Shown: positions 1 through 64,000 of the stretch, one piece after another | Position numbering within the stretch: position 1 is the stretch's first letter | Layout: each line of letters opens with the position of its first letter | Source of the DNA: an uncultured Lachnospiraceae bacterium | Lineage (GTDB): Bacteria; Bacillota; Clostridia; Lachnospirales; Lachnospiraceae | Reading direction: 5' to 3' | DNA: 64,000 nucleotides | Assembly (NCBI GenBank): GCA_902761665.1 | Contig: CACWLA010000002.1 | Coordinates: forward strand, 1-64,000 | Notes under the pieces: generated by a model | The model's database searches: none | The model's input: the letters and a program-made list of their open reading frames with translations, nothing else | What the model was told of the DNA's origin: nothing | Program-made: the position numbers and the translations under genes

Positions 1-186
1 GACCAGGACGATGAATTCCTTGTCCTTGATGTCCAGGCTGAACTGCTGCACCGCTACGACGCCTTCATCGGTGATCTGAAGATTGACCTTCTTCTCCGGT
101 TCTTCGTCTTTTTTCTTTTTCTTCTTATCCTCTCCGCTGACGAAGGGATACACTTTCTTGATGTTCTTCAGTTGAACTTCTGCCAT
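1..186 (-). CDS. Sugar ABC transporter ATPase, UgpC/MsmK type (N-terminal part)
   Basis: Only the first 62 codons lie in the window; the gene runs off the left edge. It begins MAEVQLKNIKKVYPF, then a Lys/Glu-rich insert at about residues 19-33, then VVAVQQFSLDIKDKEFIVLV, which is the lead-in to the Walker A loop. This layout, with the charged insert, is familiar from UgpC/MsmK-type ATPases of Clostridia, which energise sugar importers from the cytoplasmic side. A GGAG sits 8 bases before the ATG. It is the last visible gene of the LacI-SBP-permease-permease-GH5 operon and would power that importer, although such ATPases often serve several transporters. The catalytic motifs are outside the window, so activity cannot be judged. 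Confidence 0.85.
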   Translation of the reverse strand, partial: MAEVQLKNIKKVYPFVSGEDKKKKKKDEEPEKKVNLQITDEGVVAVQQFSLDIKDKEFIVLV

Positions 187-209
187 GACAATTGCTCCGA
201 TCGGTGTGA

Positions 210-1262
210 TTATAGATAACGGATCAGTTCCGGACGGACCGGATCCATGCGTCCGTCGGCCAGGCCGAAATCCATCTGCCTGTAGCTCCAGGCAGCGCGG
301 CCGATGCCGTAATGCGTGAAAGCCTGATGGATCAGGCGGTACCAGGCGAGGGTATCTTCCGGCGAGGCATTGTCGATCACGCCGTACTCACCGCAGTAGA
401 GCGGCACGCCCCGCTTTTCGGCTGCCTTCACCGCTTCTTCAAAGAAAGCGATGAAATAGTCCGCGGAAAGATGCGTTTCTGCCGGGTATTGCGCAAGACC
501 GGAAGAGTGCGGGCCGAGCATCCGGCAGCTCGCTTCTTCCATCTCGCCGAAGCCGGCCGTGACCGGGATGCGGAAGCCTCTGTCCATCGAAGGCATCCAG
601 TATGCGCCCTGATGGGTGAAGATGAGCGGCTCGTAGCAGTGGAAATTGTACACGAGGTGTTCATCGTCCGGGATATCGATGGCTTTCACGGAAAGCGCGC
701 TGTTGTGCCAGAAGCCGCCCACGAGGACCGGCGTTTCCGGCGCGAAGGCGCGGATGCGGCGGATGCATTCCCGGGCGATCCGGTTCCAGGCCGGCATGAA
801 GCTTTCCTCGGTCACTTCGTTCAGCAACTCAAAGGCGACGTGCTCCGGGTCGTCCCCGAAGCGCTTCGCGATTTCTTCCCAGAGGCGGCAAAAGCGCTCC
901 TGGTACTTTTCACTCTCAAAGAAGCCGCTTTCCTGCTCGCCGGGGTCGAAGGAAAAGCCCGCGGTCTTGTGCAGGTCGATCACGGCGTTCAGGCTGTTTT
1001 CCTTCGCGTATCCGAGCGCCCGCGCAAGGTGGGCGAAGCCGGAAGCGCAGGGCCTTCCCTGCTCATCTTCCAGCAGATCGTAGTCTACGGGGATGCGGAC
1101 GTGGTCGGCGCCCCAACTGCGGATCACGGCAAAGTCATCCTTGCGGATGAAGTTCTGATACCGCTTCTCCGTGTGGTCACACTGCGAGAACCATCCGCCG
1201 AGGTCGACGCCTTTCCGGAATCCTTTCCATTCTTTCAAAATGACGCTTCCTTTCCGGGGCAT
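210..1262 (-). CDS. Glycoside hydrolase family 5, cytoplasmic beta-glucanase/cellodextrinase-like
   Basis: A 350-residue (beta/alpha)8 glycosidase. The GH5 acid/base Glu is in FELLNEV (E149) and the nucleophile Glu in YCGEYGV (E292); HVRIP near residue 54 and NFHCYEP near 206 are other typical GH5 segments. There is no signal peptide, so it should act inside the cell on imported oligosaccharides. Its ATG overlaps the stop of the upstream permease (TGATG), which implies translational coupling. With a GH94 phosphorylase across the divergent promoter, a cellodextrin or other beta-glucan oligosaccharide is the most likely substrate. GH5 also includes mannanases and beta-1,3-glucanases, so the exact linkage is not settled. 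Confidence 0.85.
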   Translation of the reverse strand: MPRKGSVILKEWKGFRKGVDLGGWFSQCDHTEKRYQNFIRKDDFAVIRSWGADHVRIPVDYDLLEDEQGRPCASGFAHLARALGYAKENSLNAVIDLHKTAGFSFDPGEQESGFFESEKYQERFCRLWEEIAKRFGDDPEHVAFELLNEVTEESFMPAWNRIARECIRRIRAFAPETPVLVGGFWHNSALSVKAIDIPDDEHLVYNFHCYEPLIFTHQGAYWMPSMDRGFRIPVTAGFGEMEEASCRMLGPHSSGLAQYPAETHLSADYFIAFFEEAVKAAEKRGVPLYCGEYGVIDNASPEDTLAWYRLIHQAFTHYGIGRAAWSYRQMDFGLADGRMDPVRPELIRYL

Positions 1263-2131
1263 CAGCCCTTGACGCTGCCCGAGGTCACGCCCTTGATGAT
1301 GGACTTGGACAGGAGGATGTAGGTGATCATGACCGGCAGGATCGCGAGCAGGATGAACATGTAGACCTTGCCCATGTCGAACTTGGAATAGTCGGCACTT
1401 CTGAGCTGGGCGATCATGATCGGGACGGTCTTCATCTCGGCCTTGTCAAGCAGCAGGGCAGGGACGAAGTAGTTGTTCCAGGAACTGACGAAGGAAAAGA
1501 TCATCTGTACCGCGATGGCGGGCTTCAGCATCGGGAGCACGATCGTATTGAAGGTGCGGAATTCGCCGGAGCCGTCGACTCTGGCGGCATCGATGACGTC
1601 AAGCGGGAGCACGCTCTCCATGTACTGCTTCATGTAGAAGAAGACGACCGGAGCGGCGATGCTCGGAACGATCAGCGGAATGTAGCTGTTGGTCAGGTGC
1701 AGCTTGTTCATCATCTGCACGAAGCCGAGCGCGGAAACCTGCGCCGGGATCATCATGATCGCAATGATGAAGGTGAAGATCGCCCGCTTGCCCCTGAATT
1801 CGTAGGCGTGGATGCCGTAGGCCGTGAGCGCGGAGAAATACGTGGTCAGTGCGGCGCTGGACAGGGCGATGATCAGGCTGTTCAGCATGCCCCGGGGAAT
1901 GTTGATGGACGTATCGGTCCAGGCATTGACCAGGTTCCGGAAGAAGTTTTCCTTCGGCAGCAGCGTAAAGCCGGCAGCCAGCTGCGCGTTGCTCCGGGTC
2001 GCGTTGATGATCATCAGGTAGAAGAAAAAGAGACAGAGCACGGTGAGGAAGATCAGGATCAGGTATACGATCACCCGAAGAACGATCAGCTTGATGCGGC
2101 CGCGCGTGTTGTCGTCGAGTTTTCTGCTCAT
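1262..2131 (-). CDS. Carbohydrate ABC transporter permease, MalG type
   Basis: A 289-residue inner permease with about six membrane segments (first at roughly 18-41). The EAA loop that docks the ATPase is recognisable as DAARVDGSGEFRTF followed by IVLPMLKP near residues 180-205. The C-terminus ends in the usual GVTSGSVKG. It overlaps the MalF-type permease gene by 4 bases (ATGA) and the GH5 gene by a TGATG, so the three are translated as a block. It forms the channel together with the partner permease and receives sugar from the lipoprotein encoded at 3191-4561. Family assignment is firm; the sugar is inferred from the neighbours. Confidence 0.93.
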   Translation of the reverse strand: MSRKLDDNTRGRIKLIVLRVIVYLILIFLTVLCLFFFYLMIINATRSNAQLAAGFTLLPKENFFRNLVNAWTDTSINIPRGMLNSLIIALSSAALTTYFSALTAYGIHAYEFRGKRAIFTFIIAIMMIPAQVSALGFVQMMNKLHLTNSYIPLIVPSIAAPVVFFYMKQYMESVLPLDVIDAARVDGSGEFRTFNTIVLPMLKPAIAVQMIFSFVSSWNNYFVPALLLDKAEMKTVPIMIAQLRSADYSKFDMGKVYMFILLAILPVMITYILLSKSIIKGVTSGSVKG

Positions 2132-3114
2132 AACACGTTCCCCTTTCTTTCTCTGTGCTTTCTCTGCGGATCCTTGTACTGGGCAACCAGGCTCTTGTAC
2201 ACGAAGCCGCTCAGAATGCCGGTGACAACGAAGATGAAAACGGATATCGCGCCGGCCATGCCGTAGTTCTTATTCGTGAGATACCCGTTCAGGTACATGA
2301 CCAGAGTCCGCGTCATTTCATTCGGGACGCCCTTGCCGTTCGTCAGGACCTGCGGCACATCGAACATCTGGATGCCGCCGATCATGGCCGTGATGAGGCA
2401 GTAGACGAAGATCGGCATGAGGAGCGGCATGGTCACGCGGAAGAAGACCTGTACCGCGTTCGCACCGTCGATCGTAGCGGATTCGAACAGCGCCTGGTCG
2501 ATGCCCATGATGCCGGCCATCAGGACGATCGTCGTGTTGCCGAACCACATCAGGAAGTTCATCAGTGCGATCATCCCGCGGACCGTGACCTGCTTCGAGA
2601 AGAAGTCAAACGAGGCGTCGATCCATCCCCAGTGTTCCAGCAGTGCCTGGATCGGGCCGACCCGGGAGAAGAGGGTGTAGAAGAGCATCGAGAAGGCCGC
2701 CGCCATGATCAGGTTCGGCATGTAGATGACGGTCTTGAAGAAGCCCTGTCCCTTGATGTTCAGCCGGTAGCTGGTGAAGAAGATCGCGAGGAGAAGGGCG
2801 ATCACGAACTGCGGGACGGCGCCGAGGATCCAGAGAACGAACGTGTTCAGCGCGTATTTCAGGACCAGGATCACGCCGCTGCTGTCGGGGGAGAAGAGCG
2901 TCTTGTAATTCTCAATGCCGACGAAATTCGGGCCTACCTGCGTCAGACCGACCCGGTAGGATTCAAAAAAGCTGTTGTATATCGTCAGGAATTGCGGAGC
3001 AAGCGTGAAACAGAGGTAAACGACGAAAAAGGGAATGATGAAGATATAGCCCCATTTCGCATAGCTCACCCCGTTCTTCCGCCTGCCGTTTTTTGCCGTA
3101 TCATTCTTTGTCAT
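2128..3114 (-). CDS. Carbohydrate ABC transporter permease, MalF type
   Basis: A 328-residue permease with six predicted membrane helices; the first spans roughly residues 23-45 after a basic, cytoplasmic N-terminus. The EAA motif reads ESATIDGANAVQVFFRVTMP near residue 213. It is the usual partner of the MalG-type permease that follows with a 4-base overlap. The start has a strong AAGGAGG. A GC-rich hairpin with a T run separates it from the binding-protein gene upstream, so it probably receives only part of the transcription that the binding protein gets. Confidence 0.93.
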   Translation of the reverse strand: MTKNDTAKNGRRKNGVSYAKWGYIFIIPFFVVYLCFTLAPQFLTIYNSFFESYRVGLTQVGPNFVGIENYKTLFSPDSSGVILVLKYALNTFVLWILGAVPQFVIALLLAIFFTSYRLNIKGQGFFKTVIYMPNLIMAAAFSMLFYTLFSRVGPIQALLEHWGWIDASFDFFSKQVTVRGMIALMNFLMWFGNTTIVLMAGIMGIDQALFESATIDGANAVQVFFRVTMPLLMPIFVYCLITAMIGGIQMFDVPQVLTNGKGVPNEMTRTLVMYLNGYLTNKNYGMAGAISVFIFVVTGILSGFVYKSLVAQYKDPQRKHRERKGNVL

Positions 3115-3140
3115 GAGTAGTTTCCTCCTTGAAGAGGCTG

Positions 3141-3177
3141 TTAAAAAACTGCGGCAGGGGGGATCCCCCTGCCGCAG
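3141..3177 (-). terminator. Intercistronic terminator/attenuator after the binding-protein gene
   Basis: A perfect 13-bp inverted repeat (3149-3161 and 3165-3177, 3-base loop) is followed on the minus strand by a run of six T. It lies between the lipoprotein gene and its two permeases. A partial terminator here would give more binding protein than membrane components, as is common for sugar importers. Confidence 0.85.
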
Positions 3178-3190
3178 CCTTTACTGTCCG

Positions 3191-4561
3191 TTACTGCGGC
3201 AGTTTGATGTTCGGATAGGTCTCCTTGACGTACTGGTAGAAGTTCTTCATGGCGGTATCCTTGTCGACGGAACCGTTGTAGAATTCCTGCAGTTTGTTCT
3301 GCAGACCTTCGTTCAGCAGCTGATCGTAGTTGGTGTGGTTCTCCCACTTGATGTCCTTCGCAAGTTCGGCGAAGATCTTGATGTCGTTCTGGCCGTCCAG
3401 GATGGCGGTGTTGCCGTAGTTCGGATCATCGGCAAACTTCTGGGCGATCGCAGTGTTGTTCGGATACTGGTTTTCAGCCTTGACAAGGTTGGTGACGACT
3501 TCTTCGTTGGTGGTGAAGGTCTCGAAGATGCTCTTCAGCATTTCGGTGTTGTCGGAACCGGTCGCGGCCAGGAGCCAGGTGCCGCCCCAGAAGTAGGCCT
3601 GCGGTCCCTTGACGATGCACCAGTCACCGACGCAGCCGTCCTGCGGATCCATGGCGTTGTTCATGCAGAAGTTGTAGTACCAGGCAGGGCCGAAGAAGCA
3701 CATGGTCTTGCCGGTCTTGAACATCTCGTTGGTCTTTTCCGCATCCCACACACCGGCGGTCAGGGTGTAGCCGTTCTTGATGTAGTTCTCGGTCTGATCC
3801 ATCCAGGCAGTGATCTGCGGGTCAAACTGCAGGTTGCCGTTGGCATCGACCCAGGGCATGGTGCAGTTGTTGGAGAAGGTACGGAAGGTCTCCGCGAAGG
3901 AGGCGGTCATGTAGTAGCCTTTGGCCTTGGCATCGGCGGCAACTTTGTCGAATTTCTCCCAGCTGTCGATCTTGGCCTGGACTTCTTCAGGAACGTCAGT
4001 GCCGAGCACGTCCTTGGCGATGCTCTTGCGGTAGATCACGGCAGCGGGGCAGCACTGGAAGGAAACGCCCTTGCACACGCCCTTCGAGTCGGAAGCAGCC
4101 TTGATGGTGTATTCATACATCGTGTCCGCATTCTTGAAACCGAAGGAGGTGATGTCCATGGTGTAGTCGGAATCGACGTATTTGCCGATGTAGTCGGCTT
4201 CGGCCAGGAACATGTCGATCTTTTCGTCGTCCTTGGCGTTCGCCTGGTTCAGCAGGGCTTCGTCCAGTTTCTGCTGGTACACGCCGTTGTCGCTGGGATT
4301 GATGATCCAGTTGACGGTGACGCCGTCCGGGACTTTGTAGTACTTTTCGAAGAATCCCTTGAATTCTTCATTCCAGGCGTAGATGTTGAACACCTTGCCC
4401 TGTGCAGCGGGAGCCGGGGTGGTCTCGGGGGCCTTGGTCTCGCCCTTGGTCGCAGCGGTGCTTCCTTCGGGAGCCGCAGAACTGGCGGGGGTCTTGCCGC
4501 CGCAGGCTGTCAGGCTGAGGATCATCAGCGCCGCAAGCAGGATCGCAAACAGTTTCTTCAT
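3191..4561 (-). CDS. Sugar-binding lipoprotein of ABC importer (family 1, MalE/UgpB type)
   Basis: A 456-residue extracellular solute-binding protein. The start at 4561 is chosen because it has AAGGAG upstream and opens a classic lipoprotein signal, MKKLFAILLAALMILSLTAC, with the lipidated Cys at position 20; a longer frame upstream has no ribosome site and overlaps lacI. A Thr/Ala/Pro-rich tether follows the Cys, then the mature domain. The protein should capture oligosaccharide outside the membrane and pass it to the permeases at 2128-3114 and 1262-2131. It lies directly downstream of lacI in the same direction with no clear promoter between them, so it is probably read from the lacI promoter. 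Confidence 0.92.
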   Translation of the reverse strand: MKKLFAILLAALMILSLTACGGKTPASSAAPEGSTAATKGETKAPETTPAPAAQGKVFNIYAWNEEFKGFFEKYYKVPDGVTVNWIINPSDNGVYQQKLDEALLNQANAKDDEKIDMFLAEADYIGKYVDSDYTMDITSFGFKNADTMYEYTIKAASDSKGVCKGVSFQCCPAAVIYRKSIAKDVLGTDVPEEVQAKIDSWEKFDKVAADAKAKGYYMTASFAETFRTFSNNCTMPWVDANGNLQFDPQITAWMDQTENYIKNGYTLTAGVWDAEKTNEMFKTGKTMCFFGPAWYYNFCMNNAMDPQDGCVGDWCIVKGPQAYFWGGTWLLAATGSDNTEMLKSIFETFTTNEEVVTNLVKAENQYPNNTAIAQKFADDPNYGNTAILDGQNDIKIFAELAKDIKWENHTNYDQLLNEGLQNKLQEFYNGSVDKDTAMKNFYQYVKETYPNIKLPQ

Positions 4562-4644
4562 TTTCTTTCTCCTTATTCGCTTTTTGCTTTTGCTTTGTTT
4601 TTTGTTTTTTACTGTTTTGTTCTTTATCAAAACGCTTTCGCGCT

Positions 4645-5664
4645 TCAACCGTTTCCGTTGATGTCGGCCACCGTGCTGCCTTCGAGGAGCCGGCCTTCGA
4701 CCGTGATCTGCTGCGGGAGCCATACGTCGGGCTTTTCGATCTGCCCGACCAGGAGCCTCGCGGCTTCGGTCCCCATTTCCTCGGCGCCCTGCTGATAGGT
4801 GGTCAGGCGCGGCCGCAGGACCTGGGAGAGCGGGATGCCGTCGTAGCCGGCGACGCTCATGTCCTTCGGGATGCTCATGCCATGCTTTTCCAGTTCGCTC
4901 ATGCCGCCGAGATAGGAGAGGTCATCCGGATACAGGATGCAGGTCGGCCGGTCGGGGAGGGCCAGGAGCGCTCTGGTGGCGAGTCCGCTGGACCGCGGAT
5001 CGTGGTAGGTGGCGGGGCGGATGTATTCCGCCGGCACCGTGATGCCGAGGTCGGCGCAGGTCTTGCGGAAGCTTGCAAGACGCTTCTGAGTGACCGAGGT
5101 GTTTTCGCCGTGGATGAAGGCGATCTTCCGGTGGCCTTTCGCGTGGACGAAGCGGACCAGGGTCTCCATGCCGCGGACGTTGTCGGAGAGGATCGAGCTG
5201 CGGCTGTCGAAGCTGTAGTCCAGTGTCACCGTCGGGATCTCACTGGCCGCGAGACGGATGATGGCCGGATCCTGGAAGTCGGCGGAGGCGATCACCACGC
5301 CGTCGCAGCTGCGGTATTTCGCGTGTTCATAGTAATCCATGGACTGGCGGCCGAGATCCTTCGCAATGAAGGTGATGTCGTAGCCGAGCCGTTCGGCTTC
5401 GGCCTTCACGCTTTCCAGGATACGGGAGAAGTATTCATGGGAGATGCCGCCGCCCGTCGCATCAGAGAAGAGGACGCCGATGTTGTAGCTGCGGCCCATT
5501 TTCAGGGCACGGGCCGTCGCGTTCGGAAAATAGCCGAGGGAGGCTGCCGTGTCACGAATCTTTTTCGTGGTCTCCGGGGACACGTCCGCAGCACCGTTCA
5601 GTGCCTTGCTGACCGTGGCGCGTGAAACGCCGCATGCATTTGCAATGTCCGTGATCGTGACCAT
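4645..5664 (-). CDS. LacI-family repressor of the cellodextrin-type locus
   Basis: A 339-residue regulator. The helix-turn-helix is at the N-terminus (TITDIANACGVSRATVSKALNG, residues 3-24), followed by the hinge helix (NATARALKMG) and a periplasmic-binding-protein-like effector domain. It starts the minus-strand operon with the binding protein, permeases and GH5. Copies of a TTAATCGATTA-type operator sit just behind the -10 boxes of its own promoter and of the divergent GH94 promoter, so it most likely represses both and is released by an imported sugar. The start is supported by GAAAGGA upstream. The inducer is not known. Confidence 0.93.
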   Translation of the reverse strand: MVTITDIANACGVSRATVSKALNGAADVSPETTKKIRDTAASLGYFPNATARALKMGRSYNIGVLFSDATGGGISHEYFSRILESVKAEAERLGYDITFIAKDLGRQSMDYYEHAKYRSCDGVVIASADFQDPAIIRLAASEIPTVTLDYSFDSRSSILSDNVRGMETLVRFVHAKGHRKIAFIHGENTSVTQKRLASFRKTCADLGITVPAEYIRPATYHDPRSSGLATRALLALPDRPTCILYPDDLSYLGGMSELEKHGMSIPKDMSVAGYDGIPLSQVLRPRLTTYQQGAEEMGTEAARLLVGQIEKPDVWLPQQITVEGRLLEGSTVADINGNG

Positions 5665-5692
5665 GGAGTCTTTCCTTTCTCTGAAAAGTTTA

Positions 5693-5706
5693 CTTAATCG
5701 ATTTCG
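5693..5706 (-). promoter_or_regulatory. LacI operator, imperfect copy, at the lacI promoter
   Basis: CTTAATCGATTTCG matches 12 of 14 positions of the perfect palindrome at 5870-5883. It lies 8 bases downstream of the minus-strand -10 box, a position where bound repressor blocks transcription. This suggests autoregulation of lacI and of the transporter operon behind it. Confidence 0.75.
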
Positions 5707-5714
5707 CTGCGCTC

Positions 5715-5744
5715 ATTATAGCGCCCGCCCCTATGAACTGTCAA
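5715..5744 (-). promoter_or_regulatory. Sigma-A promoter for lacI-transporter-GH5 operon
   Basis: On the minus strand, TTGACA (5739-5744) is followed after 18 bases by TATAAT (5715-5720). Both hexamers are consensus. The operator at 5693-5706 directly follows. Confidence 0.88.
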
Positions 5745-5836
5745 GCCCCTTTTGACCTGATTTAATTAAATAATCGCGTATAAAACTTAATTAAATTCCG
5801 CCAGAGCGGAAGTACGGAAAGTTTTTCAAAAAGGGC

Positions 5837-5865
5837 TTGCGTTTTCCAAACAGTGTTTCTATAAT
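5837..5865 (+). promoter_or_regulatory. Sigma-A promoter for the GH94 phosphorylase gene
   Basis: TTGCGT (5837-5842), 17-base spacer, TATAAT (5860-5865). The start site would fall inside the palindromic operator at 5870-5883. The 5745-5836 stretch between the two divergent promoters is AT-rich and contains the 12-bp palindrome ATTTAATTAAAT at 5760-5771, which I cannot assign. Confidence 0.88.
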
Positions 5866-5869
5866 GTTG

Positions 5870-5883
5870 CTTAATCGATTAAG
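5870..5883 (+). promoter_or_regulatory. LacI operator, perfect 14-bp palindrome
   Basis: CTTAATCGATTAAG is perfectly self-complementary and begins 5 bases after the -10 box. Its central CG and 14-bp symmetry are typical of LacI-family sites. The divergent lacI gene at 4645-5664 is the obvious regulator. Confidence 0.85.
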
Positions 5884-5960
5884 ACGGAAAAAATGTCTGA
5901 AATAAGGCGAATTTCCGTTATAACAAGCTCCTTTACTCTTATAATTGGAGGAAATGCCAT

Positions 5961-8372
5961 ATGCGGTACGGCTATTTTGACGATCAGGCAAGGGAATACG
6001 TCATCACGAGGCCGGATACGCCTCTGCCGTGGACGAACTATCTGGGAAACGAAGGCTTCTTCTCGCTGATCAGCAATACCTGCGGAGGATACAGTTTTTA
6101 TAAGGATGCAAAGCTGCGGCGGATCACCCGTTTCCGCTACAACAACGTGCCTGCTGACGAGGGCGGGCGGCTTTTCTACATCTGCGACGGCGAAACGGTC
6201 TGGAGCCCTGCGTTCCTGCCGGCCCGGACGCCCCTTGACCTTTACCGCTGCCGGCACGGGCTCGGCTACTCGGTCTTTGAGGGAAAAAAGAACGGCGTCG
6301 GTGCGGAACTGACCGTTACGGTCCCTCTGCATGCCGACATGGAGGTCCGGAAACTCGTACTGACGAATGAGAGTCCGGAAGAAAAGGACCTGGACGTCTA
6401 CGGCGGCGTGGAGTGGTGCCTCTGGAATGCGGTGGATGATCAGACCAATTTCCAGCGCAACTGGAATATCGGCGAGGTCGAGACAGAGGGCAGTACCGTC
6501 TATCACAAGACCGAATACCGCGAACGCCGGAACCATTACGCCTTCTTTTCGGCAAATGCCCCGATCGAAGGTTTCGATACGGACCGTGACGCGTTCCTCG
6601 GACGTTTTCGTGGCTGGAATGAACCGATCGCCGTGGAGAAGAGAACGTCCTTCGGCAGCATTGCCGCCGGCTGGGCTCCGGTCGCCGTACTGCGGCTGAA
6701 GGTGAAGCTTTCGCCCGGAGAACGGCGCGTCATCCTGTTCCGTCTCGGCTATGCGGAAAATCCCGAAGAGAAGAAGTTCAGCGCCCCGGACGTGATCAAT
6801 AAGGAAAAAGCGCACCGCATGCTGGCAGCGTTCGAAACAGAAGAGCAGTTCGACGCCGCGATGGAAGAACTCCGCGCCTACTGGACCGGACTTCTCTCGC
6901 GCTTTACGTTAAGGAGCAGCGAGGAAAAACTTGACCGCATGGTCAACATCTGGAACCAGTATCAGTGCATGGTCACCTTCAACATGAGCCGCAGCGCGTC
7001 CTACTACGAGAGCGGGACCGGAAGAGGCATGGGCTTCCGCGACAGCTGCCAGGATCTGCTCGGCTTCGTGCATCTCATTCCGGAACGCGCGCGGGAGAGG
7101 ATCCTGGACATCGCGTCGATCCAGTTTGCCGACGGCAGCACCTATCACCAGTACCAGCCGCTGACCAAGCGCGGAAATGCCGACATCGGTTCGGGCTTCA
7201 ATGACGATCCGCTGTGGCTCGTCGCCTGCACCGCAGCATACGTGCGCGAGACCGGCGACATGACGATCCTGAATGAACCGACGCCCTTCAATAATGAAGA
7301 GGGCACGGAAGTCCCGCTGATGGAGCATCTTCGCCGGAGCGTGGCTTATACCGCTTTGCACCGCGGCCCTCACGGCCTGCCGCTCATCGGCCGCGCCGAC
7401 TGGAATGACTGTCTGAACCTGAACTGCTTCAGCAGGGAGCCCGGCGAGAACTTCCAGACCTGTTCGAACTTCGAGAGCGGGAAGGCGGAAAGCGTCTTCA
7501 TCGCGGCGATGTTCGTGAAATACGCGAAGGAATATGCTGAACTCTGCGTGCGGACCGGCCTCACCGAAGAAGCGGAGACGGTGCGGAAGGAAGCGGATGA
7601 GATGGAAGCCGCGGTCCTTGCGCACGGCTGGGACGGCGAATGGTTCCGCCGCGCGTACGATGCCTTCGAGCAGCCGGTGGGCAGCAGCCTGAATGAGGAA
7701 GGAAAGATCTTCGTCGAACCGCAGGGCTTCTGCGTGATGGCGGGGATCGGCGGCGCCGAATACGGAAAGCGTGCGCTCCGTTCCGCGGAGAAATATCTCG
7801 GCAACGATTTCGGCATTGAACTGCTGTGGCCCTGCTATTCGCAGTATTATGTGCATCTGGGCGAGATTTCCTCCTACCCGCCCGGATACAAGGAAAACGG
7901 CTCCGTCTTCTGCCACAACAATCCGTGGATCACGCTGGCCTACTGCGCGGTCGGCGACGGCAACGCCGCATTTGACCTCTATGCGCGGCAGGCACCGGCC
8001 TATATCGAAGACAAGAGCGAGATCCACCGGACGGAGCCCTACTGCTACAGCCAGACGATTGCGGGCAGGCGCGCGCGGACGTACGGCGAAGCGAAGAACT
8101 CGTGGCTGACAGGCACGGCGGCATGGTCCTTTGTCTCCGTAAGCCAGGGCATTTTGGGCATCCGGCCTGACTGGGACGGCCTGCGCGTCGAGCCCTGCCT
8201 ACCGGAACGGATCGAAAGCTGCCGGATCAGCCGCCTCTTCCGCGGGACCCGCTACGAGATCACGATCCGCCGCGGGGAAAAGAAGGGCATGACTGTGGAC
8301 GGAAAGCCCGTTTCCGGCAAGACTGTGCCTGTCACGGATGCGCCCGTCTGCGAAGTCGCCGTGACCGTCTGA
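5961..8372 (+). CDS. GH94 phosphorylase, cellobiose phosphorylase-like
   Basis: An 803-residue cytoplasmic enzyme that should split a beta-glucosyl disaccharide with phosphate to glucose 1-phosphate and a free sugar, saving ATP. Its start (MRYGYFDDQAREYVI), the N-terminal beta-sandwich segment NYLGNEGFFSLISNTCGGYS and the helical-barrel motifs GRGMGFRDS and RADWNDCLN (478-486, containing the catalytic acid Asp) closely follow cellobiose phosphorylases; the length also fits. A GGAGG precedes the ATG. It is transcribed alone from a LacI-controlled promoter divergent from the importer operon, and ends at a strong terminator. Laminaribiose phosphorylase and other GH94 activities of similar length cannot be fully excluded. 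Confidence 0.92.
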   Translation: MRYGYFDDQAREYVITRPDTPLPWTNYLGNEGFFSLISNTCGGYSFYKDAKLRRITRFRYNNVPADEGGRLFYICDGETVWSPAFLPARTPLDLYRCRHGLGYSVFEGKKNGVGAELTVTVPLHADMEVRKLVLTNESPEEKDLDVYGGVEWCLWNAVDDQTNFQRNWNIGEVETEGSTVYHKTEYRERRNHYAFFSANAPIEGFDTDRDAFLGRFRGWNEPIAVEKRTSFGSIAAGWAPVAVLRLKVKLSPGERRVILFRLGYAENPEEKKFSAPDVINKEKAHRMLAAFETEEQFDAAMEELRAYWTGLLSRFTLRSSEEKLDRMVNIWNQYQCMVTFNMSRSASYYESGTGRGMGFRDSCQDLLGFVHLIPERARERILDIASIQFADGSTYHQYQPLTKRGNADIGSGFNDDPLWLVACTAAYVRETGDMTILNEPTPFNNEEGTEVPLMEHLRRSVAYTALHRGPHGLPLIGRADWNDCLNLNCFSREPGENFQTCSNFESGKAESVFIAAMFVKYAKEYAELCVRTGLTEEAETVRKEADEMEAAVLAHGWDGEWFRRAYDAFEQPVGSSLNEEGKIFVEPQGFCVMAGIGGAEYGKRALRSAEKYLGNDFGIELLWPCYSQYYVHLGEISSYPPGYKENGSVFCHNNPWITLAYCAVGDGNAAFDLYARQAPAYIEDKSEIHRTEPYCYSQTIAGRRARTYGEAKNSWLTGTAAWSFVSVSQGILGIRPDWDGLRVEPCLPERIESCRISRLFRGTRYEITIRRGEKKGMTVDGKPVSGKTVPVTDAPVCEVAVTV

Positions 8373-8406
8373 AACAGCGTCTGAGACAGAAGAAATGACC
8401 GCAGAG

Positions 8407-8455
8407 AAATGAGCGGAAAGGAGAAGCAAACGGCTTGCCTTTCCGCTCATTTGCG
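8407..8455 (+). terminator. Terminator of the GH94 gene
   Basis: A perfect 15-bp stem (8407-8421 with 8438-8452) ends in TTT on the right arm. The short T tract makes it a slightly unusual intrinsic terminator, but stem length and position directly after the gene are convincing. Confidence 0.75.
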
Positions 8456-8463
8456 TTTATAGT
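8436..8463 (+). promoter_or_regulatory. Possible promoter for the CDP-alcohol transferase gene
   Basis: TTGCCT (8436-8441) and TATAGT (8458-8463) are 16 bases apart. The -35 box overlaps the right arm of the GH94 terminator. Plausible but not strong. Confidence 0.4.
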
Positions 8464-8498
8464 ATGTATGTACAGATTGATTTTTGAGGCATCATGGC

Positions 8499-9110
8499 AT
8501 GAACAATACGACTGAACCGCAGGCAGCAAGGCAGGAAACAGGGGACATCCCCGTGGACCGCATCTGGACCGTCCCCAATGTGATGAGCTTTTTCCGCCTG
8601 CTTCTCATTCCCGTCATCATGTGGGTCTATCTCGCGAAAAAAGATTACGTTCTGGTGGCGGTGCTCCTTGTCGTGTCCGGGATCACGGACGTCGCCGACG
8701 GCTTCATTGCCCGGCATTTCAACCAGGTCTCGAACCTCGGCAAGATGCTGGACCCGGTCGCGGACAAGTTCACCGAAGGGATCCTGATGATTTTGCTCGC
8801 GCTGCGCTATCCGCTGTTCTGGGCGGACGTCGCGATCTTTGCGGTCGGTGCGTTCCTGATGTCCTTCTGGGGCATCCGGGCGATCAACCGCTCGCATCTG
8901 GTCAATCCCGCGCACTGGTACGGCAAGATCACGACGGTGTTTCTGTACGCTTCCATTTTTACCCTTCTGCTGTGGGAGAAGATCCCGAAGGCGGCGGCCA
9001 ATGTCATCATCGTGATCTGCGGCCTGCTGGTCATCGGCAACGTCACGATGTACGGCCTGTTTTACATGAGGCTGCGCCGTGAGCGGCTGAAACAGGGACT
9101 GAAGAAGTAA
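8499..9110 (+). CDS. CDP-alcohol phosphatidyltransferase (PgsA/Cls-like)
   Basis: A 203-residue integral membrane enzyme of phospholipid synthesis. The CDP-alcohol transferase signature DX2DGX2ARX8GX3DX3D is complete (DVADGFIARH, then GKMLDPVADK near residues 63-89 from this start); its Asp residues bind the metal and the CDP-diacylglycerol. About five or six membrane segments follow. I chose the ATG at 8499 because GAGG stands 9 bases before it; a TTG five codons upstream is possible. The acceptor alcohol (glycerol 3-phosphate, phosphatidylglycerol, inositol phosphate) cannot be read from the motif. It is followed by the ExbB/ExbD-like genes 59 bases downstream. Confidence 0.88.
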   Translation: MNNTTEPQAARQETGDIPVDRIWTVPNVMSFFRLLLIPVIMWVYLAKKDYVLVAVLLVVSGITDVADGFIARHFNQVSNLGKMLDPVADKFTEGILMILLALRYPLFWADVAIFAVGAFLMSFWGIRAINRSHLVNPAHWYGKITTVFLYASIFTLLLWEKIPKAAANVIIVICGLLVIGNVTMYGLFYMRLRRERLKQGLKK

Positions 9111-9169
9111 GCATGTACCTGCATCCGAAGCGAAAGCGGCAGGGCAGATGAGACCGCAGGAGGTGCGGG

Positions 9170-9697
9170 ATGGATTTTATCAGCATAGTCATTTTCCTTC
9201 TCGGCGCGGCCGTTCTGGCGGCGCTCATCCGGTGCAGCATGAAATTCAGAGCGATCCTCGACGCCTTCGGACGGATCGAAGTAAGAAAGAGCATCTACGA
9301 GGAAAAACTGGATAAGAAGGGCAACGTCGATACCACGGCTGCCGTGAAAGTCAGCTATGACCGCAGGCGCCTCGAAGAGAACCGCGATGCCTACAACAGG
9401 CTTTACCCGTACTACGCCGTCGCCTCGCAGCTGATCGGCCTTTTCCCGCTGCTCGGGATCCTGGGGACGGTGCTCGGCCTCATCTCCAGCGACCTTGCGG
9501 ATATCGACAGCCTGGTGGCTGGCCTGACCGAAGCCCTGCGCACGACGCTCTGGGGCCTCGTCTGCGCCATCGTCCTGAAGGCGGTGGATGCCGTCGTCCC
9601 CGGAAAACTGGTGAACGACATTGAAGCGAAATTCGAGACCGTCGACGGCGCGATCGAGCGGCTGAACCTTGAGAACATCATGAAAGAGGCGAGGTAA
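9170..9697 (+). CDS. MotA/TolQ/ExbB-family ion-channel subunit
   Basis: A 175-residue protein with an N-terminal membrane anchor (residues 3-20), a cytoplasmic loop, and two helices at about 82-105 and 117-142. FPLLGILGTVLGLI is the hallmark of the ExbB/TolQ/MotA family, whose pentamers let protons or sodium flow and drive rotation of a partner dimer. It lies directly before an ExbD-like gene. There is no TonB, TolA, outer-membrane receptor or flagellar gene nearby, so the work done with the ion gradient is unknown. A strong AGGAGG supports the start. Confidence 0.85.
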   Translation: MDFISIVIFLLGAAVLAALIRCSMKFRAILDAFGRIEVRKSIYEEKLDKKGNVDTTAAVKVSYDRRRLEENRDAYNRLYPYYAVASQLIGLFPLLGILGTVLGLISSDLADIDSLVAGLTEALRTTLWGLVCAIVLKAVDAVVPGKLVNDIEAKFETVDGAIERLNLENIMKEAR

Positions 9698-9709
9698 GGA
9701 GGGACAGGC

Positions 9710-10315
9710 ATGAAGCGAAAGAACCGCTCCTCCGCGCCTATCGAACTGACGCCGCTTTTGGACGTCATCTTCATCATCCTCTTCATCGTGATCATCAGCA
9801 ACGCGCTGAACACGAAAAAGGTGACCGCGGAGGCCGAATCGGAAGCCCGGGAGGCCCGCCGCGAGGTGAAGCTGCTGGAGAGCGAAGCGGCGGCCAGGGA
9901 TGAGGAGATCGAGTCGCTCGCGGCGCAGATCTTCGATCAGGAGGCCATGGCGGCGCAGTATGAGCAGCGGATCGATGAGCTGGAAGGCAGCGTCATCGGC
10001 CGCCGCGTGAAGATCGTTTCGATCAGCTGCATCTACGATGAAGCGGATACGACCCGCCGCAGGCTCACGGCTGCTGCGCCGGATGCCGAAGCATTCACGG
10101 TCGATTTCACCAGCGATACGGCTGAAATGAGTTTTGGCAGACTGAACAACTGGCTGGAACAGTACATTGAGAACAACACCCGCGCCGGAGCGGATAAATC
10201 GGAACGGGTGATCATCGTGCTGTCCGTGGGCAGCGAACGGATCCTGAAACGGGACCGGGAAGCCCTGGACCGCATCATTGCCGGATTGGAGGCCAAGTAT
10301 GATGATGTTTATTAA
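9710..10315 (+). CDS. ExbD/TolR-like subunit with long coiled coil
   Basis: A 201-residue protein. After a short basic N-terminus comes one helix with the family Asp, LTPLLDVIFIILFIVI (D18), which carries the translocated ion in ExbD, TolR and MotB. Residues of about 34-95 are charged and heptad-like (coiled coil), and a 100-residue extracytoplasmic domain follows; this is longer and different from classical ExbD. It forms a channel with the protein at 9170-9697, 12 bases upstream, and overlaps the next gene. AAGGAGG precedes the ATG. Confidence 0.8.
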   Translation: MKRKNRSSAPIELTPLLDVIFIILFIVIISNALNTKKVTAEAESEAREARREVKLLESEAAARDEEIESLAAQIFDQEAMAAQYEQRIDELEGSVIGRRVKIVSISCIYDEADTTRRRLTAAAPDAEAFTVDFTSDTAEMSFGRLNNWLEQYIENNTRAGADKSERVIIVLSVGSERILKRDREALDRIIAGLEAKYDDVY

Positions 10316-10871
10316 CCCCATGCTGATCCTGACTGCGGAAAGCGTGATCGAGAAGTCTTTTGAGCACCGCAACCCCACCCTTTTTGCGATCGGCGCCGGC
10401 ATGCTCGGCGTCGGCACCGTCGGCTGGGCCGGCACCAAGGCCTTTGTGAAGAAAACATCCCGCGCGAAGAAACCGATGAACCGCACGTTCAAAACGACAG
10501 GCGGTGCGTCCATCCTGGTGATCCTGGCGAGCCTGCTCGCCGGCCTTGGCTTCGGCGGAGGCGGCGTCGGCCCCGGAGAAGGCAATGATACGACTGCGGC
10601 TCCGCCTGCCGAGAGCACGGCGGAAAGCATCGTCGAGAGTACGCAGGAGACCTATGCCGAGGACATTGTCCTGCGCGTTGCAAAGACGGAGACCTACGTG
10701 AACGGTACGCTCTGCAAGGATGACGCAGCGGTGCATGCCCTGCTTCTGACCGAATACAAGGACGGCAAAACGGTCCTGCTGATCGACGACTACGCGGACA
10801 ACGAGACCTACGAGAAGGTGAAGGATGTCCTGAAGGAACTCGCCATTTCGTACACGGAGAAGAGACAGTAA
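10299..10871 (+). CDS. Membrane protein with ExbD-like extracytoplasmic domain, third gene of ion-channel unit
   Basis: A 190-residue protein not clearly assignable to a named family. The ATG at 10299 is preferred because GGAGG lies 6 bases before it, inside the upstream gene, which it overlaps by 17 bases. A hydrophobic stretch at about 30-45 and another at 71-92 are followed by a Gly- and Thr/Ser/Glu-rich linker. The C-terminal 75 residues (LRVAKTETYVNG, VLLIDDYADNETYEKVKDVL) resemble the folded extracytoplasmic domain of ExbD/TolR. I infer a second ExbD-like partner or a load-bearing subunit of the same motor. A long hairpin follows its stop. Confidence 0.6.
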   Translation: MMMFINPMLILTAESVIEKSFEHRNPTLFAIGAGMLGVGTVGWAGTKAFVKKTSRAKKPMNRTFKTTGGASILVILASLLAGLGFGGGGVGPGEGNDTTAAPPAESTAESIVESTQETYAEDIVLRVAKTETYVNGTLCKDDAAVHALLLTEYKDGKTVLLIDDYADNETYEKVKDVLKELAISYTEKRQ

Positions 10872-10887
10872 AAATACCCAAGGATAT

Positions 10888-10940
10888 CAAAGGGACGGCG
10901 CTGCCGGCAGTGATTCGCCTGCGGCAGCGCCGTCCCTTTG
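10888..10940 (+). terminator. Long perfect hairpin after the ExbB/ExbD unit
   Basis: A perfect 19-bp stem (10888-10906 with 10922-10940) with a 15-base loop. There is only a TTT on the right arm, not a long T tract, so it may be a terminator of modest strength or an RNA-stabilising end. Confidence 0.65.
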
Positions 10941-10965
10941 ACAACTGCCTCACCAAATTTAGCAT
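10938..10965 (+). promoter_or_regulatory. Possible promoter of the sigma/anti-sigma operon
   Basis: TTGACA (10938-10943), 16-base spacer, TAGCAT (10960-10965). The -35 box overlaps the end of the hairpin at 10888-10940. An ECF-specific promoter cannot be recognised by eye, so autoregulation is open. Confidence 0.45.
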
Positions 10966-11030
10966 GCTTTCAGACCAGTTCCGACATTTTGGACGGTTCA
11001 TTCGTTATATGAGTGAAAGGAGGTTTTGTC

Positions 11031-11531
11031 ATGTCGGAAACTGCATCGCGTACGGATGCGGATTTCGAGGCGTTCTATGAGAGACACTGGAAATATGTCT
11101 ACCGCCTGTGCTTTGCTTATCTGCAGAACGAAGCGGATGCGGAAGACGTGACAGAGGACATTTTTGTAAAGGTACTGACGGGCGGATGCGATTTTCAGGA
11201 TCTGACGCATGAGCGGAAATGGCTGTGCATCTGCGCTGTCAATCTCTGCAAGGACAGGCTGAAGCGTTTTGACCGTTCCCGGGTCGATTCTCTTGATGAT
11301 GACGCTATGCCCGAGATCGCCGCACCGGAGAAAAAGGACTATCCCGAAGTGCGGGATGCCGTCATGTGCCTGCCTGCGGAACTCAAGGATGTCGTTTTGC
11401 TGTATTATTACGCAGGCTATCGGACGGGTGAGATCGCAAAACTGCTGGACCGCCCGCCGTCCACAGTCCGGAATCAGTTAAGGGACGCACGAAACCGTTT
11501 GAGATCTATGTTGGGAGGATATTCGCAGTGA
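11031..11531 (+). CDS. ECF sigma-70 family RNA polymerase sigma factor
   Basis: A 166-residue factor. Region 2 is at the N-terminus (FEAFYERHWKYVYRLCFAY, and AEDVTEDIFVKVL), and region 4 at the C-terminus contains the helix-turn-helix GEIAKLLDRPPSTVRNQLRDAR. It directs RNA polymerase to a small set of envelope or stress genes. The ATG at 11031 has AAGGAGG in front; a start six codons earlier has no such site. Its stop overlaps the next start by 4 bases (GTGA), coupling it to the putative anti-sigma factor. Confidence 0.92.
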   Translation: MSETASRTDADFEAFYERHWKYVYRLCFAYLQNEADAEDVTEDIFVKVLTGGCDFQDLTHERKWLCICAVNLCKDRLKRFDRSRVDSLDDDAMPEIAAPEKKDYPEVRDAVMCLPAELKDVVLLYYYAGYRTGEIAKLLDRPPSTVRNQLRDARNRLRSMLGGYSQ

Positions 11532-12565
11532 GCGGATCATTGAAAAACGAAATTGCACGTGCGCTTGACAGCACCCAGCCGAAGCCGGGTGCCAAAGAGC
11601 GGATGATGGCCAATATCAGACAAAAAGCAGCTGAAACAGAGCCGCAGGTGAAAAACGCCAAGACCGCCGCATTTGAACTGCAGCCGGCCGCGAAAAACAA
11701 GGTGCGGCGCTGGGGCCTGCCCGTCGCGGTCTGCCTGCTGATCGGCATCATAGGGCTGGTCACGATCCCGCGTTTTATGAGACACGGCGGAGAGCCGGTG
11801 GGGAATGCCTCTTCCACAGCAGACACCGAGCCGACGGCTCAGGGCTTAAAACTGAGGTTTTCCCTGAAGGAAGCCATCGAGATGCATCCTTATATCGCAA
11901 AAGTAAGGGTCGTCTCCGACCCGGTTCCGACTGTTGCGCAGCAGTATCTGCAGGAAGCGGTTCTGGAGAAGAACTTTCGGAACATGGAAGAAAGCCGTTT
12001 CACGCTTCTCGTGCGGGATAAAAGCCTGAAGAACGGCTGCAGCTATGTCCTCTTCATGGAAAAACAGGAAGACGTCTTCACCGGCGTCACCTCCTATGCC
12101 TACGGACAGAAAATCTACACGGAAGGGGATAAGCTGTTCACCGATACCATAACCGACATTGCCGGTCTGACGGAAGATGAGTTCATTGCCAGACTGAAGG
12201 AAACCACAAAAACCGTATCCTATACCGGAAATACCGGAAATGAGTTCCTGCTGGGCGCTTATATCCATGCCACGGATCTTCCGACGATCGTTTCGGAGAC
12301 CGCCTGCATCGCCGTCGTAAAGGTCAACAGTGTTCGGCAGACCGGGGACGACCGTATGATGGCAATATGTACTGCCGATGAAGTGTTGAAGGGATCGTTT
12401 ACCGGTTCTTTCCAGGCGATCGTTCCCCTGGATTCCGTGAAACAGGGGGACAGCGTTCTCCTGCTGCTGAAACGGGTCGACGGGATCTACGTCATTTCTT
12501 CCCGCAGCAGCGTGTTTTCACCGGACTCCGAGGAGGCAGCGCAGATCAGGGAACTGCTGAAATAA
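11528..12565 (+). CDS. Putative membrane anti-sigma factor
   Basis: A 345-residue single-pass protein translated from a GTG that overlaps the sigma gene. About 60 cytoplasmic residues, one membrane helix (roughly 64-82, WGLPVAVCLLIGIIGLVTI), then a 260-residue extracytoplasmic part. This topology and the coupling to an ECF sigma gene are what is seen for anti-sigma factors; I do not see a zinc HX3CX2C motif, so it is not a ZAS-type protein. The outer domain is not recognised and may sense a signal. Alternatively it is simply a sigma-controlled membrane protein. Confidence 0.65.
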   Translation: MSGSLKNEIARALDSTQPKPGAKERMMANIRQKAAETEPQVKNAKTAAFELQPAAKNKVRRWGLPVAVCLLIGIIGLVTIPRFMRHGGEPVGNASSTADTEPTAQGLKLRFSLKEAIEMHPYIAKVRVVSDPVPTVAQQYLQEAVLEKNFRNMEESRFTLLVRDKSLKNGCSYVLFMEKQEDVFTGVTSYAYGQKIYTEGDKLFTDTITDIAGLTEDEFIARLKETTKTVSYTGNTGNEFLLGAYIHATDLPTIVSETACIAVVKVNSVRQTGDDRMMAICTADEVLKGSFTGSFQAIVPLDSVKQGDSVLLLLKRVDGIYVISSRSSVFSPDSEEAAQIRELLK

Positions 12566-12612
12566 AACGGCTTTAAGTTGATAAACATAATAATATCAAT
12601 GGAGGTGTTGTT

Positions 12613-13437
12613 ATGAAAAAACCACATTTATTGTTCATCGTTATGTTTGTTCTGATGGTTTCTTCCGTTACAGTTCTGGCACAGCAATTGCCGGATAACA
12701 TACAGACATACGCTGAGGAAATTGCGTTTCCGAACTTCCTGAAAATGGCAGATCGTCTGCATCTTGGAACTACGGTTAAGTCATCAGATCTCGTCCTGGG
12801 AGAAGGCTTTTCCGTTCACCGTATGAGTGATAATTTGTTCACAGCGGAAAAGTTTTCGGATTTGATTGGAGATGAAACGATGTGGCTGTATCTGATCAAT
12901 GAGCCGGATGGGTCAGCTATTTCTTTCCTTCAGATTTATGATTTGCCAGAGAAGGGACTGGATTCCGGCGGCGGAGGTGATTCGCTTTTTTTCAGCCAGT
13001 CAGCCAATAAGATGCGGGAATTGATTCGCAAATTCGGAAGAGATGATGATTTTCAGGTCGTTTCATACGGATATAACGATTATTTCTTCTTTTATTCATT
13101 TGGCGGCGATGAGAGGGTAATTTATGCTAATCCAACTGACTATAACGAAGCCTACTTGAATGTAAGCGATTACCATGAGCTTCCGACTGGAGATGAAGCG
13201 ATAGCAGCGATGCGGGAAGAACAACAATATTACCACCAGCTTATTGAAGAGAAAGGCACACTATCATTCCTGGATATGCCCATAGGCGGAACGGATCCTC
13301 AGCTTTCGCTGCATCGTTATACATCACCTACCAAAATCACATTGACTGTGTTGGTAGCTGTGTTGCTTATAGTTATGGCAGGGATTGTTTTGAATAATTG
13401 TATAAAAAGACTTAAGGAGAATAAACAGAACAGATAA
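12613..13437 (+). CDS. AT-rich exported membrane protein of unknown function
   Basis: A 274-residue protein I do not recognise. It has a signal peptide (KKPHLLFIVMFVLMVSSVTVLAQ), an extracytoplasmic domain rich in aromatic and acidic residues with a GGGG turn near residue 120, and a C-terminal membrane anchor (about 239-260) with a short basic tail. TPM-like or other catalytic motifs are not evident. Base composition and codon use are clearly more AT-rich than in the surrounding genes (many GAT, AAT, TTT and ATT codons), which points to recent arrival. It follows the sigma/anti-sigma pair by 47 bases with a GGAGG, so it may belong to the same transcript and be their target. Confidence 0.6.
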   Translation: MKKPHLLFIVMFVLMVSSVTVLAQQLPDNIQTYAEEIAFPNFLKMADRLHLGTTVKSSDLVLGEGFSVHRMSDNLFTAEKFSDLIGDETMWLYLINEPDGSAISFLQIYDLPEKGLDSGGGGDSLFFSQSANKMRELIRKFGRDDDFQVVSYGYNDYFFFYSFGGDERVIYANPTDYNEAYLNVSDYHELPTGDEAIAAMREEQQYYHQLIEEKGTLSFLDMPIGGTDPQLSLHRYTSPTKITLTVLVAVLLIVMAGIVLNNCIKRLKENKQNR

Positions 13438-13520
13438 TATGCGCTGACGCGAGAAGAAAATGTCATTACTGTGCTGATTGCATAGACTCTACTGTTTACA
13501 ATGCGTCTTCCGTCTTCTTC

Positions 13521-13556
13521 AGGCGCCGCGGCTTAAGGCCGAGGCGCCTTGCTTTT
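13521..13556 (+). terminator. Terminator after the sigma-factor operon
   Basis: A 12-bp stem with one mismatch (13521-13532 with 13538-13549), loop TTAAG, then GCTTTTT. Confidence 0.82.
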
Positions 13557-13577
13557 TCCGGCGGGGGCGGGTATAAT
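13549..13577 (+). promoter_or_regulatory. Promoter and leader of bioY
   Basis: TTGCTT (13549-13554), 17-base spacer, TATAAT (13572-13577); the -35 box is in the tail of the preceding terminator. The leader that follows forms two hairpins: a perfect 8-bp stem at 13585-13604 and AGTATT/AATACT at 13611-13624. An AAGGAG at 13627-13632 is 28 bases from the bioY ATG, too far to serve it directly. A GTTTACAA at 13494-13501 upstream resembles half of a BirA site, but no second half is visible. Confidence 0.65.
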
Positions 13578-13660
13578 GAACAAGGTTTTCTCATCGGAGA
13601 AAACGCAAATAGTATTTCAATACTGTAAGGAGACGCGGGCCTTCCGGCCTGCAAGGCAAA

Positions 13661-14209
13661 ATGACCAAGAAACTTGTCAGCTGCGCGCTCTGCGCCGCGA
13701 TCATCGGTGTTCTCGCACCGATCTCGATCCCCATCGAACCCGTTCCGATCTCTCTCGCGACCTTCGCGGTCCTGTTCTCCGCCTTTTTCCTGGGCGGAAA
13801 ATGGGGCACGGCAGCCGTCGGGATCTACCTGCTCCTCGGCGCCGTCGGCGTGCCGGTCTTTGCCGGCTTTACGGGCGGTTTTGAGAAGATCGTGGGCCCG
13901 ACCGGCGGATATCTTGTCGGTTACCTTCCCCTCGCCCTGATCAGCGGCGGCCTGTATGCGCTCTGGGGAAAGAAGCAGACGGGCGTGAAGCGTTTTCTGC
14001 TGATGATGCTTGCGGCGGTGCTTGGGACGGCCGTCCTGTATGCGCTCGGGACGGCGTGGTTCTGCCACGTGATGAAGCGGACCGTCTGGGAAGCCCTCGC
14101 GCTCTGCGTGATCCCCTTCCTGCCCGGCGACCTTGCCAAGGCGGCTGCGGCAGCCCTGCTGGCACCGACCGTGGCAAAAGCGGTGGAGCGTGCCGAAAGA
14201 CAGCGATAA
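13661..14209 (+). CDS. bioY: BioY biotin transporter, ECF S component
   Basis: A 182-residue membrane protein with about six helices. The early segment PISIPIEPVPISLATFAVLF and the glycine-rich GPTGGYLVGY near residues 84-93 are characteristic of BioY, the biotin-binding S component of energy-coupling factor importers. The ATPases and EcfT partner are not in the window and are presumably shared with other S components. The ribosome site is weak (AAGG), and GGCC-rich hairpin sequence lies just before it. The stop is 13 bases before a hotdog thioesterase gene. Confidence 0.9.
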   Translation: MTKKLVSCALCAAIIGVLAPISIPIEPVPISLATFAVLFSAFFLGGKWGTAAVGIYLLLGAVGVPVFAGFTGGFEKIVGPTGGYLVGYLPLALISGGLYALWGKKQTGVKRFLLMMLAAVLGTAVLYALGTAWFCHVMKRTVWEALALCVIPFLPGDLAKAAAAALLAPTVAKAVERAERQR

Positions 14210-14222
14210 ACAGGAGAAACTC

Positions 14223-14645
14223 ATGACGACAAGGGAATATCTGGACAGCATCATCGAAGAGATCAATCATACGGACCCCTACAACGAGGCCAACAATATC
14301 CGTGCCGTCAGCCTTGAGGAAGGCCACTCCGTGATGGAGGTGGAACTTAAGCCGGAGCATAAGAATATCTGGGGCCTGCCGCACGGCGGGATCGTCTTTG
14401 CCGCAGCCGACGTGGCCGCGGGCATTGCGGCGGATTCCGTGCGGCCGCATATGCATATCGTGACCGAAGGCAGCAGCATCCATTTCCTCCATGCGAATCC
14501 CGAAGCGAAGAAGCTGCGTGCCGAAGGCCGGGTGATCAAGGCCGGCCGCTTCATCAACATCGTGCAGGCAGACGTCTGGGACGATCTTGGCAACCACCTG
14601 CTGACGGGGCAGTTCGACATGTTCAATACGAAAGGTGCAGAATAG
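14223..14645 (+). CDS. Hotdog-fold acyl-CoA thioesterase, PaaI/YdiI type
   Basis: A 140-residue single hotdog domain. The PaaI/4HBT signature is visible as NIWGLPHGGIVFAAADVAAG (residues 46-65), with the oxyanion HGG and the following Asp/Ala-rich helix. It should hydrolyse small acyl- or aryl-CoA thioesters in the cytoplasm. I set the start at 14223 because AGGAG lies upstream and because this gives the usual family length; the frame extends 30 codons further but overlaps bioY. Close spacing suggests cotranscription with bioY. The physiological substrate is unknown. Confidence 0.85.
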   Translation: MTTREYLDSIIEEINHTDPYNEANNIRAVSLEEGHSVMEVELKPEHKNIWGLPHGGIVFAAADVAAGIAADSVRPHMHIVTEGSSIHFLHANPEAKKLRAEGRVIKAGRFINIVQADVWDDLGNHLLTGQFDMFNTKGAE

Positions 14646-14674
14646 GGCGGCGCGGGACCCGTGCCGCAAAGAGG

Positions 14675-14710
14675 AAAGAGGCTTTTGGCAGACCGGGGCC
14701 TCTTTTTGCG
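14675..14710 (+). terminator. Terminator of the bioY-thioesterase operon
   Basis: AAAGAGGC (14675-14682) pairs with GCCTCTTT (14698-14705), followed by further T. The stem is 8 bp with a 15-base loop. Confidence 0.7.
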
Positions 14711-14820
14711 TGCCGCGGATGCAGGGAGCCGGACCGCTGCGGGATGCGGCCGGGAAGCCCGCGCAAAGCGGGAGACTTTTTGCGGCGGATATGATATGAT
14801 GATAACGGAGGACGGGCCTT

Positions 14821-16227
14821 ATGGAATATACGCAAGAATCGCTCAGCCGCCTGGTCGCGGCGCAGAAGGAATACTTTGCCGGAGGAAAGACGCTTGACGT
14901 CTCTTTCCGGCTGGAAATGCTGCAGAAACTCCGCGAGGCGGTCATCTCGCATGAGGCGGCGCTTACTCTTGCACTCGGAAAAGACCTTTCCCGCGCGCCG
15001 CAGGAGGCGTATCTGACCGACATCGGACCGCTGCTTGCAGAGATCGCGGAGACGGCGAAAGGCCTGCGGAAATGGGCAAGGCCGGAGACGCATTTCAGCA
15101 GTTTCGCCTGCTTTCCGAGCCTTTTGACGAAGGTCTACAAGATGCCTTACGGGACCTGCCTCATCATCAGCCCCTTCAACTTTCCGGTCCTGCTTTCCCT
15201 CGGCGTTCTGACCGCAGCGATCGCGGGCGGGAATACCGCAGTGCTGAAGGTCAGCGCAAAGGCGCCGGCTTCGGCTGAGGCGGTCGCGGCGCTCATTGCG
15301 GATACCTTCCCGCCGGAATACGTCACGGTCGTCAGGGTCGGCCACGATACCGCGGACCTGCTGCTTGCGGAGCACTTCGACAAGATCTTTTACACGGGCT
15401 CCCCGCGCGTTGCGAAGCACGTCATGGCTGAAGCCGCAAAGAATCTGACGCCTGTCGGGCTGGAACTCGGCGGCGAGACCGGAAACTGGTGCATCGTGCG
15501 GAAGGACGCGGACCTGAAGGACGCGGCGCGGAAGATCGCCTTCATGAAGATCCTGAACGCCGGCCAGGTCTGCATCAACATCAACCAGGTCGCAGCGGAG
15601 GAGAGCATCGCGGAGAAGCTCACGGAAGAACTGGTGAAGGTGATCGGGAAGCAGCTCGGCGAAGCCCCGCAGGAGAACCCCGAATATCCCCGCCTGATCA
15701 CCCGGGCGGCCTACGAAAAGTGTGCGGCGGAGGCGGAAAAATACCGGGACCGCATCGTCTGCGGCGGCGCGGGGAATGAAGAGACCTGCCGCTACGCGCC
15801 GACGGTCATTTATCCCGTGGATATCGAGGAAGAGATCGTGAATCACGAACTGTTCTGCCCGCTCCTTCCGGTCGTTCCCTACGCGGAAGAGAAGGAGGAA
15901 GAGTTCCTGCGGACCGTCTCGTCGCGCGAGCATGGCCTGGCGCTGTACGTTTTTACGAAGGATAAGGCCTGGGCAAGACGCGTGATGCAGCGCATGCAGT
16001 ACGGCGGAGGCTGCGTTAACGAGGTCTGCCTGCACCTGATGGTGAAGGGCGTTCCTTTCGGCGGGACCGGGCACTCCGGCATGGGCGCCTACCATGGCAT
16101 CTGGGGGTTCCGGGAGTTCACGCATCCTTCGACGGTGCTTTGGGGGAGCACCCGTTTCAACCTGCCCCTCCGCGAGCACCCGTATACGGATAAGAAACTG
16201 AAAATCTTAAAATCGGTGGAGAAATAA
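14821..16227 (+). CDS. Aldehyde dehydrogenase, class 3-like
   Basis: A 468-residue NAD(P)-dependent aldehyde dehydrogenase. Key elements are the general-base Glu in LELGG (near 216-220), the nucleophilic Cys in GQVCINI (near residue 250), and FGGTGHSGMGAYHG close to the C-terminus. The length and the C-terminal pattern fit the short ALDH3-like branch. Unusually, the segment after ELGG reads ETGN where most families have K(S/N)P. It is followed with no gap by the first ABC-FtsX gene, so the three may be one transcript. A TATGAT at 14795-14800 could be its -10 box, but no good -35 box stands in front. The aldehyde substrate is unknown. Confidence 0.85.
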   Translation: MEYTQESLSRLVAAQKEYFAGGKTLDVSFRLEMLQKLREAVISHEAALTLALGKDLSRAPQEAYLTDIGPLLAEIAETAKGLRKWARPETHFSSFACFPSLLTKVYKMPYGTCLIISPFNFPVLLSLGVLTAAIAGGNTAVLKVSAKAPASAEAVAALIADTFPPEYVTVVRVGHDTADLLLAEHFDKIFYTGSPRVAKHVMAEAAKNLTPVGLELGGETGNWCIVRKDADLKDAARKIAFMKILNAGQVCININQVAAEESIAEKLTEELVKVIGKQLGEAPQENPEYPRLITRAAYEKCAAEAEKYRDRIVCGGAGNEETCRYAPTVIYPVDIEEEIVNHELFCPLLPVVPYAEEKEEEFLRTVSSREHGLALYVFTKDKAWARRVMQRMQYGGGCVNEVCLHLMVKGVPFGGTGHSGMGAYHGIWGFREFTHPSTVLWGSTRFNLPLREHPYTDKKLKILKSVEK

Positions 16228-18564
16228 ATGGCATTTCTTGAACTGAAAAACATCGGAAAGATCTACGTTTCCGAGGGGAACGTGGCCGTCGGCATCCGCG
16301 GCGTCGATCTTGCCTTTGAGAAGGGAGAGTTCGTCGCGGTCACCGGCGAGTCCGGCTCGGGCAAGTCCACCCTGCTGAACGTGATCAGCGGGATGGACTC
16401 CTATGAGGAAGGCGAGATGCTCATTGAGGGGCAGCCGACCTCGCATTTCCTGGAGCCGGAGCGTGAACGCTACCGCGAGGAATATATCTCGTTTATCTTC
16501 CAGGATTACAACATCCTGGATTCCTTTACCGTGCTCCAGAACGTGGAGCTCGCGCTGATGTCCTCCTTCCCGGATCCGATAAAACGCCGGGCAAGGGCTG
16601 TCGAACTCCTGAACCGCGTCGGGCTCGGGGACCGGCTGCGCCAGCGCGGCAGCAGACTGTCCGGCGGGCAGAAACAGCGGACGGTCATCGCCCGCGCGCT
16701 CGCGAAGGACAGCCCGATCATCCTTGCGGATGAACCGACCGGCAACCTCGATTCCGAGAGCGCGAAGGAGATCATGGCGCTTTTGAAGGAGGTCTCGAAG
16801 GACCGCCTGCTCATCGTGGTAACGCACAACATCGAAGAGGTCTCCGGCTACGCGACGCGCGAGGTCCGGGTCTTTGACGGCGCGGTCGCGGGGGATACCG
16901 GCCAGAGGAAAACGACGCCTTCCGGAGAGAACGCCGGGTGTCCGGCCGTTACGGAAGCGACGGCACCGGCAGAACCGCAGCCTGCTGCCTCTTCCGCCGG
17001 GAAGCGCGTGAAAACGCATGCCCTTCGGAACGGGATCACCCTCGGCCGCGCAATGTTCAGCGCCATGCCGAAGCTTTCCCTCTTCATATGCCTGCTGATG
17101 CTGCTTGGCTCCCTCGGCCTCCTGATGGTGACAGGCGCCTGCGGCGAAGTACCGGAGCTCCTCGGGAAGCCCACGATGTTCGCCCCGACCGAAGGGCGCC
17201 TCGTCGTTACGAAGAGCGACGGCACGGCGCTGTCCGACCGTGAGCTGGAAAGCCTGGCGGATGAGACCGGCGCGGTCCGGATGCTGCATTACGATTATCT
17301 TCTGGACCTTTTCCGGGCGGATTTCGGAAAGAATACCTATGTCCCCGGTGCAAGGGACGACTACGGCCTGCAGCCGGTTTACGGCGTGCATTTCCGGGAA
17401 AAGATCTTCGGCCGTGAACCTCACGATGAAAACGAGGCGCTGCTGTACCTGCCGGTCTCGCTCCGCCCGGTCTTCGGCGCGGGCGACGATTTCGTCCGTC
17501 ACGCCGCCTGGTGCGGCCTGGAATTCAAGGTCGTCGGCGTGCAGTACTATGTTGACAACAACCTGACGCCGAAGATCCTTCTGACGGAGGATGGCTTTGC
17601 CTGCGCCCTGGCTGCGCAGCTTCTGCAGGATGCATCGGTATCGGTGAAACTGGGATTCCGGAAAGGAAGCGGCCTCAGCAATGCGCAGACGATCGACCGG
17701 ATCCTGCCGAGTTTCGACATGCCGAAAGACGCGGTCTACGTCAACGCCGCCGGCTGGACCGACGCACTGGATGCCCGCACCGCGGCGGGGAACGTTCCCT
17801 GCGCGCAGATCACGATGAGCGCCTATTTCCGTTCCAACAACGGCTTCCTGAATCAGTTCCTCGGCCGCTCACAGCTCGCCTTCCGGGACAGCATCGAGAT
17901 GCCCGGCGACTTTTATCTCCGGGAAAGGCCGGAGGGCGTGGGCGAGTTTGTCCGCGGCACGCAGGAGGCTTCATACCTTGCGGTGAACGCAGACCTTCTG
18001 CGCAGCATGATGGAGGAAAAACTGGCCGGGACCTACCCGCAGGCTTCCCTGTTCTACGGAAGTGACAGGAAGGCGCAGGCCGCAGCGGAAACGCTCCGTC
18101 AGGAAGGCTACGTCTCCGCGCTTTCCACGGCGAAATACTCACCCGAGATCTATGAGACCGTGCTCGGTTCGGCGCGGGGGATCCTCCTGCTCGTCATCTG
18201 GGTGCTGGTGGTGATCTTCCTCGCCTTCTTCATCAACCTCTGTTCCGGCAAGGCCGTAGGCGCCTTCCGGCATGACCTCGCGATCCTGCGCTCGATGGGC
18301 ATCCCGGTCCGGACGGTCGTGGCCGGGCTCTTCACGCGCCTGTACCTTGCGCTCCTTCCGTCCTGCGCCTTCGTGCTGATCCTGGCCTTCGTACTTTTCC
18401 GGACGCCCGCGGGCAACGCGGCCTTCCCCTACCTTTACTGGTGGCAGTACCTGCTGATCTTCCTCGGCATGGCTGTGATGGCAGCCCGCGTCGGCAGGAA
18501 GCAGGTGAAGAAACTCTTCGGCACCAGCGTACGGGAAGCCCTGAGAGGAGGTGACGAAGCATGA
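16228..18564 (+). CDS. ABC transporter with fused FtsX-like permease, subunit 1
   Basis: A 778-residue protein. Residues 1-225 are a LolD/MacB-type ATPase: Walker A GESGSGKS (40-47), signature LSGGQKQR (144-151), Walker B ILADEPTG (165-172). A linker leads to a membrane helix near 285-305, a 330-residue extracytoplasmic domain, and three C-terminal helices of FtsX type. MacB-like transporters do not pump through a pore but transmit ATP-driven movement to an outer domain, exporting peptides or acting in envelope stress. It is translated right after the aldehyde dehydrogenase stop and overlaps the next gene by 4 bases. Confidence 0.88.
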   Translation: MAFLELKNIGKIYVSEGNVAVGIRGVDLAFEKGEFVAVTGESGSGKSTLLNVISGMDSYEEGEMLIEGQPTSHFLEPERERYREEYISFIFQDYNILDSFTVLQNVELALMSSFPDPIKRRARAVELLNRVGLGDRLRQRGSRLSGGQKQRTVIARALAKDSPIILADEPTGNLDSESAKEIMALLKEVSKDRLLIVVTHNIEEVSGYATREVRVFDGAVAGDTGQRKTTPSGENAGCPAVTEATAPAEPQPAASSAGKRVKTHALRNGITLGRAMFSAMPKLSLFICLLMLLGSLGLLMVTGACGEVPELLGKPTMFAPTEGRLVVTKSDGTALSDRELESLADETGAVRMLHYDYLLDLFRADFGKNTYVPGARDDYGLQPVYGVHFREKIFGREPHDENEALLYLPVSLRPVFGAGDDFVRHAAWCGLEFKVVGVQYYVDNNLTPKILLTEDGFACALAAQLLQDASVSVKLGFRKGSGLSNAQTIDRILPSFDMPKDAVYVNAAGWTDALDARTAAGNVPCAQITMSAYFRSNNGFLNQFLGRSQLAFRDSIEMPGDFYLRERPEGVGEFVRGTQEASYLAVNADLLRSMMEEKLAGTYPQASLFYGSDRKAQAAAETLRQEGYVSALSTAKYSPEIYETVLGSARGILLLVIWVLVVIFLAFFINLCSGKAVGAFRHDLAILRSMGIPVRTVVAGLFTRLYLALLPSCAFVLILAFVLFRTPAGNAAFPYLYWWQYLLIFLGMAVMAARVGRKQVKKLFGTSVREALRGGDEA

Positions 18565-21110
18565 TCCGCCTCGAAAAAGTCGATAAATATTACAATAAGG
18601 GGCAGGCCAACGCGATCCACGTGCTGAACCAGATCACGCTGGAACTGCCGGATACGGGCATGGTCGCCGTTTTCGGCCGCAGCGGCTGCGGGAAGACGAC
18701 GCTCCTGAACGCCATCGGCGGTCTCGACGGTTTTTCCGGCGGGAGCCTCACGGTAAACGGGCAGGACATCCGGAAGGATACGGACACGCTCAGGAACCGT
18801 GAGATCGGCTACATTTTCCAGAACTACAACCTGATCCCGAAGGAAAGCGTGCAGGAGAACGTCGCCGACGCCCTGCGGCTTGTCGGGATGAAGGATGAAG
18901 AAGAGATCAGACGGCGCGTCCAGGCGGCACTTTCCGCCGTGGGGATGGCGAAATTCAGCCTGCGGCGGCCGGATACCCTGTCCGGCGGGCAGCAGCAGCG
19001 CGTGGCCATCGCCCGCGCGATCGTGAAGGATCCGCCGATCATCCTCGCGGACGAACCGACCGGCAACCTTGACGAAGCCAATACGCTGCAGGTCATGGAC
19101 ATGCTGCGGAGCCTCGCAAAGGACCGCCTGGTCGTTCTGGTGACGCACGAAGCGCATCTCGTGGACCTCTACTGCGACGTCGTCGTGAAACTTTCCGACG
19201 GGAAAGTGGAATCCGTTTACACGAACGATAATGCGGCCGGCCTGGACGCGGCGAAGCGGAGCGAGATCTGGCTCGGTGAACTGCCGCGGTCCGAGACCGT
19301 CTGGCGGGCGGCCGACGTGGAATACTACGGCGAAGCCCCGGAGGAACCGGTGCACATCGTGGTCGTGAACCATGAGGGCAGGCTCTACCTGAAGGTGAAG
19401 AGCCCGGGCGTCCGGGTCCTTGACGAAAACAGTGAAATAAAGCTGAAGGAGGGCCGCTACGAGCCCCGTCCGGAAGGAGAGCGTCAGGCCATGGATCTTT
19501 CCACGCTCCCGAAGCTGACGCCCGGAAAGTGCGGCCGCCTCTTCCGCCTGAAGGATTCGGTCCGGAGCGGTCTGGATATGGTCTCGCGCCGCGGAAAGAA
19601 GAAGGGGAGCCGGCTGCTCCGCTTCGTCATGATGCTCTTTGCTGCGATCCTGGTGCTGACGAGCGCGAGCAGCGGGACAAGTTTCCGCAAAATAAAGGAG
19701 GCCGGCGGGACCGTCAGCGGGCAGCTTTACTATCTGAAAGCGGACAGTACGGCGGCGCTCGAGGCGATCCGGAAGGCGGCCGTGCCGGAGAACGGCTTCG
19801 ACAGCGTCTATTACCGCATTTTCTACGGAGAAACGCCTTACGTGCTCCCGGAATTCCGGATCACGCCGGGACACTTCCTCACCTCCTCGGCCATGGGGAG
19901 CCGCCTGACGCTGCAGGCTGCACCGCTCCCGGCAGGGAAGCTGCCGGCGGGAACGGCCGTTCTTGCCGGAGAGCTGGGTGCGGACGGGGCCGTGCTGTCG
20001 CGTGCGGCAGCGGATGCCCTGCTCGAGACATCCTCCGTCGGCTACATCAAAACCTACCGCGACCTGATCGGCCTTTCGCTCGCGAGCGGACGGGAAGGCG
20101 AAGAGAATACGCAGCCCGGCATCAGCGCCGTCGTCGAGGGCAGTGAGAAGATCATTTATCTGCCCGGTCCCGCGCTTTCGGACTGGCTGCTGTCCGATGG
20201 CAGCCTGAACATTTACCGGGCTTCCCTGGTGAAGGGATATGAAAACGTGCCGGAAGGCCGCGCCGTCGTCGTCCGCTACTATGAGAATGCGGCGGACAGC
20301 CTGAAACCGGGCGATACGCTCACGGCGCGCGGTGCGGAACTGACCGTGGACCGGGTGATCGATGCCTTCACTGAGGATCAGGATGACTCGGCGTTCTACC
20401 GGGAGATCCGGGAAGGCGAATATTCCTACCGGGAGCCGCTTACCTGGGGCAATGTCTGCGTTCTCGTAAGCGACGCGGACTGCGAAAGGATCGCCTCGTC
20501 CCTCGGAAAAACGGACAGCCTCCTGTCCTTTGACGAGGAACTGTACGACCTGGACAAGAGCGAGAACCGTTACCGCAGCTGGTACGCGGTCTGTCACGCC
20601 TCCGACGCAGGAAAAGCGGAAGCAGCTGTCCGCGCGCTGGAGGAGAATGCGAAGGTCGGGGCTGCCACGCCCGCCGAGGCGCGGGAAGAGGTCCTGCGGG
20701 AGGTGAAGGCCGGCAGCCGCGGGAGCATGGTCTCCCTGGCCGTCATGACGGCCATCCTGTGCCTGTGCATGTATTTCATCATGCGCGCGAACCTGATGGG
20801 GCGCGTCCGCGAGGTGGGGATCCGCCGCGCGATCGGCGTGACGAAGAAGAACCTTGTCTTTCGCTTCCTCATCGAAGCGCTCGTCCTCTGTGCGTCGACG
20901 GTGCTCATCGGCTTCCTGCTCTCGAGCTTCATCATGCGCCTGTGGGTCACGAACTCCGCCCTGATGAAGATGCTGTTCTACTATCCCCTGTGGATGATGC
21001 TTGTCCTTTTAGTCCTTCTGGTTTCGCTCTGTGCGTTCTGCGGCGTGCTGCCGGTGCTGCTTCTGCTCCGGAAAAAGCCCAGCGCGATCCTCGCGAAGTA
21101 CGATATTTGA
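18561..21110 (+). CDS. ABC transporter with fused FtsX-like permease, subunit 2
   Basis: An 849-residue protein of the same order: ATPase (Walker A GRSGCGKT at 39-46, signature LSGGQQQR, Walker B ILADEPTG), linker, membrane helix at roughly 350-370, large outer domain, and three FtsX helices at the C-terminus, ending [12 protein letters not shown]. The ATGA overlap with subunit 1 suggests a 1:1 heterodimer. Its outer domain differs from that of subunit 1, so the two probably have different roles. There is no adjacent two-component system of the Bce type, and no accessory lipoprotein. Cargo is unknown: antimicrobial peptides, lipoproteins or signals are all possible. Confidence 0.88.
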
Positions 21111-21129
21111 GCAGCGGCCGCATCAGGCA

Positions 21130-21158
21130 TAGCAATTTCCGCGGAAATGCGGTATAAT
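21130..21158 (+). promoter_or_regulatory. Possible promoter of the NAD salvage operon
   Basis: A consensus TATAAT stands at 21153-21158 but the -35 region (AGCAAT around 21131-21136) is weak. A 12-bp palindrome TTTCCGCGGAAA at 21136-21147 lies in the spacer and could be an operator; no NrtR-type regulator gene is in the window. Confidence 0.45.
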
Positions 21159-21219
21159 AAAAAAACACTGTCCGGCGCCGCATTCGGCGCGCGTGAAAAA
21201 AGATAAGTTGGAGGCTGCC

Positions 21220-21942
21220 ATGAAAGACGAGATCATCGCCTGGATCAGGGACTATTTCGGGACGCAGGGGAACCCGCCTGCGGTCGTCGGGATCTCCGGC
21301 GGAACGGATTCGTCCGTGACCGCTGCGCTGCTCTGCGAAGCGCTGGGACCGGAACACGTTTACGGGGTGCTCATGCCCTGCGGCGTGCAGCACGACATCG
21401 ACGTGTCGCTCGCGTTAGTTAAGCATCTGGGGATGCCTTACCGCGTCGTCAACATCGAGGAGCCGGTGAAGGCGCTCCGGGAACTTGTCGGGGACGCCAT
21501 GAACTGCGATCCGAACGAGATCGACGCCTACAAGACGAATACTCCGGCCAGGGTGCGCATGACGGTGCTTTACGGGATCTGCGCGCTGCTCGGCGGACGC
21601 GTCGCGAACACCTGCAATCTCTCTGAGGACTATGTGGGCTATTCGACCAAGTTCGGCGATGCCGCCGGGGATTTTGCCGTGCTTTCCGCCTTTACCAAGA
21701 CCGAAGTCCGCGAGATCGGCCGTGAGCTGGGACTGCCCGCCCTCTTCGTGGAGAAAGTGCCCGAAGACGGCATGAGCGGACGTTCCGATGAGGAAAAACT
21801 CGGCTTCACCTACGAGGTCCTGGACCGCTACATCCGCACCGGTGAGATCGAAGACGACGCCGTGAAGGCGAAGATCGACCGGATGCACAGAATAAACCTG
21901 CACAAATTACTGCCGATGCCCGGCTACGGGAAGGAGAATTGA
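21220..21942 (+). CDS. nadE: NAD+ synthetase, ammonia-dependent
   Basis: A 240-residue enzyme that amidates nicotinate adenine dinucleotide to NAD with ATP and ammonia. The PP-loop SGGTDSSVTAALL is near residues 26-38, and NLSEDYVGYSTKFGD with the later ALFVEKVPEDGMSG are family landmarks. There is no glutaminase domain. The ATG at 21220 is chosen for its GGAGG; a GTG nine codons upstream lacks one. It leads a three-gene NAD salvage operon with pncB and an NMN adenylyltransferase, which together convert nicotinate to NAD. Confidence 0.93.
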   Translation: MKDEIIAWIRDYFGTQGNPPAVVGISGGTDSSVTAALLCEALGPEHVYGVLMPCGVQHDIDVSLALVKHLGMPYRVVNIEEPVKALRELVGDAMNCDPNEIDAYKTNTPARVRMTVLYGICALLGGRVANTCNLSEDYVGYSTKFGDAAGDFAVLSAFTKTEVREIGRELGLPALFVEKVPEDGMSGRSDEEKLGFTYEVLDRYIRTGEIEDDAVKAKIDRMHRINLHKLLPMPGYGKEN

Positions 21943-21943
21943 C

Positions 21944-23152
21944 ATGAAACTTGCCCCCATCGTCGTATCCCTGCTGGATACCGACCTGTACAAATTCAAC
22001 ATGAACCAGGTGATCTTCCACAAGCATACCAGCCTGGTCGGTGAGTATCATTTCAAATGCCGCAACGCCGGGGTGGTCTTTACGCCGGAAATGCTTGAGG
22101 AGATCAACGCGCAGATCGACCATCTGTGCAGCCTGCGCTTTCAGAAGCCCGAACTGGACTACCTGCGCAGCATCCGCTTCATCAAGGACGACTACGTGGA
22201 ATTCCTGCGGCTGTGGCACCCGATCCGCGACTACGTGACGACCTCCCTTGCCGAAAACGGCGAGCTGACGGTCCACGTGAACGGACCGCTGTTCTCCGCG
22301 ATGCAGTTTGAGATCTATCTTCTTGAGATCATCAACGAGGTCTATTTCCGCTTCAGCTACGATTATGACGCGCTTTTGGCTTCGGCAAAGAAGCGTCTGG
22401 AAGAAAAGATCGAAGCCTTCCAGGACAAAAAATATACGTTCAAGTTTGCGGAATTCGGCTGCCGCAGGCGCCTCTCCCGCGAATTCGAGGGCTACGCGAT
22501 CGAGATGCTCGCGAAGGAAACGCAGAACCTGATCGGGACGTCCAACGTCTACTTTGCCTGGAAATTCGGCCTGACTCCGATCGGGACCTATGCCCACGAA
22601 TACGTCCAGATGTACCAGGGCATCGACTGGATTCCGCTGGCCTACACCAACCACTACGCCATGGAAGACTGGTACGACGAGTACCGCGGCGACAACGGGA
22701 CCGCTCTCACGGATACCATCACGACGGATCTTTTCCTGAAGGACTTCAACCGGAGCATGGTCAACAACTATTCCGGCGTGCGCCACGATTCCGGCGATCC
22801 CTATGCCTGGGGCGAGAAGATCATCGCGCACTACAAGAGCTACGGCGTGGATCCGAAGACCAAGACGCTGCTGTTCTCGGACAGCCTGAACTTCGACAAG
22901 GCGCAGAAGATCTACGATTATTTCAGGGACAGGACGCGCGTCGCCTTCGGCATCGGCACCTTCGTGGCGAACGATACCTTCGCGGAGCCGCTCAATATCG
23001 TCATCAAGCTGCAGTACGTGAACGGCCGGCCGGTCGCGAAGCTTTCCGACGCGCCGGGCAAGGTCATGTGCGATGACGAGGAATACCAGCATTATTTGGA
23101 ATCCGCCGTGCGTTTCCGCATGGAACGGGAAAAGAAGGACGGCAAGAGGTGA
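21944..23152 (+). CDS. pncB: Nicotinate phosphoribosyltransferase
   Basis: A 402-residue enzyme that joins nicotinate and PRPP to nicotinate mononucleotide, with ATP hydrolysis. The start LLDTDLYKFNMNQVIFHKH, the substrate-site segment RRRLSREFEG, and VRHDSGDPYAWGEKI are typical of PncB. It follows nadE by one base, with AAGGAG before its ATG, and its stop overlaps the next start (GTGA). The step feeds the adenylyltransferase encoded next. Confidence 0.93.
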   Translation: MKLAPIVVSLLDTDLYKFNMNQVIFHKHTSLVGEYHFKCRNAGVVFTPEMLEEINAQIDHLCSLRFQKPELDYLRSIRFIKDDYVEFLRLWHPIRDYVTTSLAENGELTVHVNGPLFSAMQFEIYLLEIINEVYFRFSYDYDALLASAKKRLEEKIEAFQDKKYTFKFAEFGCRRRLSREFEGYAIEMLAKETQNLIGTSNVYFAWKFGLTPIGTYAHEYVQMYQGIDWIPLAYTNHYAMEDWYDEYRGDNGTALTDTITTDLFLKDFNRSMVNNYSGVRHDSGDPYAWGEKIIAHYKSYGVDPKTKTLLFSDSLNFDKAQKIYDYFRDRTRVAFGIGTFVANDTFAEPLNIVIKLQYVNGRPVAKLSDAPGKVMCDDEEYQHYLESAVRFRMEREKKDGKR

Positions 23153-23745
23153 GAGAAAGACCGTATCGGCTGGGACTGGTCCTGGGGCGCTTCCAGGGCC
23201 TGCATGTCGGACATGAAGCCGTGATCCGGAAAGCCCTGTCCGTCTGCGACAGGGTCATCGTGATGATCGGCTCGGCGGACAAGGAGGGAACGGCGCACGA
23301 TCCGTTCTCCGCGAAGCTGCGGCAGGAAATGCTTGCAGCCGTGTTTCCGCGCCTTACGAAAAGCGGGCGGGTGATCCTCGTACCGCTCCCCGATCTCGGC
23401 GTGGGGAACGTGCCGGCCTGGGGCGACTACGTGATCAAAAGTGCAGAGAAGGCAGTCGGCGTGCCCGAATGCATCGTCTACGGCGATGAGGACAAGTGCC
23501 GCACCTGGTTCCCGAATCATCCTGAAATACGATATATTTCCCTTGATCGCGCGGTTATCGATATAAACGCAACGAAACTTAGGAAAATTATCCTGGAAGG
23601 CGACGAGGAAGCCTATCGGAAATATACGGCAAAAGGCCTGCACCGCTATTTCCCGCTCCTGCGGCGCATCCTTATTGAGGTCGGCGCTGAAGGGGAAGGC
23701 CGCGTCGAATACGTGCAACAGTATCACGCTTCCGGCAACAGATAG
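23149..23745 (+). CDS. Nicotinamide/nicotinate mononucleotide adenylyltransferase, NadM/NadR type
   Basis: A 198-residue nucleotidyltransferase of the HIGH superfamily. LGRFQGLHVGHEAVIRKAL (12-30) carries the GRFQ and HxGH motifs of the NadM/NadR branch, and INATKLRK near residue 142 stands in place of the usual ISxTxxR. It should transfer AMP to NMN or nicotinate mononucleotide. Translation starts at a GTG that overlaps the pncB stop. There is no C-terminal kinase domain, so it is not a full NadR. A separate NadD may exist elsewhere. Confidence 0.85.
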   Translation: MRERPYRLGLVLGRFQGLHVGHEAVIRKALSVCDRVIVMIGSADKEGTAHDPFSAKLRQEMLAAVFPRLTKSGRVILVPLPDLGVGNVPAWGDYVIKSAEKAVGVPECIVYGDEDKCRTWFPNHPEIRYISLDRAVIDINATKLRKIILEGDEEAYRKYTAKGLHRYFPLLRRILIEVGAEGEGRVEYVQQYHASGNR

Positions 23746-23817
23746 AAGCAGGATGTTGCGCAGATAAGGAAGCAAAGCGGCGCGGAGCCGTGATAAAATC
23801 GAACAGGGCAGATGAGG

Positions 23818-23857
23818 AAGATGTCATCGGTCGAAAGACCGGCGGCATCTTTTTCTG
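23818..23857 (+). terminator. Terminator/attenuator before the surface-protein genes
   Basis: AAGATG (23818-23823) pairs with CATCTT (23846-23851) and CGGTC with GACCG around a GAAA tetraloop, with an internal loop; five T follow. A TAAAAT at 23794-23799 may be a -10 box upstream of it, so the hairpin could either end the NAD operon or attenuate the surface-protein transcript. Confidence 0.7.
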
Positions 23858-23886
23858 TGCAGGAAAACGGAAAGGAGGCATGCCTC

Positions 23887-25059
23887 ATGTGGCCGGAGAA
23901 AGCAGAAAACGTACCGGGTGGAAAAACGCACCGCAGGATCAGGGCGGCGGTATGCCTCACAGCCCTGATCACCGTGATGAGCGTGATCTTCCTTCTGTGC
24001 GGTAAAAACGCCGGAGAGGAATTATCAGGGGAGAATGCGCCGGAAGAGATCACGTCCGGAGAAGGCATGATCGCTGAAACGTCTGAGGGATGCACTGCGG
24101 AAGCGGGAACCGGTGCTGCGGCCGAAACACCCGAAGAAGAACGCACTGCGGGGGAAGCGGAGAGCAGCGCCGCAGCTGAAACGTCTGAAGGCACCGAGGC
24201 ATCCTGCTCTGCCGAGATGCCGGAGGATCCTGGGACGGACGGCACTTCTGCGGAAGCCGGAGATCCTGGCGCGGCATCCTCTTTTCCGGTGGATTCTTCC
24301 GCACCGGCCGGGACTGCCGCAGGGACAGAACCTTCTGCAGCGCCGCCATCCGCGCCGGCATCTTCCGCCTCTGCACCCCCCGCAGTACCTTCTTCCGCAC
24401 CGGCCGGGACTGCCGCAGGGACAGAGCCTTCCGCAGCGCCGCCATCCGCGCCGGTGTCATCCGCCTCTTCGGCGCCCGCGGCTTCCTCGGCCGCACCGTC
24501 ATCCGCTGCGCCCGTGACCTCCGCTGCGGAACCGCCTCCCCACCGGCACAGTTACCGCGGAACGGTGACGCAGGAAGCGACCTGTGGCGCGGCAGGCGTC
24601 ATGACCTATGTCTGTGCGTGCGGCGCCTCCTATACGGAAGCGGTCCCGGCAACGGGACGTCACGACTGGACGCCGGTCACCGCGGTGATCCATCACGACG
24701 CAGAGACCCATGCGGTGCACCATGACGAGGAACGGCATTGGATCGTTGACGTTCCGGCTTACGACGAGTACGTGTACGAGCTGCATGCGGTCTGCAGCGG
24801 CTGCGGGATGGATCTGACACTGCTGGAACGTGAGAACGGTACGACGCCGGCCGAACATTCGTGGCAGCACTACGAGAAGGAAGGCGTCGGTTACGGCTGG
24901 CATGATGAGCAGGTCGTTGTGGGAAGCGTCCATCACGACGAGCAAAGCCACGAGGAAGTCATTCCGGCCTGGGACGAAACGGTCGTTGACAGGGAAGCCT
25001 GGGATGAGACTGTCATCAGTGCTTACCGCTGCGCCGTCTGCGGCGCCGTTAAGGACTGA
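23887..25059 (+). CDS. Membrane-anchored surface protein with Ser/Ala/Pro-rich stalk and Cys-pair modules
   Basis: A 390-residue protein. The ATG at 23887 has GGAGG 8 bases upstream. A basic N-terminus and one helix (about 24-40) anchor it; residues of about 45-220 are a low-complexity Glu/Ala/Ser/Thr/Pro stalk containing a 32-residue tandem repeat. The C-terminal part has metal-ribbon-like Cys pairs (CGA...CACG, CSGC, CAVC) and many His (VIHHDAETHAVHHDEE). Such His/Cys modules, with HDWTPV and WDETV segments, occur in clostridial cell-surface proteins of unknown role; zinc binding is an inference. It precedes the large wall protein by 46 bases and is likely cotranscribed with it. Confidence 0.7.
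   Translation: MWPEKAENVPGGKTHRRIRAAVCLTALITVMSVIFLLCGKNAGEELSGENAPEEITSGEGMIAETSEGCTAEAGTGAAAETPEEERTAGEAESSAAAETSEGTEASCSAEMPEDPGTDGTSAEAGDPGAASSFPVDSSAPAGTAAGTEPSAAPPSAPASSASAPPAVPSSAPAGTAAGTEPSAAPPSAPVSSASSAPAASSAAPSSAAPVTSAAEPPPHRHSYRGTVTQEATCGAAGVMTYVCACGASYTEAVPATGRHDWTPVTAVIHHDAETHAVHHDEERHWIVDVPAYDEYVYELHAVCSGCGMDLTLLERENGTTPAEHSWQHYEKEGVGYGWHDEQVVVGSVHHDEQSHEEVIPAWDETVVDREAWDETVISAYRCAVCGAVKD
24294..24473 (+). repeat. 96-base in-frame tandem repeat in the stalk
   Basis: Two nearly identical copies begin at 24294 and 24390 and encode SSAPAGTAAGTEPSAAPPSAP-like units (32-residue period). The copies differ at only a few bases, so stalk length may vary by slippage. Confidence 0.85.
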
Positions 25060-25105
25060 AGGGCAGATGCGGACCGGTCCCGCCAAAACCATCAAAGGAG
25101 AACTC

Positions 25106-28100
25106 ATGAACATTCGCGAAAAAAGAAAGAAACTCACGCTGCGTCTTCGGATGCTCGTGCTCGTGCTGGCGGCAGTGATCCTGCTGCCCGCCCTCACCGC
25201 GCTTGCGGCAGACGGAGACGTGAAAGCGGATCACGGCGCGGTCAAGATCCGGAGCTATGACTATGACAAACTCGTGCAGCGGCTGACGGCGAAGTATCCG
25301 GGCATCTTCAAGAATGCAGCCGTTTACAACGCTTCCAGCCATCAGAACGTCGGTACGGTGCCGGCGCTTCGGGTGCTGATCACCAATTCGGCGAACCACC
25401 GTTCGTCCGGCAACTCCGGTACGACCGTCAGATACCTGAACGGCAGTCCGCGAAGCACGAGCAACTGGGCTCTCGCGCTCGGCAGCTTTGAAGCAAACGA
25501 ATATTTTACGGTGGGCGGCCGCCCGGGTTACTGCTTCGACTGGACCACGCCATCCGCAGCGGGGCAGCATCTTCTCAGTGCCTCGCTTTCCGAAGCGGGG
25601 ATCACGGTCGGGACCGGAGCGAACGTCATGGAACTCGCGCAGGCAGCCAAAATGCTGACGAAGGACAATTATGCGCTGATCGTTCAGAATGCCGCGGCCA
25701 TCGCCAAAGGCCTCTCGGTCGCAGCAGCCGCCAATCCGGACTATAACTGGATCTCATCTCCGGCAGTCACCATTTCCAAAAACGACGTGGAAGCGCTGCT
25801 CAGGGACACGACCGCCGACGGCATTGCCTTCAAGCGCGCCCTCGTGCAAACGCTCGTCTGGGGAAAGATGAATGCCATCTCCTACGGCGACTGGCTGTAT
25901 TCGCTGACGGCTGACAGCGGCTACTGGGACAAGGAAGGCAACTGGGTCGACAATGGGGCAACGGTTATCACGGGACCGATCATCGGATATGCCGGCATCA
26001 TAGATTTCGGCAAGATGTATGATGCAGGCAGGGCAGCCTGGGAAGAACAGATTTCAGCGTCTTCTGTTGATTATGAGTATCAGTACGAACTTATCGTCGG
26101 CGTGCCCTTCAGTGTGCCGGCCGCTGACGCGGGACGGATCGCAAAGATCGCCGAAGCGAACGGCGGCAGGATAGAATCCGGTGGATCCGTCACGGTGAAC
26201 GTGAGCGCGGACAAACGAAGCGTGACCCTGACAGCCACGAAGGCGCTTCCGGAATGGACGGCCTGGCTTACGGCGTCCGAGTCGCCGAACATGATCTATT
26301 CCTCCAAGCCGTACCAGCCGTCGTCGGCAGGGACGACGGGAAACGGACAGTTCATCGTAGACGTTTCCGAGATGATCTTCATGCGGGCGCGCGTCAGGGC
26401 GGTGATGCCGACCGGAACGCTGACGGTCACCAAGTCTTCGGCAAACACGGCGGTCACGGAGGGCAATGCCTGCTATTCGCTGGCCGGGGCAAAGTACGGC
26501 GTTTACACGGACAGTGCCTGCACGCAGCCCGCGAAGAGCACATCCGGCAGTGACGCCGTCCTTGTGACTGCGGCAGACGGAAAGTCAAACACCGTTACGC
26601 TGAATGCCGGCACTTACTATGTTAAGGAGATCGCGCCGAGCCCGGGGTACGGGTTAGCTGCCGGGACATATCCGGTCACGGTCGCCCGCGATGAGGCGAA
26701 GAACCTGTCCGCGGCTGACAGCGCGATCTTCCGGGAGCCGCCGCTGAACGATCCCATGGCACTTTTCATCCGCAAGACGGCGGCAAAGGAGTACGGCGCT
26801 TCGGATTTTGACATGAGCGGCGCGCAGTATACGGTCCGCTACTATGCAGGGCAGTACGGCAAAGAAACACTGCCCGCTGAAGCGAATGCCGTCTGGGTGA
26901 TCGAGACAAAAAAGACCGGCAGCGTCTATGCCGCGTATCTCGCAGACGGCTATGTGGTTTCCGGTTCCCCTGTTTACGGGAAAAATGCGGGCGGCGGCTA
27001 CGTCATTCCGCTGGGAACGCTGACGGTGGAAGAAACGAAGGCACCGGACGGTTTCAAAATCGAGGGCTCCACCCTGCAGCTGATGAACGGAAACGGCTCA
27101 GATGCGGCTGACGGTGTCGTCCTGTTCAATCTGGTCGACCGGAACAGCGCGGTCTCCGTCATCAGCGGCAATGAGACTGATGATACGGAAGAAGGCATTC
27201 AGATCCTTCAGAAGGAAACGGTTGCCGCCGTGAACGTCAGGGTCCTGAAGACATCTGACGACGGGGCGGTCTCCGGTCTTTCTTTCACGCTTTCCGGAAC
27301 GCTCCTCGCCGGCGGAACCTACAGTGAGACCCGTGTGACCGACGAAAGCGGCGCTATTGACTTCGGCGAGGTCCCTTACGGCAGCTACACCCTGAGAGAA
27401 AACCTGAGCGAAGAACAGGCGGGAATCTATCAGGCAGGTGAACCGGTAAGATTCACGCTTGACGCAAGTGCCGCGAGTCCTTATGCCGTGACGGTCCGCA
27501 ACACGCTGAAGCGCGGAAGCATGACCTTCACCAAGGTCCTGAAAAGTTCCGGCGCTGCCCTGGCATATGTCCCGTGGAGGCTCACGAATACTGACACGGG
27601 AGAGGTGCATTTCTTCATCACCGACGAAAACGGCGTATTCAGCACCGAACGCGGTACGCACAGCGTAGATACCAACGGCGCGGATCAGGCCCTGTCCGCT
27701 TATGACCCGGACAAGGATATCGTTCCGGACGCTGTGATGGATGAGCTTGTTTCCGCCGGCGCTGCGGCCTTCGGCGTATGGTTCAGCCCCGGTGCGGCCG
27801 ACGACGCTGCAGCGGCGCTTCCGGTCGGCAGTTACAGACTGGAGGAAATGAAGACCGAAGGCAGAAAGAGCCTTGTGCCTGAAAGCCGGACCTTCAGGGT
27901 CGAGACTTACGGCAAGACCGTTGATCTCGGCAGCATTGAAAATGATGCGATCGAGATCGGGACCGCGGCGAAGGACGGGGTGACCGGCACGCACAATGCT
28001 TTTGCAGGTCCCGGCGCGAAGATCGTCGACACCGTGACTTACAGCGGCTGCAAGTCGGGTGAGACTTACACGGCTGTCGGTGAACTGATGCTCGTGGAGG

Positions 28101-30529
28101 CTGACGGGAGCGTGACCTCTCTGGGCGTGACGGCGGCAGGAACGTTTACCGCCGAGGCAGCTTCGGGAAGCATGAGCATCACCTTCACCTTCGATGCCTC
28201 CGCTCTGGCCGGGAAAAAGATCGTTGCCTATGAGACGCTGCTGACGTCTGCCGGACAGTTCGCTGCGGAGCATAAGGATCCGACAGATGCAAGCCAGATC
28301 ATCAGCTTCCCGAAGATCGGGACGGCGGCGAGAGATTCCGAGACCGGCATCGGCGTATCCGAAGCGGACGGCAGCGTGACCGTTATCGATACCGTCACCT
28401 ATGAAAATCTGATCCCCGGCACCGCGTACACCCTGAGAGGCGAGCTGTTTGACAAGGCATCCAGCCGCAGCACCGGGATCACCGCCGAGAAGACCTTTAC
28501 GCCGGCCGCAGCCTCCGGCAGCGTTGAAGTGAATTTCAACTTCAGCGGTACGAATCTGGCGGGCAGGGCGCTGGCCGCGTACGAGACGCTGTGCATCGGT
28601 TCCGACACGCTTGCCGAACACAGAAACATCCGGGACGATGCGCAGACGGTTTACCTTCCGAAGATCGGCACCGTCCTGCTCGACAGCCGTACGGGCACCC
28701 ATCAGGCTTTGGGGGAAGGCACGGTCACGCTGACGGATACGGTCAGTTATGCAAGCCTCCGCCCCGGCAGGCAGTACACGGTGAAGGGCGAACTGATGAA
28801 TAAGGCGACGGGGGAGAGCACCGGCATCACCGCCGAGAAGACCTTTACGCCGGACAGCGCAGACGGAACGGTGGAACTTGCGTTCACGTTTGACGGAGCG
28901 GCGTTCCGGGGAAGAGTCGTGACTGCGTTTGAGCGCATCTTCTGCGGCAATGCGGAAGCTGCTGCCCATGCCGATATTGAGGATGCCGGCCAGACGGTTT
29001 ACATCCCCGGCATCGATACGGCTGCGGCAGCTGATGACACGGAAGCTCACGTGACCGGACCGAATGAACAGATAAGCATTACCGACCGCGTGGACTTCAC
29101 CGGCCTGGAGGCGGGCAGGGAATACAGCCTGAAGGGCGAACTGTACGACAAAGAAAGCGGTGAGCCCATGGGCATCACCGCTGAGAAGACCTTTATTCCT
29201 GACGCATCTGACGGATATGCGGAACTCGTGTTTACGTTTGACGGCAGCCGACTGGCCGGCAGGACGGTCGTGGTTTTCGAGACTTTATATGCCGAACAGA
29301 AGGAAGTGGCCGTCCACCGCGACATTAACGACGAAGATCAGAGCGTACACATTCCTGCGATCGAGACCGATGCTGCAGATAACGAAAGCGGGCTGAACCA
29401 TGTCGAAGCAAATGCAGCGGCCTCCGTTACGGACACCGTCACCTACCTAAATCTGCTCCCCGGCAAGGAATATGCCGTGAAAGGCGAACTGTACGATAAG
29501 GAGACCGGCGCGTCCGTCGGCGTCACTGCCGAAACCAGGTTCACCCCTGAGACAGCTGACGGAAGCGTGGAGATCGTTTTCACGTTTGACGCTTCCGCGC
29601 TGGGCGGGAGGACGCTCGTTGCCTTTGAGAAACTGTACTTTGGAAATGCCGAGATCGCCGCGCACGAAGACATCCATGACGTCCGCCAGACGATCCATGT
29701 GCCGGAGATCACAACAAAAGCGAAGAACGATGAGACCGGGACCCGCGAAGGAACGCTCAGTGAAACCATCACGGTCACCGATGCGGTAAGCTATGCCGGA
29801 CTGGTCCCCGGCGAAGAATATGTTCTGAAGGGGATCCTCATGGACAGGGAGTCGGGAAAGGCACTGCTGTGTGACGGAGAAGAAGTACGCGCTGAAGCCG
29901 TTTTCATCCCGGAAGAGGCGGAAGGGACCGCAGAAATGCACTTTACGTTCAGCTCGGTCTCCCTTGCCGGGAAGACTGCCGTGGTCTTTGAGACTCTGTA
30001 TTACCGGGGGACGGAAGTCGCCGTACACGCGGACATTGAAGACAATGATCAGGCCGTGGTCTTTCCGGGAATCACCACGAAGGCATCGGATGCGGAGAGC
30101 GGGAAATCGTCCCTGCGCAGCGGCAGGATCGCTGATGAGATCGGCTTTTCCGGCCTTACGCCCGGCGCAGCGTATGTGATCGTGACGACAGTCTGGGACA
30201 AAACTGCCGGCGCCCTGCTGGACGTCCGCGAGGAATGCGATTTCTCGCCGGAAGTGCCGGAAGGAACCCTGCGGGTGACGGTCGCCGTCCCTGCCGAAAG
30301 TCTGGAGGGACACAGCCTGGTCGTTTTTGAAGAACTCTGGCTGATCACGAAAAACGGCTGGGTCCTCACGGCAGAGCATAAGGATCCGGCCGCAAAGGAG
30401 CAGACGGTCAGTGTTCCGGCGATCACGCCGCCGACCGGCGACGGAGCGGGCCTCTTCCTGCATGCAGCCGTGATGGCGGCCGCCGGCGCAGGCATCATTC
30501 TCGCGAAAAAGCGCAGGGGCGGCTCATAA
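25106..30529 (+). CDS. Cell-wall thioester-domain adhesin with SpaA/CnaB and seven VaFE repeats
   Basis: A 1807-residue secreted protein. After a signal peptide (cleavage near ALAA, residue 34-35) comes a thioester-type domain: GYCFDW (C143) and VQTLVW (Q247) fit the Cys-Gln pair that forms the internal thioester used to bind host or substrate amines. CnaB/SpaA-like domains follow (about 435-950), then seven VaFE (T-Q ester type) repeats of 116-121 residues. The C-terminus has PPTGD, a hydrophobic helix and KKRRGGS, a sortase signal of non-LPXTG form. Start: AAAGGAG before ATG 25106. No sortase is in the window. Host or plant-fibre adhesion is the likely role. Confidence 0.88.
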   Translation: MNIREKRKKLTLRLRMLVLVLAAVILLPALTALAADGDVKADHGAVKIRSYDYDKLVQRLTAKYPGIFKNAAVYNASSHQNVGTVPALRVLITNSANHRSSGNSGTTVRYLNGSPRSTSNWALALGSFEANEYFTVGGRPGYCFDWTTPSAAGQHLLSASLSEAGITVGTGANVMELAQAAKMLTKDNYALIVQNAAAIAKGLSVAAAANPDYNWISSPAVTISKNDVEALLRDTTADGIAFKRALVQTLVWGKMNAISYGDWLYSLTADSGYWDKEGNWVDNGATVITGPIIGYAGIIDFGKMYDAGRAAWEEQISASSVDYEYQYELIVGVPFSVPAADAGRIAKIAEANGGRIESGGSVTVNVSADKRSVTLTATKALPEWTAWLTASESPNMIYSSKPYQPSSAGTTGNGQFIVDVSEMIFMRARVRAVMPTGTLTVTKSSANTAVTEGNACYSLAGAKYGVYTDSACTQPAKSTSGSDAVLVTAADGKSNTVTLNAGTYYVKEIAPSPGYGLAAGTYPVTVARDEAKNLSAADSAIFREPPLNDPMALFIRKTAAKEYGASDFDMSGAQYTVRYYAGQYGKETLPAEANAVWVIETKKTGSVYAAYLADGYVVSGSPVYGKNAGGGYVIPLGTLTVEETKAPDGFKIEGSTLQLMNGNGSDAADGVVLFNLVDRNSAVSVISGNETDDTEEGIQILQKETVAAVNVRVLKTSDDGAVSGLSFTLSGTLLAGGTYSETRVTDESGAIDFGEVPYGSYTLRENLSEEQAGIYQAGEPVRFTLDASAASPYAVTVRNTLKRGSMTFTKVLKSSGAALAYVPWRLTNTDTGEVHFFITDENGVFSTERGTHSVDTNGADQALSAYDPDKDIVPDAVMDELVSAGAAAFGVWFSPGAADDAAAALPVGSYRLEEMKTEGRKSLVPESRTFRVETYGKTVDLGSIENDAIEIGTAAKDGVTGTHNAFAGPGAKIVDTVTYSGCKSGETYTAVGELMLVEADGSVTSLGVTAAGTFTAEAASGSMSITFTFDASALAGKKIVAYETLLTSAGQFAAEHKDPTDASQIISFPKIGTAARDSETGIGVSEADGSVTVIDTVTYENLIPGTAYTLRGELFDKASSRSTGITAEKTFTPAAASGSVEVNFNFSGTNLAGRALAAYETLCIGSDTLAEHRNIRDDAQTVYLPKIGTVLLDSRTGTHQALGEGTVTLTDTVSYASLRPGRQYTVKGELMNKATGESTGITAEKTFTPDSADGTVELAFTFDGAAFRGRVVTAFERIFCGNAEAAAHADIEDAGQTVYIPGIDTAAAADDTEAHVTGPNEQISITDRVDFTGLEAGREYSLKGELYDKESGEPMGITAEKTFIPDASDGYAELVFTFDGSRLAGRTVVVFETLYAEQKEVAVHRDINDEDQSVHIPAIETDAADNESGLNHVEANAAASVTDTVTYLNLLPGKEYAVKGELYDKETGASVGVTAETRFTPETADGSVEIVFTFDASALGGRTLVAFEKLYFGNAEIAAHEDIHDVRQTIHVPEITTKAKNDETGTREGTLSETITVTDAVSYAGLVPGEEYVLKGILMDRESGKALLCDGEEVRAEAVFIPEEAEGTAEMHFTFSSVSLAGKTAVVFETLYYRGTEVAVHADIEDNDQAVVFPGITTKASDAESGKSSLRSGRIADEIGFSGLTPGAAYVIVTTVWDKTAGALLDVREECDFSPEVPEGTLRVTVAVPAESLEGHSLVVFEELWLITKNGWVLTAEHKDPAAKEQTVSVPAITPPTGDGAGLFLHAAVMAAAGAGIILAKKRRGGS
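27954..30420 (+). repeat. Seven tandem VaFE/T-Q-ester-type repeats
   Basis: Repeat starts are at about 27954, 28315, 28663, 29008, 29356, 29704 and 30067, each opening with a Gly/Asp/Glu/Thr-Thr-x-Ala-type strand and ending with a D-x-x-Q-x-V segment. Each has the core pattern D-x-V-x-Y ... G-E-L ... F-x-F ... FE-x-L-Y ... H-x-D. The Thr and Gln at the ends are the expected partners of an ester crosslink. Confidence 0.85.
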
Positions 30530-31297
30530 GCGGTGCAGTTCCACGGTCTCCGCGAGCTTCAGACCGAAGCGGGAGACCATGCTTAACGCCTTTTGCTCAC
30601 CGGCCGCATCGGGAAGATCCGACGGCCGGTGGGCATCACAGCCGATGACGGCCGTGCAGCCTTCTTCGCCGGCGATCTTCCAGAAACGTTCATTCGGATA
30701 GTGACGGTCTTCCCGGATGCCGAGAAGATTGATCTCGACCGGCGTTCCCGTCCGGTTTGCTGCCTGACAGAGCCGCCGCATTTCACGGTCGAAGATGCCG
30801 GCGTCACCGCCGAAATGGATCAGGTCAGGGTGCGCAAAATAGGTAAAGAGCCCGGTCTCCAGTGCCTCCGTGCACTGCGAAACGTAGCGGACCAGGGTGT
30901 TTTCGTCTTCGGTACGGCGGCCGCTGTAAACGTCGCCGATCTCGTTGCCCAGAAAGTGCTGGCCGAGGATCATGTATTCCACGCCGTTTTCACGGAGCAT
31001 CTGCAGCAGGCGGGAAAAGTATTTCGGATAGTATTCCGCTTCGACGCCCAGACGGATGTCGAGCGTACCTTTGTATTCTGCCGCAAGGCGTCTCACGGAC
31101 GCGGCATAGCCGGGAAGTTCTTCCGGCGTCATACGGATGCGGTGGTTCCGGAGACTGGTGTCAAAATAGTCCTGCGGCGTATGGTCGGAAAAGCCGAGGA
31201 TCTTCAGGCCGGCTTTTGCGGCCTGTTCCGCGTATTCCCGTTCGTCTCCTTCGGCGTGTCCGCAGCGGTAGGTATGCGTATGGTAATTGGCGATCAT
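30524..31297 (-). CDS. PHP-domain phosphatase, histidinol-phosphatase (HisK) type
   Basis: A 257-residue metal-dependent phosphoesterase. The PHP motifs are ANYHTHTYRCGHAEG (3-17), FSDHTP (36-41), the LGVEAEYY strand, the GQHFLG and FAHPDL segments, and IGCDAHRPSD near the C-terminus; together these bind the trinuclear metal site. Length and motif spacing fit HisK/HisJ histidinol-phosphate phosphatases. No other his gene is nearby, so the assignment is by family only. It converges on the wall-protein gene, with the two stops overlapping by 6 bases. The start has AAGGAGG. Confidence 0.85.
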   Translation of the reverse strand: MIANYHTHTYRCGHAEGDEREYAEQAAKAGLKILGFSDHTPQDYFDTSLRNHRIRMTPEELPGYAASVRRLAAEYKGTLDIRLGVEAEYYPKYFSRLLQMLRENGVEYMILGQHFLGNEIGDVYSGRRTEDENTLVRYVSQCTEALETGLFTYFAHPDLIHFGGDAGIFDREMRRLCQAANRTGTPVEINLLGIREDRHYPNERFWKIAGEEGCTAVIGCDAHRPSDLPDAAGEQKALSMVSRFGLKLAETVELHRL

Positions 31298-31350
31298 GGG
31301 GATCCTCCTTCAGGCGGGCACAGACATAAGCAGCGCTCCGCCGGATATCC

Positions 31351-31379
31351 ATCTTAGCGGAGAAGCCGCCGGAAATCAA
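31351..31379 (-). promoter_or_regulatory. Promoter of the PHP phosphatase gene
   Basis: On the minus strand, TTGATT (31374-31379), 17-base spacer, TAAGAT (31351-31356). It diverges from the sufC promoter. Confidence 0.75.
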
Positions 31380-31442
31380 GCCGGAAGTTGAAACGGTCTG
31401 ATTTTCGGCCTTTGTATTCCTGCGCTTCGTACGCCTTCCGGT

Positions 31443-31471
31443 TTGCTTTTCCCCGGCGGCTGTGCTATACT
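31443..31471 (+). promoter_or_regulatory. Promoter of the sufCB operon
   Basis: TTGCTT (31443-31448), 17-base spacer, TATACT (31466-31471). No iron-sulfur regulator gene or obvious operator is visible nearby. Confidence 0.75.
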
Positions 31472-31500
31472 GTCTCCGGCACAATTTACAGGAGGACGGT

Positions 31501-32229
31501 ATGCTCGAATTACAACATGTCTCCTATGACGTGAACGACGAAGGCGGAAACAAGGAGATCCTGAAGGATATCAGCCTGACTATTGAAGACGGCGATTTCC
31601 TGGTGGTCACCGGACCGAACGGTGGGGGAAAATCTTCTCTTGCCAAGGTTATTATGGGTATAAATAAGCCGACAGGAGGGAAAATTCTCCTTGACGGCGA
31701 GGATATTACGGAACTGGACATTACTGGGCGCGCTGCGCGCGGCATCAGCTTCGCGTTTCAGACGCCGGTGACGTTCAAGGGGATCCGGGTGCTCGACCTG
31801 CTCCGCATGGCCCGCGGAAAACAGATCTCGATCGCGCAGGCCTGCGACTATCTGTCCCGGGTCGGCCTCTGCGCCAGGGATTACATTGACCGCGAGGTGA
31901 ACGGGTCGCTTTCGGGCGGCGAACTGAAGCGCATTGAGATCGCGACGGTCCTCGCCCGCGGGACGAAGCTTTCCCTCTTTGACGAGCCGGAGGCCGGCAT
32001 CGACATCTGGAGCTTCCAGAACCTGATCCGGGTCTTCGAATCGATCCGGCAGAGCGTGCAGGGTTCCGTGATGATCATTTCCCATCAGGAACGCATCCTG
32101 GACATCGCCGATAAGATCGCGGTGATTGAAGACGGACGCGTCGTGCGTTTCGGTCCGAAGGATGAGGTGCTGCCGCAGCTTTTAGGCACCGCCTCCGCCA
32201 TGAACATGGCCTGCGACAGGCTGGAATGA
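31501..32229 (+). CDS. sufC: SufC, Fe-S cluster assembly ATPase
   Basis: A 242-residue ABC-type ATPase. Walker A is GPNGGGKSS (39-47), the signature SGGELKRIEIA near 137-147 has the GGE(L/M)K form typical of SufC, and Walker B is SLFDEPEAGID. It powers the scaffold encoded next in building iron-sulfur clusters in the cytoplasm. The ATG at 31501 has ACAGGAGG in front. The usual partners sufS, sufU and a second scaffold gene are absent here, so this is a two-gene sufCB arrangement. Confidence 0.93.
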   Translation: MLELQHVSYDVNDEGGNKEILKDISLTIEDGDFLVVTGPNGGGKSSLAKVIMGINKPTGGKILLDGEDITELDITGRAARGISFAFQTPVTFKGIRVLDLLRMARGKQISIAQACDYLSRVGLCARDYIDREVNGSLSGGELKRIEIATVLARGTKLSLFDEPEAGIDIWSFQNLIRVFESIRQSVQGSVMIISHQERILDIADKIAVIEDGRVVRFGPKDEVLPQLLGTASAMNMACDRLE

Positions 32230-32239
32230 GGAGGGGAAC

Positions 32240-33160
32240 ATGTTAGACGCGATCCAGAGACATCTCATCGAAGAAATTGCGGACCTGCACACGGTTCCCG
32301 AAGGCGCCTACAACATCCGCGCGAACGGAAAACTTGACAGCCGCAGGACAACGGCGAACATTGACATCATCTCCAAGACGGATAAGAGCGGCATCGACAT
32401 CCGCATCAAGGACGGAACGAAGAACGAATCGGTCCATATTCCGGTCGTGCTCAGTGAGAGCGGCCTGAAGGAGACCGTTTACAACGATTTTTACATCGGC
32501 GAGGATTGCGACGTGGTGATCGTGGCGGGCTGCGGCATCGATAACTGCGGCGTCCACGATTCCGAACACGACGGCGTCCACCGCTTCTTCATCGGGAAGA
32601 ATTCCCGCGTGAAATACGTGGAGAAGCATTACGGCCAGGGCGACGGGACCGGAAAGCGCATCCTGAACCCGGTGACCGAGGCCTATCTGGAAGAGGGCGC
32701 GCACGCCGAATTCGAGATGGTGCAGATCAAGGGCGTCGATTCGACCGTCCGCACCAATATCGCGAAGCTCGCGGCCGGCGCTTCCTTCATCGTGCACGAA
32801 GCGCTGATGACCCACGGACAGCAGACGGCGAAGAGCCTCTACACCGTGGAAATGAACGGTGACGATTCCTCCGCCGACGTGGTCTCACGTTCGGTCGCGC
32901 GGGACGATTCCGTGCAGGAATTCGAGGCCTGCCTCATCGGCAATACGCTCTGCAAGGGACACGCGGAATGTGACGCGATCATCATGGACCGCGCACGGGT
33001 GATCTCCGTGCCGAAGCTGGAGGCCAATTCGGTCGATGCAGCGCTCATCCACGAGGCTGCCGTCGGCAAGATCGCCGGCGACCAGCTGATCAAGCTGATG
33101 ACTCTCGGCCTCTCCGAAGAGCAGGCTGAGGAGCAGATCATCAGCGGTTTCCTGCGGTAG
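32240..33160 (+). CDS. sufB: SufB/SufD-family scaffold, short form
   Basis: A 306-residue scaffold protein, much shorter than the approximately 470-residue SufB of typical systems; it consists mainly of the beta-helix core. Recognisable segments are VVIVAGCGIDNCGVH (near 90-104), VEKHYGQG, and the C-terminal LEANSVDAALIHEAAVGKIAGDQL, where SufB/D proteins have their cluster- and SufC-contacting Glu and His. It follows sufC by 10 bases with GAGGAGG. Such short SufCB pairs occur in anaerobes and archaea and have been proposed as a minimal, early Fe-S assembly system. Confidence 0.88.
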   Translation: MLDAIQRHLIEEIADLHTVPEGAYNIRANGKLDSRRTTANIDIISKTDKSGIDIRIKDGTKNESVHIPVVLSESGLKETVYNDFYIGEDCDVVIVAGCGIDNCGVHDSEHDGVHRFFIGKNSRVKYVEKHYGQGDGTGKRILNPVTEAYLEEGAHAEFEMVQIKGVDSTVRTNIAKLAAGASFIVHEALMTHGQQTAKSLYTVEMNGDDSSADVVSRSVARDDSVQEFEACLIGNTLCKGHAECDAIIMDRARVISVPKLEANSVDAALIHEAAVGKIAGDQLIKLMTLGLSEEQAEEQIISGFLR

Positions 33161-33167
33161 GCAGACC

Positions 33168-34553
33168 ATGAAGGAGGACGGCGCGCGCGAAAAGACGATG
33201 GTGCAGGACCTGACTGAGGGGAGCATCCCGAAACTGCTCCTCCGTTTTGCCCTGCCGCTTCTCGCCGCGAACGCCCTGCAGGCTGTCTATAATCTTGTGG
33301 ACATGGTGGTCGTGGGGCAGCACATCGGCGGCGCCGGCATGTCGGCGGTCTCCATCGGCGGTGACCTGCTGCATCTGATCACTTTCATTGCGATGGGCTT
33401 TTCCTCCGCCGGGCAGGTCCTGATCGCCCGCGACGTCGGCGCCGGCCGCATGGACCGGGTGAAGAAAACGATCGGAAACCTGTTCTTTTTCCTTTTCGCG
33501 GCAGCGCTCGTAATCGCCGCCGCCTGCCTGATCTTCCGCGAAAGGCTTCTCAGACTGGTCAATACGCCGGATGGGTCTTTCGCCTATACGATGGATTATT
33601 TCGTGACCTGCTCCTGCGGGCTGGTCTTCATATACGGCTATAACTGCGTGAGCGCGATCCTGCGCGGGATGGGGGACAGCAAACGTCCCTTTGTTTTCAT
33701 TGGCATCGCGGCGGTGCTGAACACCGTCCTCGATGTCCTTTTTGTCATTCCCTGCGGGATGGGGCCTTTCGGCGCCGCGCTGGCTACGGTCATCGGCCAG
33801 GGGACGAGTTTCGCCCTGTCAATCGTCTATCTGTACCGGCGCCGCGAGATGTTCCATTTCGACTTCAGGCCGGAGAGCTTCCGCCCCGACGCGCATACCA
33901 TGGGCCGCCTCGTAGGGCTCGGGATCCCGATGTCGATCCAGTCGATGTCGGTCAACCTCTCGAAGACCGTGCTCATGAGCTGGATCAACAGCGAGGGCAT
34001 GATCTATTCAGCCCTTGCCGGCATCTACAACAAGACCGGCATGATGTTCGGCATCGTCTCCAACTCGTTTACGACAGCGGGCTCGTCCATGATCGGCCAG
34101 AACCTCGGCGCCGGCAGGAACGAACGCGTACCGAAGATCCTGGGCGTCGTCCTGTCGATCGGCATGGGCATGGCAACCGTATTTTCCGCCCTGCTGCTTC
34201 TGTTCCAGCTGCCCTTCTATGAGATCTTCACGACGGACGAAGCCGTGCTGGCCGAGGTGTCCATCCTGACCGTCCCGATCATTCTGAATCTCTACGGCGG
34301 CGCCACCAGAAGCGGAGGCTTTGCCCTCATCAACGGCACCGGACGTTCGAAACTGAATCTTTTCGTTGCGATCTTCGACGGCATGATCAGCCGCATCGGG
34401 ATCGCGGCGCTGCTTTACTTTACCTTTAAGATGGGCGCGCTCGGCTGCTGGTACGGCGACGCGCTCGCCGGCTTCATGCCGATCGTGATCGGCGGCCTGT
34501 TCTTCCTGAGCGGCAAATGGAAGACGCCGTCGCCCGGCAGGAAGGAAGAATGA
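33168..34553 (+). CDS. MATE-family multidrug/metabolite exporter
   Basis: A 461-residue protein with twelve membrane helices. The N-terminal half begins LTEGSIPKLLLRFALPLLAANALQAVYNLVDMVVVGQ, the typical MATE opening, and the second half repeats the fold from about residue 240 (LVGLGIPMSIQSMSVNLSKTVLM). MATE proteins export cationic drugs or metabolites against sodium or protons. The start is not certain: the ATG at 33168 has no good ribosome site, while an AAGGAGG at 33171-33177 lies inside the frame and 20 bases before a second ATG at 33198. It may be cotranscribed with sufCB. Confidence 0.88.
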   Translation: MKEDGAREKTMVQDLTEGSIPKLLLRFALPLLAANALQAVYNLVDMVVVGQHIGGAGMSAVSIGGDLLHLITFIAMGFSSAGQVLIARDVGAGRMDRVKKTIGNLFFFLFAAALVIAAACLIFRERLLRLVNTPDGSFAYTMDYFVTCSCGLVFIYGYNCVSAILRGMGDSKRPFVFIGIAAVLNTVLDVLFVIPCGMGPFGAALATVIGQGTSFALSIVYLYRRREMFHFDFRPESFRPDAHTMGRLVGLGIPMSIQSMSVNLSKTVLMSWINSEGMIYSALAGIYNKTGMMFGIVSNSFTTAGSSMIGQNLGAGRNERVPKILGVVLSIGMGMATVFSALLLLFQLPFYEIFTTDEAVLAEVSILTVPIILNLYGGATRSGGFALINGTGRSKLNLFVAIFDGMISRIGIAALLYFTFKMGALGCWYGDALAGFMPIVIGGLFFLSGKWKTPSPGRKEE

Positions 34554-34573
34554 CCGACTAAGGAGGCGCTGCC

Positions 34574-35875
34574 ATGCTTCGTACCGACCCCTGTTATGCC
34601 AAATACGTCCGGATCCTTGAAGAGGAGCTGCGCCCTGCGATGGGCTGCACCGAACCGATCGCCGTTGCCTACGCGGCGGCAAAGGCGCGCGCCGTTCTCG
34701 GTGCGCTGCCGGAACGCATTCTCGCCGAGGTGAGCGGCAACATCCTGAAGAACGTGAAAAGCGTGGTGGTCCCGCATACCGGCGGCCTTCGCGGCATTCC
34801 TTCGGCGGCAGCGGCAGGCGCCGTGGCCGGCGACGAAGACGCGGAACTTGAGGTCATTTCCCGGGTGAGCGAAGAGGAGATCGCGGCGATCTCGGACTAT
34901 CTGGCAAAGACGCCGATCGAGGTCCGCTTTGTCGATACGCCGCACATTTTCGACATCCGCATCACGGCTTTTCACGGCACAGACGAAGCGTACGTCCGCA
35001 TCGCGGACTACCATACGAACGTTGTCTGCGTGCGCCGGAACGGGGAGACTCTGCTGGAAAAGGAATGCGGGGAGTCGCGTGAAGAAGGCCTGACGGACCG
35101 GAGTTGCCTTTCGATCGAAGGCATCGCGGACTTCGCAGACAGCGTGGACCTGGATGACGTCCGCGCGATCCTGGAGCGCCAGATCGCCTTCAACATGGCG
35201 ATCGCGGAGGAAGGGCTCCGCGGAAATTACGGGGCAAATATTGGCCGCACCGTGCTGCGCGGCCGCGAGTACGATATCAACTATAAGATGCGGGCTTACG
35301 CAGCAGCGGCGAGCGACGCCAGGATGAACGGCTGCGAACTGCCTGTAGTCATCAATTCGGGGAGCGGCAACCAGGGCATCACGGCCTCGGTCCCCGTCAT
35401 CGTTTACGCGCGGGAAAACGGCATCCCTCATGAAGACCTGCTGCGTGCGCTCTGCGTTTCGAATCTTGTCACGACCCACCTGAAGACCGGGATCGGGCGC
35501 CTTTCCGCCTACTGCGGCGCCGTGAGCGCGGGTGCGGGGGCAGGTGCCGGCCTTGCCTGGCTCCGGGGCGGCCGCTATGAGATGATCGCCCATACCGTGG
35601 TCAACGCGGTCGCGGTCACCTCCGGCATCATATGCGACGGTGCGAAGGCAAGCTGCGCAGCCAAGATCGCTTCGGCGGTCGACGCGGGGCTCCTGGGTCT
35701 TGCGATGTATGAGGACGGCAACCAGTTCTTCGGCGGCGACGGCATCGTGAAGCGGGGCGTGGAGAACACGATCCGCGCGGTCGGGCAGCTCGCCCGCGTG
35801 GGCATGGAACAGACGGACCGGGAGATCATCCAGCTGATGCTGGATCCGGTTTCCGAGGAGCAGGAGACGCGCTGA
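34574..35875 (+). CDS. L-cysteine desulfidase family protein (CyuA/YhaM, UPF0597)
   Basis: A 433-residue protein. AMGCTEPIAVAYAAAKAR near residues 22-39 is the family hallmark, and its C25 matches the conserved Cys that helps hold the [4Fe-4S] cluster. SGSGNQGITASVPV and the glycine/alanine-rich GAVSAGAGAGAG are other landmarks. Members split L-cysteine into pyruvate, ammonia and sulfide without PLP. A cluster-dependent enzyme next to sufCB is sensible, and the sulfide it makes could feed Fe-S assembly; that link is inference. AAGGAGG precedes the start, and a terminator follows at 35974-36014. Confidence 0.88.
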   Translation: MLRTDPCYAKYVRILEEELRPAMGCTEPIAVAYAAAKARAVLGALPERILAEVSGNILKNVKSVVVPHTGGLRGIPSAAAAGAVAGDEDAELEVISRVSEEEIAAISDYLAKTPIEVRFVDTPHIFDIRITAFHGTDEAYVRIADYHTNVVCVRRNGETLLEKECGESREEGLTDRSCLSIEGIADFADSVDLDDVRAILERQIAFNMAIAEEGLRGNYGANIGRTVLRGREYDINYKMRAYAAAASDARMNGCELPVVINSGSGNQGITASVPVIVYARENGIPHEDLLRALCVSNLVTTHLKTGIGRLSAYCGAVSAGAGAGAGLAWLRGGRYEMIAHTVVNAVAVTSGIICDGAKASCAAKIASAVDAGLLGLAMYEDGNQFFGGDGIVKRGVENTIRAVGQLARVGMEQTDREIIQLMLDPVSEEQETR

Positions 35876-35973
35876 CCTGCCTCCGTTTCGCAGAAGAAAG
35901 CGGTCTGCGCCTGTGTCCGCAAAGGTTTACGGCACCGGTTGCCGCTTTTGCCGCAAGATATCGCAGATCATAC

Positions 35974-36014
35974 AGTCGGGAGGCTGCCCGGAGCGGCTCC
36001 CGACTTATTTTTTT
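35974..36014 (+). terminator. Terminator after the cysteine desulfidase gene
   Basis: AGTCGGGAG (35974-35982) pairs with CTCCCGACT (35997-36005), followed by seven T (36008-36014). Confidence 0.9.
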
Positions 36015-36055
36015 CGAATATTACACTTTTTTTCATAAAAATTTGAATCGGCGCA

Positions 36056-36085
36056 TTGACAAGAACGAAGAAATGGTTGTATAAT
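36056..36085 (+). promoter_or_regulatory. Promoter of the HAD/ABC-transporter operon
   Basis: TTGACA (36056-36061), 18-base spacer, TATAAT (36080-36085). The operator at 36097-36112 follows 11 bases later. The arrangement and local sequence closely copy those at 48719-48770. Confidence 0.92.
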
Positions 36086-36096
36086 CTCATCAAATA

Positions 36097-36112
36097 ACGT
36101 AAACGTTTGCGT
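36097..36112 (+). promoter_or_regulatory. LacI-type operator, identical to that of the inositol-type operon
   Basis: ACGTAAACGTTTGCGT is an almost perfect 16-bp palindrome around a central CG (one symmetric pair differs). The same 16 bases, inside a 24-base identical block, recur at 48755-48770 after another -10 box. The LacI gene at 47575-48585 is the likely regulator. Confidence 0.88.
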
Positions 36113-36140
36113 AACTGAATACCGAAACGGAGGCAACCTG

Positions 36141-36902
36141 ATGATCAAAGCGGTCATGTTTGATATGGGCGGAACGCTGGAGGACCTGTATTCCGACGAA
36201 AAGAACGATAAGGCAACAGCGTATGCTCTCTATGATATTCTGAAGAAGCATCAGATCGACGTCCCCTATGAGGCGGAACCTCTCTGGAAGATCGTCGGTG
36301 CCGGGATCCAGGCCTACAAGAAAGATTCGGAACGGACCATGATGGAACTCAAGCCCGAGCAGATCTGGTGCGATTGGGGCTTTAAGGACGTTCCTGTCGA
36401 TAAAGTGAAACTGGCGGAGATCAGCGAGGAGATCGCCCACATGTGGGAGACGACCTTCTACGACCGCTCCCTCCGCGAACACGCCGCTGAGATGCTGAAA
36501 GGCCTGAAGGAGGACCTCGGCCTCCATGTAGCGGTCGTAAGCAACACGGGAAGCCTTTTCCAGGTGTTTTCCACGCTGGAGCAGTATGGCGTGAGGCAGT
36601 ACTTCGACGAGATCACTCTTTCCTCCATCGTCGGCTACCGCAAACCGCATCCGTACGTGTTCCGCATCGCCTGTGAGCAGGCGCGGCTCGATCCTTCGGA
36701 ATGCGCTTTCGTGGGAGACACCCTTTCCCGTGACGTGGTCGGTCCCCGCCGTGCGGGCTTCGGCCGCATTTTCAAGATCAATTCCTTCCTGACACCGCAG
36801 AAGGACATCGGCAAATTCGACGTGGAGCCGGATTATCAGATCACCGATATTTATGATGTCTATACCATCCTGAAGAAGGAACAGGAACAGGAAAAACAGT
36901 AA
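36141..36902 (+). CDS. HAD-superfamily protein with DxGGT motif
   Basis: A 253-residue HAD protein. Motif I is FDMGGTLED: the nucleophile D8 is present, but the Asp two residues later (acid/base in phosphatases) is Gly. Motif II Ser (VVSNTG), motif III Lys (YRKPHP) and motif IV (FVGDTLSRD) are intact. A helical cap lies between motifs I and II (C1 type). It is the first gene of the operon with an ABC importer and shares its operator with the operon at 48.8 kb, which holds four further HAD proteins of this type. Dephosphorylation of an imported compound is the simple guess, but the missing Asp makes this uncertain. Confidence 0.85.
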   Translation: MIKAVMFDMGGTLEDLYSDEKNDKATAYALYDILKKHQIDVPYEAEPLWKIVGAGIQAYKKDSERTMMELKPEQIWCDWGFKDVPVDKVKLAEISEEIAHMWETTFYDRSLREHAAEMLKGLKEDLGLHVAVVSNTGSLFQVFSTLEQYGVRQYFDEITLSSIVGYRKPHPYVFRIACEQARLDPSECAFVGDTLSRDVVGPRRAGFGRIFKINSFLTPQKDIGKFDVEPDYQITDIYDVYTILKKEQEQEKQ

Positions 36903-36941
36903 GCACCCGTATTTACGGTTTTCTCTACGGAGGTTGGTAGT

Positions 36942-38783
36942 ATGGCAAAGAAAGGATGGAGCCGTCCCCCCATGACAAAGGAGCGGCTCAGGAACCAGTT
37001 CAGGAGCCTGATCGGCAATCCCTTCAACGTGATCGTGTTCATCACGCTGCTTCTGCTGTTCACCCTGATCATCATTCCGCTGCTGGCAATGGTCCAGAAT
37101 ACCTTTGTCGTGGCCAAGTCCGAGCTGCGCAACATTCCCGGCGCGAAGATCGGCGACTACACGCTCTGGTACTGGAAATACCTTCTGGCGAGCCCTCTGA
37201 CCAAGACGATCCTGTGGGTACCGCTGCGCAACTCGCTGATCATCGGCGCGTTCGTCACGGTCGTTTCCGTGCCGCTCGGCGCCCTGATGGCCTGGCTGAT
37301 GGTCCGCACGGACATTCCTGGCAAAAAACTTCTGTCCGCGCTGATCCTGATCCCCTACATGATCCCGTCCTGGTGCAAGGCCCTGTCCTGGATGACCATC
37401 TTCCGCAATCCGAAGATGGGCGGCAACGGCGTGCTGACGAGCCTGGGGATCCCGGTTCCGGACTGGCTGTCCTCCGGCTTCATTCCCATCATCATCGTCA
37501 TGACGATGCACTACTATGCATTTTCCTATATCATGGCCTCCGGTGCCCTGCGCTCCATCAACTCCGAACTGGAGGAGATGGGTGAGATCCAGGGCGCGAC
37601 GAAGGCGCAGATCTTAAAGAGCATCACGCTGCCGCTGATCCTCCCGTCGATCCTGTCGGCCACGATCATGACCATCAGCAAATCGATCGGGACCTACGGT
37701 GTGGCGGCAAGACTCGGCGGCAACAATCCGGACGGCACGCCGTTCTACGTGCTTGCGACACGGATGAAAGACTTCATCAACAACAGCCCGAAGGGCGTCG
37801 GCTACGCGATGAGCCTTCTCATGATCCTGCTTGCAGCCGGCACCATCATCGTGAACCAGAAGCTGATCGGCACGCGCAAATCCTACGCGACCATCGGCGG
37901 CAAGGGCACCCGCAGCAACCTGATCCCGCTGCGCGGCGCCAAGTACCCGATGCTGATCGTCATTTCCGTGTTCCTGGTCATCGCCATGGTCATGCCGGTG
38001 TTCTTCCTGGTCATGGAATCCTTCCAGATCGTTCCCGGCGCGGGCTACGGTCCCGACAACCTGACCCTCTACGCCTGGATCGGTGAGTTGCAGAGCGCCC
38101 CGAACCCGGCCTTCAACCAGAACGGCCTGTTCAAAAACTCCGAGTTCGCAAGAGCGCTCGGCAATACGGTCAAACTTTCCCTGATCGCTTCCCTGATCAC
38201 GGCGGTCTTCGGACAGTTCTTCGGCTACATCACGACCCGCGGCCGCGGCAAATGGTACGGCAACATGGTCGAGCAGCTGATCTTCATCCCGTATCTGATG
38301 CCCGGTGTTGCGTTCTCCGCGATCTATTTCTCCATGTTCAGTCAGCCGCGTCTCGGCGGCCTGATCCCGTCCCTGTACGGTACCTTTACCCTGATCCTGC
38401 TGGTCTCGATCGTGAAGCATTTCCCCTTCGCCAGCCGCTCGGGTTCCTCGAATATGATGCAGATCTCGGTGGAGCTTGAAGAAGCCGCATCGATCAACGG
38501 CGCCGGCTTCTGGCGGCGCATCCGCAGCATCGTGATCCCGCTGGCCAAGAACGGCTTCCTGTCGGGCTTCCTGCTTTCCTTCATCAGCATTGCGAAGGAA
38601 CTGGACCTGATCGCCATCCTGATGACCCCGAAGAACTACACCCTGTCCTTCCTGGCCTTCGACTATTCCAAGGAAGCCATGCCACAGGTGGCGGACGCGA
38701 TCTGCATCGTCATTATCGTATTCATCCTCGTAACCAACCGCATTGCGGATAAGTTCGGCGGCAACGTCAGCAAGAGCATGTAA
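36942..38783 (+). CDS. Fused double permease of Fe3+/hexose-phosphate-type (FbpB/AfuB) ABC importer
   Basis: A 613-residue permease with two homologous halves, each with about six helices. EAA loops are EMGEIQGATKAQILKSITLP (around residue 213) and EEAASINGAGFWRRIRSIVI (around 513), each for one ATPase subunit. Fused permeases of this length belong to the FbpB/AfuB/PhnV group, which carries ferric iron, phosphonates or, for AfuABC, hexose phosphates. It lies between the HAD gene and the ATPase and binding-protein genes. A nucleotide change in specificity cannot be seen; the HAD neighbour and the shared operator favour an organic phosphate or polyol over iron. Confidence 0.9.
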   Translation: MAKKGWSRPPMTKERLRNQFRSLIGNPFNVIVFITLLLLFTLIIIPLLAMVQNTFVVAKSELRNIPGAKIGDYTLWYWKYLLASPLTKTILWVPLRNSLIIGAFVTVVSVPLGALMAWLMVRTDIPGKKLLSALILIPYMIPSWCKALSWMTIFRNPKMGGNGVLTSLGIPVPDWLSSGFIPIIIVMTMHYYAFSYIMASGALRSINSELEEMGEIQGATKAQILKSITLPLILPSILSATIMTISKSIGTYGVAARLGGNNPDGTPFYVLATRMKDFINNSPKGVGYAMSLLMILLAAGTIIVNQKLIGTRKSYATIGGKGTRSNLIPLRGAKYPMLIVISVFLVIAMVMPVFFLVMESFQIVPGAGYGPDNLTLYAWIGELQSAPNPAFNQNGLFKNSEFARALGNTVKLSLIASLITAVFGQFFGYITTRGRGKWYGNMVEQLIFIPYLMPGVAFSAIYFSMFSQPRLGGLIPSLYGTFTLILLVSIVKHFPFASRSGSSNMMQISVELEEAASINGAGFWRRIRSIVIPLAKNGFLSGFLLSFISIAKELDLIAILMTPKNYTLSFLAFDYSKEAMPQVADAICIVIIVFILVTNRIADKFGGNVSKSM

Positions 38784-38987
38784 TGATATCAGGGTCGAAA
38801 GCCTGACTCCGGGACAAGCTTGCTTGGCCATGGAGGAAGTGCTTTATGACCCGCCCCGACATGAGCAAGCAGTGGGGAAGGGGCCCCGCGAATTGCGAAT
38901 GGAGGGCAGGATTGTGGGAGTGCGCAGCACGAAACAATCCGTAATATCATATAGAGCATGCAAGGAGATAAGAAAGGAAATACAGCC

Positions 38988-40145
38988 ATGAGCAAAATCG
39001 TACTGGAGCATATTGATAAATTCTACGGCGACAACCACGTCCTGCGCGACATCAACCTGACCATCGAGGACGGCGATTTCATGACGCTGCTGGGCCCTTC
39101 CGGCTGCGGCAAGACCACCACGCTCCGCGTGATCTCCGGCCTGGAAAAGGCGCAGCACGGCACGATGACGATGGATGACCGCACCATCATCGACGCTGAC
39201 AAGGCTTTCTTCGAAGCGCCGAGCAAGCGCGGCCTGAACCTCGTTTTCCAGAGCTATGCGCTGTGGCCGCACATGACGGTGTTCGAAAACGTCGCCTTCG
39301 GCCTGAAGATCAAGAAGATGAAAAAAGAAGAGATCGAAGAGACGGTCATGAAGGCGCTGAAGACCATGCGGATCGAAGAGTACCGCGGCCGCTATCCGAA
39401 CGAGCTTTCCGGCGGCCAGCAGCAGCGCGTGGCCATTGCCCGTGCGATCGCCTCCAGCCCGAGGCTCCTGCTTCTGGATGAACCGCTGTCGAACCTTGAC
39501 GCCCGCCTGCGCATCGACATGCGCGCGGAACTTAAGCGTCTGCACCGCGAGACCGGCACCACGATCATTTACGTTACGCACGACCAGGTGGAAGCCCTGA
39601 CGATGTCGACGAAGATCGCTCTGTTCAAGGAGGGCGAGATCTCCCAGATCGCGACGCCGCTCGAACTTTATACCAATCCGATCGATCTGCAGGCCGCCGA
39701 CTTCATCGGCAACCCGCGCATCAACTTCATTGAAGCAAAAGGCCGCTTTGACGGCGAAGACCTGCATGTCGTGAGTGCATTCGGCGAATTCGTTTTCACG
39801 AAGGACCGCCTGAAACTGGACGAAGAGATCCCGCAGGGCAAGGAATTCGACTGCGTGCTGGGCCTGCGTCCGGAGATGGTCGACATCTACACCGAGGACC
39901 CGCATCACAAGAACACGGTCGAGGCGACCGTCTATGCGAACCAGCCGGCAGGCAGCGAGACCCTGGTCACCCTGACCGTCGGCGGTACGGAATTCCTGGC
40001 TATCCAGACCGGCCTCGTCGAATATGACATGAACCAGAAGGTTTTCGTGGTCTTGCACCCCGGCCGCATGAACGTGTATAATAAAAAGACCGGAAGACTG
40101 ATCAAATTTGCGAAGACCAAACATAAAGCCGGCGTCGACGACTGA
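38988..40145 (+). CDS. ABC importer ATPase, FbpC/AfuC/PotA type
   Basis: A 385-residue ATPase. Walker A GPSGCGKTT is near residues 36-44, Q-loop VFQSYALWPHMTV, signature LSGGQQQR, Walker B LLLLDEPLSNLD. A C-terminal TOBE-type regulatory domain follows from about 240, with VLGLRPEMVDI. The ATG at 38988 has AAGAAAGGA upstream; an ATG ten codons earlier has none. The 204-base gap before it (38784-38987) shows no promoter, terminator or clear hairpin. It energises the fused permease at 36942-38783. Confidence 0.92.
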   Translation: MSKIVLEHIDKFYGDNHVLRDINLTIEDGDFMTLLGPSGCGKTTTLRVISGLEKAQHGTMTMDDRTIIDADKAFFEAPSKRGLNLVFQSYALWPHMTVFENVAFGLKIKKMKKEEIEETVMKALKTMRIEEYRGRYPNELSGGQQQRVAIARAIASSPRLLLLDEPLSNLDARLRIDMRAELKRLHRETGTTIIYVTHDQVEALTMSTKIALFKEGEISQIATPLELYTNPIDLQAADFIGNPRINFIEAKGRFDGEDLHVVSAFGEFVFTKDRLKLDEEIPQGKEFDCVLGLRPEMVDIYTEDPHHKNTVEATVYANQPAGSETLVTLTVGGTEFLAIQTGLVEYDMNQKVFVVLHPGRMNVYNKKTGRLIKFAKTKHKAGVDD

Positions 40146-40184
40146 CGGCGGATCCTGACGAAAGTATAAGGAGGGAGAATAACG

Positions 40185-41498
40185 ATGAAGAAGATCCTTG
40201 CTGTTCTGGCAGCGACGTGCATGATCCTCGGCCTGACCGCCTGCGGAGGCGGAACGAACGACTCGACCGCGGCTACGAAGGACGACAGCCCCGGCAAGGT
40301 CATTACCGGCCGCGAAGCGATCGACGTGATCGGCGAGGACGGCATCGACTGGAACCACATGTCGATGGACGAACTCTACGAGATGGCGAAAAAGGAAGGC
40401 GGCACCATCACCATCTACGCCACTACGGCAGATGCCGATACGGCCCGCAAGTACATCCGCGACAAATATCCGGATCTGAAATTCGAATACATTTCCTGCG
40501 ATACGAATACGGTCATGCCGAAGATCGAGATGGAAGCCCAGAGCGGCACGCCCATGGCGGACGTGCTGATGGTCAAGGATGCTTCCGGCGAGGTCTACAA
40601 CGAATACGTGCAGTGGGACCTGGTGAAGATCTTCTATCCGGCAGACGTCTGCGCGCACATGACTGACGAAATGATCCGTTTCGGCCTGCCGACCTATTCG
40701 ACCTTCAACCCCTGGTTCTACAACACCAGGATGTACGACAAGGTGCCGATCACGAGCTGGTGGGACATCGTCGAAGGCTATAACGAAGACACCCAGTCCT
40801 TTAAGGATGCAAGCGGCAAGAACACCCAGTACTGGACCATTTTCTCCAAGGACATCACGGCGCCTTCCTATGCCGCGTTGTGGGCACAGCTCATTTCCGA
40901 CAGCGACAAGATGGCGGAACAGTATAAGAAACAGTACGGCAAGGACCTGGTCTATACCTACCACAGCCACCTGAAGAACACCCCCGGCGTGATGGAACTG
41001 CCGGAAAACAACGCCGGTGTCGAACTTTTCTGGCGCTTCTCGCAGATGACCATCACCCCGCTGGCTGACGGCGACGCGGTCGTGGAAGCCGTACACGATT
41101 CCGTAAACGGCCCGACGCTCGGCCTGTGCTCCGCCTCCAAACTGGACAACTCCAAGCAGTCCCAGGGCGAGGGCGGCATGGACATTGCCTGGGTCACCGG
41201 CCTCGAACCCTACACCGCCCAGGACGCAGCAGCCTATTCCTATGTGGTCAGCGGCTGCGACAACCCCGCAGGCGCGCGCCTCTACATCAAGTTCCTGATG
41301 GGCGGCGATGACGGCAAGAGCGGCTGCTACACCGTTTTCGACAAGCTCGGCCACTGGTCCGCGCGCGATGACGTGGAATACAAGAAATCCGGCATTACCT
41401 ACGATGAAGTCAACCTGACCGCCCCGGATTACGAGAACATTTACAAGAACTACCCGAACGTGAAGGCTTACTGGAACCTCTGGAACAGCACCCGGTAA
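40185..41498 (+). CDS. Substrate-binding lipoprotein of Fe3+/hexose-phosphate-type ABC importer
   Basis: A 437-residue extracellular solute-binding protein with a lipoprotein signal (LGLTAC, Cys20). After an acidic tether the mature domain has EGGTITIYATTADADTARKY and SGTPMADVLMVKDASGEVYN, the pattern of the AfuA/FbpA/PotD group (family 1 or 6). No cluster of Tyr residues as in iron-binding FbpA is obvious near the C-terminus, so an organic anion is more likely than iron. AAGGAGGG precedes the start. A 10-bp hairpin follows its stop before the next gene, as after the binding-protein gene at 3191. Confidence 0.88.
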   Translation: MKKILAVLAATCMILGLTACGGGTNDSTAATKDDSPGKVITGREAIDVIGEDGIDWNHMSMDELYEMAKKEGGTITIYATTADADTARKYIRDKYPDLKFEYISCDTNTVMPKIEMEAQSGTPMADVLMVKDASGEVYNEYVQWDLVKIFYPADVCAHMTDEMIRFGLPTYSTFNPWFYNTRMYDKVPITSWWDIVEGYNEDTQSFKDASGKNTQYWTIFSKDITAPSYAALWAQLISDSDKMAEQYKKQYGKDLVYTYHSHLKNTPGVMELPENNAGVELFWRFSQMTITPLADGDAVVEAVHDSVNGPTLGLCSASKLDNSKQSQGEGGMDIAWVTGLEPYTAQDAAAYSYVVSGCDNPAGARLYIKFLMGGDDGKSGCYTVFDKLGHWSARDDVEYKKSGITYDEVNLTAPDYENIYKNYPNVKAYWNLWNSTR

Positions 41499-41515
41499 GA
41501 ATGAACGGTACATGA

Positions 41516-41549
41516 CGCATCCCGCGGGAAGATGAGCCTGCGGGATGCG
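41516..41549 (+). terminator. Intercistronic hairpin after binding-protein gene
   Basis: CGCATCCCGC (41516-41525) pairs perfectly with GCGGGATGCG (41540-41549). No T run follows; the next ribosome site begins 2 bases later. It probably stabilises the upstream message or reduces read-through rather than ending transcription fully. Confidence 0.6.
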
Positions 41550-41562
41550 GATAAGGAGCGGC

Positions 41563-42096
41563 ATGGCAAAGGAACGGTCGAAATTTCAGCAAAAACTGGA
41601 CGGCTTTCTTCGCACCCTGTTCTTCGAGGAGAGCGGGAAGCCGAAGAGCGCCGATCTTCTGTATTCTTTTTTGCTGGCGATCCTGTTCACCCTGATCTAT
41701 CTGATGGCCTACATGCTGCTGCTGGATCCGATCGAAAAACTCCTGTCAGACGCGTCGGTCACGGTGAGGAACATCGCTGAATACCTTCTTCCGGCAGCCG
41801 CCGGAAGCGCGCTCTGCCTGCTGATCCGTCATTTTCTGAAGGAACGGGGAAAACTCGCACTGGCGGCTTATCTGTGGATGACGGCGCTGCTCATCGCAGT
41901 CATGCTTTTTGCCCTGCTTCTGATCGACTGGTCCGATCCGAAGACGGAATACGGCCTGTTCATGGCCCTCATCGGCTTCCCGCTCATCGCCTCCATTCTG
42001 ACCGGAGGGATCCCGGCGCTCATCCTGCACCGGAAAATGATGAAAAAACGCGCCGAAGCCGAAAAGGCAAAGGAACGGCCGTCCTGGTACAAATGA
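41563..42096 (+). CDS. Small integral membrane protein, unknown function
   Basis: A 177-residue protein I cannot assign. The ATG at 41563 has AAGGAG upstream. After a basic N-terminus there are about four membrane segments (around 34-56, 71-90, 97-120, 130-152), and a charged C-terminus rich in Lys, Arg, Ala and Glu. It sits between the ABC importer genes and the MBL-fold gene, whose ATG directly follows its stop (TGAATG), so it is likely translated with that gene. Confidence 0.65.
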   Translation: MAKERSKFQQKLDGFLRTLFFEESGKPKSADLLYSFLLAILFTLIYLMAYMLLLDPIEKLLSDASVTVRNIAEYLLPAAAGSALCLLIRHFLKERGKLALAAYLWMTALLIAVMLFALLLIDWSDPKTEYGLFMALIGFPLIASILTGGIPALILHRKMMKKRAEAEKAKERPSWYK

Positions 42097-43047
42097 ATGC
42101 TGGAGATCTTTTTCGGAAATGTCGGTGACGGCGATGCGGTCCTGATCCGGGAGATACGGGAGGGAAAGCCGGACTTTGTCCTGCTTGCGGATGCCGGCCG
42201 CCCCTACGTGGAAGCCCGTGAAGGATCTCTGCGGAAGGATGCGCTGGACCATCTGATGGCGCGCGGGATCCGGCATCTCGACCGGATGGTCATCACCCAT
42301 CCGCACATCGACCACATCGGCGGCGCGCTGCGGATCCTCCGCATGATTCCGACGGACCGGCTCGGCATGATGACCCTGCCGCCGGAAGGGGCGCGCTACG
42401 TGCCGCGTTCCTTTACCTCGCCGGACAAAGTGGTGAACGGCCTGCGCCACATGATGAACGTCATCCGCGAACTGACGGATGAAGCGAAGGCCCGCGGAAC
42501 GGTCACGGAAGTCCTGCCGGAAGGCACGAAGCAGCTGACGAAGATGCTCCGGATGACGGTCATCTGTCCCCGCCGCGAGGTCCGCGCAAGGCAGAAGGCA
42601 GTCTTTGACGCCCTGTACCGCGGCGCAGACGTGTCTTATGATCTCTGCTGGCAGACCGCGAAGGAGCGGAATATCGCCTCTCTGATGCTCCGTTTTGAAT
42701 ATGCAGGACGCAGCATCCTCATCAGCGGCGACCGCTATGCTTCGGACTTTGAAGAAGACATTGCACCCTGCGACATTTTCAAGGTCCCGCATCACGGCGA
42801 CGTGAAATCAATGACAGAAGAGGCAGTCCGGAAGCTTTCGCCGCAATATGCCGTCATCTCCTGCGAGAATGACGAAAAGGGCAAAAAGGAAAGACCGCAT
42901 GAGGAAACAGCCTGCATGCTGCAGAAATACGTCCCGCAGGTCCTCTGCACGGAGAACCGGGCCATGAAATGCATGCCGGAAGCGACACACAACGGGATCT
43001 GCTTTACGATCGCGGAAGACGGCAGGATCAGCTGCCGATATGAATGA
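42097..43047 (+). CDS. MBL-fold hydrolase, ComEC C-terminal-like
   Basis: A 316-residue metallo-beta-lactamase-fold protein. The metal motif THPHIDHIGG is at about 67-76, a GD motif for the second metal lies in LISGDRYASD (near 209-218), and VPHHGDVKS near 229 is characteristic of the ComEC/Rec2-like MBL branch. There is no membrane competence domain, signal peptide or DNA-uptake gene nearby. The start directly abuts the stop of the membrane-protein gene. Members include nucleases and phosphodiesterases; the substrate here is unknown. Confidence 0.82.
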   Translation: MLEIFFGNVGDGDAVLIREIREGKPDFVLLADAGRPYVEAREGSLRKDALDHLMARGIRHLDRMVITHPHIDHIGGALRILRMIPTDRLGMMTLPPEGARYVPRSFTSPDKVVNGLRHMMNVIRELTDEAKARGTVTEVLPEGTKQLTKMLRMTVICPRREVRARQKAVFDALYRGADVSYDLCWQTAKERNIASLMLRFEYAGRSILISGDRYASDFEEDIAPCDIFKVPHHGDVKSMTEEAVRKLSPQYAVISCENDEKGKKERPHEETACMLQKYVPQVLCTENRAMKCMPEATHNGICFTIAEDGRISCRYE

Positions 43048-43056
43048 CGACCCCAG

Positions 43057-43074
43057 CTTTACCCGGGGGTAAAG
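43057..43074. promoter_or_regulatory. Perfect inverted repeat before the repeat-lipoprotein gene
   Basis: CTTTACCC and GGGTAAAG are separated by two G. It lies 30 bases before the next ATG and has no T run, so an operator or a translation-affecting hairpin is more likely than a terminator. No regulator can be assigned. Confidence 0.45.
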
Positions 43075-43103
43075 TGAAGATAACCACAATGAGGAGGAAA
43101 ACC

Positions 43104-45029
43104 ATGAAAAAGTTACTCGCCATCATGCTGACGCTGGTGATGGTCCTCGGACTGGCTGCCTGCGGCGGACAGAAGGAAACGACTCCGGCGCCGACGGAGC
43201 CGCCGAAGACCACGGAAGCGCCCACCGCAGCACCGACTGAGGCGCCGACGGAAGCCACGACGGAACCGGCCCCTGCAGAGCCGACTTATACGTCTCTCGG
43301 CCTGAACATCAAGAACAAGACCGGCGCTGTCATCAACGAGGTCTATATCTATGAAAAAGGCGGCGAAGCAGGCGGCAGCGTAGTGGCTCCCGGCTGGAAA
43401 GACAAGGACGCTGACAAGGAAAACTACGAGAAGAACATCTACATCGTCCGTAAGGCTGACGCGGAATTCGAACTGAAGGTCGTCTTCGAAGACGGCAAGG
43501 AAGTGAAGAAGGACCTCGGCAAGCTGGCGATGTACACCAAGATCTCCATGAAGGACGGTGTTGATCCCGCCGCCTGGGAAGTCGAGATCGAAGACAAGGC
43601 GGAAGACCAGGCTGCGATGGATCTGGTCGTTGCCGTCGGCAGGACCGCCGATAACTTCTATCCCGGCTATGAACTGATCCCGGTCGAATTCAAGAACAAG
43701 ACCGGCAAGAACATCGTGGACGTCCGCTTCTTTGAAGACGGCGGCGACAAGGATGCCTACAGCAACATGATCGACTACCTCTACAACGAGGCCGGCGAGA
43801 AGATGGTGTCCCTGATGCCCGGCAAGGCCAAGGAAGGCGGCATGTACCTGTTCAAGTGCTTCATCCGTCCGCACACCGACAACTACAACATGTACGTGAA
43901 GTTTGACGACGGCACGGACATCACCTATCCGATCGAAGACTGGTTCAAGCCGGACGGCGACGGCCATCTGCCGAACGAGATCTCCCTGAAGAACGCAGAA
44001 GACAAGTACGACATCAAGTTCCAGTATGACGACGGCGATCCTGAGCCGCTGCAGTACCTGGCCGAATCCCTGGAGAAGGGCCTGATCGTCGACCAGTGGT
44101 ACCCCGTCTATGACGGTGCCCCCACTGTTGATGCTGCGCTCGTGGAAGAAGCGAGAGCCGAACTGGCGAAGATCGCGGTGCCCGGCGGCGAAGCCGAAGA
44201 GCCTGCTGAAACCGAAGAAAGCACGGAAGAAGCGGACAGCGAAGTCGACACCTACATCGGCTACGGCCTGAACATCAAGAACAAGACCGGCAAGACCATT
44301 GACGAAGTCTACATCTACCCTGCGGGCGACGATAAGGGCGCGAGCGTGATCGAAGCCGGCTGGAAAGACAAGGATGAAGACAAGGACAACTATGAAAAGA
44401 GCATCTACATCATCCGCAAGGATACCGCTCCTTTCGAAGTGTACGTGGTCTTTGCCGACGGCGAAACGGCGACCTGGAAACTGGACGAGCTGAAGTTCTA
44501 CGACAAGCTGTCCATGAAGAAGGGCACCGACGTCAATGAGTGGGAGCAGGAACCGGAAGACGATGCCGAGATCCTTGCTGAACTTGACAAGCTGGAAGAA
44601 GCTGGCGTCACCTCCGACGGCTGGTATCCGGAAACGGCCGATGCTGAACTGCACGATCTTGCACTGAACATCAAGAACAAGACCGGCAAGACCATCAACG
44701 AAGTGTACATCTATGTCGGCGGCGAAGACGAAGGTAAGAGCGTTGTCGAAGCCGGCTGGAAGGACAAGGACGCCGACAAGGCCAACTACGAGAAATACAT
44801 CTACATCATCCGTCCCGACAAGACCAACATGGAAGTGAAGGTCGTTTTTGAAGACGGCGAAGAAGTGATCTGGCAGGTCGGCACTCTGTACAACTTTGAG
44901 AAACTGTCCATGAAGGACGGCACCGATCCCGCTGCGTGGGAAGCCGAAGAAAACGATGACGCGGAAGATATCGCGAAGATGCAGGCGCTCATTGACAAGG
45001 GCGAAACCACCGACGGCTGGAATCCCTGA
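43104..45029 (+). CDS. Repeat lipoprotein with four related extracellular domains
   Basis: A 641-residue lipoprotein (MKKLLAIMLTLVMVLGLAAC, Cys20) followed by a Thr/Pro/Glu/Ala tether. Three closely similar domains share LNIKNKTG, INEVYIY, AGWKDKD and YEKxIYII (starting near 43302, 44268 and 44664); a fourth, more divergent one (FKNKTGKNIVDVRFF, near 43690) lies between the first two. Each is a compact, acidic beta-rich module of about 130 residues. I do not recognise the family; a ligand-binding or matrix role outside the cell is inferred. The ATG at 43104 has GAGGAGG upstream. High DNA identity between copies three and four shows recent duplication. Confidence 0.75.
   Translation: MKKLLAIMLTLVMVLGLAACGGQKETTPAPTEPPKTTEAPTAAPTEAPTEATTEPAPAEPTYTSLGLNIKNKTGAVINEVYIYEKGGEAGGSVVAPGWKDKDADKENYEKNIYIVRKADAEFELKVVFEDGKEVKKDLGKLAMYTKISMKDGVDPAAWEVEIEDKAEDQAAMDLVVAVGRTADNFYPGYELIPVEFKNKTGKNIVDVRFFEDGGDKDAYSNMIDYLYNEAGEKMVSLMPGKAKEGGMYLFKCFIRPHTDNYNMYVKFDDGTDITYPIEDWFKPDGDGHLPNEISLKNAEDKYDIKFQYDDGDPEPLQYLAESLEKGLIVDQWYPVYDGAPTVDAALVEEARAELAKIAVPGGEAEEPAETEESTEEADSEVDTYIGYGLNIKNKTGKTIDEVYIYPAGDDKGASVIEAGWKDKDEDKDNYEKSIYIIRKDTAPFEVYVVFADGETATWKLDELKFYDKLSMKKGTDVNEWEQEPEDDAEILAELDKLEEAGVTSDGWYPETADAELHDLALNIKNKTGKTINEVYIYVGGEDEGKSVVEAGWKDKDADKANYEKYIYIIRPDKTNMEVKVVFEDGEEVIWQVGTLYNFEKLSMKDGTDPAAWEAEENDDAEDIAKMQALIDKGETTDGWNP
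43302..45029 (+). repeat. Internal domain repeats in the lipoprotein gene
   Basis: The CTGAACATCAAGAACAAGAC block begins at 43302, 44268 and 44664. Copies at 44268 and 44664 are 396 bases (132 codons) apart. Confidence 0.85.
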
Positions 45030-45045
45030 ACCCTGAACTGAACAA

Positions 45046-45133
45046 AGGGACTGACGTCCGGAAAAACGGCACTGACCGTCCCTCCACTCCTTATTGCACA
45101 TAAACGGCCCGGCCGGGGAAAAGCTCCGGCCGG
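45046..45133 (+). promoter_or_regulatory. Two hairpins in the leader before mgtC
   Basis: AGGGAC (45046-45051) can pair with GTCCCT (45078-45083), and a 10-bp GC-rich stem with one wobble pair forms at 45109-45118 with 45124-45133 around an AAAAG loop. Neither has a T run. I do not see the conserved features of an M-box magnesium riboswitch. Confidence 0.45.
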
Positions 45134-45184
45134 ACCTGCCCGGCTGTCTTTCGAGGCCGGACAGACCGGAAAGGAGATACGGAT

Positions 45185-45913
45185 ATGACATTTGCGGGAA
45201 GCCTGCTGAAGCAGTATTCACTTCTGCAGCATCTTGAATTCTTCGCACGGATCATGGCAGCCTGCGTCTGCGGTGCAATCATCGGCTTTGAACGCAGCAA
45301 ACGCTTCAAGGAAGCCGGCATCCGTACGCATATCATCGTGTGCTGCGCAGCAGCAATGGTCATGATCATCTCCAAATACGGCTTTGCCGACCTGATCGGT
45401 CCGAACGGCGAGCATTTAGTCGGAACGAACGGCACGGATCCGGCTCGTCTTGCGGCGCAGATCATCACCGGTGTTTCCTTCCTCGGAGCAGGCATCATTT
45501 TCCGCAACGGCAATACCATCAAAGGCCTTACCACAGCGGCAGGCATCTGGGCAACAGCCGGGATCGGACTGGCCATCGGCAGCGGCATGTATATCCTCGG
45601 GATCCTGACCACTGCTGTCGTGGCGGTGATTCAGATCATCATGCACCGGCATACGATCGGCGGTGACTCGACGACGTTAAGCAGGATGCGCTGCACGACG
45701 TCTGAGCCGAAGGTTTTCCGAAAACAGTTGGATGAGTATCTGGAGGCAAACGGGATCCAGATCACGGATGTCAAGATCGAGCGCAACGAGAACGGGAGCA
45801 CGACATATGAATTGGAACTGCGGATCGGCCGAGAAATGACGATCAGCGACGTGACCGGTTTTCTGGAAGCCATGGACGGTGTACAGAAGATCAGTTTCGA
45901 AATGGAAGGCTGA
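45185..45913 (+). CDS. MgtC/SapB-family membrane protein
   Basis: A 242-residue protein. The N-terminal half has four or five helices with the MgtC patterns CVCGAIIGFERS, GIRTHIIVCCAAA, GVSFLGAGII and TIKGLTTAAGIWATAGIG; the C-terminal part (about 165-242) is a soluble ACT-like domain. MgtC proteins are tied to magnesium limitation, acid stress and control of ATP synthase or phosphate uptake, rather than to transport as such. GGAAAGGAG precedes the ATG. A bidirectional terminator follows. Confidence 0.92.
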   Translation: MTFAGSLLKQYSLLQHLEFFARIMAACVCGAIIGFERSKRFKEAGIRTHIIVCCAAAMVMIISKYGFADLIGPNGEHLVGTNGTDPARLAAQIITGVSFLGAGIIFRNGNTIKGLTTAAGIWATAGIGLAIGSGMYILGILTTAVVAVIQIIMHRHTIGGDSTTLSRMRCTTSEPKVFRKQLDEYLEANGIQITDVKIERNENGSTTYELELRIGREMTISDVTGFLEAMDGVQKISFEMEG

Positions 45914-45927
45914 ATTGCAGCCTGACG

Positions 45928-45968
45928 AAAAGAGGAGGCATTCCGCGAAGGGACCCCTCCTCTTTTTT
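45928..45968. terminator. Bidirectional terminator between mgtC and pfkB-type gene
   Basis: An 11-bp stem (45928-45938 with 45956-45966) with six T on the right and AAAA on the left, so it can stop transcripts from both sides. Confidence 0.9.
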
Positions 45969-45979
45969 CGTGCCGCAGG

Positions 45980-46858
45980 TCAGCGGTAAAATTCCCGGAT
46001 ATAGTTCTCGACGTCCTCCCGCGTTCCCGTGAAGGGACCGGGCGTCTCCATCTTCAGGGAAACGAGCGCGGCGGCAAATTCCAGGGCTTCGGGAATGCTC
46101 CGGTGAAGCCGCTCCCCGAGGTAGCCGGCGAAGGTCGTATCGCCTCTGCCGGTGCGGCCGGAGAGGTTGCGGGCTCTCAGCGGCGCGCGGTAAATGCGTT
46201 CGCCGTCGCAGACGATGGCTTCGGTGTTGTGGGTGATCAGGACTTCCTTCGCGCCCCATTCGCAGAGCATGAAGGCGGCTTTTTCACGGTCGTCGGTCCC
46301 GGTCAGGACCTCGGCTTCGGCGGCGTCGGTCTTCAGGTAGCGGATGAGCGGCAGGTATTCCTTCTTTTCCGGCCAGTCGCGAAGTTCCAGAGATCCGTCT
46401 TCGTTTCGGCAGCGCAGGACGGCCTGCACGTCGAGCGCCGCATCGCCGAGGGCGGCGCAGGCTTTGATCATGTCCGGACCGATGTCGCCGGCGACCAGCC
46501 CGGCCAGGTGGTAGATGCGGGCTTTCTCTTCAGGGATGTCTTCGGGCCGGTAAGGTTCGATCATTCGCGTACAGAGGCAGCGCCTGCGTTCACGGTCGGC
46601 GGTGAAATAGGTGTTTTCCATCTCCGTACATGAGGCGGAGGTGACGGAGAAGATCTTCTCAACTTTGCTTTCCCGGAAGACCTCGAAGGGATCGACAAGA
46701 GCCGGATTGCCTTTGGGGACGACGGCAACGCGGTACCCCAGCGCCGCAGCGGCATGGCCGGAGAAGGTCACGGCGCCGCCTGCGCGGAATTCTTCACGTC
46801 CGTCCCAGTCGATGTTGTGGTCGCGGGTGATCTGCCCGATGATCATGATGTCATACAT
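45980..46858 (-). CDS. PfkB-family carbohydrate kinase, substrate unknown (inositol kinase candidate)
   Basis: A 292-residue ribokinase-fold kinase. The early GG motif is RAGGAVTFSGHAAAALG (25-41), and the anion hole with catalytic base is SGRTGRGDTTFAGYL (D240); GRGD replaces the commoner GAGD. The ATG at 46858 is preferred, with GAGG in front and overlapping the PHP gene end by 8 bases. It is the third gene of the lacI-PHP-pfkB operon divergent from the Iol-type operon. The short N-terminal part resembles archaeal/plant-type myo-inositol kinases more than IolC, but this is a weak impression; ribose, nucleosides or a keto-deoxy sugar acid remain possible. Confidence 0.82.
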   Translation of the reverse strand: MYDIMIIGQITRDHNIDWDGREEFRAGGAVTFSGHAAAALGYRVAVVPKGNPALVDPFEVFRESKVEKIFSVTSASCTEMENTYFTADRERRRCLCTRMIEPYRPEDIPEEKARIYHLAGLVAGDIGPDMIKACAALGDAALDVQAVLRCRNEDGSLELRDWPEKKEYLPLIRYLKTDAAEAEVLTGTDDREKAAFMLCEWGAKEVLITHNTEAIVCDGERIYRAPLRARNLSGRTGRGDTTFAGYLGERLHRSIPEALEFAAALVSLKMETPGPFTGTREDVENYIREFYR

Positions 46859-47561
46859 GCGGAATTGCCTCACATTCTTTCAGGATATCTTCGTACTCTG
46901 GACACCAGAGCGTATAATTACCGGATTCGATCAGAGCTTTCATTTCATAAGAATCGCGCACGCGCCGGGCGGTCAGGATGGCCGAGCGGCCTTCGTCCCC
47001 TTTCCTGTGGGCGTCCGAACCGACGGTCCGGTACAGCCCGGGATGCGCCTTTGCCAGGGCAAGCGCGAGATGATTGCGGCTGTCGTGGCGCGGGTTGCAG
47101 TTTGCGACTTCCAGGCCATGCACGCAGTCGTAGTAGACCGTATCGCAGTTCCGGTAGGGGTGCGCGTGGATGATCAGGACCTCATCCTTGAAACGGTCGA
47201 AAAAGGACTGATGATCCATGCGGGTGACGAAGGGGTGCTCATAGATCCATTTTTCGTCGATGCCGTAGATCAGATAGTCGCTGTCGTTCTCGGGAAAACG
47301 CAGCTCAGCGCCGAAAATGACATCCATGCCGAGACGGTCCCCTTCCGCCTTCGCAAGCCGCCATCCGTAAAGATAGCGGTCGATGCAGGCCTTCCAGTCA
47401 TCATGGCAGTCCATCAGGGAGGTGTACTGCTCGTGCAGGTGGTCGGTCACGCAAAGGCCCTGATAGCCCAGCTCGTGATATTTCCTGACCTGGTCCGCCG
47501 CGCGGACATGCCCGCAGCGGCTGGTCTCCATGGTATGCAGATGCAGTTCGTATTTGTACAT
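46851..47561 (-). CDS. PHP-domain phosphoesterase
   Basis: A 236-residue PHP protein. HLHTMETSRCGH (7-18), VTDHLHEQ (38-45), FGAELRF (83-89), IIHAHPYR (129-136) and VGSDAHRKGD (179-188) supply the metal-binding His, Asp and Glu residues. The family hydrolyses phosphate esters, often of small metabolites. It lies between lacI and the PfkB kinase in one operon, with overlapping or short junctions, so it probably acts on the same pathway. GGAG precedes the start. Confidence 0.85.
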   Translation of the reverse strand: MYKYELHLHTMETSRCGHVRAADQVRKYHELGYQGLCVTDHLHEQYTSLMDCHDDWKACIDRYLYGWRLAKAEGDRLGMDVIFGAELRFPENDSDYLIYGIDEKWIYEHPFVTRMDHQSFFDRFKDEVLIIHAHPYRNCDTVYYDCVHGLEVANCNPRHDSRNHLALALAKAHPGLYRTVGSDAHRKGDEGRSAILTARRVRDSYEMKALIESGNYTLWCPEYEDILKECEAIPHV

Positions 47562-47574
47562 GCGTTTCTCCGTT

Positions 47575-48585
47575 TCATGCCCTGACCGACCGGCAGGACT
47601 TGCGTTCGATCAGGGAAGGCGGCAGGATCAGATTGGTCCGTTCGGCTTCGGGATCACGGATATGGTCGAGCAGCATGTCTACCGCGGAGGTGGCCATCTG
47701 CTGCGTGGGCTGGTTGATCGTGGTCAGGTCGATCTCGGGCAGGGCTGAGAAGGAAATGTTGTCGAAACCCATCAGGGAAACGTCTTTCGGGATGCGGATA
47801 CCTGCTTCGTAGGCGGCCTGCTTGACGCCGATCGCCAGCATGTCCGCGGAGCAGAGGATGGCAGTTTCCTGGTGCGGCCGGGAGAAATACTCGCCTGCGA
47901 GTGCGTAACCGACTTCGCGGGAACTTCGGGAATAAGTGCTGCGCAGAACGTGAGGTGTCATCCCCAGTTTTTCGCAGGAGGACAGATACCCGTCCAGCCG
48001 GAGTTCGTGCGTCTTCGAGTCAGAGCGGGCGCCGAAATACAGGATGTCGCGGTGGCCCAGAGAGAAGAGATATTCCGTTGCGATCTGCATGCCGCGGTAG
48101 TTGTCCACGGAGACATAATTCTCCGGATAATCCTGCATGTTCTCGCTGATGAAGACCGTGGGGACCTGTTTCGTCAGCGCGCTCAGGGACTCGTACGGTT
48201 CATGGCCGACGGGGATCATGATCACGCCGTCCACCTGCCGGCCGATGAGGAGGGAGAAGACCTCCAGCTCCAGATCGTGGTCGTAGGAGGAATTGCAGGC
48301 CATCAGGTTGTAGCCGCGGTTGCGGGCATAGATCTCCAGGTCGGCCGTCAGCTCACTCATGAACGGGTTGTTCAGGCTGGGCACGATCAGGCCGAGGATG
48401 TTCGTACAGCGCTTGACCATCGAACGGGCGATGGAATTCGGCGTATAGCCCATCTCCTTGCAGATCTTGAGGATGCGGCGGCGGGTCTCTTCGCTGATCT
48501 CGGGACTGCCGGAAACGGCACGCGAGACCGTGGCGTAGGAGACGCCGGCGACTTTTGCGACGTCTTTCAGGGTAACGGAAGCCAT
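47575..48585 (-). CDS. LacI-family regulator of the inositol-type regulon
   Basis: A 336-residue regulator: helix-turn-helix TLKDVAKVAGVSYATVSRAV at the N-terminus, hinge helix PNSIARSMV, and a sugar-binding-protein-like effector domain ending with QPTQQMATSAVDMLLDHI. The ATG at 48585 (GGAG upstream) is preferred to one three codons earlier. Its own promoter carries TAAACGTTTA, and the two plus-strand promoters at 36.1 and 48.7 kb carry ACGTAAACGTTTGCGT. This supports one regulon of three operons: importer, catabolic operon, and its own operon with PHP protein and kinase. Confidence 0.93.
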   Translation of the reverse strand: MASVTLKDVAKVAGVSYATVSRAVSGSPEISEETRRRILKICKEMGYTPNSIARSMVKRCTNILGLIVPSLNNPFMSELTADLEIYARNRGYNLMACNSSYDHDLELEVFSLLIGRQVDGVIMIPVGHEPYESLSALTKQVPTVFISENMQDYPENYVSVDNYRGMQIATEYLFSLGHRDILYFGARSDSKTHELRLDGYLSSCEKLGMTPHVLRSTYSRSSREVGYALAGEYFSRPHQETAILCSADMLAIGVKQAAYEAGIRIPKDVSLMGFDNISFSALPEIDLTTINQPTQQMATSAVDMLLDHIRDPEAERTNLILPPSLIERKSCRSVRA

Positions 48586-48630
48586 GAAACACACTCCGAA
48601 AGGGTAAAATTCGTTGAAATTACAATACTG

Positions 48631-48640
48631 TAAACGTTTA
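48631..48640 (-). promoter_or_regulatory. LacI operator core at the lacI-PHP-pfkB promoter
   Basis: TAAACGTTTA is a perfect 10-bp palindrome with the same AAACGTTT centre as the 16-bp operators at 36097 and 48755. It begins 4 bases after the minus-strand -10 box. The outer positions differ, so binding may be weaker. Confidence 0.75.
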
Positions 48641-48644
48641 AGTT

Positions 48645-48673
48645 ATTTTACGACAGATAAGCGGGAATGTCAA
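48645..48673 (-). promoter_or_regulatory. Promoter of the lacI-PHP-pfkB operon
   Basis: On the minus strand, TTGACA (48668-48673), 17-base spacer, TAAAAT (48645-48650). Confidence 0.88.
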
Positions 48674-48718
48674 CGCGCCGCGGGCGGAAAAAGATCATTT
48701 TCATCCTGAATTTCCGCA

Positions 48719-48747
48719 TTGACAAACGGAAATTACCATATTATAAT
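48719..48747 (+). promoter_or_regulatory. Promoter of the 12-gene inositol-type operon
   Basis: TTGACA (48719-48724), 17-base spacer, TATAAT (48742-48747). A near-consensus promoter that must be strongly repressed when the operator behind it is occupied. Confidence 0.93.
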
Positions 48748-48754
48748 ACAAATA

Positions 48755-48770
48755 ACGTAAACGTTTGCGT
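48755..48770 (+). promoter_or_regulatory. LacI operator of the 12-gene operon
   Basis: ACGTAAACGTTTGCGT, identical to the site at 36097-36112 and 7 bases behind the -10 box. Confidence 0.9.
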
Positions 48771-48797
48771 AAAACAAGCGACAGGACGGGACGGAAA

Positions 48798-49577
48798 ATG
48801 ATTAAGGCACTGCTGTTTGATCTGGGCGGAACGCTCCATACGGTGGAACATTCACGAAAGTCACGCCTCGATTTCTGCGCCCATCTGCTCCGGATCCTGG
48901 AAGAACACGGGATCTTTCTGGATACCGACGCGGAAAAACTGAACGGGATCCTTGCGGTAAACGGCGAAGAATATAAGCACTGGAGCGAGAAGTCGCTGCG
49001 GGAACTGCCCCAGCCCGAGATCTGGAGCCGCTGGTATCTCAGGGAGTTCGGCCTCGCGCCGGAGACCCTCGCACCCTTTGCCGAGGAACTGAGTTTTTAC
49101 TATGACCGGGAGCGTGTGGTCAATACGCCGCGGCCGCGGCTCAGGGAAACGCTGCTTACTCTGCACGGCATGGGCATCCGCATGGGCGTCGTTTCCAACA
49201 TCATTTCGACCACGCTCGTACCGTACGTCCTTGCGGAATACGGTATCGACGGCCTCATGGAATGCGTGGTCATGTCGAGCAGTACCGGCATCCGCAAGCC
49301 TGATCCGCGCATCTTTGAGACCGCGATGCAGGAGATGGGCATCACCGCGCCGGAGACCGGCTATGTCGGCGATACGATCTCGCGTGACGTGCTGGGCGCA
49401 GCGAATGCGGGGCTGGGACTGAACATCCGCATCGATAACCCGTCCATCGCCCACCGCGATGCGGCGTTTCTGGGAAGACCGGACGCGCCGAAAGCGGATT
49501 TTGTCATTCACGAACTAGACGAGCTGCCCGCCATCATCCGAAAGGTCAACGGACAGCTGCCGCACATAAAGGAATAA
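48798..49577 (+). CDS. HAD-superfamily protein with DLGGT motif, first of four in tandem
   Basis: A 259-residue HAD protein opening the operon. Motif I is LLFDLGGTLH (D8 present, Asp+2 replaced by G10). Motif II Ser in VVSNII, motif III Lys in IRKPDPR, motif IV YVGDTISRD are intact; the cap is inserted between motifs I and II. I prefer the ATG at 48798, which restores the usual family start; its ribosome site (ACGGAAA) is weak. It resembles the HAD protein of the co-regulated transporter operon at 36141. Substrate unknown. The missing Asp argues against a standard phosphatase mechanism. Confidence 0.83.
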   Translation: MIKALLFDLGGTLHTVEHSRKSRLDFCAHLLRILEEHGIFLDTDAEKLNGILAVNGEEYKHWSEKSLRELPQPEIWSRWYLREFGLAPETLAPFAEELSFYYDRERVVNTPRPRLRETLLTLHGMGIRMGVVSNIISTTLVPYVLAEYGIDGLMECVVMSSSTGIRKPDPRIFETAMQEMGITAPETGYVGDTISRDVLGAANAGLGLNIRIDNPSIAHRDAAFLGRPDAPKADFVIHELDELPAIIRKVNGQLPHIKE

Positions 49578-49598
49578 CACAGAAAAGGAGCCAGGAAC

Positions 49599-50321
49599 AT
49601 GACAGACACCATCTTCTTTGACGTAGGCAATACGCTGCGCATCGTCATCCCCGATAAGGAATTCTCCGACGCCGCAGAGGCGGAACTGATGCGGCTGGTC
49701 GGCGCGACCGAACCGAAGGAAGTGTTTTTCGAAAAGCTGGAAGCCAACTGGAAGAAATACCGCAAGGAAGCCAAGAAGACCTGGATCGACGCGGGCGAGA
49801 TGGAACTGTGGAACCAGCACCTGCTGCCGGATTACGATCCCGAACTGGTCTGCAGGCATGCAGGACGCCTCACGAGGCTGTGGCGTGACCATGACGGCCG
49901 CCGCGTTCCCCGCGAAGACGTGAAGGATACCATCATCGAGCTGGACCGCCGCGGCTATACCCTGGGTATCATCGCCAATACCATCACGGAGACCGAGATC
50001 CCCGACTGGATGGTCACTGACGGCGTAGCTCATTATTTCAAGGCTGTCATCCTCTCCTCGAAGGTCCGCATCCGCAAGCCCGATCCGGCTATCTACCATC
50101 TGGCCTGCCGCGCCATCGGCAAGAAGGAAGAAAACTGCGCCTACGTAGGCGACAACCCCATCCGCGACGTGCAGGGGACCCGCGACGCCGGTTTCGCACT
50201 GATGATCCGCATCGACGAGCCGGACACGATCGCGAAGGAACCGCAGGAGATCACCCTGCATCCGGACTATACGATCACCAGGATATCCGAGCTGCTGGAC
50301 ATCTTCCCGCCGCTTAAGTGA
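49599..50321 (+). CDS. HAD-superfamily protein with DVGNT motif and altered motif II
   Basis: A 240-residue HAD protein, 21 bases after the first. Motif I reads FFDVGNTLR: D8 kept, Asp+2 is G10. Motif II, normally Ser or Thr, is Ala here (GIIANTI). Motif III (RIRKPDPAI) and motif IV (AYVGDNPIRD) are intact. Loss of both the acid/base Asp and the motif II hydroxyl suggests that it may be catalytically weak, act on another bond type, or serve as a partner or ligand-binding subunit of its neighbours. AAAAGGAG precedes the ATG. Confidence 0.82.
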   Translation: MTDTIFFDVGNTLRIVIPDKEFSDAAEAELMRLVGATEPKEVFFEKLEANWKKYRKEAKKTWIDAGEMELWNQHLLPDYDPELVCRHAGRLTRLWRDHDGRRVPREDVKDTIIELDRRGYTLGIIANTITETEIPDWMVTDGVAHYFKAVILSSKVRIRKPDPAIYHLACRAIGKKEENCAYVGDNPIRDVQGTRDAGFALMIRIDEPDTIAKEPQEITLHPDYTITRISELLDIFPPLK

Positions 50322-50333
50322 AAGAAGGACGAC

Positions 50334-51095
50334 ATGGAAAGAGAATTTGATGCGATTTTCTACGATCTGGGCGGCACGCTCCGCCTGGTCGAACGGGATG
50401 CAGCCTTTGAGGCCGAAGCCCGCCGCAAGATCGCCGAGATGTGCGGCGAGAAGGGCGATCCCGACGAGTTCTGCAAGTTTCTGGACTACCGCTATGCGGG
50501 CTACCGCAAATGGTGCTTCGAGACCATGAAGGAAGCGCCCGAAGAGGAACTGTGGACCAAATGGCTCACGCCCGAATACGACCGCGAACTCATCAAAAAG
50601 AACGCGATCGAGCTGACCATCGAATACCGCAACAAGGACGGACGCAGAGTGGTCGCTCCGAACGGCGCGCAGTCCATCAAGGACCTGTACGCGAACGGCT
50701 ACAAGCTCGGCATCATCAGCAACCTGGTCACCTCGCAGGAGATCCCGCGCTGGCTGAAAGCGGACGGCCTGGAGAAATACTTCGGCGCCGTGCTCCTTTC
50801 CTGCGTCGAAGGCATCCGCAAGCCCGATCCGGCCATTTCCAACAAGGCCTGCGACCTCCTGGGCGTAAAACCCGAGCGCTGCGTCTACATCGGCGACAAC
50901 TTAAAGCGCGACGTCGAAGGCACGCGCCTTGCGGGCTACGGCATGTTCATCCTCTATACCACGCCGGAGAAACTGGCGAAGGAAACGATTACCGACGAGA
51001 ACCGGCCTGACGCCGTCATCTTCGATTTCAATGAGCTGAAGGAGATCTTCCCGGCAGCGCCGCACGTGGCCTGGGACAAGATAAGGAGAGTCTGA
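50334..51095 (+). CDS. HAD-superfamily protein with DLGGT motif, third in tandem
   Basis: A 253-residue HAD protein. Motif I is IFYDLGGTLR (D11 kept, Asp+2 is G13), motif II GIISNLV, motif III IRKPDPAI, motif IV YIGDNLKRD. Its cap region, with Y-R-K-W and WTKWLTPEYDRE segments, is close to that of the next gene, so the two are recent paralogs. It lies 12 bases after the second HAD gene and one base before the fourth. The last 20 residues (FNELKEIFPAAPHVAWDKI) extend beyond the HAD core. Confidence 0.82.
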   Translation: MEREFDAIFYDLGGTLRLVERDAAFEAEARRKIAEMCGEKGDPDEFCKFLDYRYAGYRKWCFETMKEAPEEELWTKWLTPEYDRELIKKNAIELTIEYRNKDGRRVVAPNGAQSIKDLYANGYKLGIISNLVTSQEIPRWLKADGLEKYFGAVLLSCVEGIRKPDPAISNKACDLLGVKPERCVYIGDNLKRDVEGTRLAGYGMFILYTTPEKLAKETITDENRPDAVIFDFNELKEIFPAAPHVAWDKIRRV

Positions 51096-51096
51096 G

Positions 51097-51855
51097 ATGG
51101 AAAATATCAAAGCGATCTTCCTGGATCTGGGCGGTACCTTCCGCATCGTGGAGGAGAACGAACCCTTCTATCATGCCGCGCGCGTCCGCATCGCGGAGAT
51201 CTGCGGGACGGACATGGATCCTGATGAATATTACGCATTCCTGAACAGGCGCTATGACGAGTACCGCAAATGGGCCCTGCGCTTCATGTGCGAGGCGCCG
51301 GAGAAGGTCCTGTGGACCCGCTGGCTGGTGCCGGAACTGGACCGGGAATACATTGAAAAGAACGCCGTGGAACTGACCTATCAGTTCCGCCGCGCGAAGG
51401 GTGAGCGCGTGGTCGTTCCGGGCGGCATCGAGACCGTACGGGAGCTGCGGGCGCGCGGCTACAAGGTCGGCATCATCAGCGACCTCGTCGGAACGGTCGA
51501 GATCGACGAATGGCTGGATAAGGACGGCATCCGCGATCTCTTCTGCACCGTACAGCAGTCTTCCGTGACCATGCTGCGGAAGCCTCATCCGGCAATTTAC
51601 TACCTGGCTCTGGACGAGGCGGGCGTGCGGCCTGAGGACAGCGTATTCGTCGGCGACAACTTAAAGCGCGACATCCTCGGTGCGAAACAGACCGGCTTCG
51701 CGGGCACGGTGGCGGCGGACTATCCGGGCGGTCTCCCCATGACCTTCAATGAAGAAAACAAGCCCGACTGCTTCATCCATCATTTTAACGAACTGCTGGA
51801 CCTGTTCCCCGGTGAAGGAAAATACCTTCCGGAACGCGGCGAAAGGAGAGACTGA
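51097..51855 (+). CDS. HAD-superfamily protein with DLGGT motif, fourth in tandem
   Basis: A 252-residue HAD protein, closest to the one just upstream. Motif I is IFLDLGGTFR (D10 kept, Asp+2 is G12), motif II GIISDLV, motif III LRKPHPAI, motif IV FVGDNLKRD. AAGGAG lies in the end of the previous gene. The phosphoglycerate-mutase-like gene begins 6 bases after its stop, so tight co-expression is expected. Four tandem paralogs could form hetero-oligomers or cover a series of related substrates; neither can be decided from sequence. Confidence 0.82.
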   Translation: MENIKAIFLDLGGTFRIVEENEPFYHAARVRIAEICGTDMDPDEYYAFLNRRYDEYRKWALRFMCEAPEKVLWTRWLVPELDREYIEKNAVELTYQFRRAKGERVVVPGGIETVRELRARGYKVGIISDLVGTVEIDEWLDKDGIRDLFCTVQQSSVTMLRKPHPAIYYLALDEAGVRPEDSVFVGDNLKRDILGAKQTGFAGTVAADYPGGLPMTFNEENKPDCFIHHFNELLDLFPGEGKYLPERGERRD

Positions 51856-51861
51856 CAGACC

Positions 51862-53427
51862 ATGAGCAAATACCTGAAAGCCGGCGGCGAAGCCCTGGCG
51901 AAAGCGGTGGAGAAAGTCTATGAGAGCGGGAAGACGGATTACCATCTGGAACCGCTGAACCTTTGGGAAGGCGGCGCGCCCGTCGGGACCGTGAAGCCCG
52001 GCGACGGCGTCATTTTCTGCTGCCGCAGAGGAGAGCGCGAGGTCGAACTGACCGACGCGTTCACGGATCCGGCATTTCCGGGATTTTCGCGGGAAAAGAT
52101 TGAACCTCTGGATTTCGTGATCCTGACGATGTACAATGAAAAATACACCTACCTGCCGATCGCCTTCGCCCCGTCCAAGGTGCAGATGGGCCTCGCGCAG
52201 GTCCTTTCCGAAGCCGGGAAGACCCAGCTGCATCTGGCTGAGAGTGAAAAATACGCCCACGTCACCTTCTTCTTCAACGGCGGCAACAATACGCCCTACG
52301 CAGGAGAGGATGATATCCGCGTCCCTTCGCCGAAGGGCGTGGCCTTCGAGACCGTGCCGGAACTGAGCCTGCCGAAAGTGGCGGAAACGCTCGGGGATGC
52401 ACTGCGGAAGGGCTATGACTTCATCGTGACGAACTTCGCGAACGGCGACGTCATCGGCCATACCGCAAGCGACGATGCAAAGCGTAAGGCCGTCACGGCG
52501 GTAGACAAATACCTCGGCGAGACCCTGAAGACCGCCCGCGAAGAAGGCTATACCGTCTTTGTGACCGCCGACCACGGCAACATTGAGACCCTTCGGACCG
52601 GCGACGGCAAGCCTCACGGGGCGCATACCACGAACCTGGTCGCGATAAGCGCCGTGGGCGAGGGCGTAAGACGCCTCACGAACCGCGGAAAACTCTGCGA
52701 CGTCGCGCCGACCGTCCTGTCCGCGATGGGGCTTCCGCAGCCGAAGGAAATGACCGGTTCACCGCTTTTCGCTTTCGAGAAGACCGGCGGCAAGGTCCTG
52801 CTCCTCATCCTGGACGGCTGGGGACTGGATTCCCCGACGAAGGACAATCCGCTTGCGACCGAGCCGATGCCGGTATGGAATGCGTTAGTCAGCGAAAACC
52901 CGACGGCGCAGCTCGATGCATCCGGTCCCGCCGTAGGCCTGGCGGAAGGCAAGACCGGCAACTCCGAAGCCGGCCACATCAACCTCGGCTCCGGCCGCGT
53001 GGTCCTGCAGGACGACGTCCGTCTGGACAACGCGATGAAGGACGGTTCCTTCTATGAGAATCCCGTCTTCCTGAAGACCATCCGGGACGTGAAGGCCCGC
53101 GGCGGCGCGCTGCACGTGCTGGGGCTCCTCACGAAGAAGTCCTCGCACGGCTCGGTGGATTATCCGCTCGGCGTGCTGAAGATGGCGGAAGCGGAAGGCC
53201 TGAAAGAGGTGTACGTGCACGTGATCTTCGACGGCCGCTCCACGCAGCCCGGCAGCGCACCTGCGCTTCTCAGGGAGTTCGGGGGACAGATCGAGGAGAT
53301 CGGTTCCGGCATCATCGTTTCGGGCGTAGGCCGCGGCGTCGCGCTGGACCGCGACCAGAACTGGGCCAAGGTCGAGCGGGCCTACCGCTCCCTGACCGAG
53401 GGCAAAGGCGAAGTTTACGGAGAATAA
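51862..53427 (+). CDS. Circularly permuted cofactor-independent phosphoglycerate mutase (GpmI-like)
   Basis: A 521-residue protein of normal GpmI length but with the halves swapped. Residues 1-303 match the C-terminal part of GpmI: R56 and R59 (RRGER), K130 (SEKYAHVTFFFNGG), D196/H200 (NFANGDVIGH), D237/H238 (TADHGN), H255 (GAHTTN), then EMTGSPLF. Residues 311-521 match its N-terminal part: DGWG (D318), the phosphorylated Ser in TGNSEAGH (S368), H429, DGRS (R459), GRG and DRD (R491, R497), ending AYRSLTEGKGE. All metal ligands and the Ser are kept; the Asp of DGRD is Ser460. The break falls in the loop of the transferase domain. Either 2PG/3PG interconversion or a related sugar-acid phosphate is possible. 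Confidence 0.9.
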   Translation: MSKYLKAGGEALAKAVEKVYESGKTDYHLEPLNLWEGGAPVGTVKPGDGVIFCCRRGEREVELTDAFTDPAFPGFSREKIEPLDFVILTMYNEKYTYLPIAFAPSKVQMGLAQVLSEAGKTQLHLAESEKYAHVTFFFNGGNNTPYAGEDDIRVPSPKGVAFETVPELSLPKVAETLGDALRKGYDFIVTNFANGDVIGHTASDDAKRKAVTAVDKYLGETLKTAREEGYTVFVTADHGNIETLRTGDGKPHGAHTTNLVAISAVGEGVRRLTNRGKLCDVAPTVLSAMGLPQPKEMTGSPLFAFEKTGGKVLLLILDGWGLDSPTKDNPLATEPMPVWNALVSENPTAQLDASGPAVGLAEGKTGNSEAGHINLGSGRVVLQDDVRLDNAMKDGSFYENPVFLKTIRDVKARGGALHVLGLLTKKSSHGSVDYPLGVLKMAEAEGLKEVYVHVIFDGRSTQPGSAPALLREFGGQIEEIGSGIIVSGVGRGVALDRDQNWAKVERAYRSLTEGKGEVYGE

Positions 53428-53480
53428 GCAAGCGAGAAAATGATCCTCAGGATGACAGAGGAAAAGGAGTATACATCGAT

Positions 53481-54497
53481 ATGATCAATGTTGGCATCAT
53501 CGGAGCCGGCCGCATCGGCCAGGTCCACATGAAGAGCATCATGACCGGCGTACCGCAGGCGAAGGTCCTTGCCGTTGCCGATCCTTACATGAAACCCGAG
53601 GTCGCTGCGTGGCTGGAAAACGCGGGCGTGGAGAAGATCACGAAGGACTATCGCGAGATCCTGGACGATCCCCGCATCGACGCGGTCCTCATCTGCGCCT
53701 CCACCGACCAGCATGCACCGCTGTCCATCGAAGCGATCCGCGCCGGCAAGCACGTCTTCTGCGAAAAGCCTGTCGACCACTCGCTTGAGAGGATCGAAGA
53801 GGTGAAGGCCGCGCTTGAAGCTTCCCCGAAGAAGATCAAATACCAGGTCGGCTTCAACCGCCGCTTCGACCACAACTACCGCGCGATCCGGAAGGCCGTC
53901 GAGGACGGAAAGATCGGCAAAGTTGAATTCATCCGCATCAGTTCCCGCGACCCCGAACCGCCGTCGCCTGCCTACGTGGCCGTATCCGGCGGCATCTTCC
54001 TCGACATGATGATCCACGACCTTGACATGCTGCGCTATCTTTCCGGCGATGAGGTCGAAGAGGTGACGGCTTACGGCGCGAACCTCGTGGATCCCGAGAT
54101 CGGGAAGGCCGGCGATGTGGACACCGTCGTCATTTCCGCAAAGCTGAAAAGCGGCGCGCTTGCCGCGATCGACGGCTGCCGCAAGGCGGTCTACGGCTAC
54201 GACCAGCGCGGCGAAGTTTTCGGCTCGAAGGGCTGCATCACGAGCAGCAACGACGCCGCGAACAACACAGTGCTTTCCACGGCGGACGGCATCATTTCTG
54301 AAAAACCGCTCTGGTTCTTCCTGGAACGCTACATGGGCGCCTACCAGGAAGAGATCAGGAGCTTCATCGACTGCATCGTGAACGATACCGAACCCGAAGC
54401 CGGGATCGAAGCCGGCCTCATCTCCGTGAAGCTGGCGATCGCCTGCAAAAAGTCCATGGATGAGCACCGCGCGGTCCGGATCGACGAGATCAAATAA
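53481..54497 (+). CDS. iolG: Inositol 2-dehydrogenase family (IolG)
   Basis: A 338-residue Gfo/Idh/MocA oxidoreductase. Rossmann motif GIIGAGRIGQVH (5-16), catalytic Lys in CEKPVD (near 95-100), SRDPEPP (about 155-161), and GGIFLDMMIHDLDMLRYL (about 170-187) with the Asp and His of IolG enzymes. It should oxidise myo-inositol (or a stereoisomer or derivative) to 2-keto-inositol with NAD. The IolE, IolB and IolD genes for the next steps lie downstream in the same operon, which supports the assignment. AAAAGGAG precedes the ATG. Confidence 0.88.
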   Translation: MINVGIIGAGRIGQVHMKSIMTGVPQAKVLAVADPYMKPEVAAWLENAGVEKITKDYREILDDPRIDAVLICASTDQHAPLSIEAIRAGKHVFCEKPVDHSLERIEEVKAALEASPKKIKYQVGFNRRFDHNYRAIRKAVEDGKIGKVEFIRISSRDPEPPSPAYVAVSGGIFLDMMIHDLDMLRYLSGDEVEEVTAYGANLVDPEIGKAGDVDTVVISAKLKSGALAAIDGCRKAVYGYDQRGEVFGSKGCITSSNDAANNTVLSTADGIISEKPLWFFLERYMGAYQEEIRSFIDCIVNDTEPEAGIEAGLISVKLAIACKKSMDEHRAVRIDEIK

Positions 54498-54514
54498 TCC
54501 AGGAGGAAATCATT

Positions 54515-55567
54515 ATGGCAAAAGTCAGAGTCGGCGTAGCCGGTTACGGCACCATCGGGCAGCGCCTCGCGGACGGCGTCGCCATGCAGGGAGACATGGA
54601 ACTGGTCGGGATCGCGGATCTCGTTCCTTCGCTTTCCATCCGCGCGCTGCGTGAAAATGACATGATCGGCGCGAACGATGTGGAATACAAGCTCTATCTG
54701 GTCGACGGAGCTGATCCCGCGGCCTTCGCAAAGTACGACATCCCCGTCGCCGGGACCTTTGAAGACCTGTGCAGGAACGTGGACATCATGCTCGACTCCT
54801 CCCCGGGCGGCGTCGGCGCGAAGAACAAGCTGATCTACGAAAAACTCGGCGTCAAGGCCGTCTTCCAAGGCGGCGAAGCCAATTCCGTGGCGGACGTCTT
54901 TTTCCACGGCTACGCCAACTACGAAAAGGGTGTGGGCGTCGATTACCTGAAACTGACGAGCTGCAATACGACCGGCCTCATCCGGACCGTGGATGCGCTT
55001 GACCGCGCCATCGGCATCGAAAAGGTCGCGATCACGATCATCCGCCGCGTGGCCGATCCGGGCGACTATCACCGCGGACTGACGAACGCCCTGCAGATCG
55101 ACAAGGCGCCGTCCCACCAGGCACTTGACCTGATGACCATCATGCCGCACGTGGAAGCGACCGGCATCCTTGTCCATACGCCGGTCACCCACGGCCACAT
55201 CATCACCGTGCTGGCGACGGCAAAGGACGGAAAGAAGATCACCCGCGAGCAGGCGCTCGAAGTCTTCCGCGCGCATCCGCGCATCCGCACCGTCACCATC
55301 GACGAGGGCTTCAAGGGCAATGCATCTTTGTTCAAATATGCCCGGGATCTCGGCAACCGCCGCGGCGACATGTATGAAATCGGCCTCTGGGAAGACAGCA
55401 TCGTGGAAAGCGGAAACGACATCATGTACGCGATCAACATCCCGCAGGAGAGCGTCACGATCCCCGAGACCATGGACGCGATCCGCGCCGCGATGAAGAT
55501 GCAGCTGACCCGCGAAGAGGGCACTGCCGAGACCAACAAATATCTGAAGATCGGCCGTTTCAAATAA
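54515..55567 (+). CDS. Archaeal-type (type II) glyceraldehyde-3-phosphate dehydrogenase-like
   Basis: A 350-residue dehydrogenase of the archaeal GAPDH class, not the bacterial GapA class. AGYGTIGQRLADGV (9-22) is the nucleotide site, GGVGAKN (98-104), VFQGGEA (116-122), and SCNTTGL with the catalytic C150 are all landmarks of archaeal enzymes; RRVADP and PSHQALDL follow. Archaeal homologs oxidise glyceraldehyde 3-phosphate to 1,3-bisphosphoglycerate with NAD(P). The region after strand two (residues 36-60) is longer and different from archaeal proteins, so the aldehyde-phosphate substrate may differ. It is next to an archaeal-type PGK, its usual metabolic partner. Confidence 0.85.
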   Translation: MAKVRVGVAGYGTIGQRLADGVAMQGDMELVGIADLVPSLSIRALRENDMIGANDVEYKLYLVDGADPAAFAKYDIPVAGTFEDLCRNVDIMLDSSPGGVGAKNKLIYEKLGVKAVFQGGEANSVADVFFHGYANYEKGVGVDYLKLTSCNTTGLIRTVDALDRAIGIEKVAITIIRRVADPGDYHRGLTNALQIDKAPSHQALDLMTIMPHVEATGILVHTPVTHGHIITVLATAKDGKKITREQALEVFRAHPRIRTVTIDEGFKGNASLFKYARDLGNRRGDMYEIGLWEDSIVESGNDIMYAINIPQESVTIPETMDAIRAAMKMQLTREEGTAETNKYLKIGRFK

Positions 55568-55583
55568 GGCCGGAGGGAGAACG

Positions 55584-56834
55584 ATGCGCTTCGGGATCAG
55601 AACGCTGGACGAGATCGATGTGAAAGGAAAAACGGTCCTGTGCCGGGTGGACATCAACCAGCCGGTGGACCGCGAAAAGGATGCCCTGAAAAGCATCAAC
55701 CGGATCCGGGCCTGCGTGCCGACGGTCCGGGAACTTGCGGATAAGGGCGCGAAGCTCGTGCTCATGGCGCACCAGGGCAGCGACATCGAATATAAGAATT
55801 TCTACACGACGAGGCCGCACGCGAAGGTCCTTGCCGAACTGCTCGGCAGGGAGGTGAAATGGATCGACGACGTCTGCGGCCCCGCCGCCCGCGAAGCGAT
55901 CCGGGCCCTTAAGGAAGGGGAGATCCTCCTTCTCGACAACGTGCGCTTCGTCGCGGAGGAACAGACCCTCTTCGAAATGAAGCTGCGCCTGACCCACGAG
56001 CAGCAGGCAAAGACCCTGCTCGTGGAAAAACTCGCACCGCTCGCGGATCTCTACGTCTGCGACGCTTTCGCAGCCGCACACCGCGACCAGCCGAGCCTCT
56101 GCGGCTTCGAGCAGGTCCTGCCTTCGGCCATGGGGCGGCTTTTCGAACAGGAATACTGCACCGTTTCCGGCGTGATGGAAGCGCCGGAGCGTCCCTGCGT
56201 CTTCGTGCTCGGCGGCGCCAAGATCTCCGATGCCTTCCGCATGATGGAGACCGTGCTTTCGCGCGGCACCGCGGATGAGATCCTGACCGGCGGCCTCGCC
56301 GCGAACATTTTCCTGATCGCGCTCGGAAAGAAGATCGGAAAGGGAAGCGAAGATTTCATCGAAGCCTCCAACTACACCGAATTCTACCCGAAGGCGAAGG
56401 AACTGTACGAGGCGTACGGGGATAAGATCGTGCTGCCTGAAGACCTCGCCTGGACGGAAGACGGGCTGCGGAAAGAGGCGGCGGTCGGGGAGATCCCGGA
56501 CGGCGCCGCAGCCGTGGACATCGGTTCACGGACGGCAGTCCTGTACCGGGAGAAGATCCTGGCGGCAAGGACGGTCTTCGTGAACGGACCCATGGGCGTC
56601 TTTGAGAAGCCGGAGACCGAACTCGGCACGAAGGCGGTCTGGCAGGCACTGGCGGATACGGAAGGTTTCACCGTGGTCGGCGGCGGCGACTCGATCGCCG
56701 CGACCGAGAAGTACGGCATGACGGATAAGATGGGCTATATCTGCACGGGCGGCGGCGCGCTCATCCGCTTCTTAAGCGGTGAGGAACTGCCGGTCGTGAA
56801 GGCACTCAGGCACGGCTCGCAGTTGCCGCTGTAA
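55584..56834 (+). CDS. Archaeal-type phosphoglycerate kinase-like
   Basis: A 416-residue kinase of the PGK fold. RVDINQPVD (21-29), LMAHQG, LLLDNVRFVAEEQ, CDAFAAAHRDQPSLCGF, VLGGAKISDAF, NGPMGVFEKPE and VGGGDSIAATEKYG appear in order. The forms AHQG instead of SHLGRP, AAAHR instead of GTAHR and NGPMGVFE align with archaeal PGKs such as Pyrococcus rather than with bacterial PGK. Expected reaction: acyl phosphate plus ADP to acid plus ATP, taking the product of the GAPDH-like enzyme. It follows that gene by 16 bases with GGAGGG. A different acyl-phosphate substrate is possible. Confidence 0.87.
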   Translation: MRFGIRTLDEIDVKGKTVLCRVDINQPVDREKDALKSINRIRACVPTVRELADKGAKLVLMAHQGSDIEYKNFYTTRPHAKVLAELLGREVKWIDDVCGPAAREAIRALKEGEILLLDNVRFVAEEQTLFEMKLRLTHEQQAKTLLVEKLAPLADLYVCDAFAAAHRDQPSLCGFEQVLPSAMGRLFEQEYCTVSGVMEAPERPCVFVLGGAKISDAFRMMETVLSRGTADEILTGGLAANIFLIALGKKIGKGSEDFIEASNYTEFYPKAKELYEAYGDKIVLPEDLAWTEDGLRKEAAVGEIPDGAAAVDIGSRTAVLYREKILAARTVFVNGPMGVFEKPETELGTKAVWQALADTEGFTVVGGGDSIAATEKYGMTDKMGYICTGGGALIRFLSGEELPVVKALRHGSQLPL

Positions 56835-56863
56835 ATACGACGTACTGACGAAGGAGACGGACA

Positions 56864-58117
56864 ATGAAGCTGCGCTACGGTTTCGGAAACGGTTTTCAGG
56901 AAGTGGAGGTCCCGGAGAAGAATCTCATCGGGGAACTCCATGCGAACCCTGTGCCGCCGGGACTTCCGGAGGCGGAGGAGGTCGCCCGCGCCCTGCGCGA
57001 ACCGATCGGTACCCCGCGTCTGCGGGACATCGTGCATCCGGGAGAGAAGATCGCCGTCATCACGAGCGACGTTACCCGTCCCATGCCGACGGCGAAGGTC
57101 ATGCCGCTCCTTCTGGACGAACTGTACGCCGGCGGCGTGAAGCCGGAGGACATCACCCTCGTTTTCGCCCTGGGAAGCCACAGACGCCAGAGCGATGAAG
57201 AACACCGGCGCCTTGCCGGCGAACGCGCCTTCCGCGAGATCCGCTGCATCGACAGCGATCCGGATGACTGCGTTTCCTACGGGAAAACGTCCTACGGAAC
57301 GCCGGTCGACATGACGCGAACTGTTGCGGAGGCGGACAGAAGGATCTGTCTCGGCAATATTGAATATCACTACTTTGCCGGATACTCCGGCGGCGCCAAG
57401 GCGGTCATGCCCGGCTGCTCCACGCGGGCGGCCATCCAGGCGAACCACAGCCGCATGATCCTGCCGGAATGCTGTGCGGGATCGCTGGAGAACAATCCGC
57501 TCCGCCATGACATCGAAGAAGCCGGCAGAATGGTCGGCATCGATTTCATCCTGAACGTGGTCCTGTCGGAGCACAAGGAGATCCTGAAGGCCGTGGCCGG
57601 CGATCCCGTGCTTGCGCACCGTGAGGGCTGCGCTTTCCTGGATAAGCTGTACCGCATCGAACTGCAGGAGGCTGCGGACATCGTCCTGGTCTCGCAGGGC
57701 GGAGCGCCGAAGGACCTGAACCTCTACCAGACGCAGAAGGCGCTGGACAACGCGAAGCATGCCGTAAAGGACGGCGGCATCATCATCCTGATCGGCTCCT
57801 GCCGGGAAGGCCTCGGGGAAAAGACCTTCGAGGAATGGATGACGGCGGCGCCCACGGCCCGGTCCCTGATCGAGCGGATCCGCCGCGAATTCAGGCTCGG
57901 CGGCCATAAGGCGGCAGCCATCGCGATGGTGCTGGAGCGCGCGGAAGTGGACCTCGTCAGCGAACTGGACGACGATTTCGTCCGCTCGATCTTCCTTGAA
58001 CCGCAGCCTTCGGCGCAGGCGGCGCTCGACCGCGCCTTTGCAAAACTCGGCCCGGACGCGCGCGTTCTCAGCATGCCGTACGGCGGCTCGACCCTGCCGA
58101 AGATCGTCCGGAAATGA
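56864..58117 (+). CDS. LarA-family (nickel-pincer) racemase/epimerase homolog
   Basis: A 417-residue LarA-like protein. TSDVTRPMP (67-75), GSHR (H106) and YHYFAGYSGGAKAVMPG (H169, K179) correspond to the LarA residues that bind the nickel pincer nucleotide; the Lys is the covalent anchor. LarA racemises lactate, but homologs act on other 2-hydroxy acids, including sugar acids. In this operon a 2-epimerase of a polyhydroxy acid is a reasonable idea. The larB, larC and larE genes needed to make the cofactor are not in the window. AAGGAG precedes the ATG; two hairpins follow the stop (58126-58143 and 58156-58175). Confidence 0.83.
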   Translation: MKLRYGFGNGFQEVEVPEKNLIGELHANPVPPGLPEAEEVARALREPIGTPRLRDIVHPGEKIAVITSDVTRPMPTAKVMPLLLDELYAGGVKPEDITLVFALGSHRRQSDEEHRRLAGERAFREIRCIDSDPDDCVSYGKTSYGTPVDMTRTVAEADRRICLGNIEYHYFAGYSGGAKAVMPGCSTRAAIQANHSRMILPECCAGSLENNPLRHDIEEAGRMVGIDFILNVVLSEHKEILKAVAGDPVLAHREGCAFLDKLYRIELQEAADIVLVSQGGAPKDLNLYQTQKALDNAKHAVKDGGIIILIGSCREGLGEKTFEEWMTAAPTARSLIERIRREFRLGGHKAAAIAMVLERAEVDLVSELDDDFVRSIFLEPQPSAQAALDRAFAKLGPDARVLSMPYGGSTLPKIVRK

Positions 58118-58125
58118 TATTCTGC

Positions 58126-58175
58126 GGCAGGCTCCGGCCTGCCCGAAAAGAAAAGGGACCGCCCCGGGACGGTCC
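58126..58175 (+). promoter_or_regulatory. Two intercistronic hairpins before iolE
   Basis: GGCAGG/CCTGCC (58126-58131 with 58138-58143) and GGACCG/CGGTCC (58156-58161 with 58170-58175). No T run follows, so RNA processing or stability is more likely than termination. This is the largest gap (72 bases) inside the operon. Confidence 0.5.
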
Positions 58176-58189
58176 GAAGGAGCATGAGC

Positions 58190-59098
58190 ATGCGCTTATT
58201 CGACCCTGAAAAAGTAAAACTCGGCATCGCCCCCATCGGCTGGTGCAATGACGACATGCCGGAACTCGGCGCAGAGAATACCTTCCGTCAGACGGTGAGC
58301 GAAATGGCACTCGCCGGTTTCACGGGCTGCGAGATCGGCAACAAATATCCGAAGGATCCTGCCGAACTGAAGTGGGAACTGGATCTGCGCGGCATGCGGA
58401 TCGCGAGCCGCTGGTTTTCTTCCTTCCTGCTGACGAAACCTCTGGAAGAAAACCTGGCGGACTTTGAGAAGGAACTGGATTTCCTCGCGGCCGTAGGCGC
58501 CGACCGGATCAACGTATCGGAGCAGAGTTGGTCGATCCAGGGAAAGACGGACGTCCCCATCCTGACCGGCGGCTTTAAGCATGTGATGAACGATGAGGAA
58601 TGGGAGCGGCTCTGCAGCGGCCTCGACGCCCTCGGCAAGGCGGCGGCGGAGCGGGGCTTCAAACTCTGCTACCACCACCATATGGGGACCGTGGTCCAGA
58701 CTGCGGCCGAAACGGACCGCATGATGGCAAATACCGATTCGCGCTATGTGTTCCTGTGCTACGACACCGGCCACTTTACCTTCGCGGGCGAGGATCCCCT
58801 GGCCATGCTGAAAAAATATGTGGACCGCGTGGGGCACGTGCATCTGAAGGATATGCGCCTGGACGTCGTCAGGCAGGCGCGGGAAAACGGCTGGAGCTTT
58901 CTTCAGGCCGTGCGCGAAGGCGCATTCACGGTACCGGGCGACGGGGACGTCGATTTCGACCCGGTCTTCCGTCTGCTTTCGGAAGCCGGCTACGAAGGCT
59001 GGCTGCTCGTCGAGGCGGAACAGGATCCGGCGAAGGCGAATCCGCTGGAATATGCCATCAAGGGACGCCGCTACATCGCGGAACATACGGGACTGTAA
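58190..59098 (+). CDS. iolE: Inosose dehydratase (IolE)
   Basis: A 302-residue AP-endonuclease-2/xylose-isomerase-type TIM barrel. The opening VKLGIAPIGWCNDDMPELG is the IolE signature, and CYHHHMGTVVQT, CYDTGHFTFAGEDP and GHVHLKDMR carry the metal-binding residues. It dehydrates 2-keto-myo-inositol to 3D-trihydroxycyclohexane-1,2-dione. I choose the ATG at 58190, which is 7 bases after AAGGAG; an ATG two codons earlier is too close to it. It works between IolG and IolD. Confidence 0.93.
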   Translation: MRLFDPEKVKLGIAPIGWCNDDMPELGAENTFRQTVSEMALAGFTGCEIGNKYPKDPAELKWELDLRGMRIASRWFSSFLLTKPLEENLADFEKELDFLAAVGADRINVSEQSWSIQGKTDVPILTGGFKHVMNDEEWERLCSGLDALGKAAAERGFKLCYHHHMGTVVQTAAETDRMMANTDSRYVFLCYDTGHFTFAGEDPLAMLKKYVDRVGHVHLKDMRLDVVRQARENGWSFLQAVREGAFTVPGDGDVDFDPVFRLLSEAGYEGWLLVEAEQDPAKANPLEYAIKGRRYIAEHTGL

Positions 59099-59111
59099 GG
59101 AGGAAGAACAG

Positions 59112-59903
59112 ATGTATCTGAACAAGGAACTGCACCGCGGATACAATGCCTATATCGATACGGCGGAAGATGATCTGGGAACGCGCATGGACGTGGGGCT
59201 CCTCGTCATGGAAGCCGGCGACGAATACTGCATCGATGACCCGGTGAAGGAGACGGCGGTCCTTCTTTTTGAAGGAAACGTGACGTTCCGGTATGCGGAC
59301 AGGGAAGTCCGCGCCGAACGCCCCGACTGCTTCCGCCATGAGGCGTACTGCCTGCTGGCGCCCCGCCGCACCCGCATCGAGATCCTTGCGGAAAGCCACG
59401 CGGAACTCTACATCCAGCAGACGGACAACGACCGCGATTACGAGCCGGTCATGTATACGCCGGAGACCGTCCAGACCCAACACGCCGGCAATAACGGCGA
59501 GCTCATGGGCTGCATGCGCCGCGAGATCAAGACCTTCTTCGACTACGACAACGCGCCGTTTTCGAACATGGTCCTCGGCGAGGTCCTGAACTATCCGGGC
59601 AAATGGTCCTCCTACCCGCCGCATTACCATCCGCAGCCGGAGGTCTACTTCTACCGTTTCGACTATCCGAACGGCTTCGGCGTGGGCTTTGCGAACGGAC
59701 AGGTCCACAGGACCGGCCACAACGGCTGCCTCGTCATCAACGAAGGCATGCACTCCCAGGCGGCGGCGCCTGGCTATGCCATGTGCTATTCCTGGGGCAT
59801 CCGCCATCTGGAAGGCGACCCGTGGCTGAAGACCCGCATTGATGAAAAAGAACACGAATGGCTCTGGAAAGCCGATGCCAACGAACATATCTTTCAAGGC
59901 TGA
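59112..59903 (+). CDS. iolB: 5-deoxy-glucuronate isomerase (IolB)
   Basis: A 263-residue bicupin isomerase. The metal-binding segment PPHYHPQPEVYFYRFDYPNG (about 172-191), the later EGMHSQAAAPGYAMCYSWGI, and the length fit IolB. It converts 5-deoxy-D-glucuronate, made by IolD, to 2-deoxy-5-keto-D-gluconate. TAAGGAGG lies before the ATG at 59112; a longer frame overlaps iolE. The product normally goes to the kinase IolC and aldolase IolJ, neither of which is nearby. Confidence 0.93.
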   Translation: MYLNKELHRGYNAYIDTAEDDLGTRMDVGLLVMEAGDEYCIDDPVKETAVLLFEGNVTFRYADREVRAERPDCFRHEAYCLLAPRRTRIEILAESHAELYIQQTDNDRDYEPVMYTPETVQTQHAGNNGELMGCMRREIKTFFDYDNAPFSNMVLGEVLNYPGKWSSYPPHYHPQPEVYFYRFDYPNGFGVGFANGQVHRTGHNGCLVINEGMHSQAAAPGYAMCYSWGIRHLEGDPWLKTRIDEKEHEWLWKADANEHIFQG

Positions 59904-59927
59904 TGCTGCAGCAGTAAGGAGGGAAAG

Positions 59928-61850
59928 ATGAAGACAGTCCGCCTGACCATGGCACAGGCCCTGGTCCGTTTTCTGGAAAATCAGTACATTGCCTATGACG
60001 GGAAGGAAGATCCCTTTGTCGAAGGCGTGATCATGCTCCCGGGCCACGGCAACGTGGTCGGCCTCGGCCAGGCGCTCCGGCAGGAGACCCGCCGCCTCAA
60101 GGTCTGGCAGGGCAAGAATGAGCAGGGCATGGCGCACACCGCCGTGGCCTACGCGAAGCAGATGAAGCGGAAGAAGATCATTGCCGTGACGTCTTCCGTC
60201 GGCCCCGGCGCCGCCAACATGGTCACCGCTGCTGCGACGGCGACTGCGAACAACATCCCGGTCCTGATTCTGCCCGGCGACGTCTACGCCTGCCGCCAGC
60301 CGGACCCGGTACTGCAGCAGATCGAGCAGACACAGGACCTGTCCATCTCCACCAACGATGCGTTCCGGGCGGTCTGCCGCTACTGGGACCGCATCGTGCG
60401 GCCTGAGCAGCTGATGAGTGTGATGATCTCGGCCTTCCGTACTCTGACCGATCCGGCGAATACCGGCGCGGTCTGCATTGCGATCCCGCAGGACGTCGAA
60501 GGCGAAGCCTATGACTATCCCGAATCCTTCTTCGCGAAACGCGTCTGGCGGCTCGCAAGGCGCCTTCCCGAAGCAGAAGCGGTCGCCGAAGCGGCTGAAG
60601 TGATCCGCGCGGCGAAGAAGCCGCTCCTCATCTGCGGCGGAGGTGTCCGCTACAGCGAGGCGCACGAAGAGTTCCGGACCTTTGCCGAAGCGACGGGCAT
60701 CCCCTTCGGCGAGACCCAGGCGGGCAAGAGCGCCGTCCCTTACGATCATCCGCTGAACCTCGGCGGCATCGGCGTGACGGGCTGCTCGGCGGCCAATGAG
60801 ATCGCGAAGGAAGCGGACGTCATCATCGGCGTCGGCACGCGCTACACCGATTTCACCACCTCTTCAAAGTGGCTGTTCCGCGACGGGGCGAAGTTCGTCA
60901 ACATCAACGTGTCTGAATTCCAGGCCCTGAAACTGGACGCCGTGCCGGTCATTGCCGACGCGAAGCGCGCCCTGCCGGCCCTGCTGGCAGCGCTGGACGG
61001 CTACAAGGCGCCGTACGCTGGCGAGATCGAGGCCGCAAGAGAGCGCTGGGCGAAGGAACTGGACCGCCTGCAGCATACCGCCTACGGCGAAGGGTATGTC
61101 CCCGAGGTCAACGACGCGAACGCCGCCTCCGCGGACCGCTTCGCTAAGGATCTGGATGCCTGCCTGACCCAGACCGCGGTGCTCGGCGCCATCAACTTTG
61201 CGATCGATCCGGACGACGTCGCCATCGGCTCCGCCGGCTCCCTTCCGGGCGACATGCAGCGCATGTGGTGCGCGCGGGGCGTTGATACCTACAACATGGA
61301 ATACGGTTATTCCTGCATGGGCTATGAGATCTCCGGCGCCCTGGGCGTCAAGTACGCGATCGGCGACCGCGATGTCTATGCCATGGTCGGCGACGGGAGT
61401 TTCGTCATGCTGCATTCCGAGCTGCTGACGGCGGTGCAGGAGCATAAGAAGATCAATGTCTGCGTGTTCAACAACGCTTCCTTCGGCTGCATCAACAACC
61501 TGCAGGTCGGCCACGGCAACGACACCCTCTGCACCGAACTGCGCTTCCGCGGCGATGACGGTGAGCACTCCGGGAAATTCATGCCGGTCGATTTCGCAAA
61601 GATCGCCGAAGGCTACGGCTGCCGTGCTTTTACGGTACGCTCCATGGAAGATCTCACGGCGGCGCTTGCCGAGGCGAAGAAGATCAAAGACGTTCCGGTG
61701 GTCTTCGACATCCGGGTCCTGCCCAAGTCCATGACGGACGGCTACGGCTCCTGGTGGCGCGTGGGAGATACCGAGGTCTCCGAAAACCCGAGAAACGTCG
61801 CGGCTTACGAAGACCATCTGGCTCACGTGAAGGACGCGAAGAAATACTGA
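59928..61850 (+). CDS. iolD: 3D-(3,5/4)-trihydroxycyclohexane-1,2-dione hydrolase (IolD)
   Basis: A 640-residue thiamin-diphosphate enzyme. [12 protein letters not shown] (about 43-54) and the following [12 protein letters not shown] contain the ThDP-activating Glu region; [15 protein letters not shown] is the first-domain core; [16 protein letters not shown] with [13 protein letters not shown] forms the ThDP/Mg site (GDGS...N). It opens the ring of the cyclic dione to 5-deoxy-glucuronate. It is the last gene of the operon, with AAGGAGGG before its start and a strong terminator behind. Confidence 0.94.
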
Positions 61851-61877
61851 TCCGCCTGCGGCGGTACATCAAAAAAG

Positions 61878-61919
61878 GCCGTGACAGCTCCGATCTCCGG
61901 GAACTGTCACGGCTTTTTC
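61878..61919 (+). terminator. Terminator of the 12-gene operon
   Basis: GCCGTGACAG (61878-61887) pairs perfectly with CTGTCACGGC (61904-61913), followed by five T. Confidence 0.92.
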
Positions 61920-61972
61920 ATTGCCTTTTTGCGGCGTACCCGCCGGGACTTACGGGAAAGCGCGGAGGAAAA

Positions 61973-62003
61973 GTGTCATTTTTGTCCGCTTTTGTGTTAT
62001 GAT
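61973..62003 (+). promoter_or_regulatory. Possible promoter of the amidohydrolase gene
   Basis: TATGAT (61998-62003) is a fair -10 box; the -35 region (GTGTCA at 61973-61978) is poor and 19 bases away. Confidence 0.35.
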
Positions 62004-62023
62004 GGCGCAAAAGGGAGGATGAG

Positions 62024-63634
62024 ATGAAAGCAATCTGGTACAACGGAAAAGTATATACGGGAGACGAAACGCTGCAGCAGGCTTTCCTCGTGCAGGACGG
62101 CCTGTTCCGCGCGGTCGGAAATGATGCGGAGATCCTGGCGCTCGCCGATGCGGATACGGTCCGTACGGACCTCGCGGGGCGCTTTGTCTGCCCCGGCTTC
62201 AACGATTCGCACATGCATCTGTTGGGCTTCGGCCAGTCACTCGGCGCCGCCCGGCTTGCGGAACATACGGGAAGCCTTGCGGAACTCCTTGCCTATCTTC
62301 GGGAGTACGCTGCGGAAAATCCGCCGCGCGAAGGAAGGTGGCTCCGGGGACGCGGCTGGAATCAGGACTATTTTGCCGACACTTCCCGCATGCCGGACCG
62401 TCATGACCTGGATGCGGTCTCGGCAGAATTCCCCATCCTCATCTCCCGCGCCTGCGGGCACTGCTGCGTTGTCAATTCGCGTGCCCTGGAACTGGCCGGG
62501 ATCGGCCCGGATACCCCGTCTCCGGAAGGGGGTAGGATCGGTATGGAGAACGGCGTTCCGGACGGAAGGCTGTATGACAATGCCATCGAACTCGTCAGCG
62601 CCTGCATTCCGGAACCGGATAAGGAAGAGATCAAGGACCTGATCCGGCGGGCCTGCCGCGCCCTGAATGCCTATGGGATAACGAGCGTGCAGACCGACGA
62701 TTACAGCACGTTCCGCGGCGTGCCGTTCGAAACCGTGAATGCCGCATACCGGGAACTGGAGGAAAGCGGCGAACTGAGCGTCCGCGTGTACGAACAGGCG
62801 AATTTCACGGATACGGAGGAACTGCGGCGCTTCATTGAAGCCGGAAACGTCACCGGGACCGGCAGCCGGATGTTCCGCATCGGGCCGCTGAAGATGCTGG
62901 GGGACGGCTCGCTCGGGAGCCGTACGGCGTGGCTTTCCCGCCCCTATGCCGACGATCCCGGAACTTCGGGCTTTCCGCTTTTCAGCAGGGAGAAGATGGA
63001 AGAAATGATCAGCCTGGCCAATGAAAGCGGCATGCAGATCGCCGTCCACGCGATCGGCGACGCCTGTCTGGACCAGGTCCTGAATGCCCTGGAAAAGGCG
63101 CTGCGGGAGCATCCGCGCAGGGATCACCGCCACGGCATCGTACACTGCCAGATCTCGCGCCCCGACCAGCTCCGCCGCATCCGGGAGCTCGGTCTTCACG
63201 TCTACGCCCAGTCCGTCTTCCTTGATTACGACAATCATATCGTAGAAAAACGGGTCGGTCCGGAACTTGCCGCGAGCAGTTACGCCTGGAAGACCCTGAT
63301 GAGAAGCGGCGTTTCGGTCTCGAACGGCTCGGACTGTCCGGTCGAGGCGCCGGACGTGATGCGCGGGATCGAATGCGCGGTCACGCGCACCTCGCTGGAC
63401 GGAACCGGCCCTTACCTGCCGCAGGAGGCCTTCACGCTCCGGGAGGCGCTTGACAGCTTCACCGTCCGCAGCGCCGAGGCGAGCTTTGAAGAGAATTTCA
63501 AGGGACGGATCGCACCGGGTTTTGCGGCCGACTTTACGGTACTGGAGGAAGATCCCTCCACGAAAGAGCCGCGGGCGCTCCACACGATCCGGGTGAATGC
63601 CTGTTATCTCGGCAGAAAAAACTTTTTATCATAA
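62024..63634 (+). CDS. Amidohydrolase family 3 protein, YtcJ-like
   Basis: A 536-residue metal-dependent hydrolase. An N-terminal beta-sandwich is followed by the TIM barrel with GFNDSHMHLLGFG (about 63-75, HxH metal site), IAVHAIGDACLDQ (near 344), HRHGIVHCQ, NGSDCPVEAPD, and the C-terminal KGRIAPGFAADFTVLEEDP typical of urease-like amidohydrolases. YtcJ-like enzymes remove N-acyl groups or open cyclic amides; the natural substrate is seldom known. It has its own GGGAGG and lies after the operon terminator, so it is probably a separate transcript. Confidence 0.88.
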   Translation: MKAIWYNGKVYTGDETLQQAFLVQDGLFRAVGNDAEILALADADTVRTDLAGRFVCPGFNDSHMHLLGFGQSLGAARLAEHTGSLAELLAYLREYAAENPPREGRWLRGRGWNQDYFADTSRMPDRHDLDAVSAEFPILISRACGHCCVVNSRALELAGIGPDTPSPEGGRIGMENGVPDGRLYDNAIELVSACIPEPDKEEIKDLIRRACRALNAYGITSVQTDDYSTFRGVPFETVNAAYRELEESGELSVRVYEQANFTDTEELRRFIEAGNVTGTGSRMFRIGPLKMLGDGSLGSRTAWLSRPYADDPGTSGFPLFSREKMEEMISLANESGMQIAVHAIGDACLDQVLNALEKALREHPRRDHRHGIVHCQISRPDQLRRIRELGLHVYAQSVFLDYDNHIVEKRVGPELAASSYAWKTLMRSGVSVSNGSDCPVEAPDVMRGIECAVTRTSLDGTGPYLPQEAFTLREALDSFTVRSAEASFEENFKGRIAPGFAADFTVLEEDPSTKEPRALHTIRVNACYLGRKNFLS

Positions 63635-63654
63635 GAAAAAAACACTTTTCTGAA

Positions 63655-63684
63655 TTGACAATGCGCCTGCCGCTGTGGTACCTT
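63655..63684 (+). promoter_or_regulatory. Probable promoter of purE leader
   Basis: TTGACA (63655-63660), 18-base spacer, TACCTT (63679-63684). The -10 box is poor but the transcript would include the structured leader that follows. Confidence 0.5.
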
Positions 63685-63746
63685 TGTGGTGGTTCCTTTA
63701 AGGCGATGCGAGACATCGGCAAGGCTCATTCAGTTTGTAAGGTGTT

Positions 63747-63798
63747 CCCGGCTCCCAGAAATGATCATTTCTTTTTCGCGCCGGGATTTTTGTTTTTC
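63747..63798 (+). terminator. Attenuator-like hairpin in the purE leader
   Basis: CCCGGC (63747-63752) pairs with GCCGGG (63780-63785), enclosing the 16-bp palindrome AGAAATGATCATTTCT (63757-63772); T-rich sequence (63786-63797) follows. Upstream, CGATG/CATCG (63703-63718) forms another stem. This is an intrinsic terminator inside the leader of a purine gene. I cannot match the upstream part to the guanine, PRPP or ZTP riboswitch consensus. Confidence 0.6.
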
Positions 63799-63832
63799 AG
63801 GACACCGTAATCACAGAGGAGAAGAGGCAAAA

Positions 63833-64000
63833 ATGAAGAAAGTCGGGATCGTAATGGGAAGCGCAAGTGACCTGCCGGTGGTGAAAAAGGCGGCAGACGT
63901 CCTCGCGGAGTTCGGCGTACCGTATGAGATGCACATTTATTCGGCGCACAGGACGCCGGACGAGGCGCGGGATTTCGCGCGGAGCGCAAGGGAAAACGGT
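63833..64000 (+). CDS. purE: PurE, N5-carboxyaminoimidazole ribonucleotide mutase (N-terminal part)
   Basis: The first 56 codons are present; the gene runs off the right edge. KKVGIVMGSASDLPVVKKAA (2-21) and YSAHRTPDEARDFA are the hallmark PurE motifs (GSxSD and SAHR) that bind the nucleotide. It moves the carboxyl group from N5-CAIR to CAIR in purine synthesis. GAGGAGAAGAGG precedes the ATG. It probably starts a pur operon. Confidence 0.93.
   Translation, partial: MKKVGIVMGSASDLPVVKKAADVLAEFGVPYEMHIYSAHRTPDEARDFARSARENG

Follow-up and report, generated by a model that had tools for sequence, protein, structure and literature searches.

Cofactor-independent phosphoglycerate mutase (GpmI, or iPGM) shifts a phosphate between adjacent hydroxyls of one molecule by way of a serine in a closed cavity. 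Our literature searches on circular permutation in phosphoglycerate mutases and the alkaline phosphatase superfamily found no permuted GpmI. Inositol gene clusters are present in 29.8% of species according to one survey (PMC9430895). The PfkB-type kinase TM0415 phosphorylates inositol at the 1-position with pyrophosphate (PPi), and not with ATP or ADP. With a Km of 12 mM for inositol, it is suspected by its authors to have another true acceptor, which may be related to inositol or be one of the acids in the inositol pathway (PMC5931981). A Levilinea homologue from the same study (No. 49) was PPi-dependent on inositol in vitro but yielded a number of inositol monophosphates distinct from Ins(1)P; here too the authors favour another acceptor (PMC5931981). 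For phytate use by Mitsuokella, two sources report Ins(2)P and inositol among the intermediates (PMC7618129, PMC12482443), the latter a 2025 review that urges a search for unknown gut phytate degraders.

Here we describe a circularly permuted GpmI-like protein (cpGpmI) encoded in a 64,000-nucleotide stretch of an uncultured Lachnospiraceae genome (contig CACWLA010000002.1, positions 1 to 64,000; hereafter, the window; Table 1). Both of its parts are shared with GpmI (TIGR01307; PDB 1EJJ, 1O98) at about 40% identity, with the same metal ligands, serine and two-domain make-up, whereas the halves are swapped, Asp154 (1EJJ numbering) is Ser, Lys at 120 and Arg at 260 are added, and the locus is not glycolytic in most carriers. 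The IolG, IolE, IolB and IolD genes of classic inositol catabolism all lie downstream of cpGpmI; in contrast to that system, the window's IolB is divergent, its genome has no IolC over the cut-off, and cpGpmI, HAD and importer genes are additions. A neighbouring PfkB kinase keeps the inositol and PPi contacts of TM0415 (PDB 5YSP), whereas F221 is replaced by Leu, Val or Ile, and its inositol-kinase activity is predicted. The intermediates reported for Mitsuokella are also those proposed here, but carriers of cpGpmI mostly lack the PTP-like phytase, and at the inositol monophosphate step a mutase together with PPi would take the place of a phosphatase.

Table 1. Features of the cpGpmI locus, in window positions.
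Feature	Positions	Strand	Basis or remark
HAD protein, orthologue group E, adjoining ABC importer	36141..36902	+	
ABC importer double permease	36942..38783	+	closest in NCBIfam to ModB and PhnU2, none reaching the cut-off
ABC importer ATPase	38958..40145	+	UgpC-, PotA- and PhnT2-like, below cut-off
Solute-binding protein, predicted ferric-binding-protein-like fold	40185..41498	+	SBP_bac_1 below cut-off
MgtC family membrane protein	45185..45913	+	in 28/80 loci
PfkB kinase, TM0415-like, predicted PPi-dependent inositol kinase	45980..46873	-	RXGRGD motif
PHP-domain protein, possible phosphoesterase	46851..47561	-	28/80 loci (tblastn, weak matches included)
LacI-type regulator, divergent from operon	47575..48594	-	58/80 loci (tblastn); named by eye
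HAD protein, orthologue group A	48765..49577	+	
HAD protein, orthologue group B	49599..50321	+	
HAD protein, orthologue group C	50334..51095	+	
HAD protein, orthologue group D, immediately 5' of cpGpmI	51097..51855	+	
cpGpmI, circularly permuted GpmI-like protein, 521 aa	51862..53427	+	single open frame without stop
Native C-terminal part (GpmI 219-509), now first; residues 15-303	51904..52770	+	phmmer
Linker between native C- and N-ends, about residues 304-311	52771..52794	+	
Native N-terminal part (GpmI 6-213), now last; residues 312-519	52795..53418	+	phmmer
Catalytic Ser368 (Ser62 of 1EJJ)	52963..52965	+	alignment; Ser62 is catalytic in GpmI
Ser460, where 1EJJ has Asp154	53239..53241	+	alignment of permuted and ordinary rows
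IolG inositol 2-dehydrogenase	53481..54497	+	441.4 bits, cut-off 355
Type II (archaeal-like) GAPDH	54515..55567	+	386.1 bits, cut-off 185
Second phosphoglycerate kinase	55584..56834	+	PF00162 396.6 bits, cut-off 27
LarA-type malate racemase (LarAH6)	56864..58117	+	556.8 bits, cut-off 500
IolE inosose dehydratase	58184..59098	+	406.7 bits, cut-off 290
IolB-like 5-deoxyglucuronate isomerase, divergent	59052..59903	+	83.2 bits, below cut-off 205
IolD	59928..61850	+	902.5 bits, cut-off 715

Segment order and spread of the permuted class

An earlier note, made from the letters of the window and their translation, had described GpmI halves in swapped order within one uninterrupted frame, joined through the native termini by a linker of about seven residues. 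Both halves were matched separately to 1EJJ in a phmmer search of PDB sequences, the native C-terminal part with a domain E of 1.2e-57 and the native N-terminal part, free of gaps, with 3.5e-45, and the alignment places the linker close to where the note had put it (Table 1). No GpmI segment is missing except for a few residues at the joints; what is absent is the linear order of N-part then C-part. Relative to 1EJJ, cpGpmI has about 14 additional residues at its start and about 8 more in the linker. The best Pfam stretches, a metalloenzyme domain (residues 102-292) followed by iPGM_N (389-517), stand in the reverse of the GpmI order, and the TIGR01307 score, summed over two stretches, is 471.1 bits (cut-off 330.65). 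On these alignments, the circular permutation of the GpmI-like protein is certain.

A protein search scored 8000 candidates, and order was checked by BLAST against the genome's own ordinary GpmI for the best 120 of 7983 relatives: with the query included, 121/121 proteins were swapped. A second search, seeded with the most distant member, added 16 proteins (137/137 permuted). The database survey that the earlier note had proposed thus finds the same order of halves across at least 208 distinct sequences (225 entries, the duplicates differing in start alone). In genome contigs, 221 places encode relatives, and a permuted open reading frame is present in each of the best 80 loci taken; gene calling missed it in L035, L041 and L058, where tblastn and a second scan of open reading frames found it. 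As judged from these sequences, the swapped order is fixed in a large class of proteins, which extends beyond the best 120 relatives taken from each search.

Going by record titles, members of the class come from Lachnospiraceae, Oscillospiraceae, other Clostridia, Spirochaetales and Chloroflexota (Levilinea saccharolytica and an Anaerolineae MAG). The closest matches to the window's protein (98-99% identical) are titled Lachnospiraceae with RUG names, which we take to denote rumen genomes. The gene is rare in the taxonomic class to which the window belongs: when that class was sampled evenly, 2/391 genomes encoded cpGpmI (E 1e-100), the window's own among them. Among 98 relatives, the permuted copy is full-length in six genomes (the own genome included), and a seventh has a C-part fragment. 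In a tree of 93 rows (43 ordinary sequences and a subsample of 50 permuted ones, the divergent row cp_L062_0 left out), the permuted sequences form one side of a branch with a support of 100. A single origin is compatible with this tree, which is unrooted and has a narrow ordinary sample; the 43 ordinary sequences, drawn from carriers and the window's kin only, include no unpermuted relative with permuted-class residues. Here a glycolytic enzyme of two domains has been circularly permuted in nature, in a form that three phyla share and that is tied to a changed active site; this rearrangement of fold goes together with a likely change of role.

Active-site residues and predicted structure

Residue numbers of 1EJJ were taken from the phmmer alignment, with the mapping checked, and 89 permuted rows (87 of them distinct) were compared with 43 ordinary GpmI sequences. 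The residues considered are those with catalytic, metal-binding or substrate-binding roles in GpmI (D12, S62, H123, R153, D154, R185, R191, R261, R264, K336, D403, H407, D444, H445, and H462); the metal sites agree with those described for C. elegans iPGM (PMC5382265). cpGpmI has the metal ligands D196, H200, D237, H238, H255 and D318 and the nucleophile S368, as had been read from the single sequence, and these seven positions are identical in 87/87 distinct permuted and 43/43 ordinary sequences. In 1EJJ numbering, H123, R185, R261, R264 and K336 are unchanged in all 87 distinct permuted rows, and R153 and R191 are each kept in 86.

Other positions at the substrate site differ throughout the class. 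D154 is Ser in 86/87 distinct permuted rows (the exception is one copy in L062) and Asp in 43/43 ordinary sequences; G120 is Lys in 85/87 against Gly in 43/43; F260 is Arg in 87/87 against Phe in 42 ordinary sequences and Tyr in one; and N259 is Cys in 87/87 against Asn in 43/43. The replacement of the Asp of DGRD by Ser460, first noticed in the window's protein, is likewise general: the motif at Asp154 reads DGRS in 207/208 distinct permuted sequences, and in one the motif was not found. Our literature search returned nothing on Asp154 of GpmI. Altogether 33 sites separate the permuted class from ordinary GpmI, which disfavours an ordinary GpmI with a mere swap of order.

Because the catalytic residues are conserved across the class, cpGpmI is very likely a functional enzyme, as the earlier note had supposed. 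A substrate other than phosphoglycerate is likely. With Lys and Arg gained and Asp lost at the substrate site, the substrate is probably both different and more anionic, and the kept Arg set, to which we attribute phosphate and carboxylate binding, suggests a second anionic group on it. An ordinary GpmI is also encoded in the window's genome and in 37/50 carrier genomes, so that cpGpmI as the sole glycolytic mutase of the window's genome is excluded. The suggestion in the earlier note of a perhaps changed substrate accordingly gains weight from three sides: the four class-wide substitutions, the co-resident ordinary enzyme, and neighbourhoods that mostly concern inositol and phosphate transfer rather than glycolysis.

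The structure prediction proposed as a check gave an AlphaFold2 model with pLDDT 89.0 and pTM 0.79 and no refutation, but its superposition on GpmI reached the C-terminal 60% alone, as aligners follow chain order. The joint arrangement of both halves in one fold is suggested by the pTM together with the sequence. From the published domain limits, the phosphatase domain, which is in two pieces in ordinary GpmI, would become one continuous stretch, and the transferase domain would become the split one, with both hinge crossings retained.

Gene neighbourhood and partner kinase

Genes of the 80 loci, many of which are cut by contig ends, were called by script and clustered. The locus is not glycolytic in most carriers. 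Genes that recur next to cpGpmI encode HAD proteins, the parts of an ABC importer, a LacI regulator and the TM0415-type kinase; the literature searched contained nothing on this gene set. With the window's proteins as tblastn queries, HAD matches occur in 76 of the 80 loci, LacI in 58, PfkB in 51, IolG in 29, PHP in 28, GAPDH-II in 24, phosphoglycerate kinase (PGK) in 23, IolE in 21, and LarA and IolD in 20 each, counts that include weak matches (two PGK at 38-39% and two LacI at 28-32% identity). By gene clusters, MgtC and some importer gene are each present in 28 loci and a membrane pyrophosphatase (H+-PPase) in 24, while 23 loci have at least one of iolG/E/B/D; the H+-PPase cluster was named by eye, and a family search matches the same genomes.

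At 50% identity, the full-length HAD proteins fall into five groups (61, 50, 49, 46, and 25 members) and four singletons. Each group includes one window gene and nearly always has one member per locus, a pattern that points to five separate conserved roles rather than recent copies. In HAD motif I, Gly takes the place of the usual second Asp in 225/235 full-length members, and the remaining 10 gave no match to the motif; a phosphatase role is therefore uncertain. As for the importer, the solute-binding protein had no match among PDB sequences at E 0.01 (phmmer), and its predicted fold was rejected as a pointer to the ligand, with ferric-binding, Mg-citrate, hexose-phosphate (AfuA) and STM0429 proteins all scoring alike.

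In most loci, no iol gene was seen within 10 kb. At the level of genomes, IolD is over the cut-off in 39/50 carriers compared with 3/14 controls, with partial matches in a few more carriers. The window's genome encodes no IolC over the cut-off (best 151.8 of 300 bits), and the start codon of its IolB-like frame may lie further in than given in Table 1. In Levilinea (Chloroflexota), whose cpGpmI is 58% identical to that of the window, the order is iolD (45% identical), an iolE-like gene, iolG (51%), HAD, cpGpmI and then ABC genes; in another carrier (G474), IolG, HADs, LacI, PHP, cpGpmI, MgtC and PfkB are encoded within 14 kb. H+-PPase is over the cut-off in 48/50 carriers, 226/391 class genomes and 4/14 controls. 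The PTP-like phytase, the only phytase type searched, barely passes the cut-off in 1/50 carriers and does so in 0/14 controls.

The closest solved relatives of the PfkB kinase are TM0415 (1vk4, 5ysp) and 7e4l, titled simply as a PfkB domain-containing protein, with E of about 1e-37 to 1e-38; the next is far weaker (E 2.3e-4). Across 49 kinases (that of the window and 48 from loci), the RXGRGD motif, the TM0415 inositol contacts D11, N78, Q141 and R145, its PPi contacts K171, R229 and R232, and M266 are all kept in 49/49; the position of F221, the fifth residue of the TM0415 signature, is Leu in 22, Val in 20 and Ile in 7, and that of S89 is Ser, Cys or Ala. At E 1e-20, the kinase is encoded in 48/50 carrier genomes, the exceptions being those of L062 and L066, against 6/391 class genomes, two of these six being the two cpGpmI carriers there; the carriers, other classes included, are related to each other, so these counts are not independent trials. 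Three kinase loci that lack cpGpmI have different neighbours. In the Levilinea genome, a kinase match (34% identical) lies about 13 kb past cpGpmI on the same contig; as the only match of that genome at E 1e-20, it is probably No. 49.

Candidate roles of cpGpmI

We tentatively propose, with rather less than even confidence, that cpGpmI is a mutase of inositol phosphates, for example of Ins(2)P to Ins(1)P, that works with the PPi-linked kinase. With the machinery of GpmI, it could pass a phosphate from one ring hydroxyl to the next by way of a phospho-serine, rather than interconvert 2- and 3-phosphoglycerate. The importer would bring in inositol phosphates left by the phytases of other microbes, cpGpmI would move the phosphate from C2 to C1 of inositol, and the kinase in reverse would convert Ins(1)P and Pi to inositol and PPi, since Ins(1)P is the product of TM0415. 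PPi could then be used by the membrane pyrophosphatase, while free inositol would enter the iol pathway. Running the kinase in reverse is slightly unfavourable in energy and would require that Ins(1)P and Pi be high and PPi low, which counts against the proposal.

In its favour are the concentration of the kinase in carriers relative to class genomes, the invariant inositol and PPi contacts, the enrichment of H+-PPase and IolD in carriers over controls, and the iol neighbours in Levilinea. Against it, the kept Arg set fits an inositol monophosphate poorly and a bisphosphate or phospho-acid better; F221 is not kept in the kinases, and two carriers lack the kinase; most loci show no nearby iol gene, and the PTP-like phytase is nearly absent; H+-PPase is common in the class anyway; GAPDH-II and PGK adjoin cpGpmI in the window group, as a phosphoglycerate mutase role predicts; and neither the fold of the binding protein, which names no ligand, nor the HADs, with the usual second Asp missing, lend help. 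The high Km of TM0415 for inositol and its authors' suspicion of another acceptor weigh on the same side (PMC5931981). Whether the whole route operates, in which cpGpmI, as the first inositol-phosphate mutase, would yield Ins(1)P from the Ins(2)P that phytate breakdown leaves, while the reverse kinase and H+-pumping pyrophosphatase would bank the energy of phytate's phosphate esters as a proton gradient in anaerobic bacteria, we regard as doubtful; the literature searched contained nothing under the names of an inositol-phosphate mutase. If true, a role on inositol phosphates would account for the ability of some anaerobes to use lower inositol phosphates that remain from phytate, and energy saving based on PPi would become directly testable.

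A phosphatase of inositol (poly)phosphates, in which water hydrolyses the phospho-serine and no return transfer follows, is an unlikely alternative to the mutase. The alkaline-phosphatase-type metal site is fully kept, the substrate residues are altered, and several HAD genes, joined in some loci by a PHP gene, lie nearby, all of which would suit it; yet both GpmI domains and nearly all Arg and Lys residues on the transferase side are kept, which a plain phosphatase would not need, and simple hydrolysis would keep the paired kinase from recovering the phosphate as PPi.

Rather unlikely is a mutase acting on a different phospho-acid from the inositol route, for example a phospho-ketogluconate or phospho-aldonate. 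The Arg residues that bind the carboxylate in GpmI are kept, as such a substrate would require, and the own genome has no IolC over the cut-off. The proposal by the TM0415 authors of an inositol relative or pathway acid as acceptor points in the same direction (PMC5931981). It is opposed by the four inositol contacts of TM0415 that all 49 kinases share and by the classic IolD that most carriers retain.

It is improbable that the permuted enzyme is an ordinary phosphoglycerate mutase, serving inositol-derived triose together with the neighbouring GAPDH-II and PGK. GAPDH-II stands beside cpGpmI in the window and in 24/80 loci and PGK is in 23/80 (two of these, in L054 and L055, being the 38-39% matches, on the other strand), the score exceeds the GpmI equivalog cut-off, and the phosphate-binding residues are kept. 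However, GAPDH-II was not seen in 56/80 loci, many of them cut by contig ends, an ordinary GpmI accompanies cpGpmI in the window's genome and most carriers, and the near-universal DGRS and the class-separating sites set the permuted proteins apart.

That an assembly error or fused gene fragments produced the swapped frame, a possibility raised by the earlier note for what is a draft genome in 55 contigs, can practically be dismissed, because the single frame is intact and the same order occurs in 80/80 loci from many separate assemblies, including the strain-titled records of Levilinea saccharolytica KIBI-1, Oscillibacter valericigenes An860 and Butyricicoccus pullicaecorum ET57. In source annotations, where class members are named, they appear as phosphoglycerate mutase or alkaline phosphatase family protein, names that may be misleading for this class.

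HAD proteins and the genes between importer and kinase

The HAD proteins of the window and the related loci fall into five orthologue groups, each with about one member per locus (Table). Their motif I lacks the second Asp, and Gly occupies this position in 225 of 235 proteins, which is atypical of phosphatases. Between the ABC importer genes and the gene for the TM0415-like PfkB kinase, the window encodes a ComEC-like protein, whose cluster was found in nine loci (the window included), and a 183-aa protein that gave no match in searches of Pfam and NCBIfam. A protein family of similar size adjoins the importer in 15 related loci. TM0415-like kinases are also encoded in L140, L141, and L142, three loci without a gene for the circularly permuted GpmI-like protein, in different gene contexts (e.g., adjoining ABC transporter genes).

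Table. Coordinates of features in the window and in two loci from other genomes (L062, L104).
Feature	Locus	Position	Context
HAD genes, five orthologue groups	window	36141-36902 and 48765-51855	
Short protein, 183 aa	window	41545-42096	adjoins importer
ComEC-like metallo-beta-lactamase-fold protein	window	42097-43047	in the importer–kinase interval
Archaeal-type phosphorylating GAPDH (type II) and second PGK	window	54515-56834	within inositol cluster
LarA-family malate racemase	window	56864-58117	adjoins inositol genes
Two permuted GpmI genes	L062	2372-4027 and 9869-11572	ABC genes in between
Apparent ApgM-type mutase (recognized by eye)	L104	11271-12476	after permuted gene; Anaerolineae MAG

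Central carbon genes in and beside the inositol cluster

In addition to the PGK listed with GAPDH, the genome encodes another PGK, near the genes for ordinary (unpermuted) GpmI and TpiA. Some related loci add split transketolase-like and malic enzyme-like genes, the latter present in six loci (both named by eye).

Permuted GpmI in other loci

One of the two L062 copies is highly divergent, with GSD in place of GRS.
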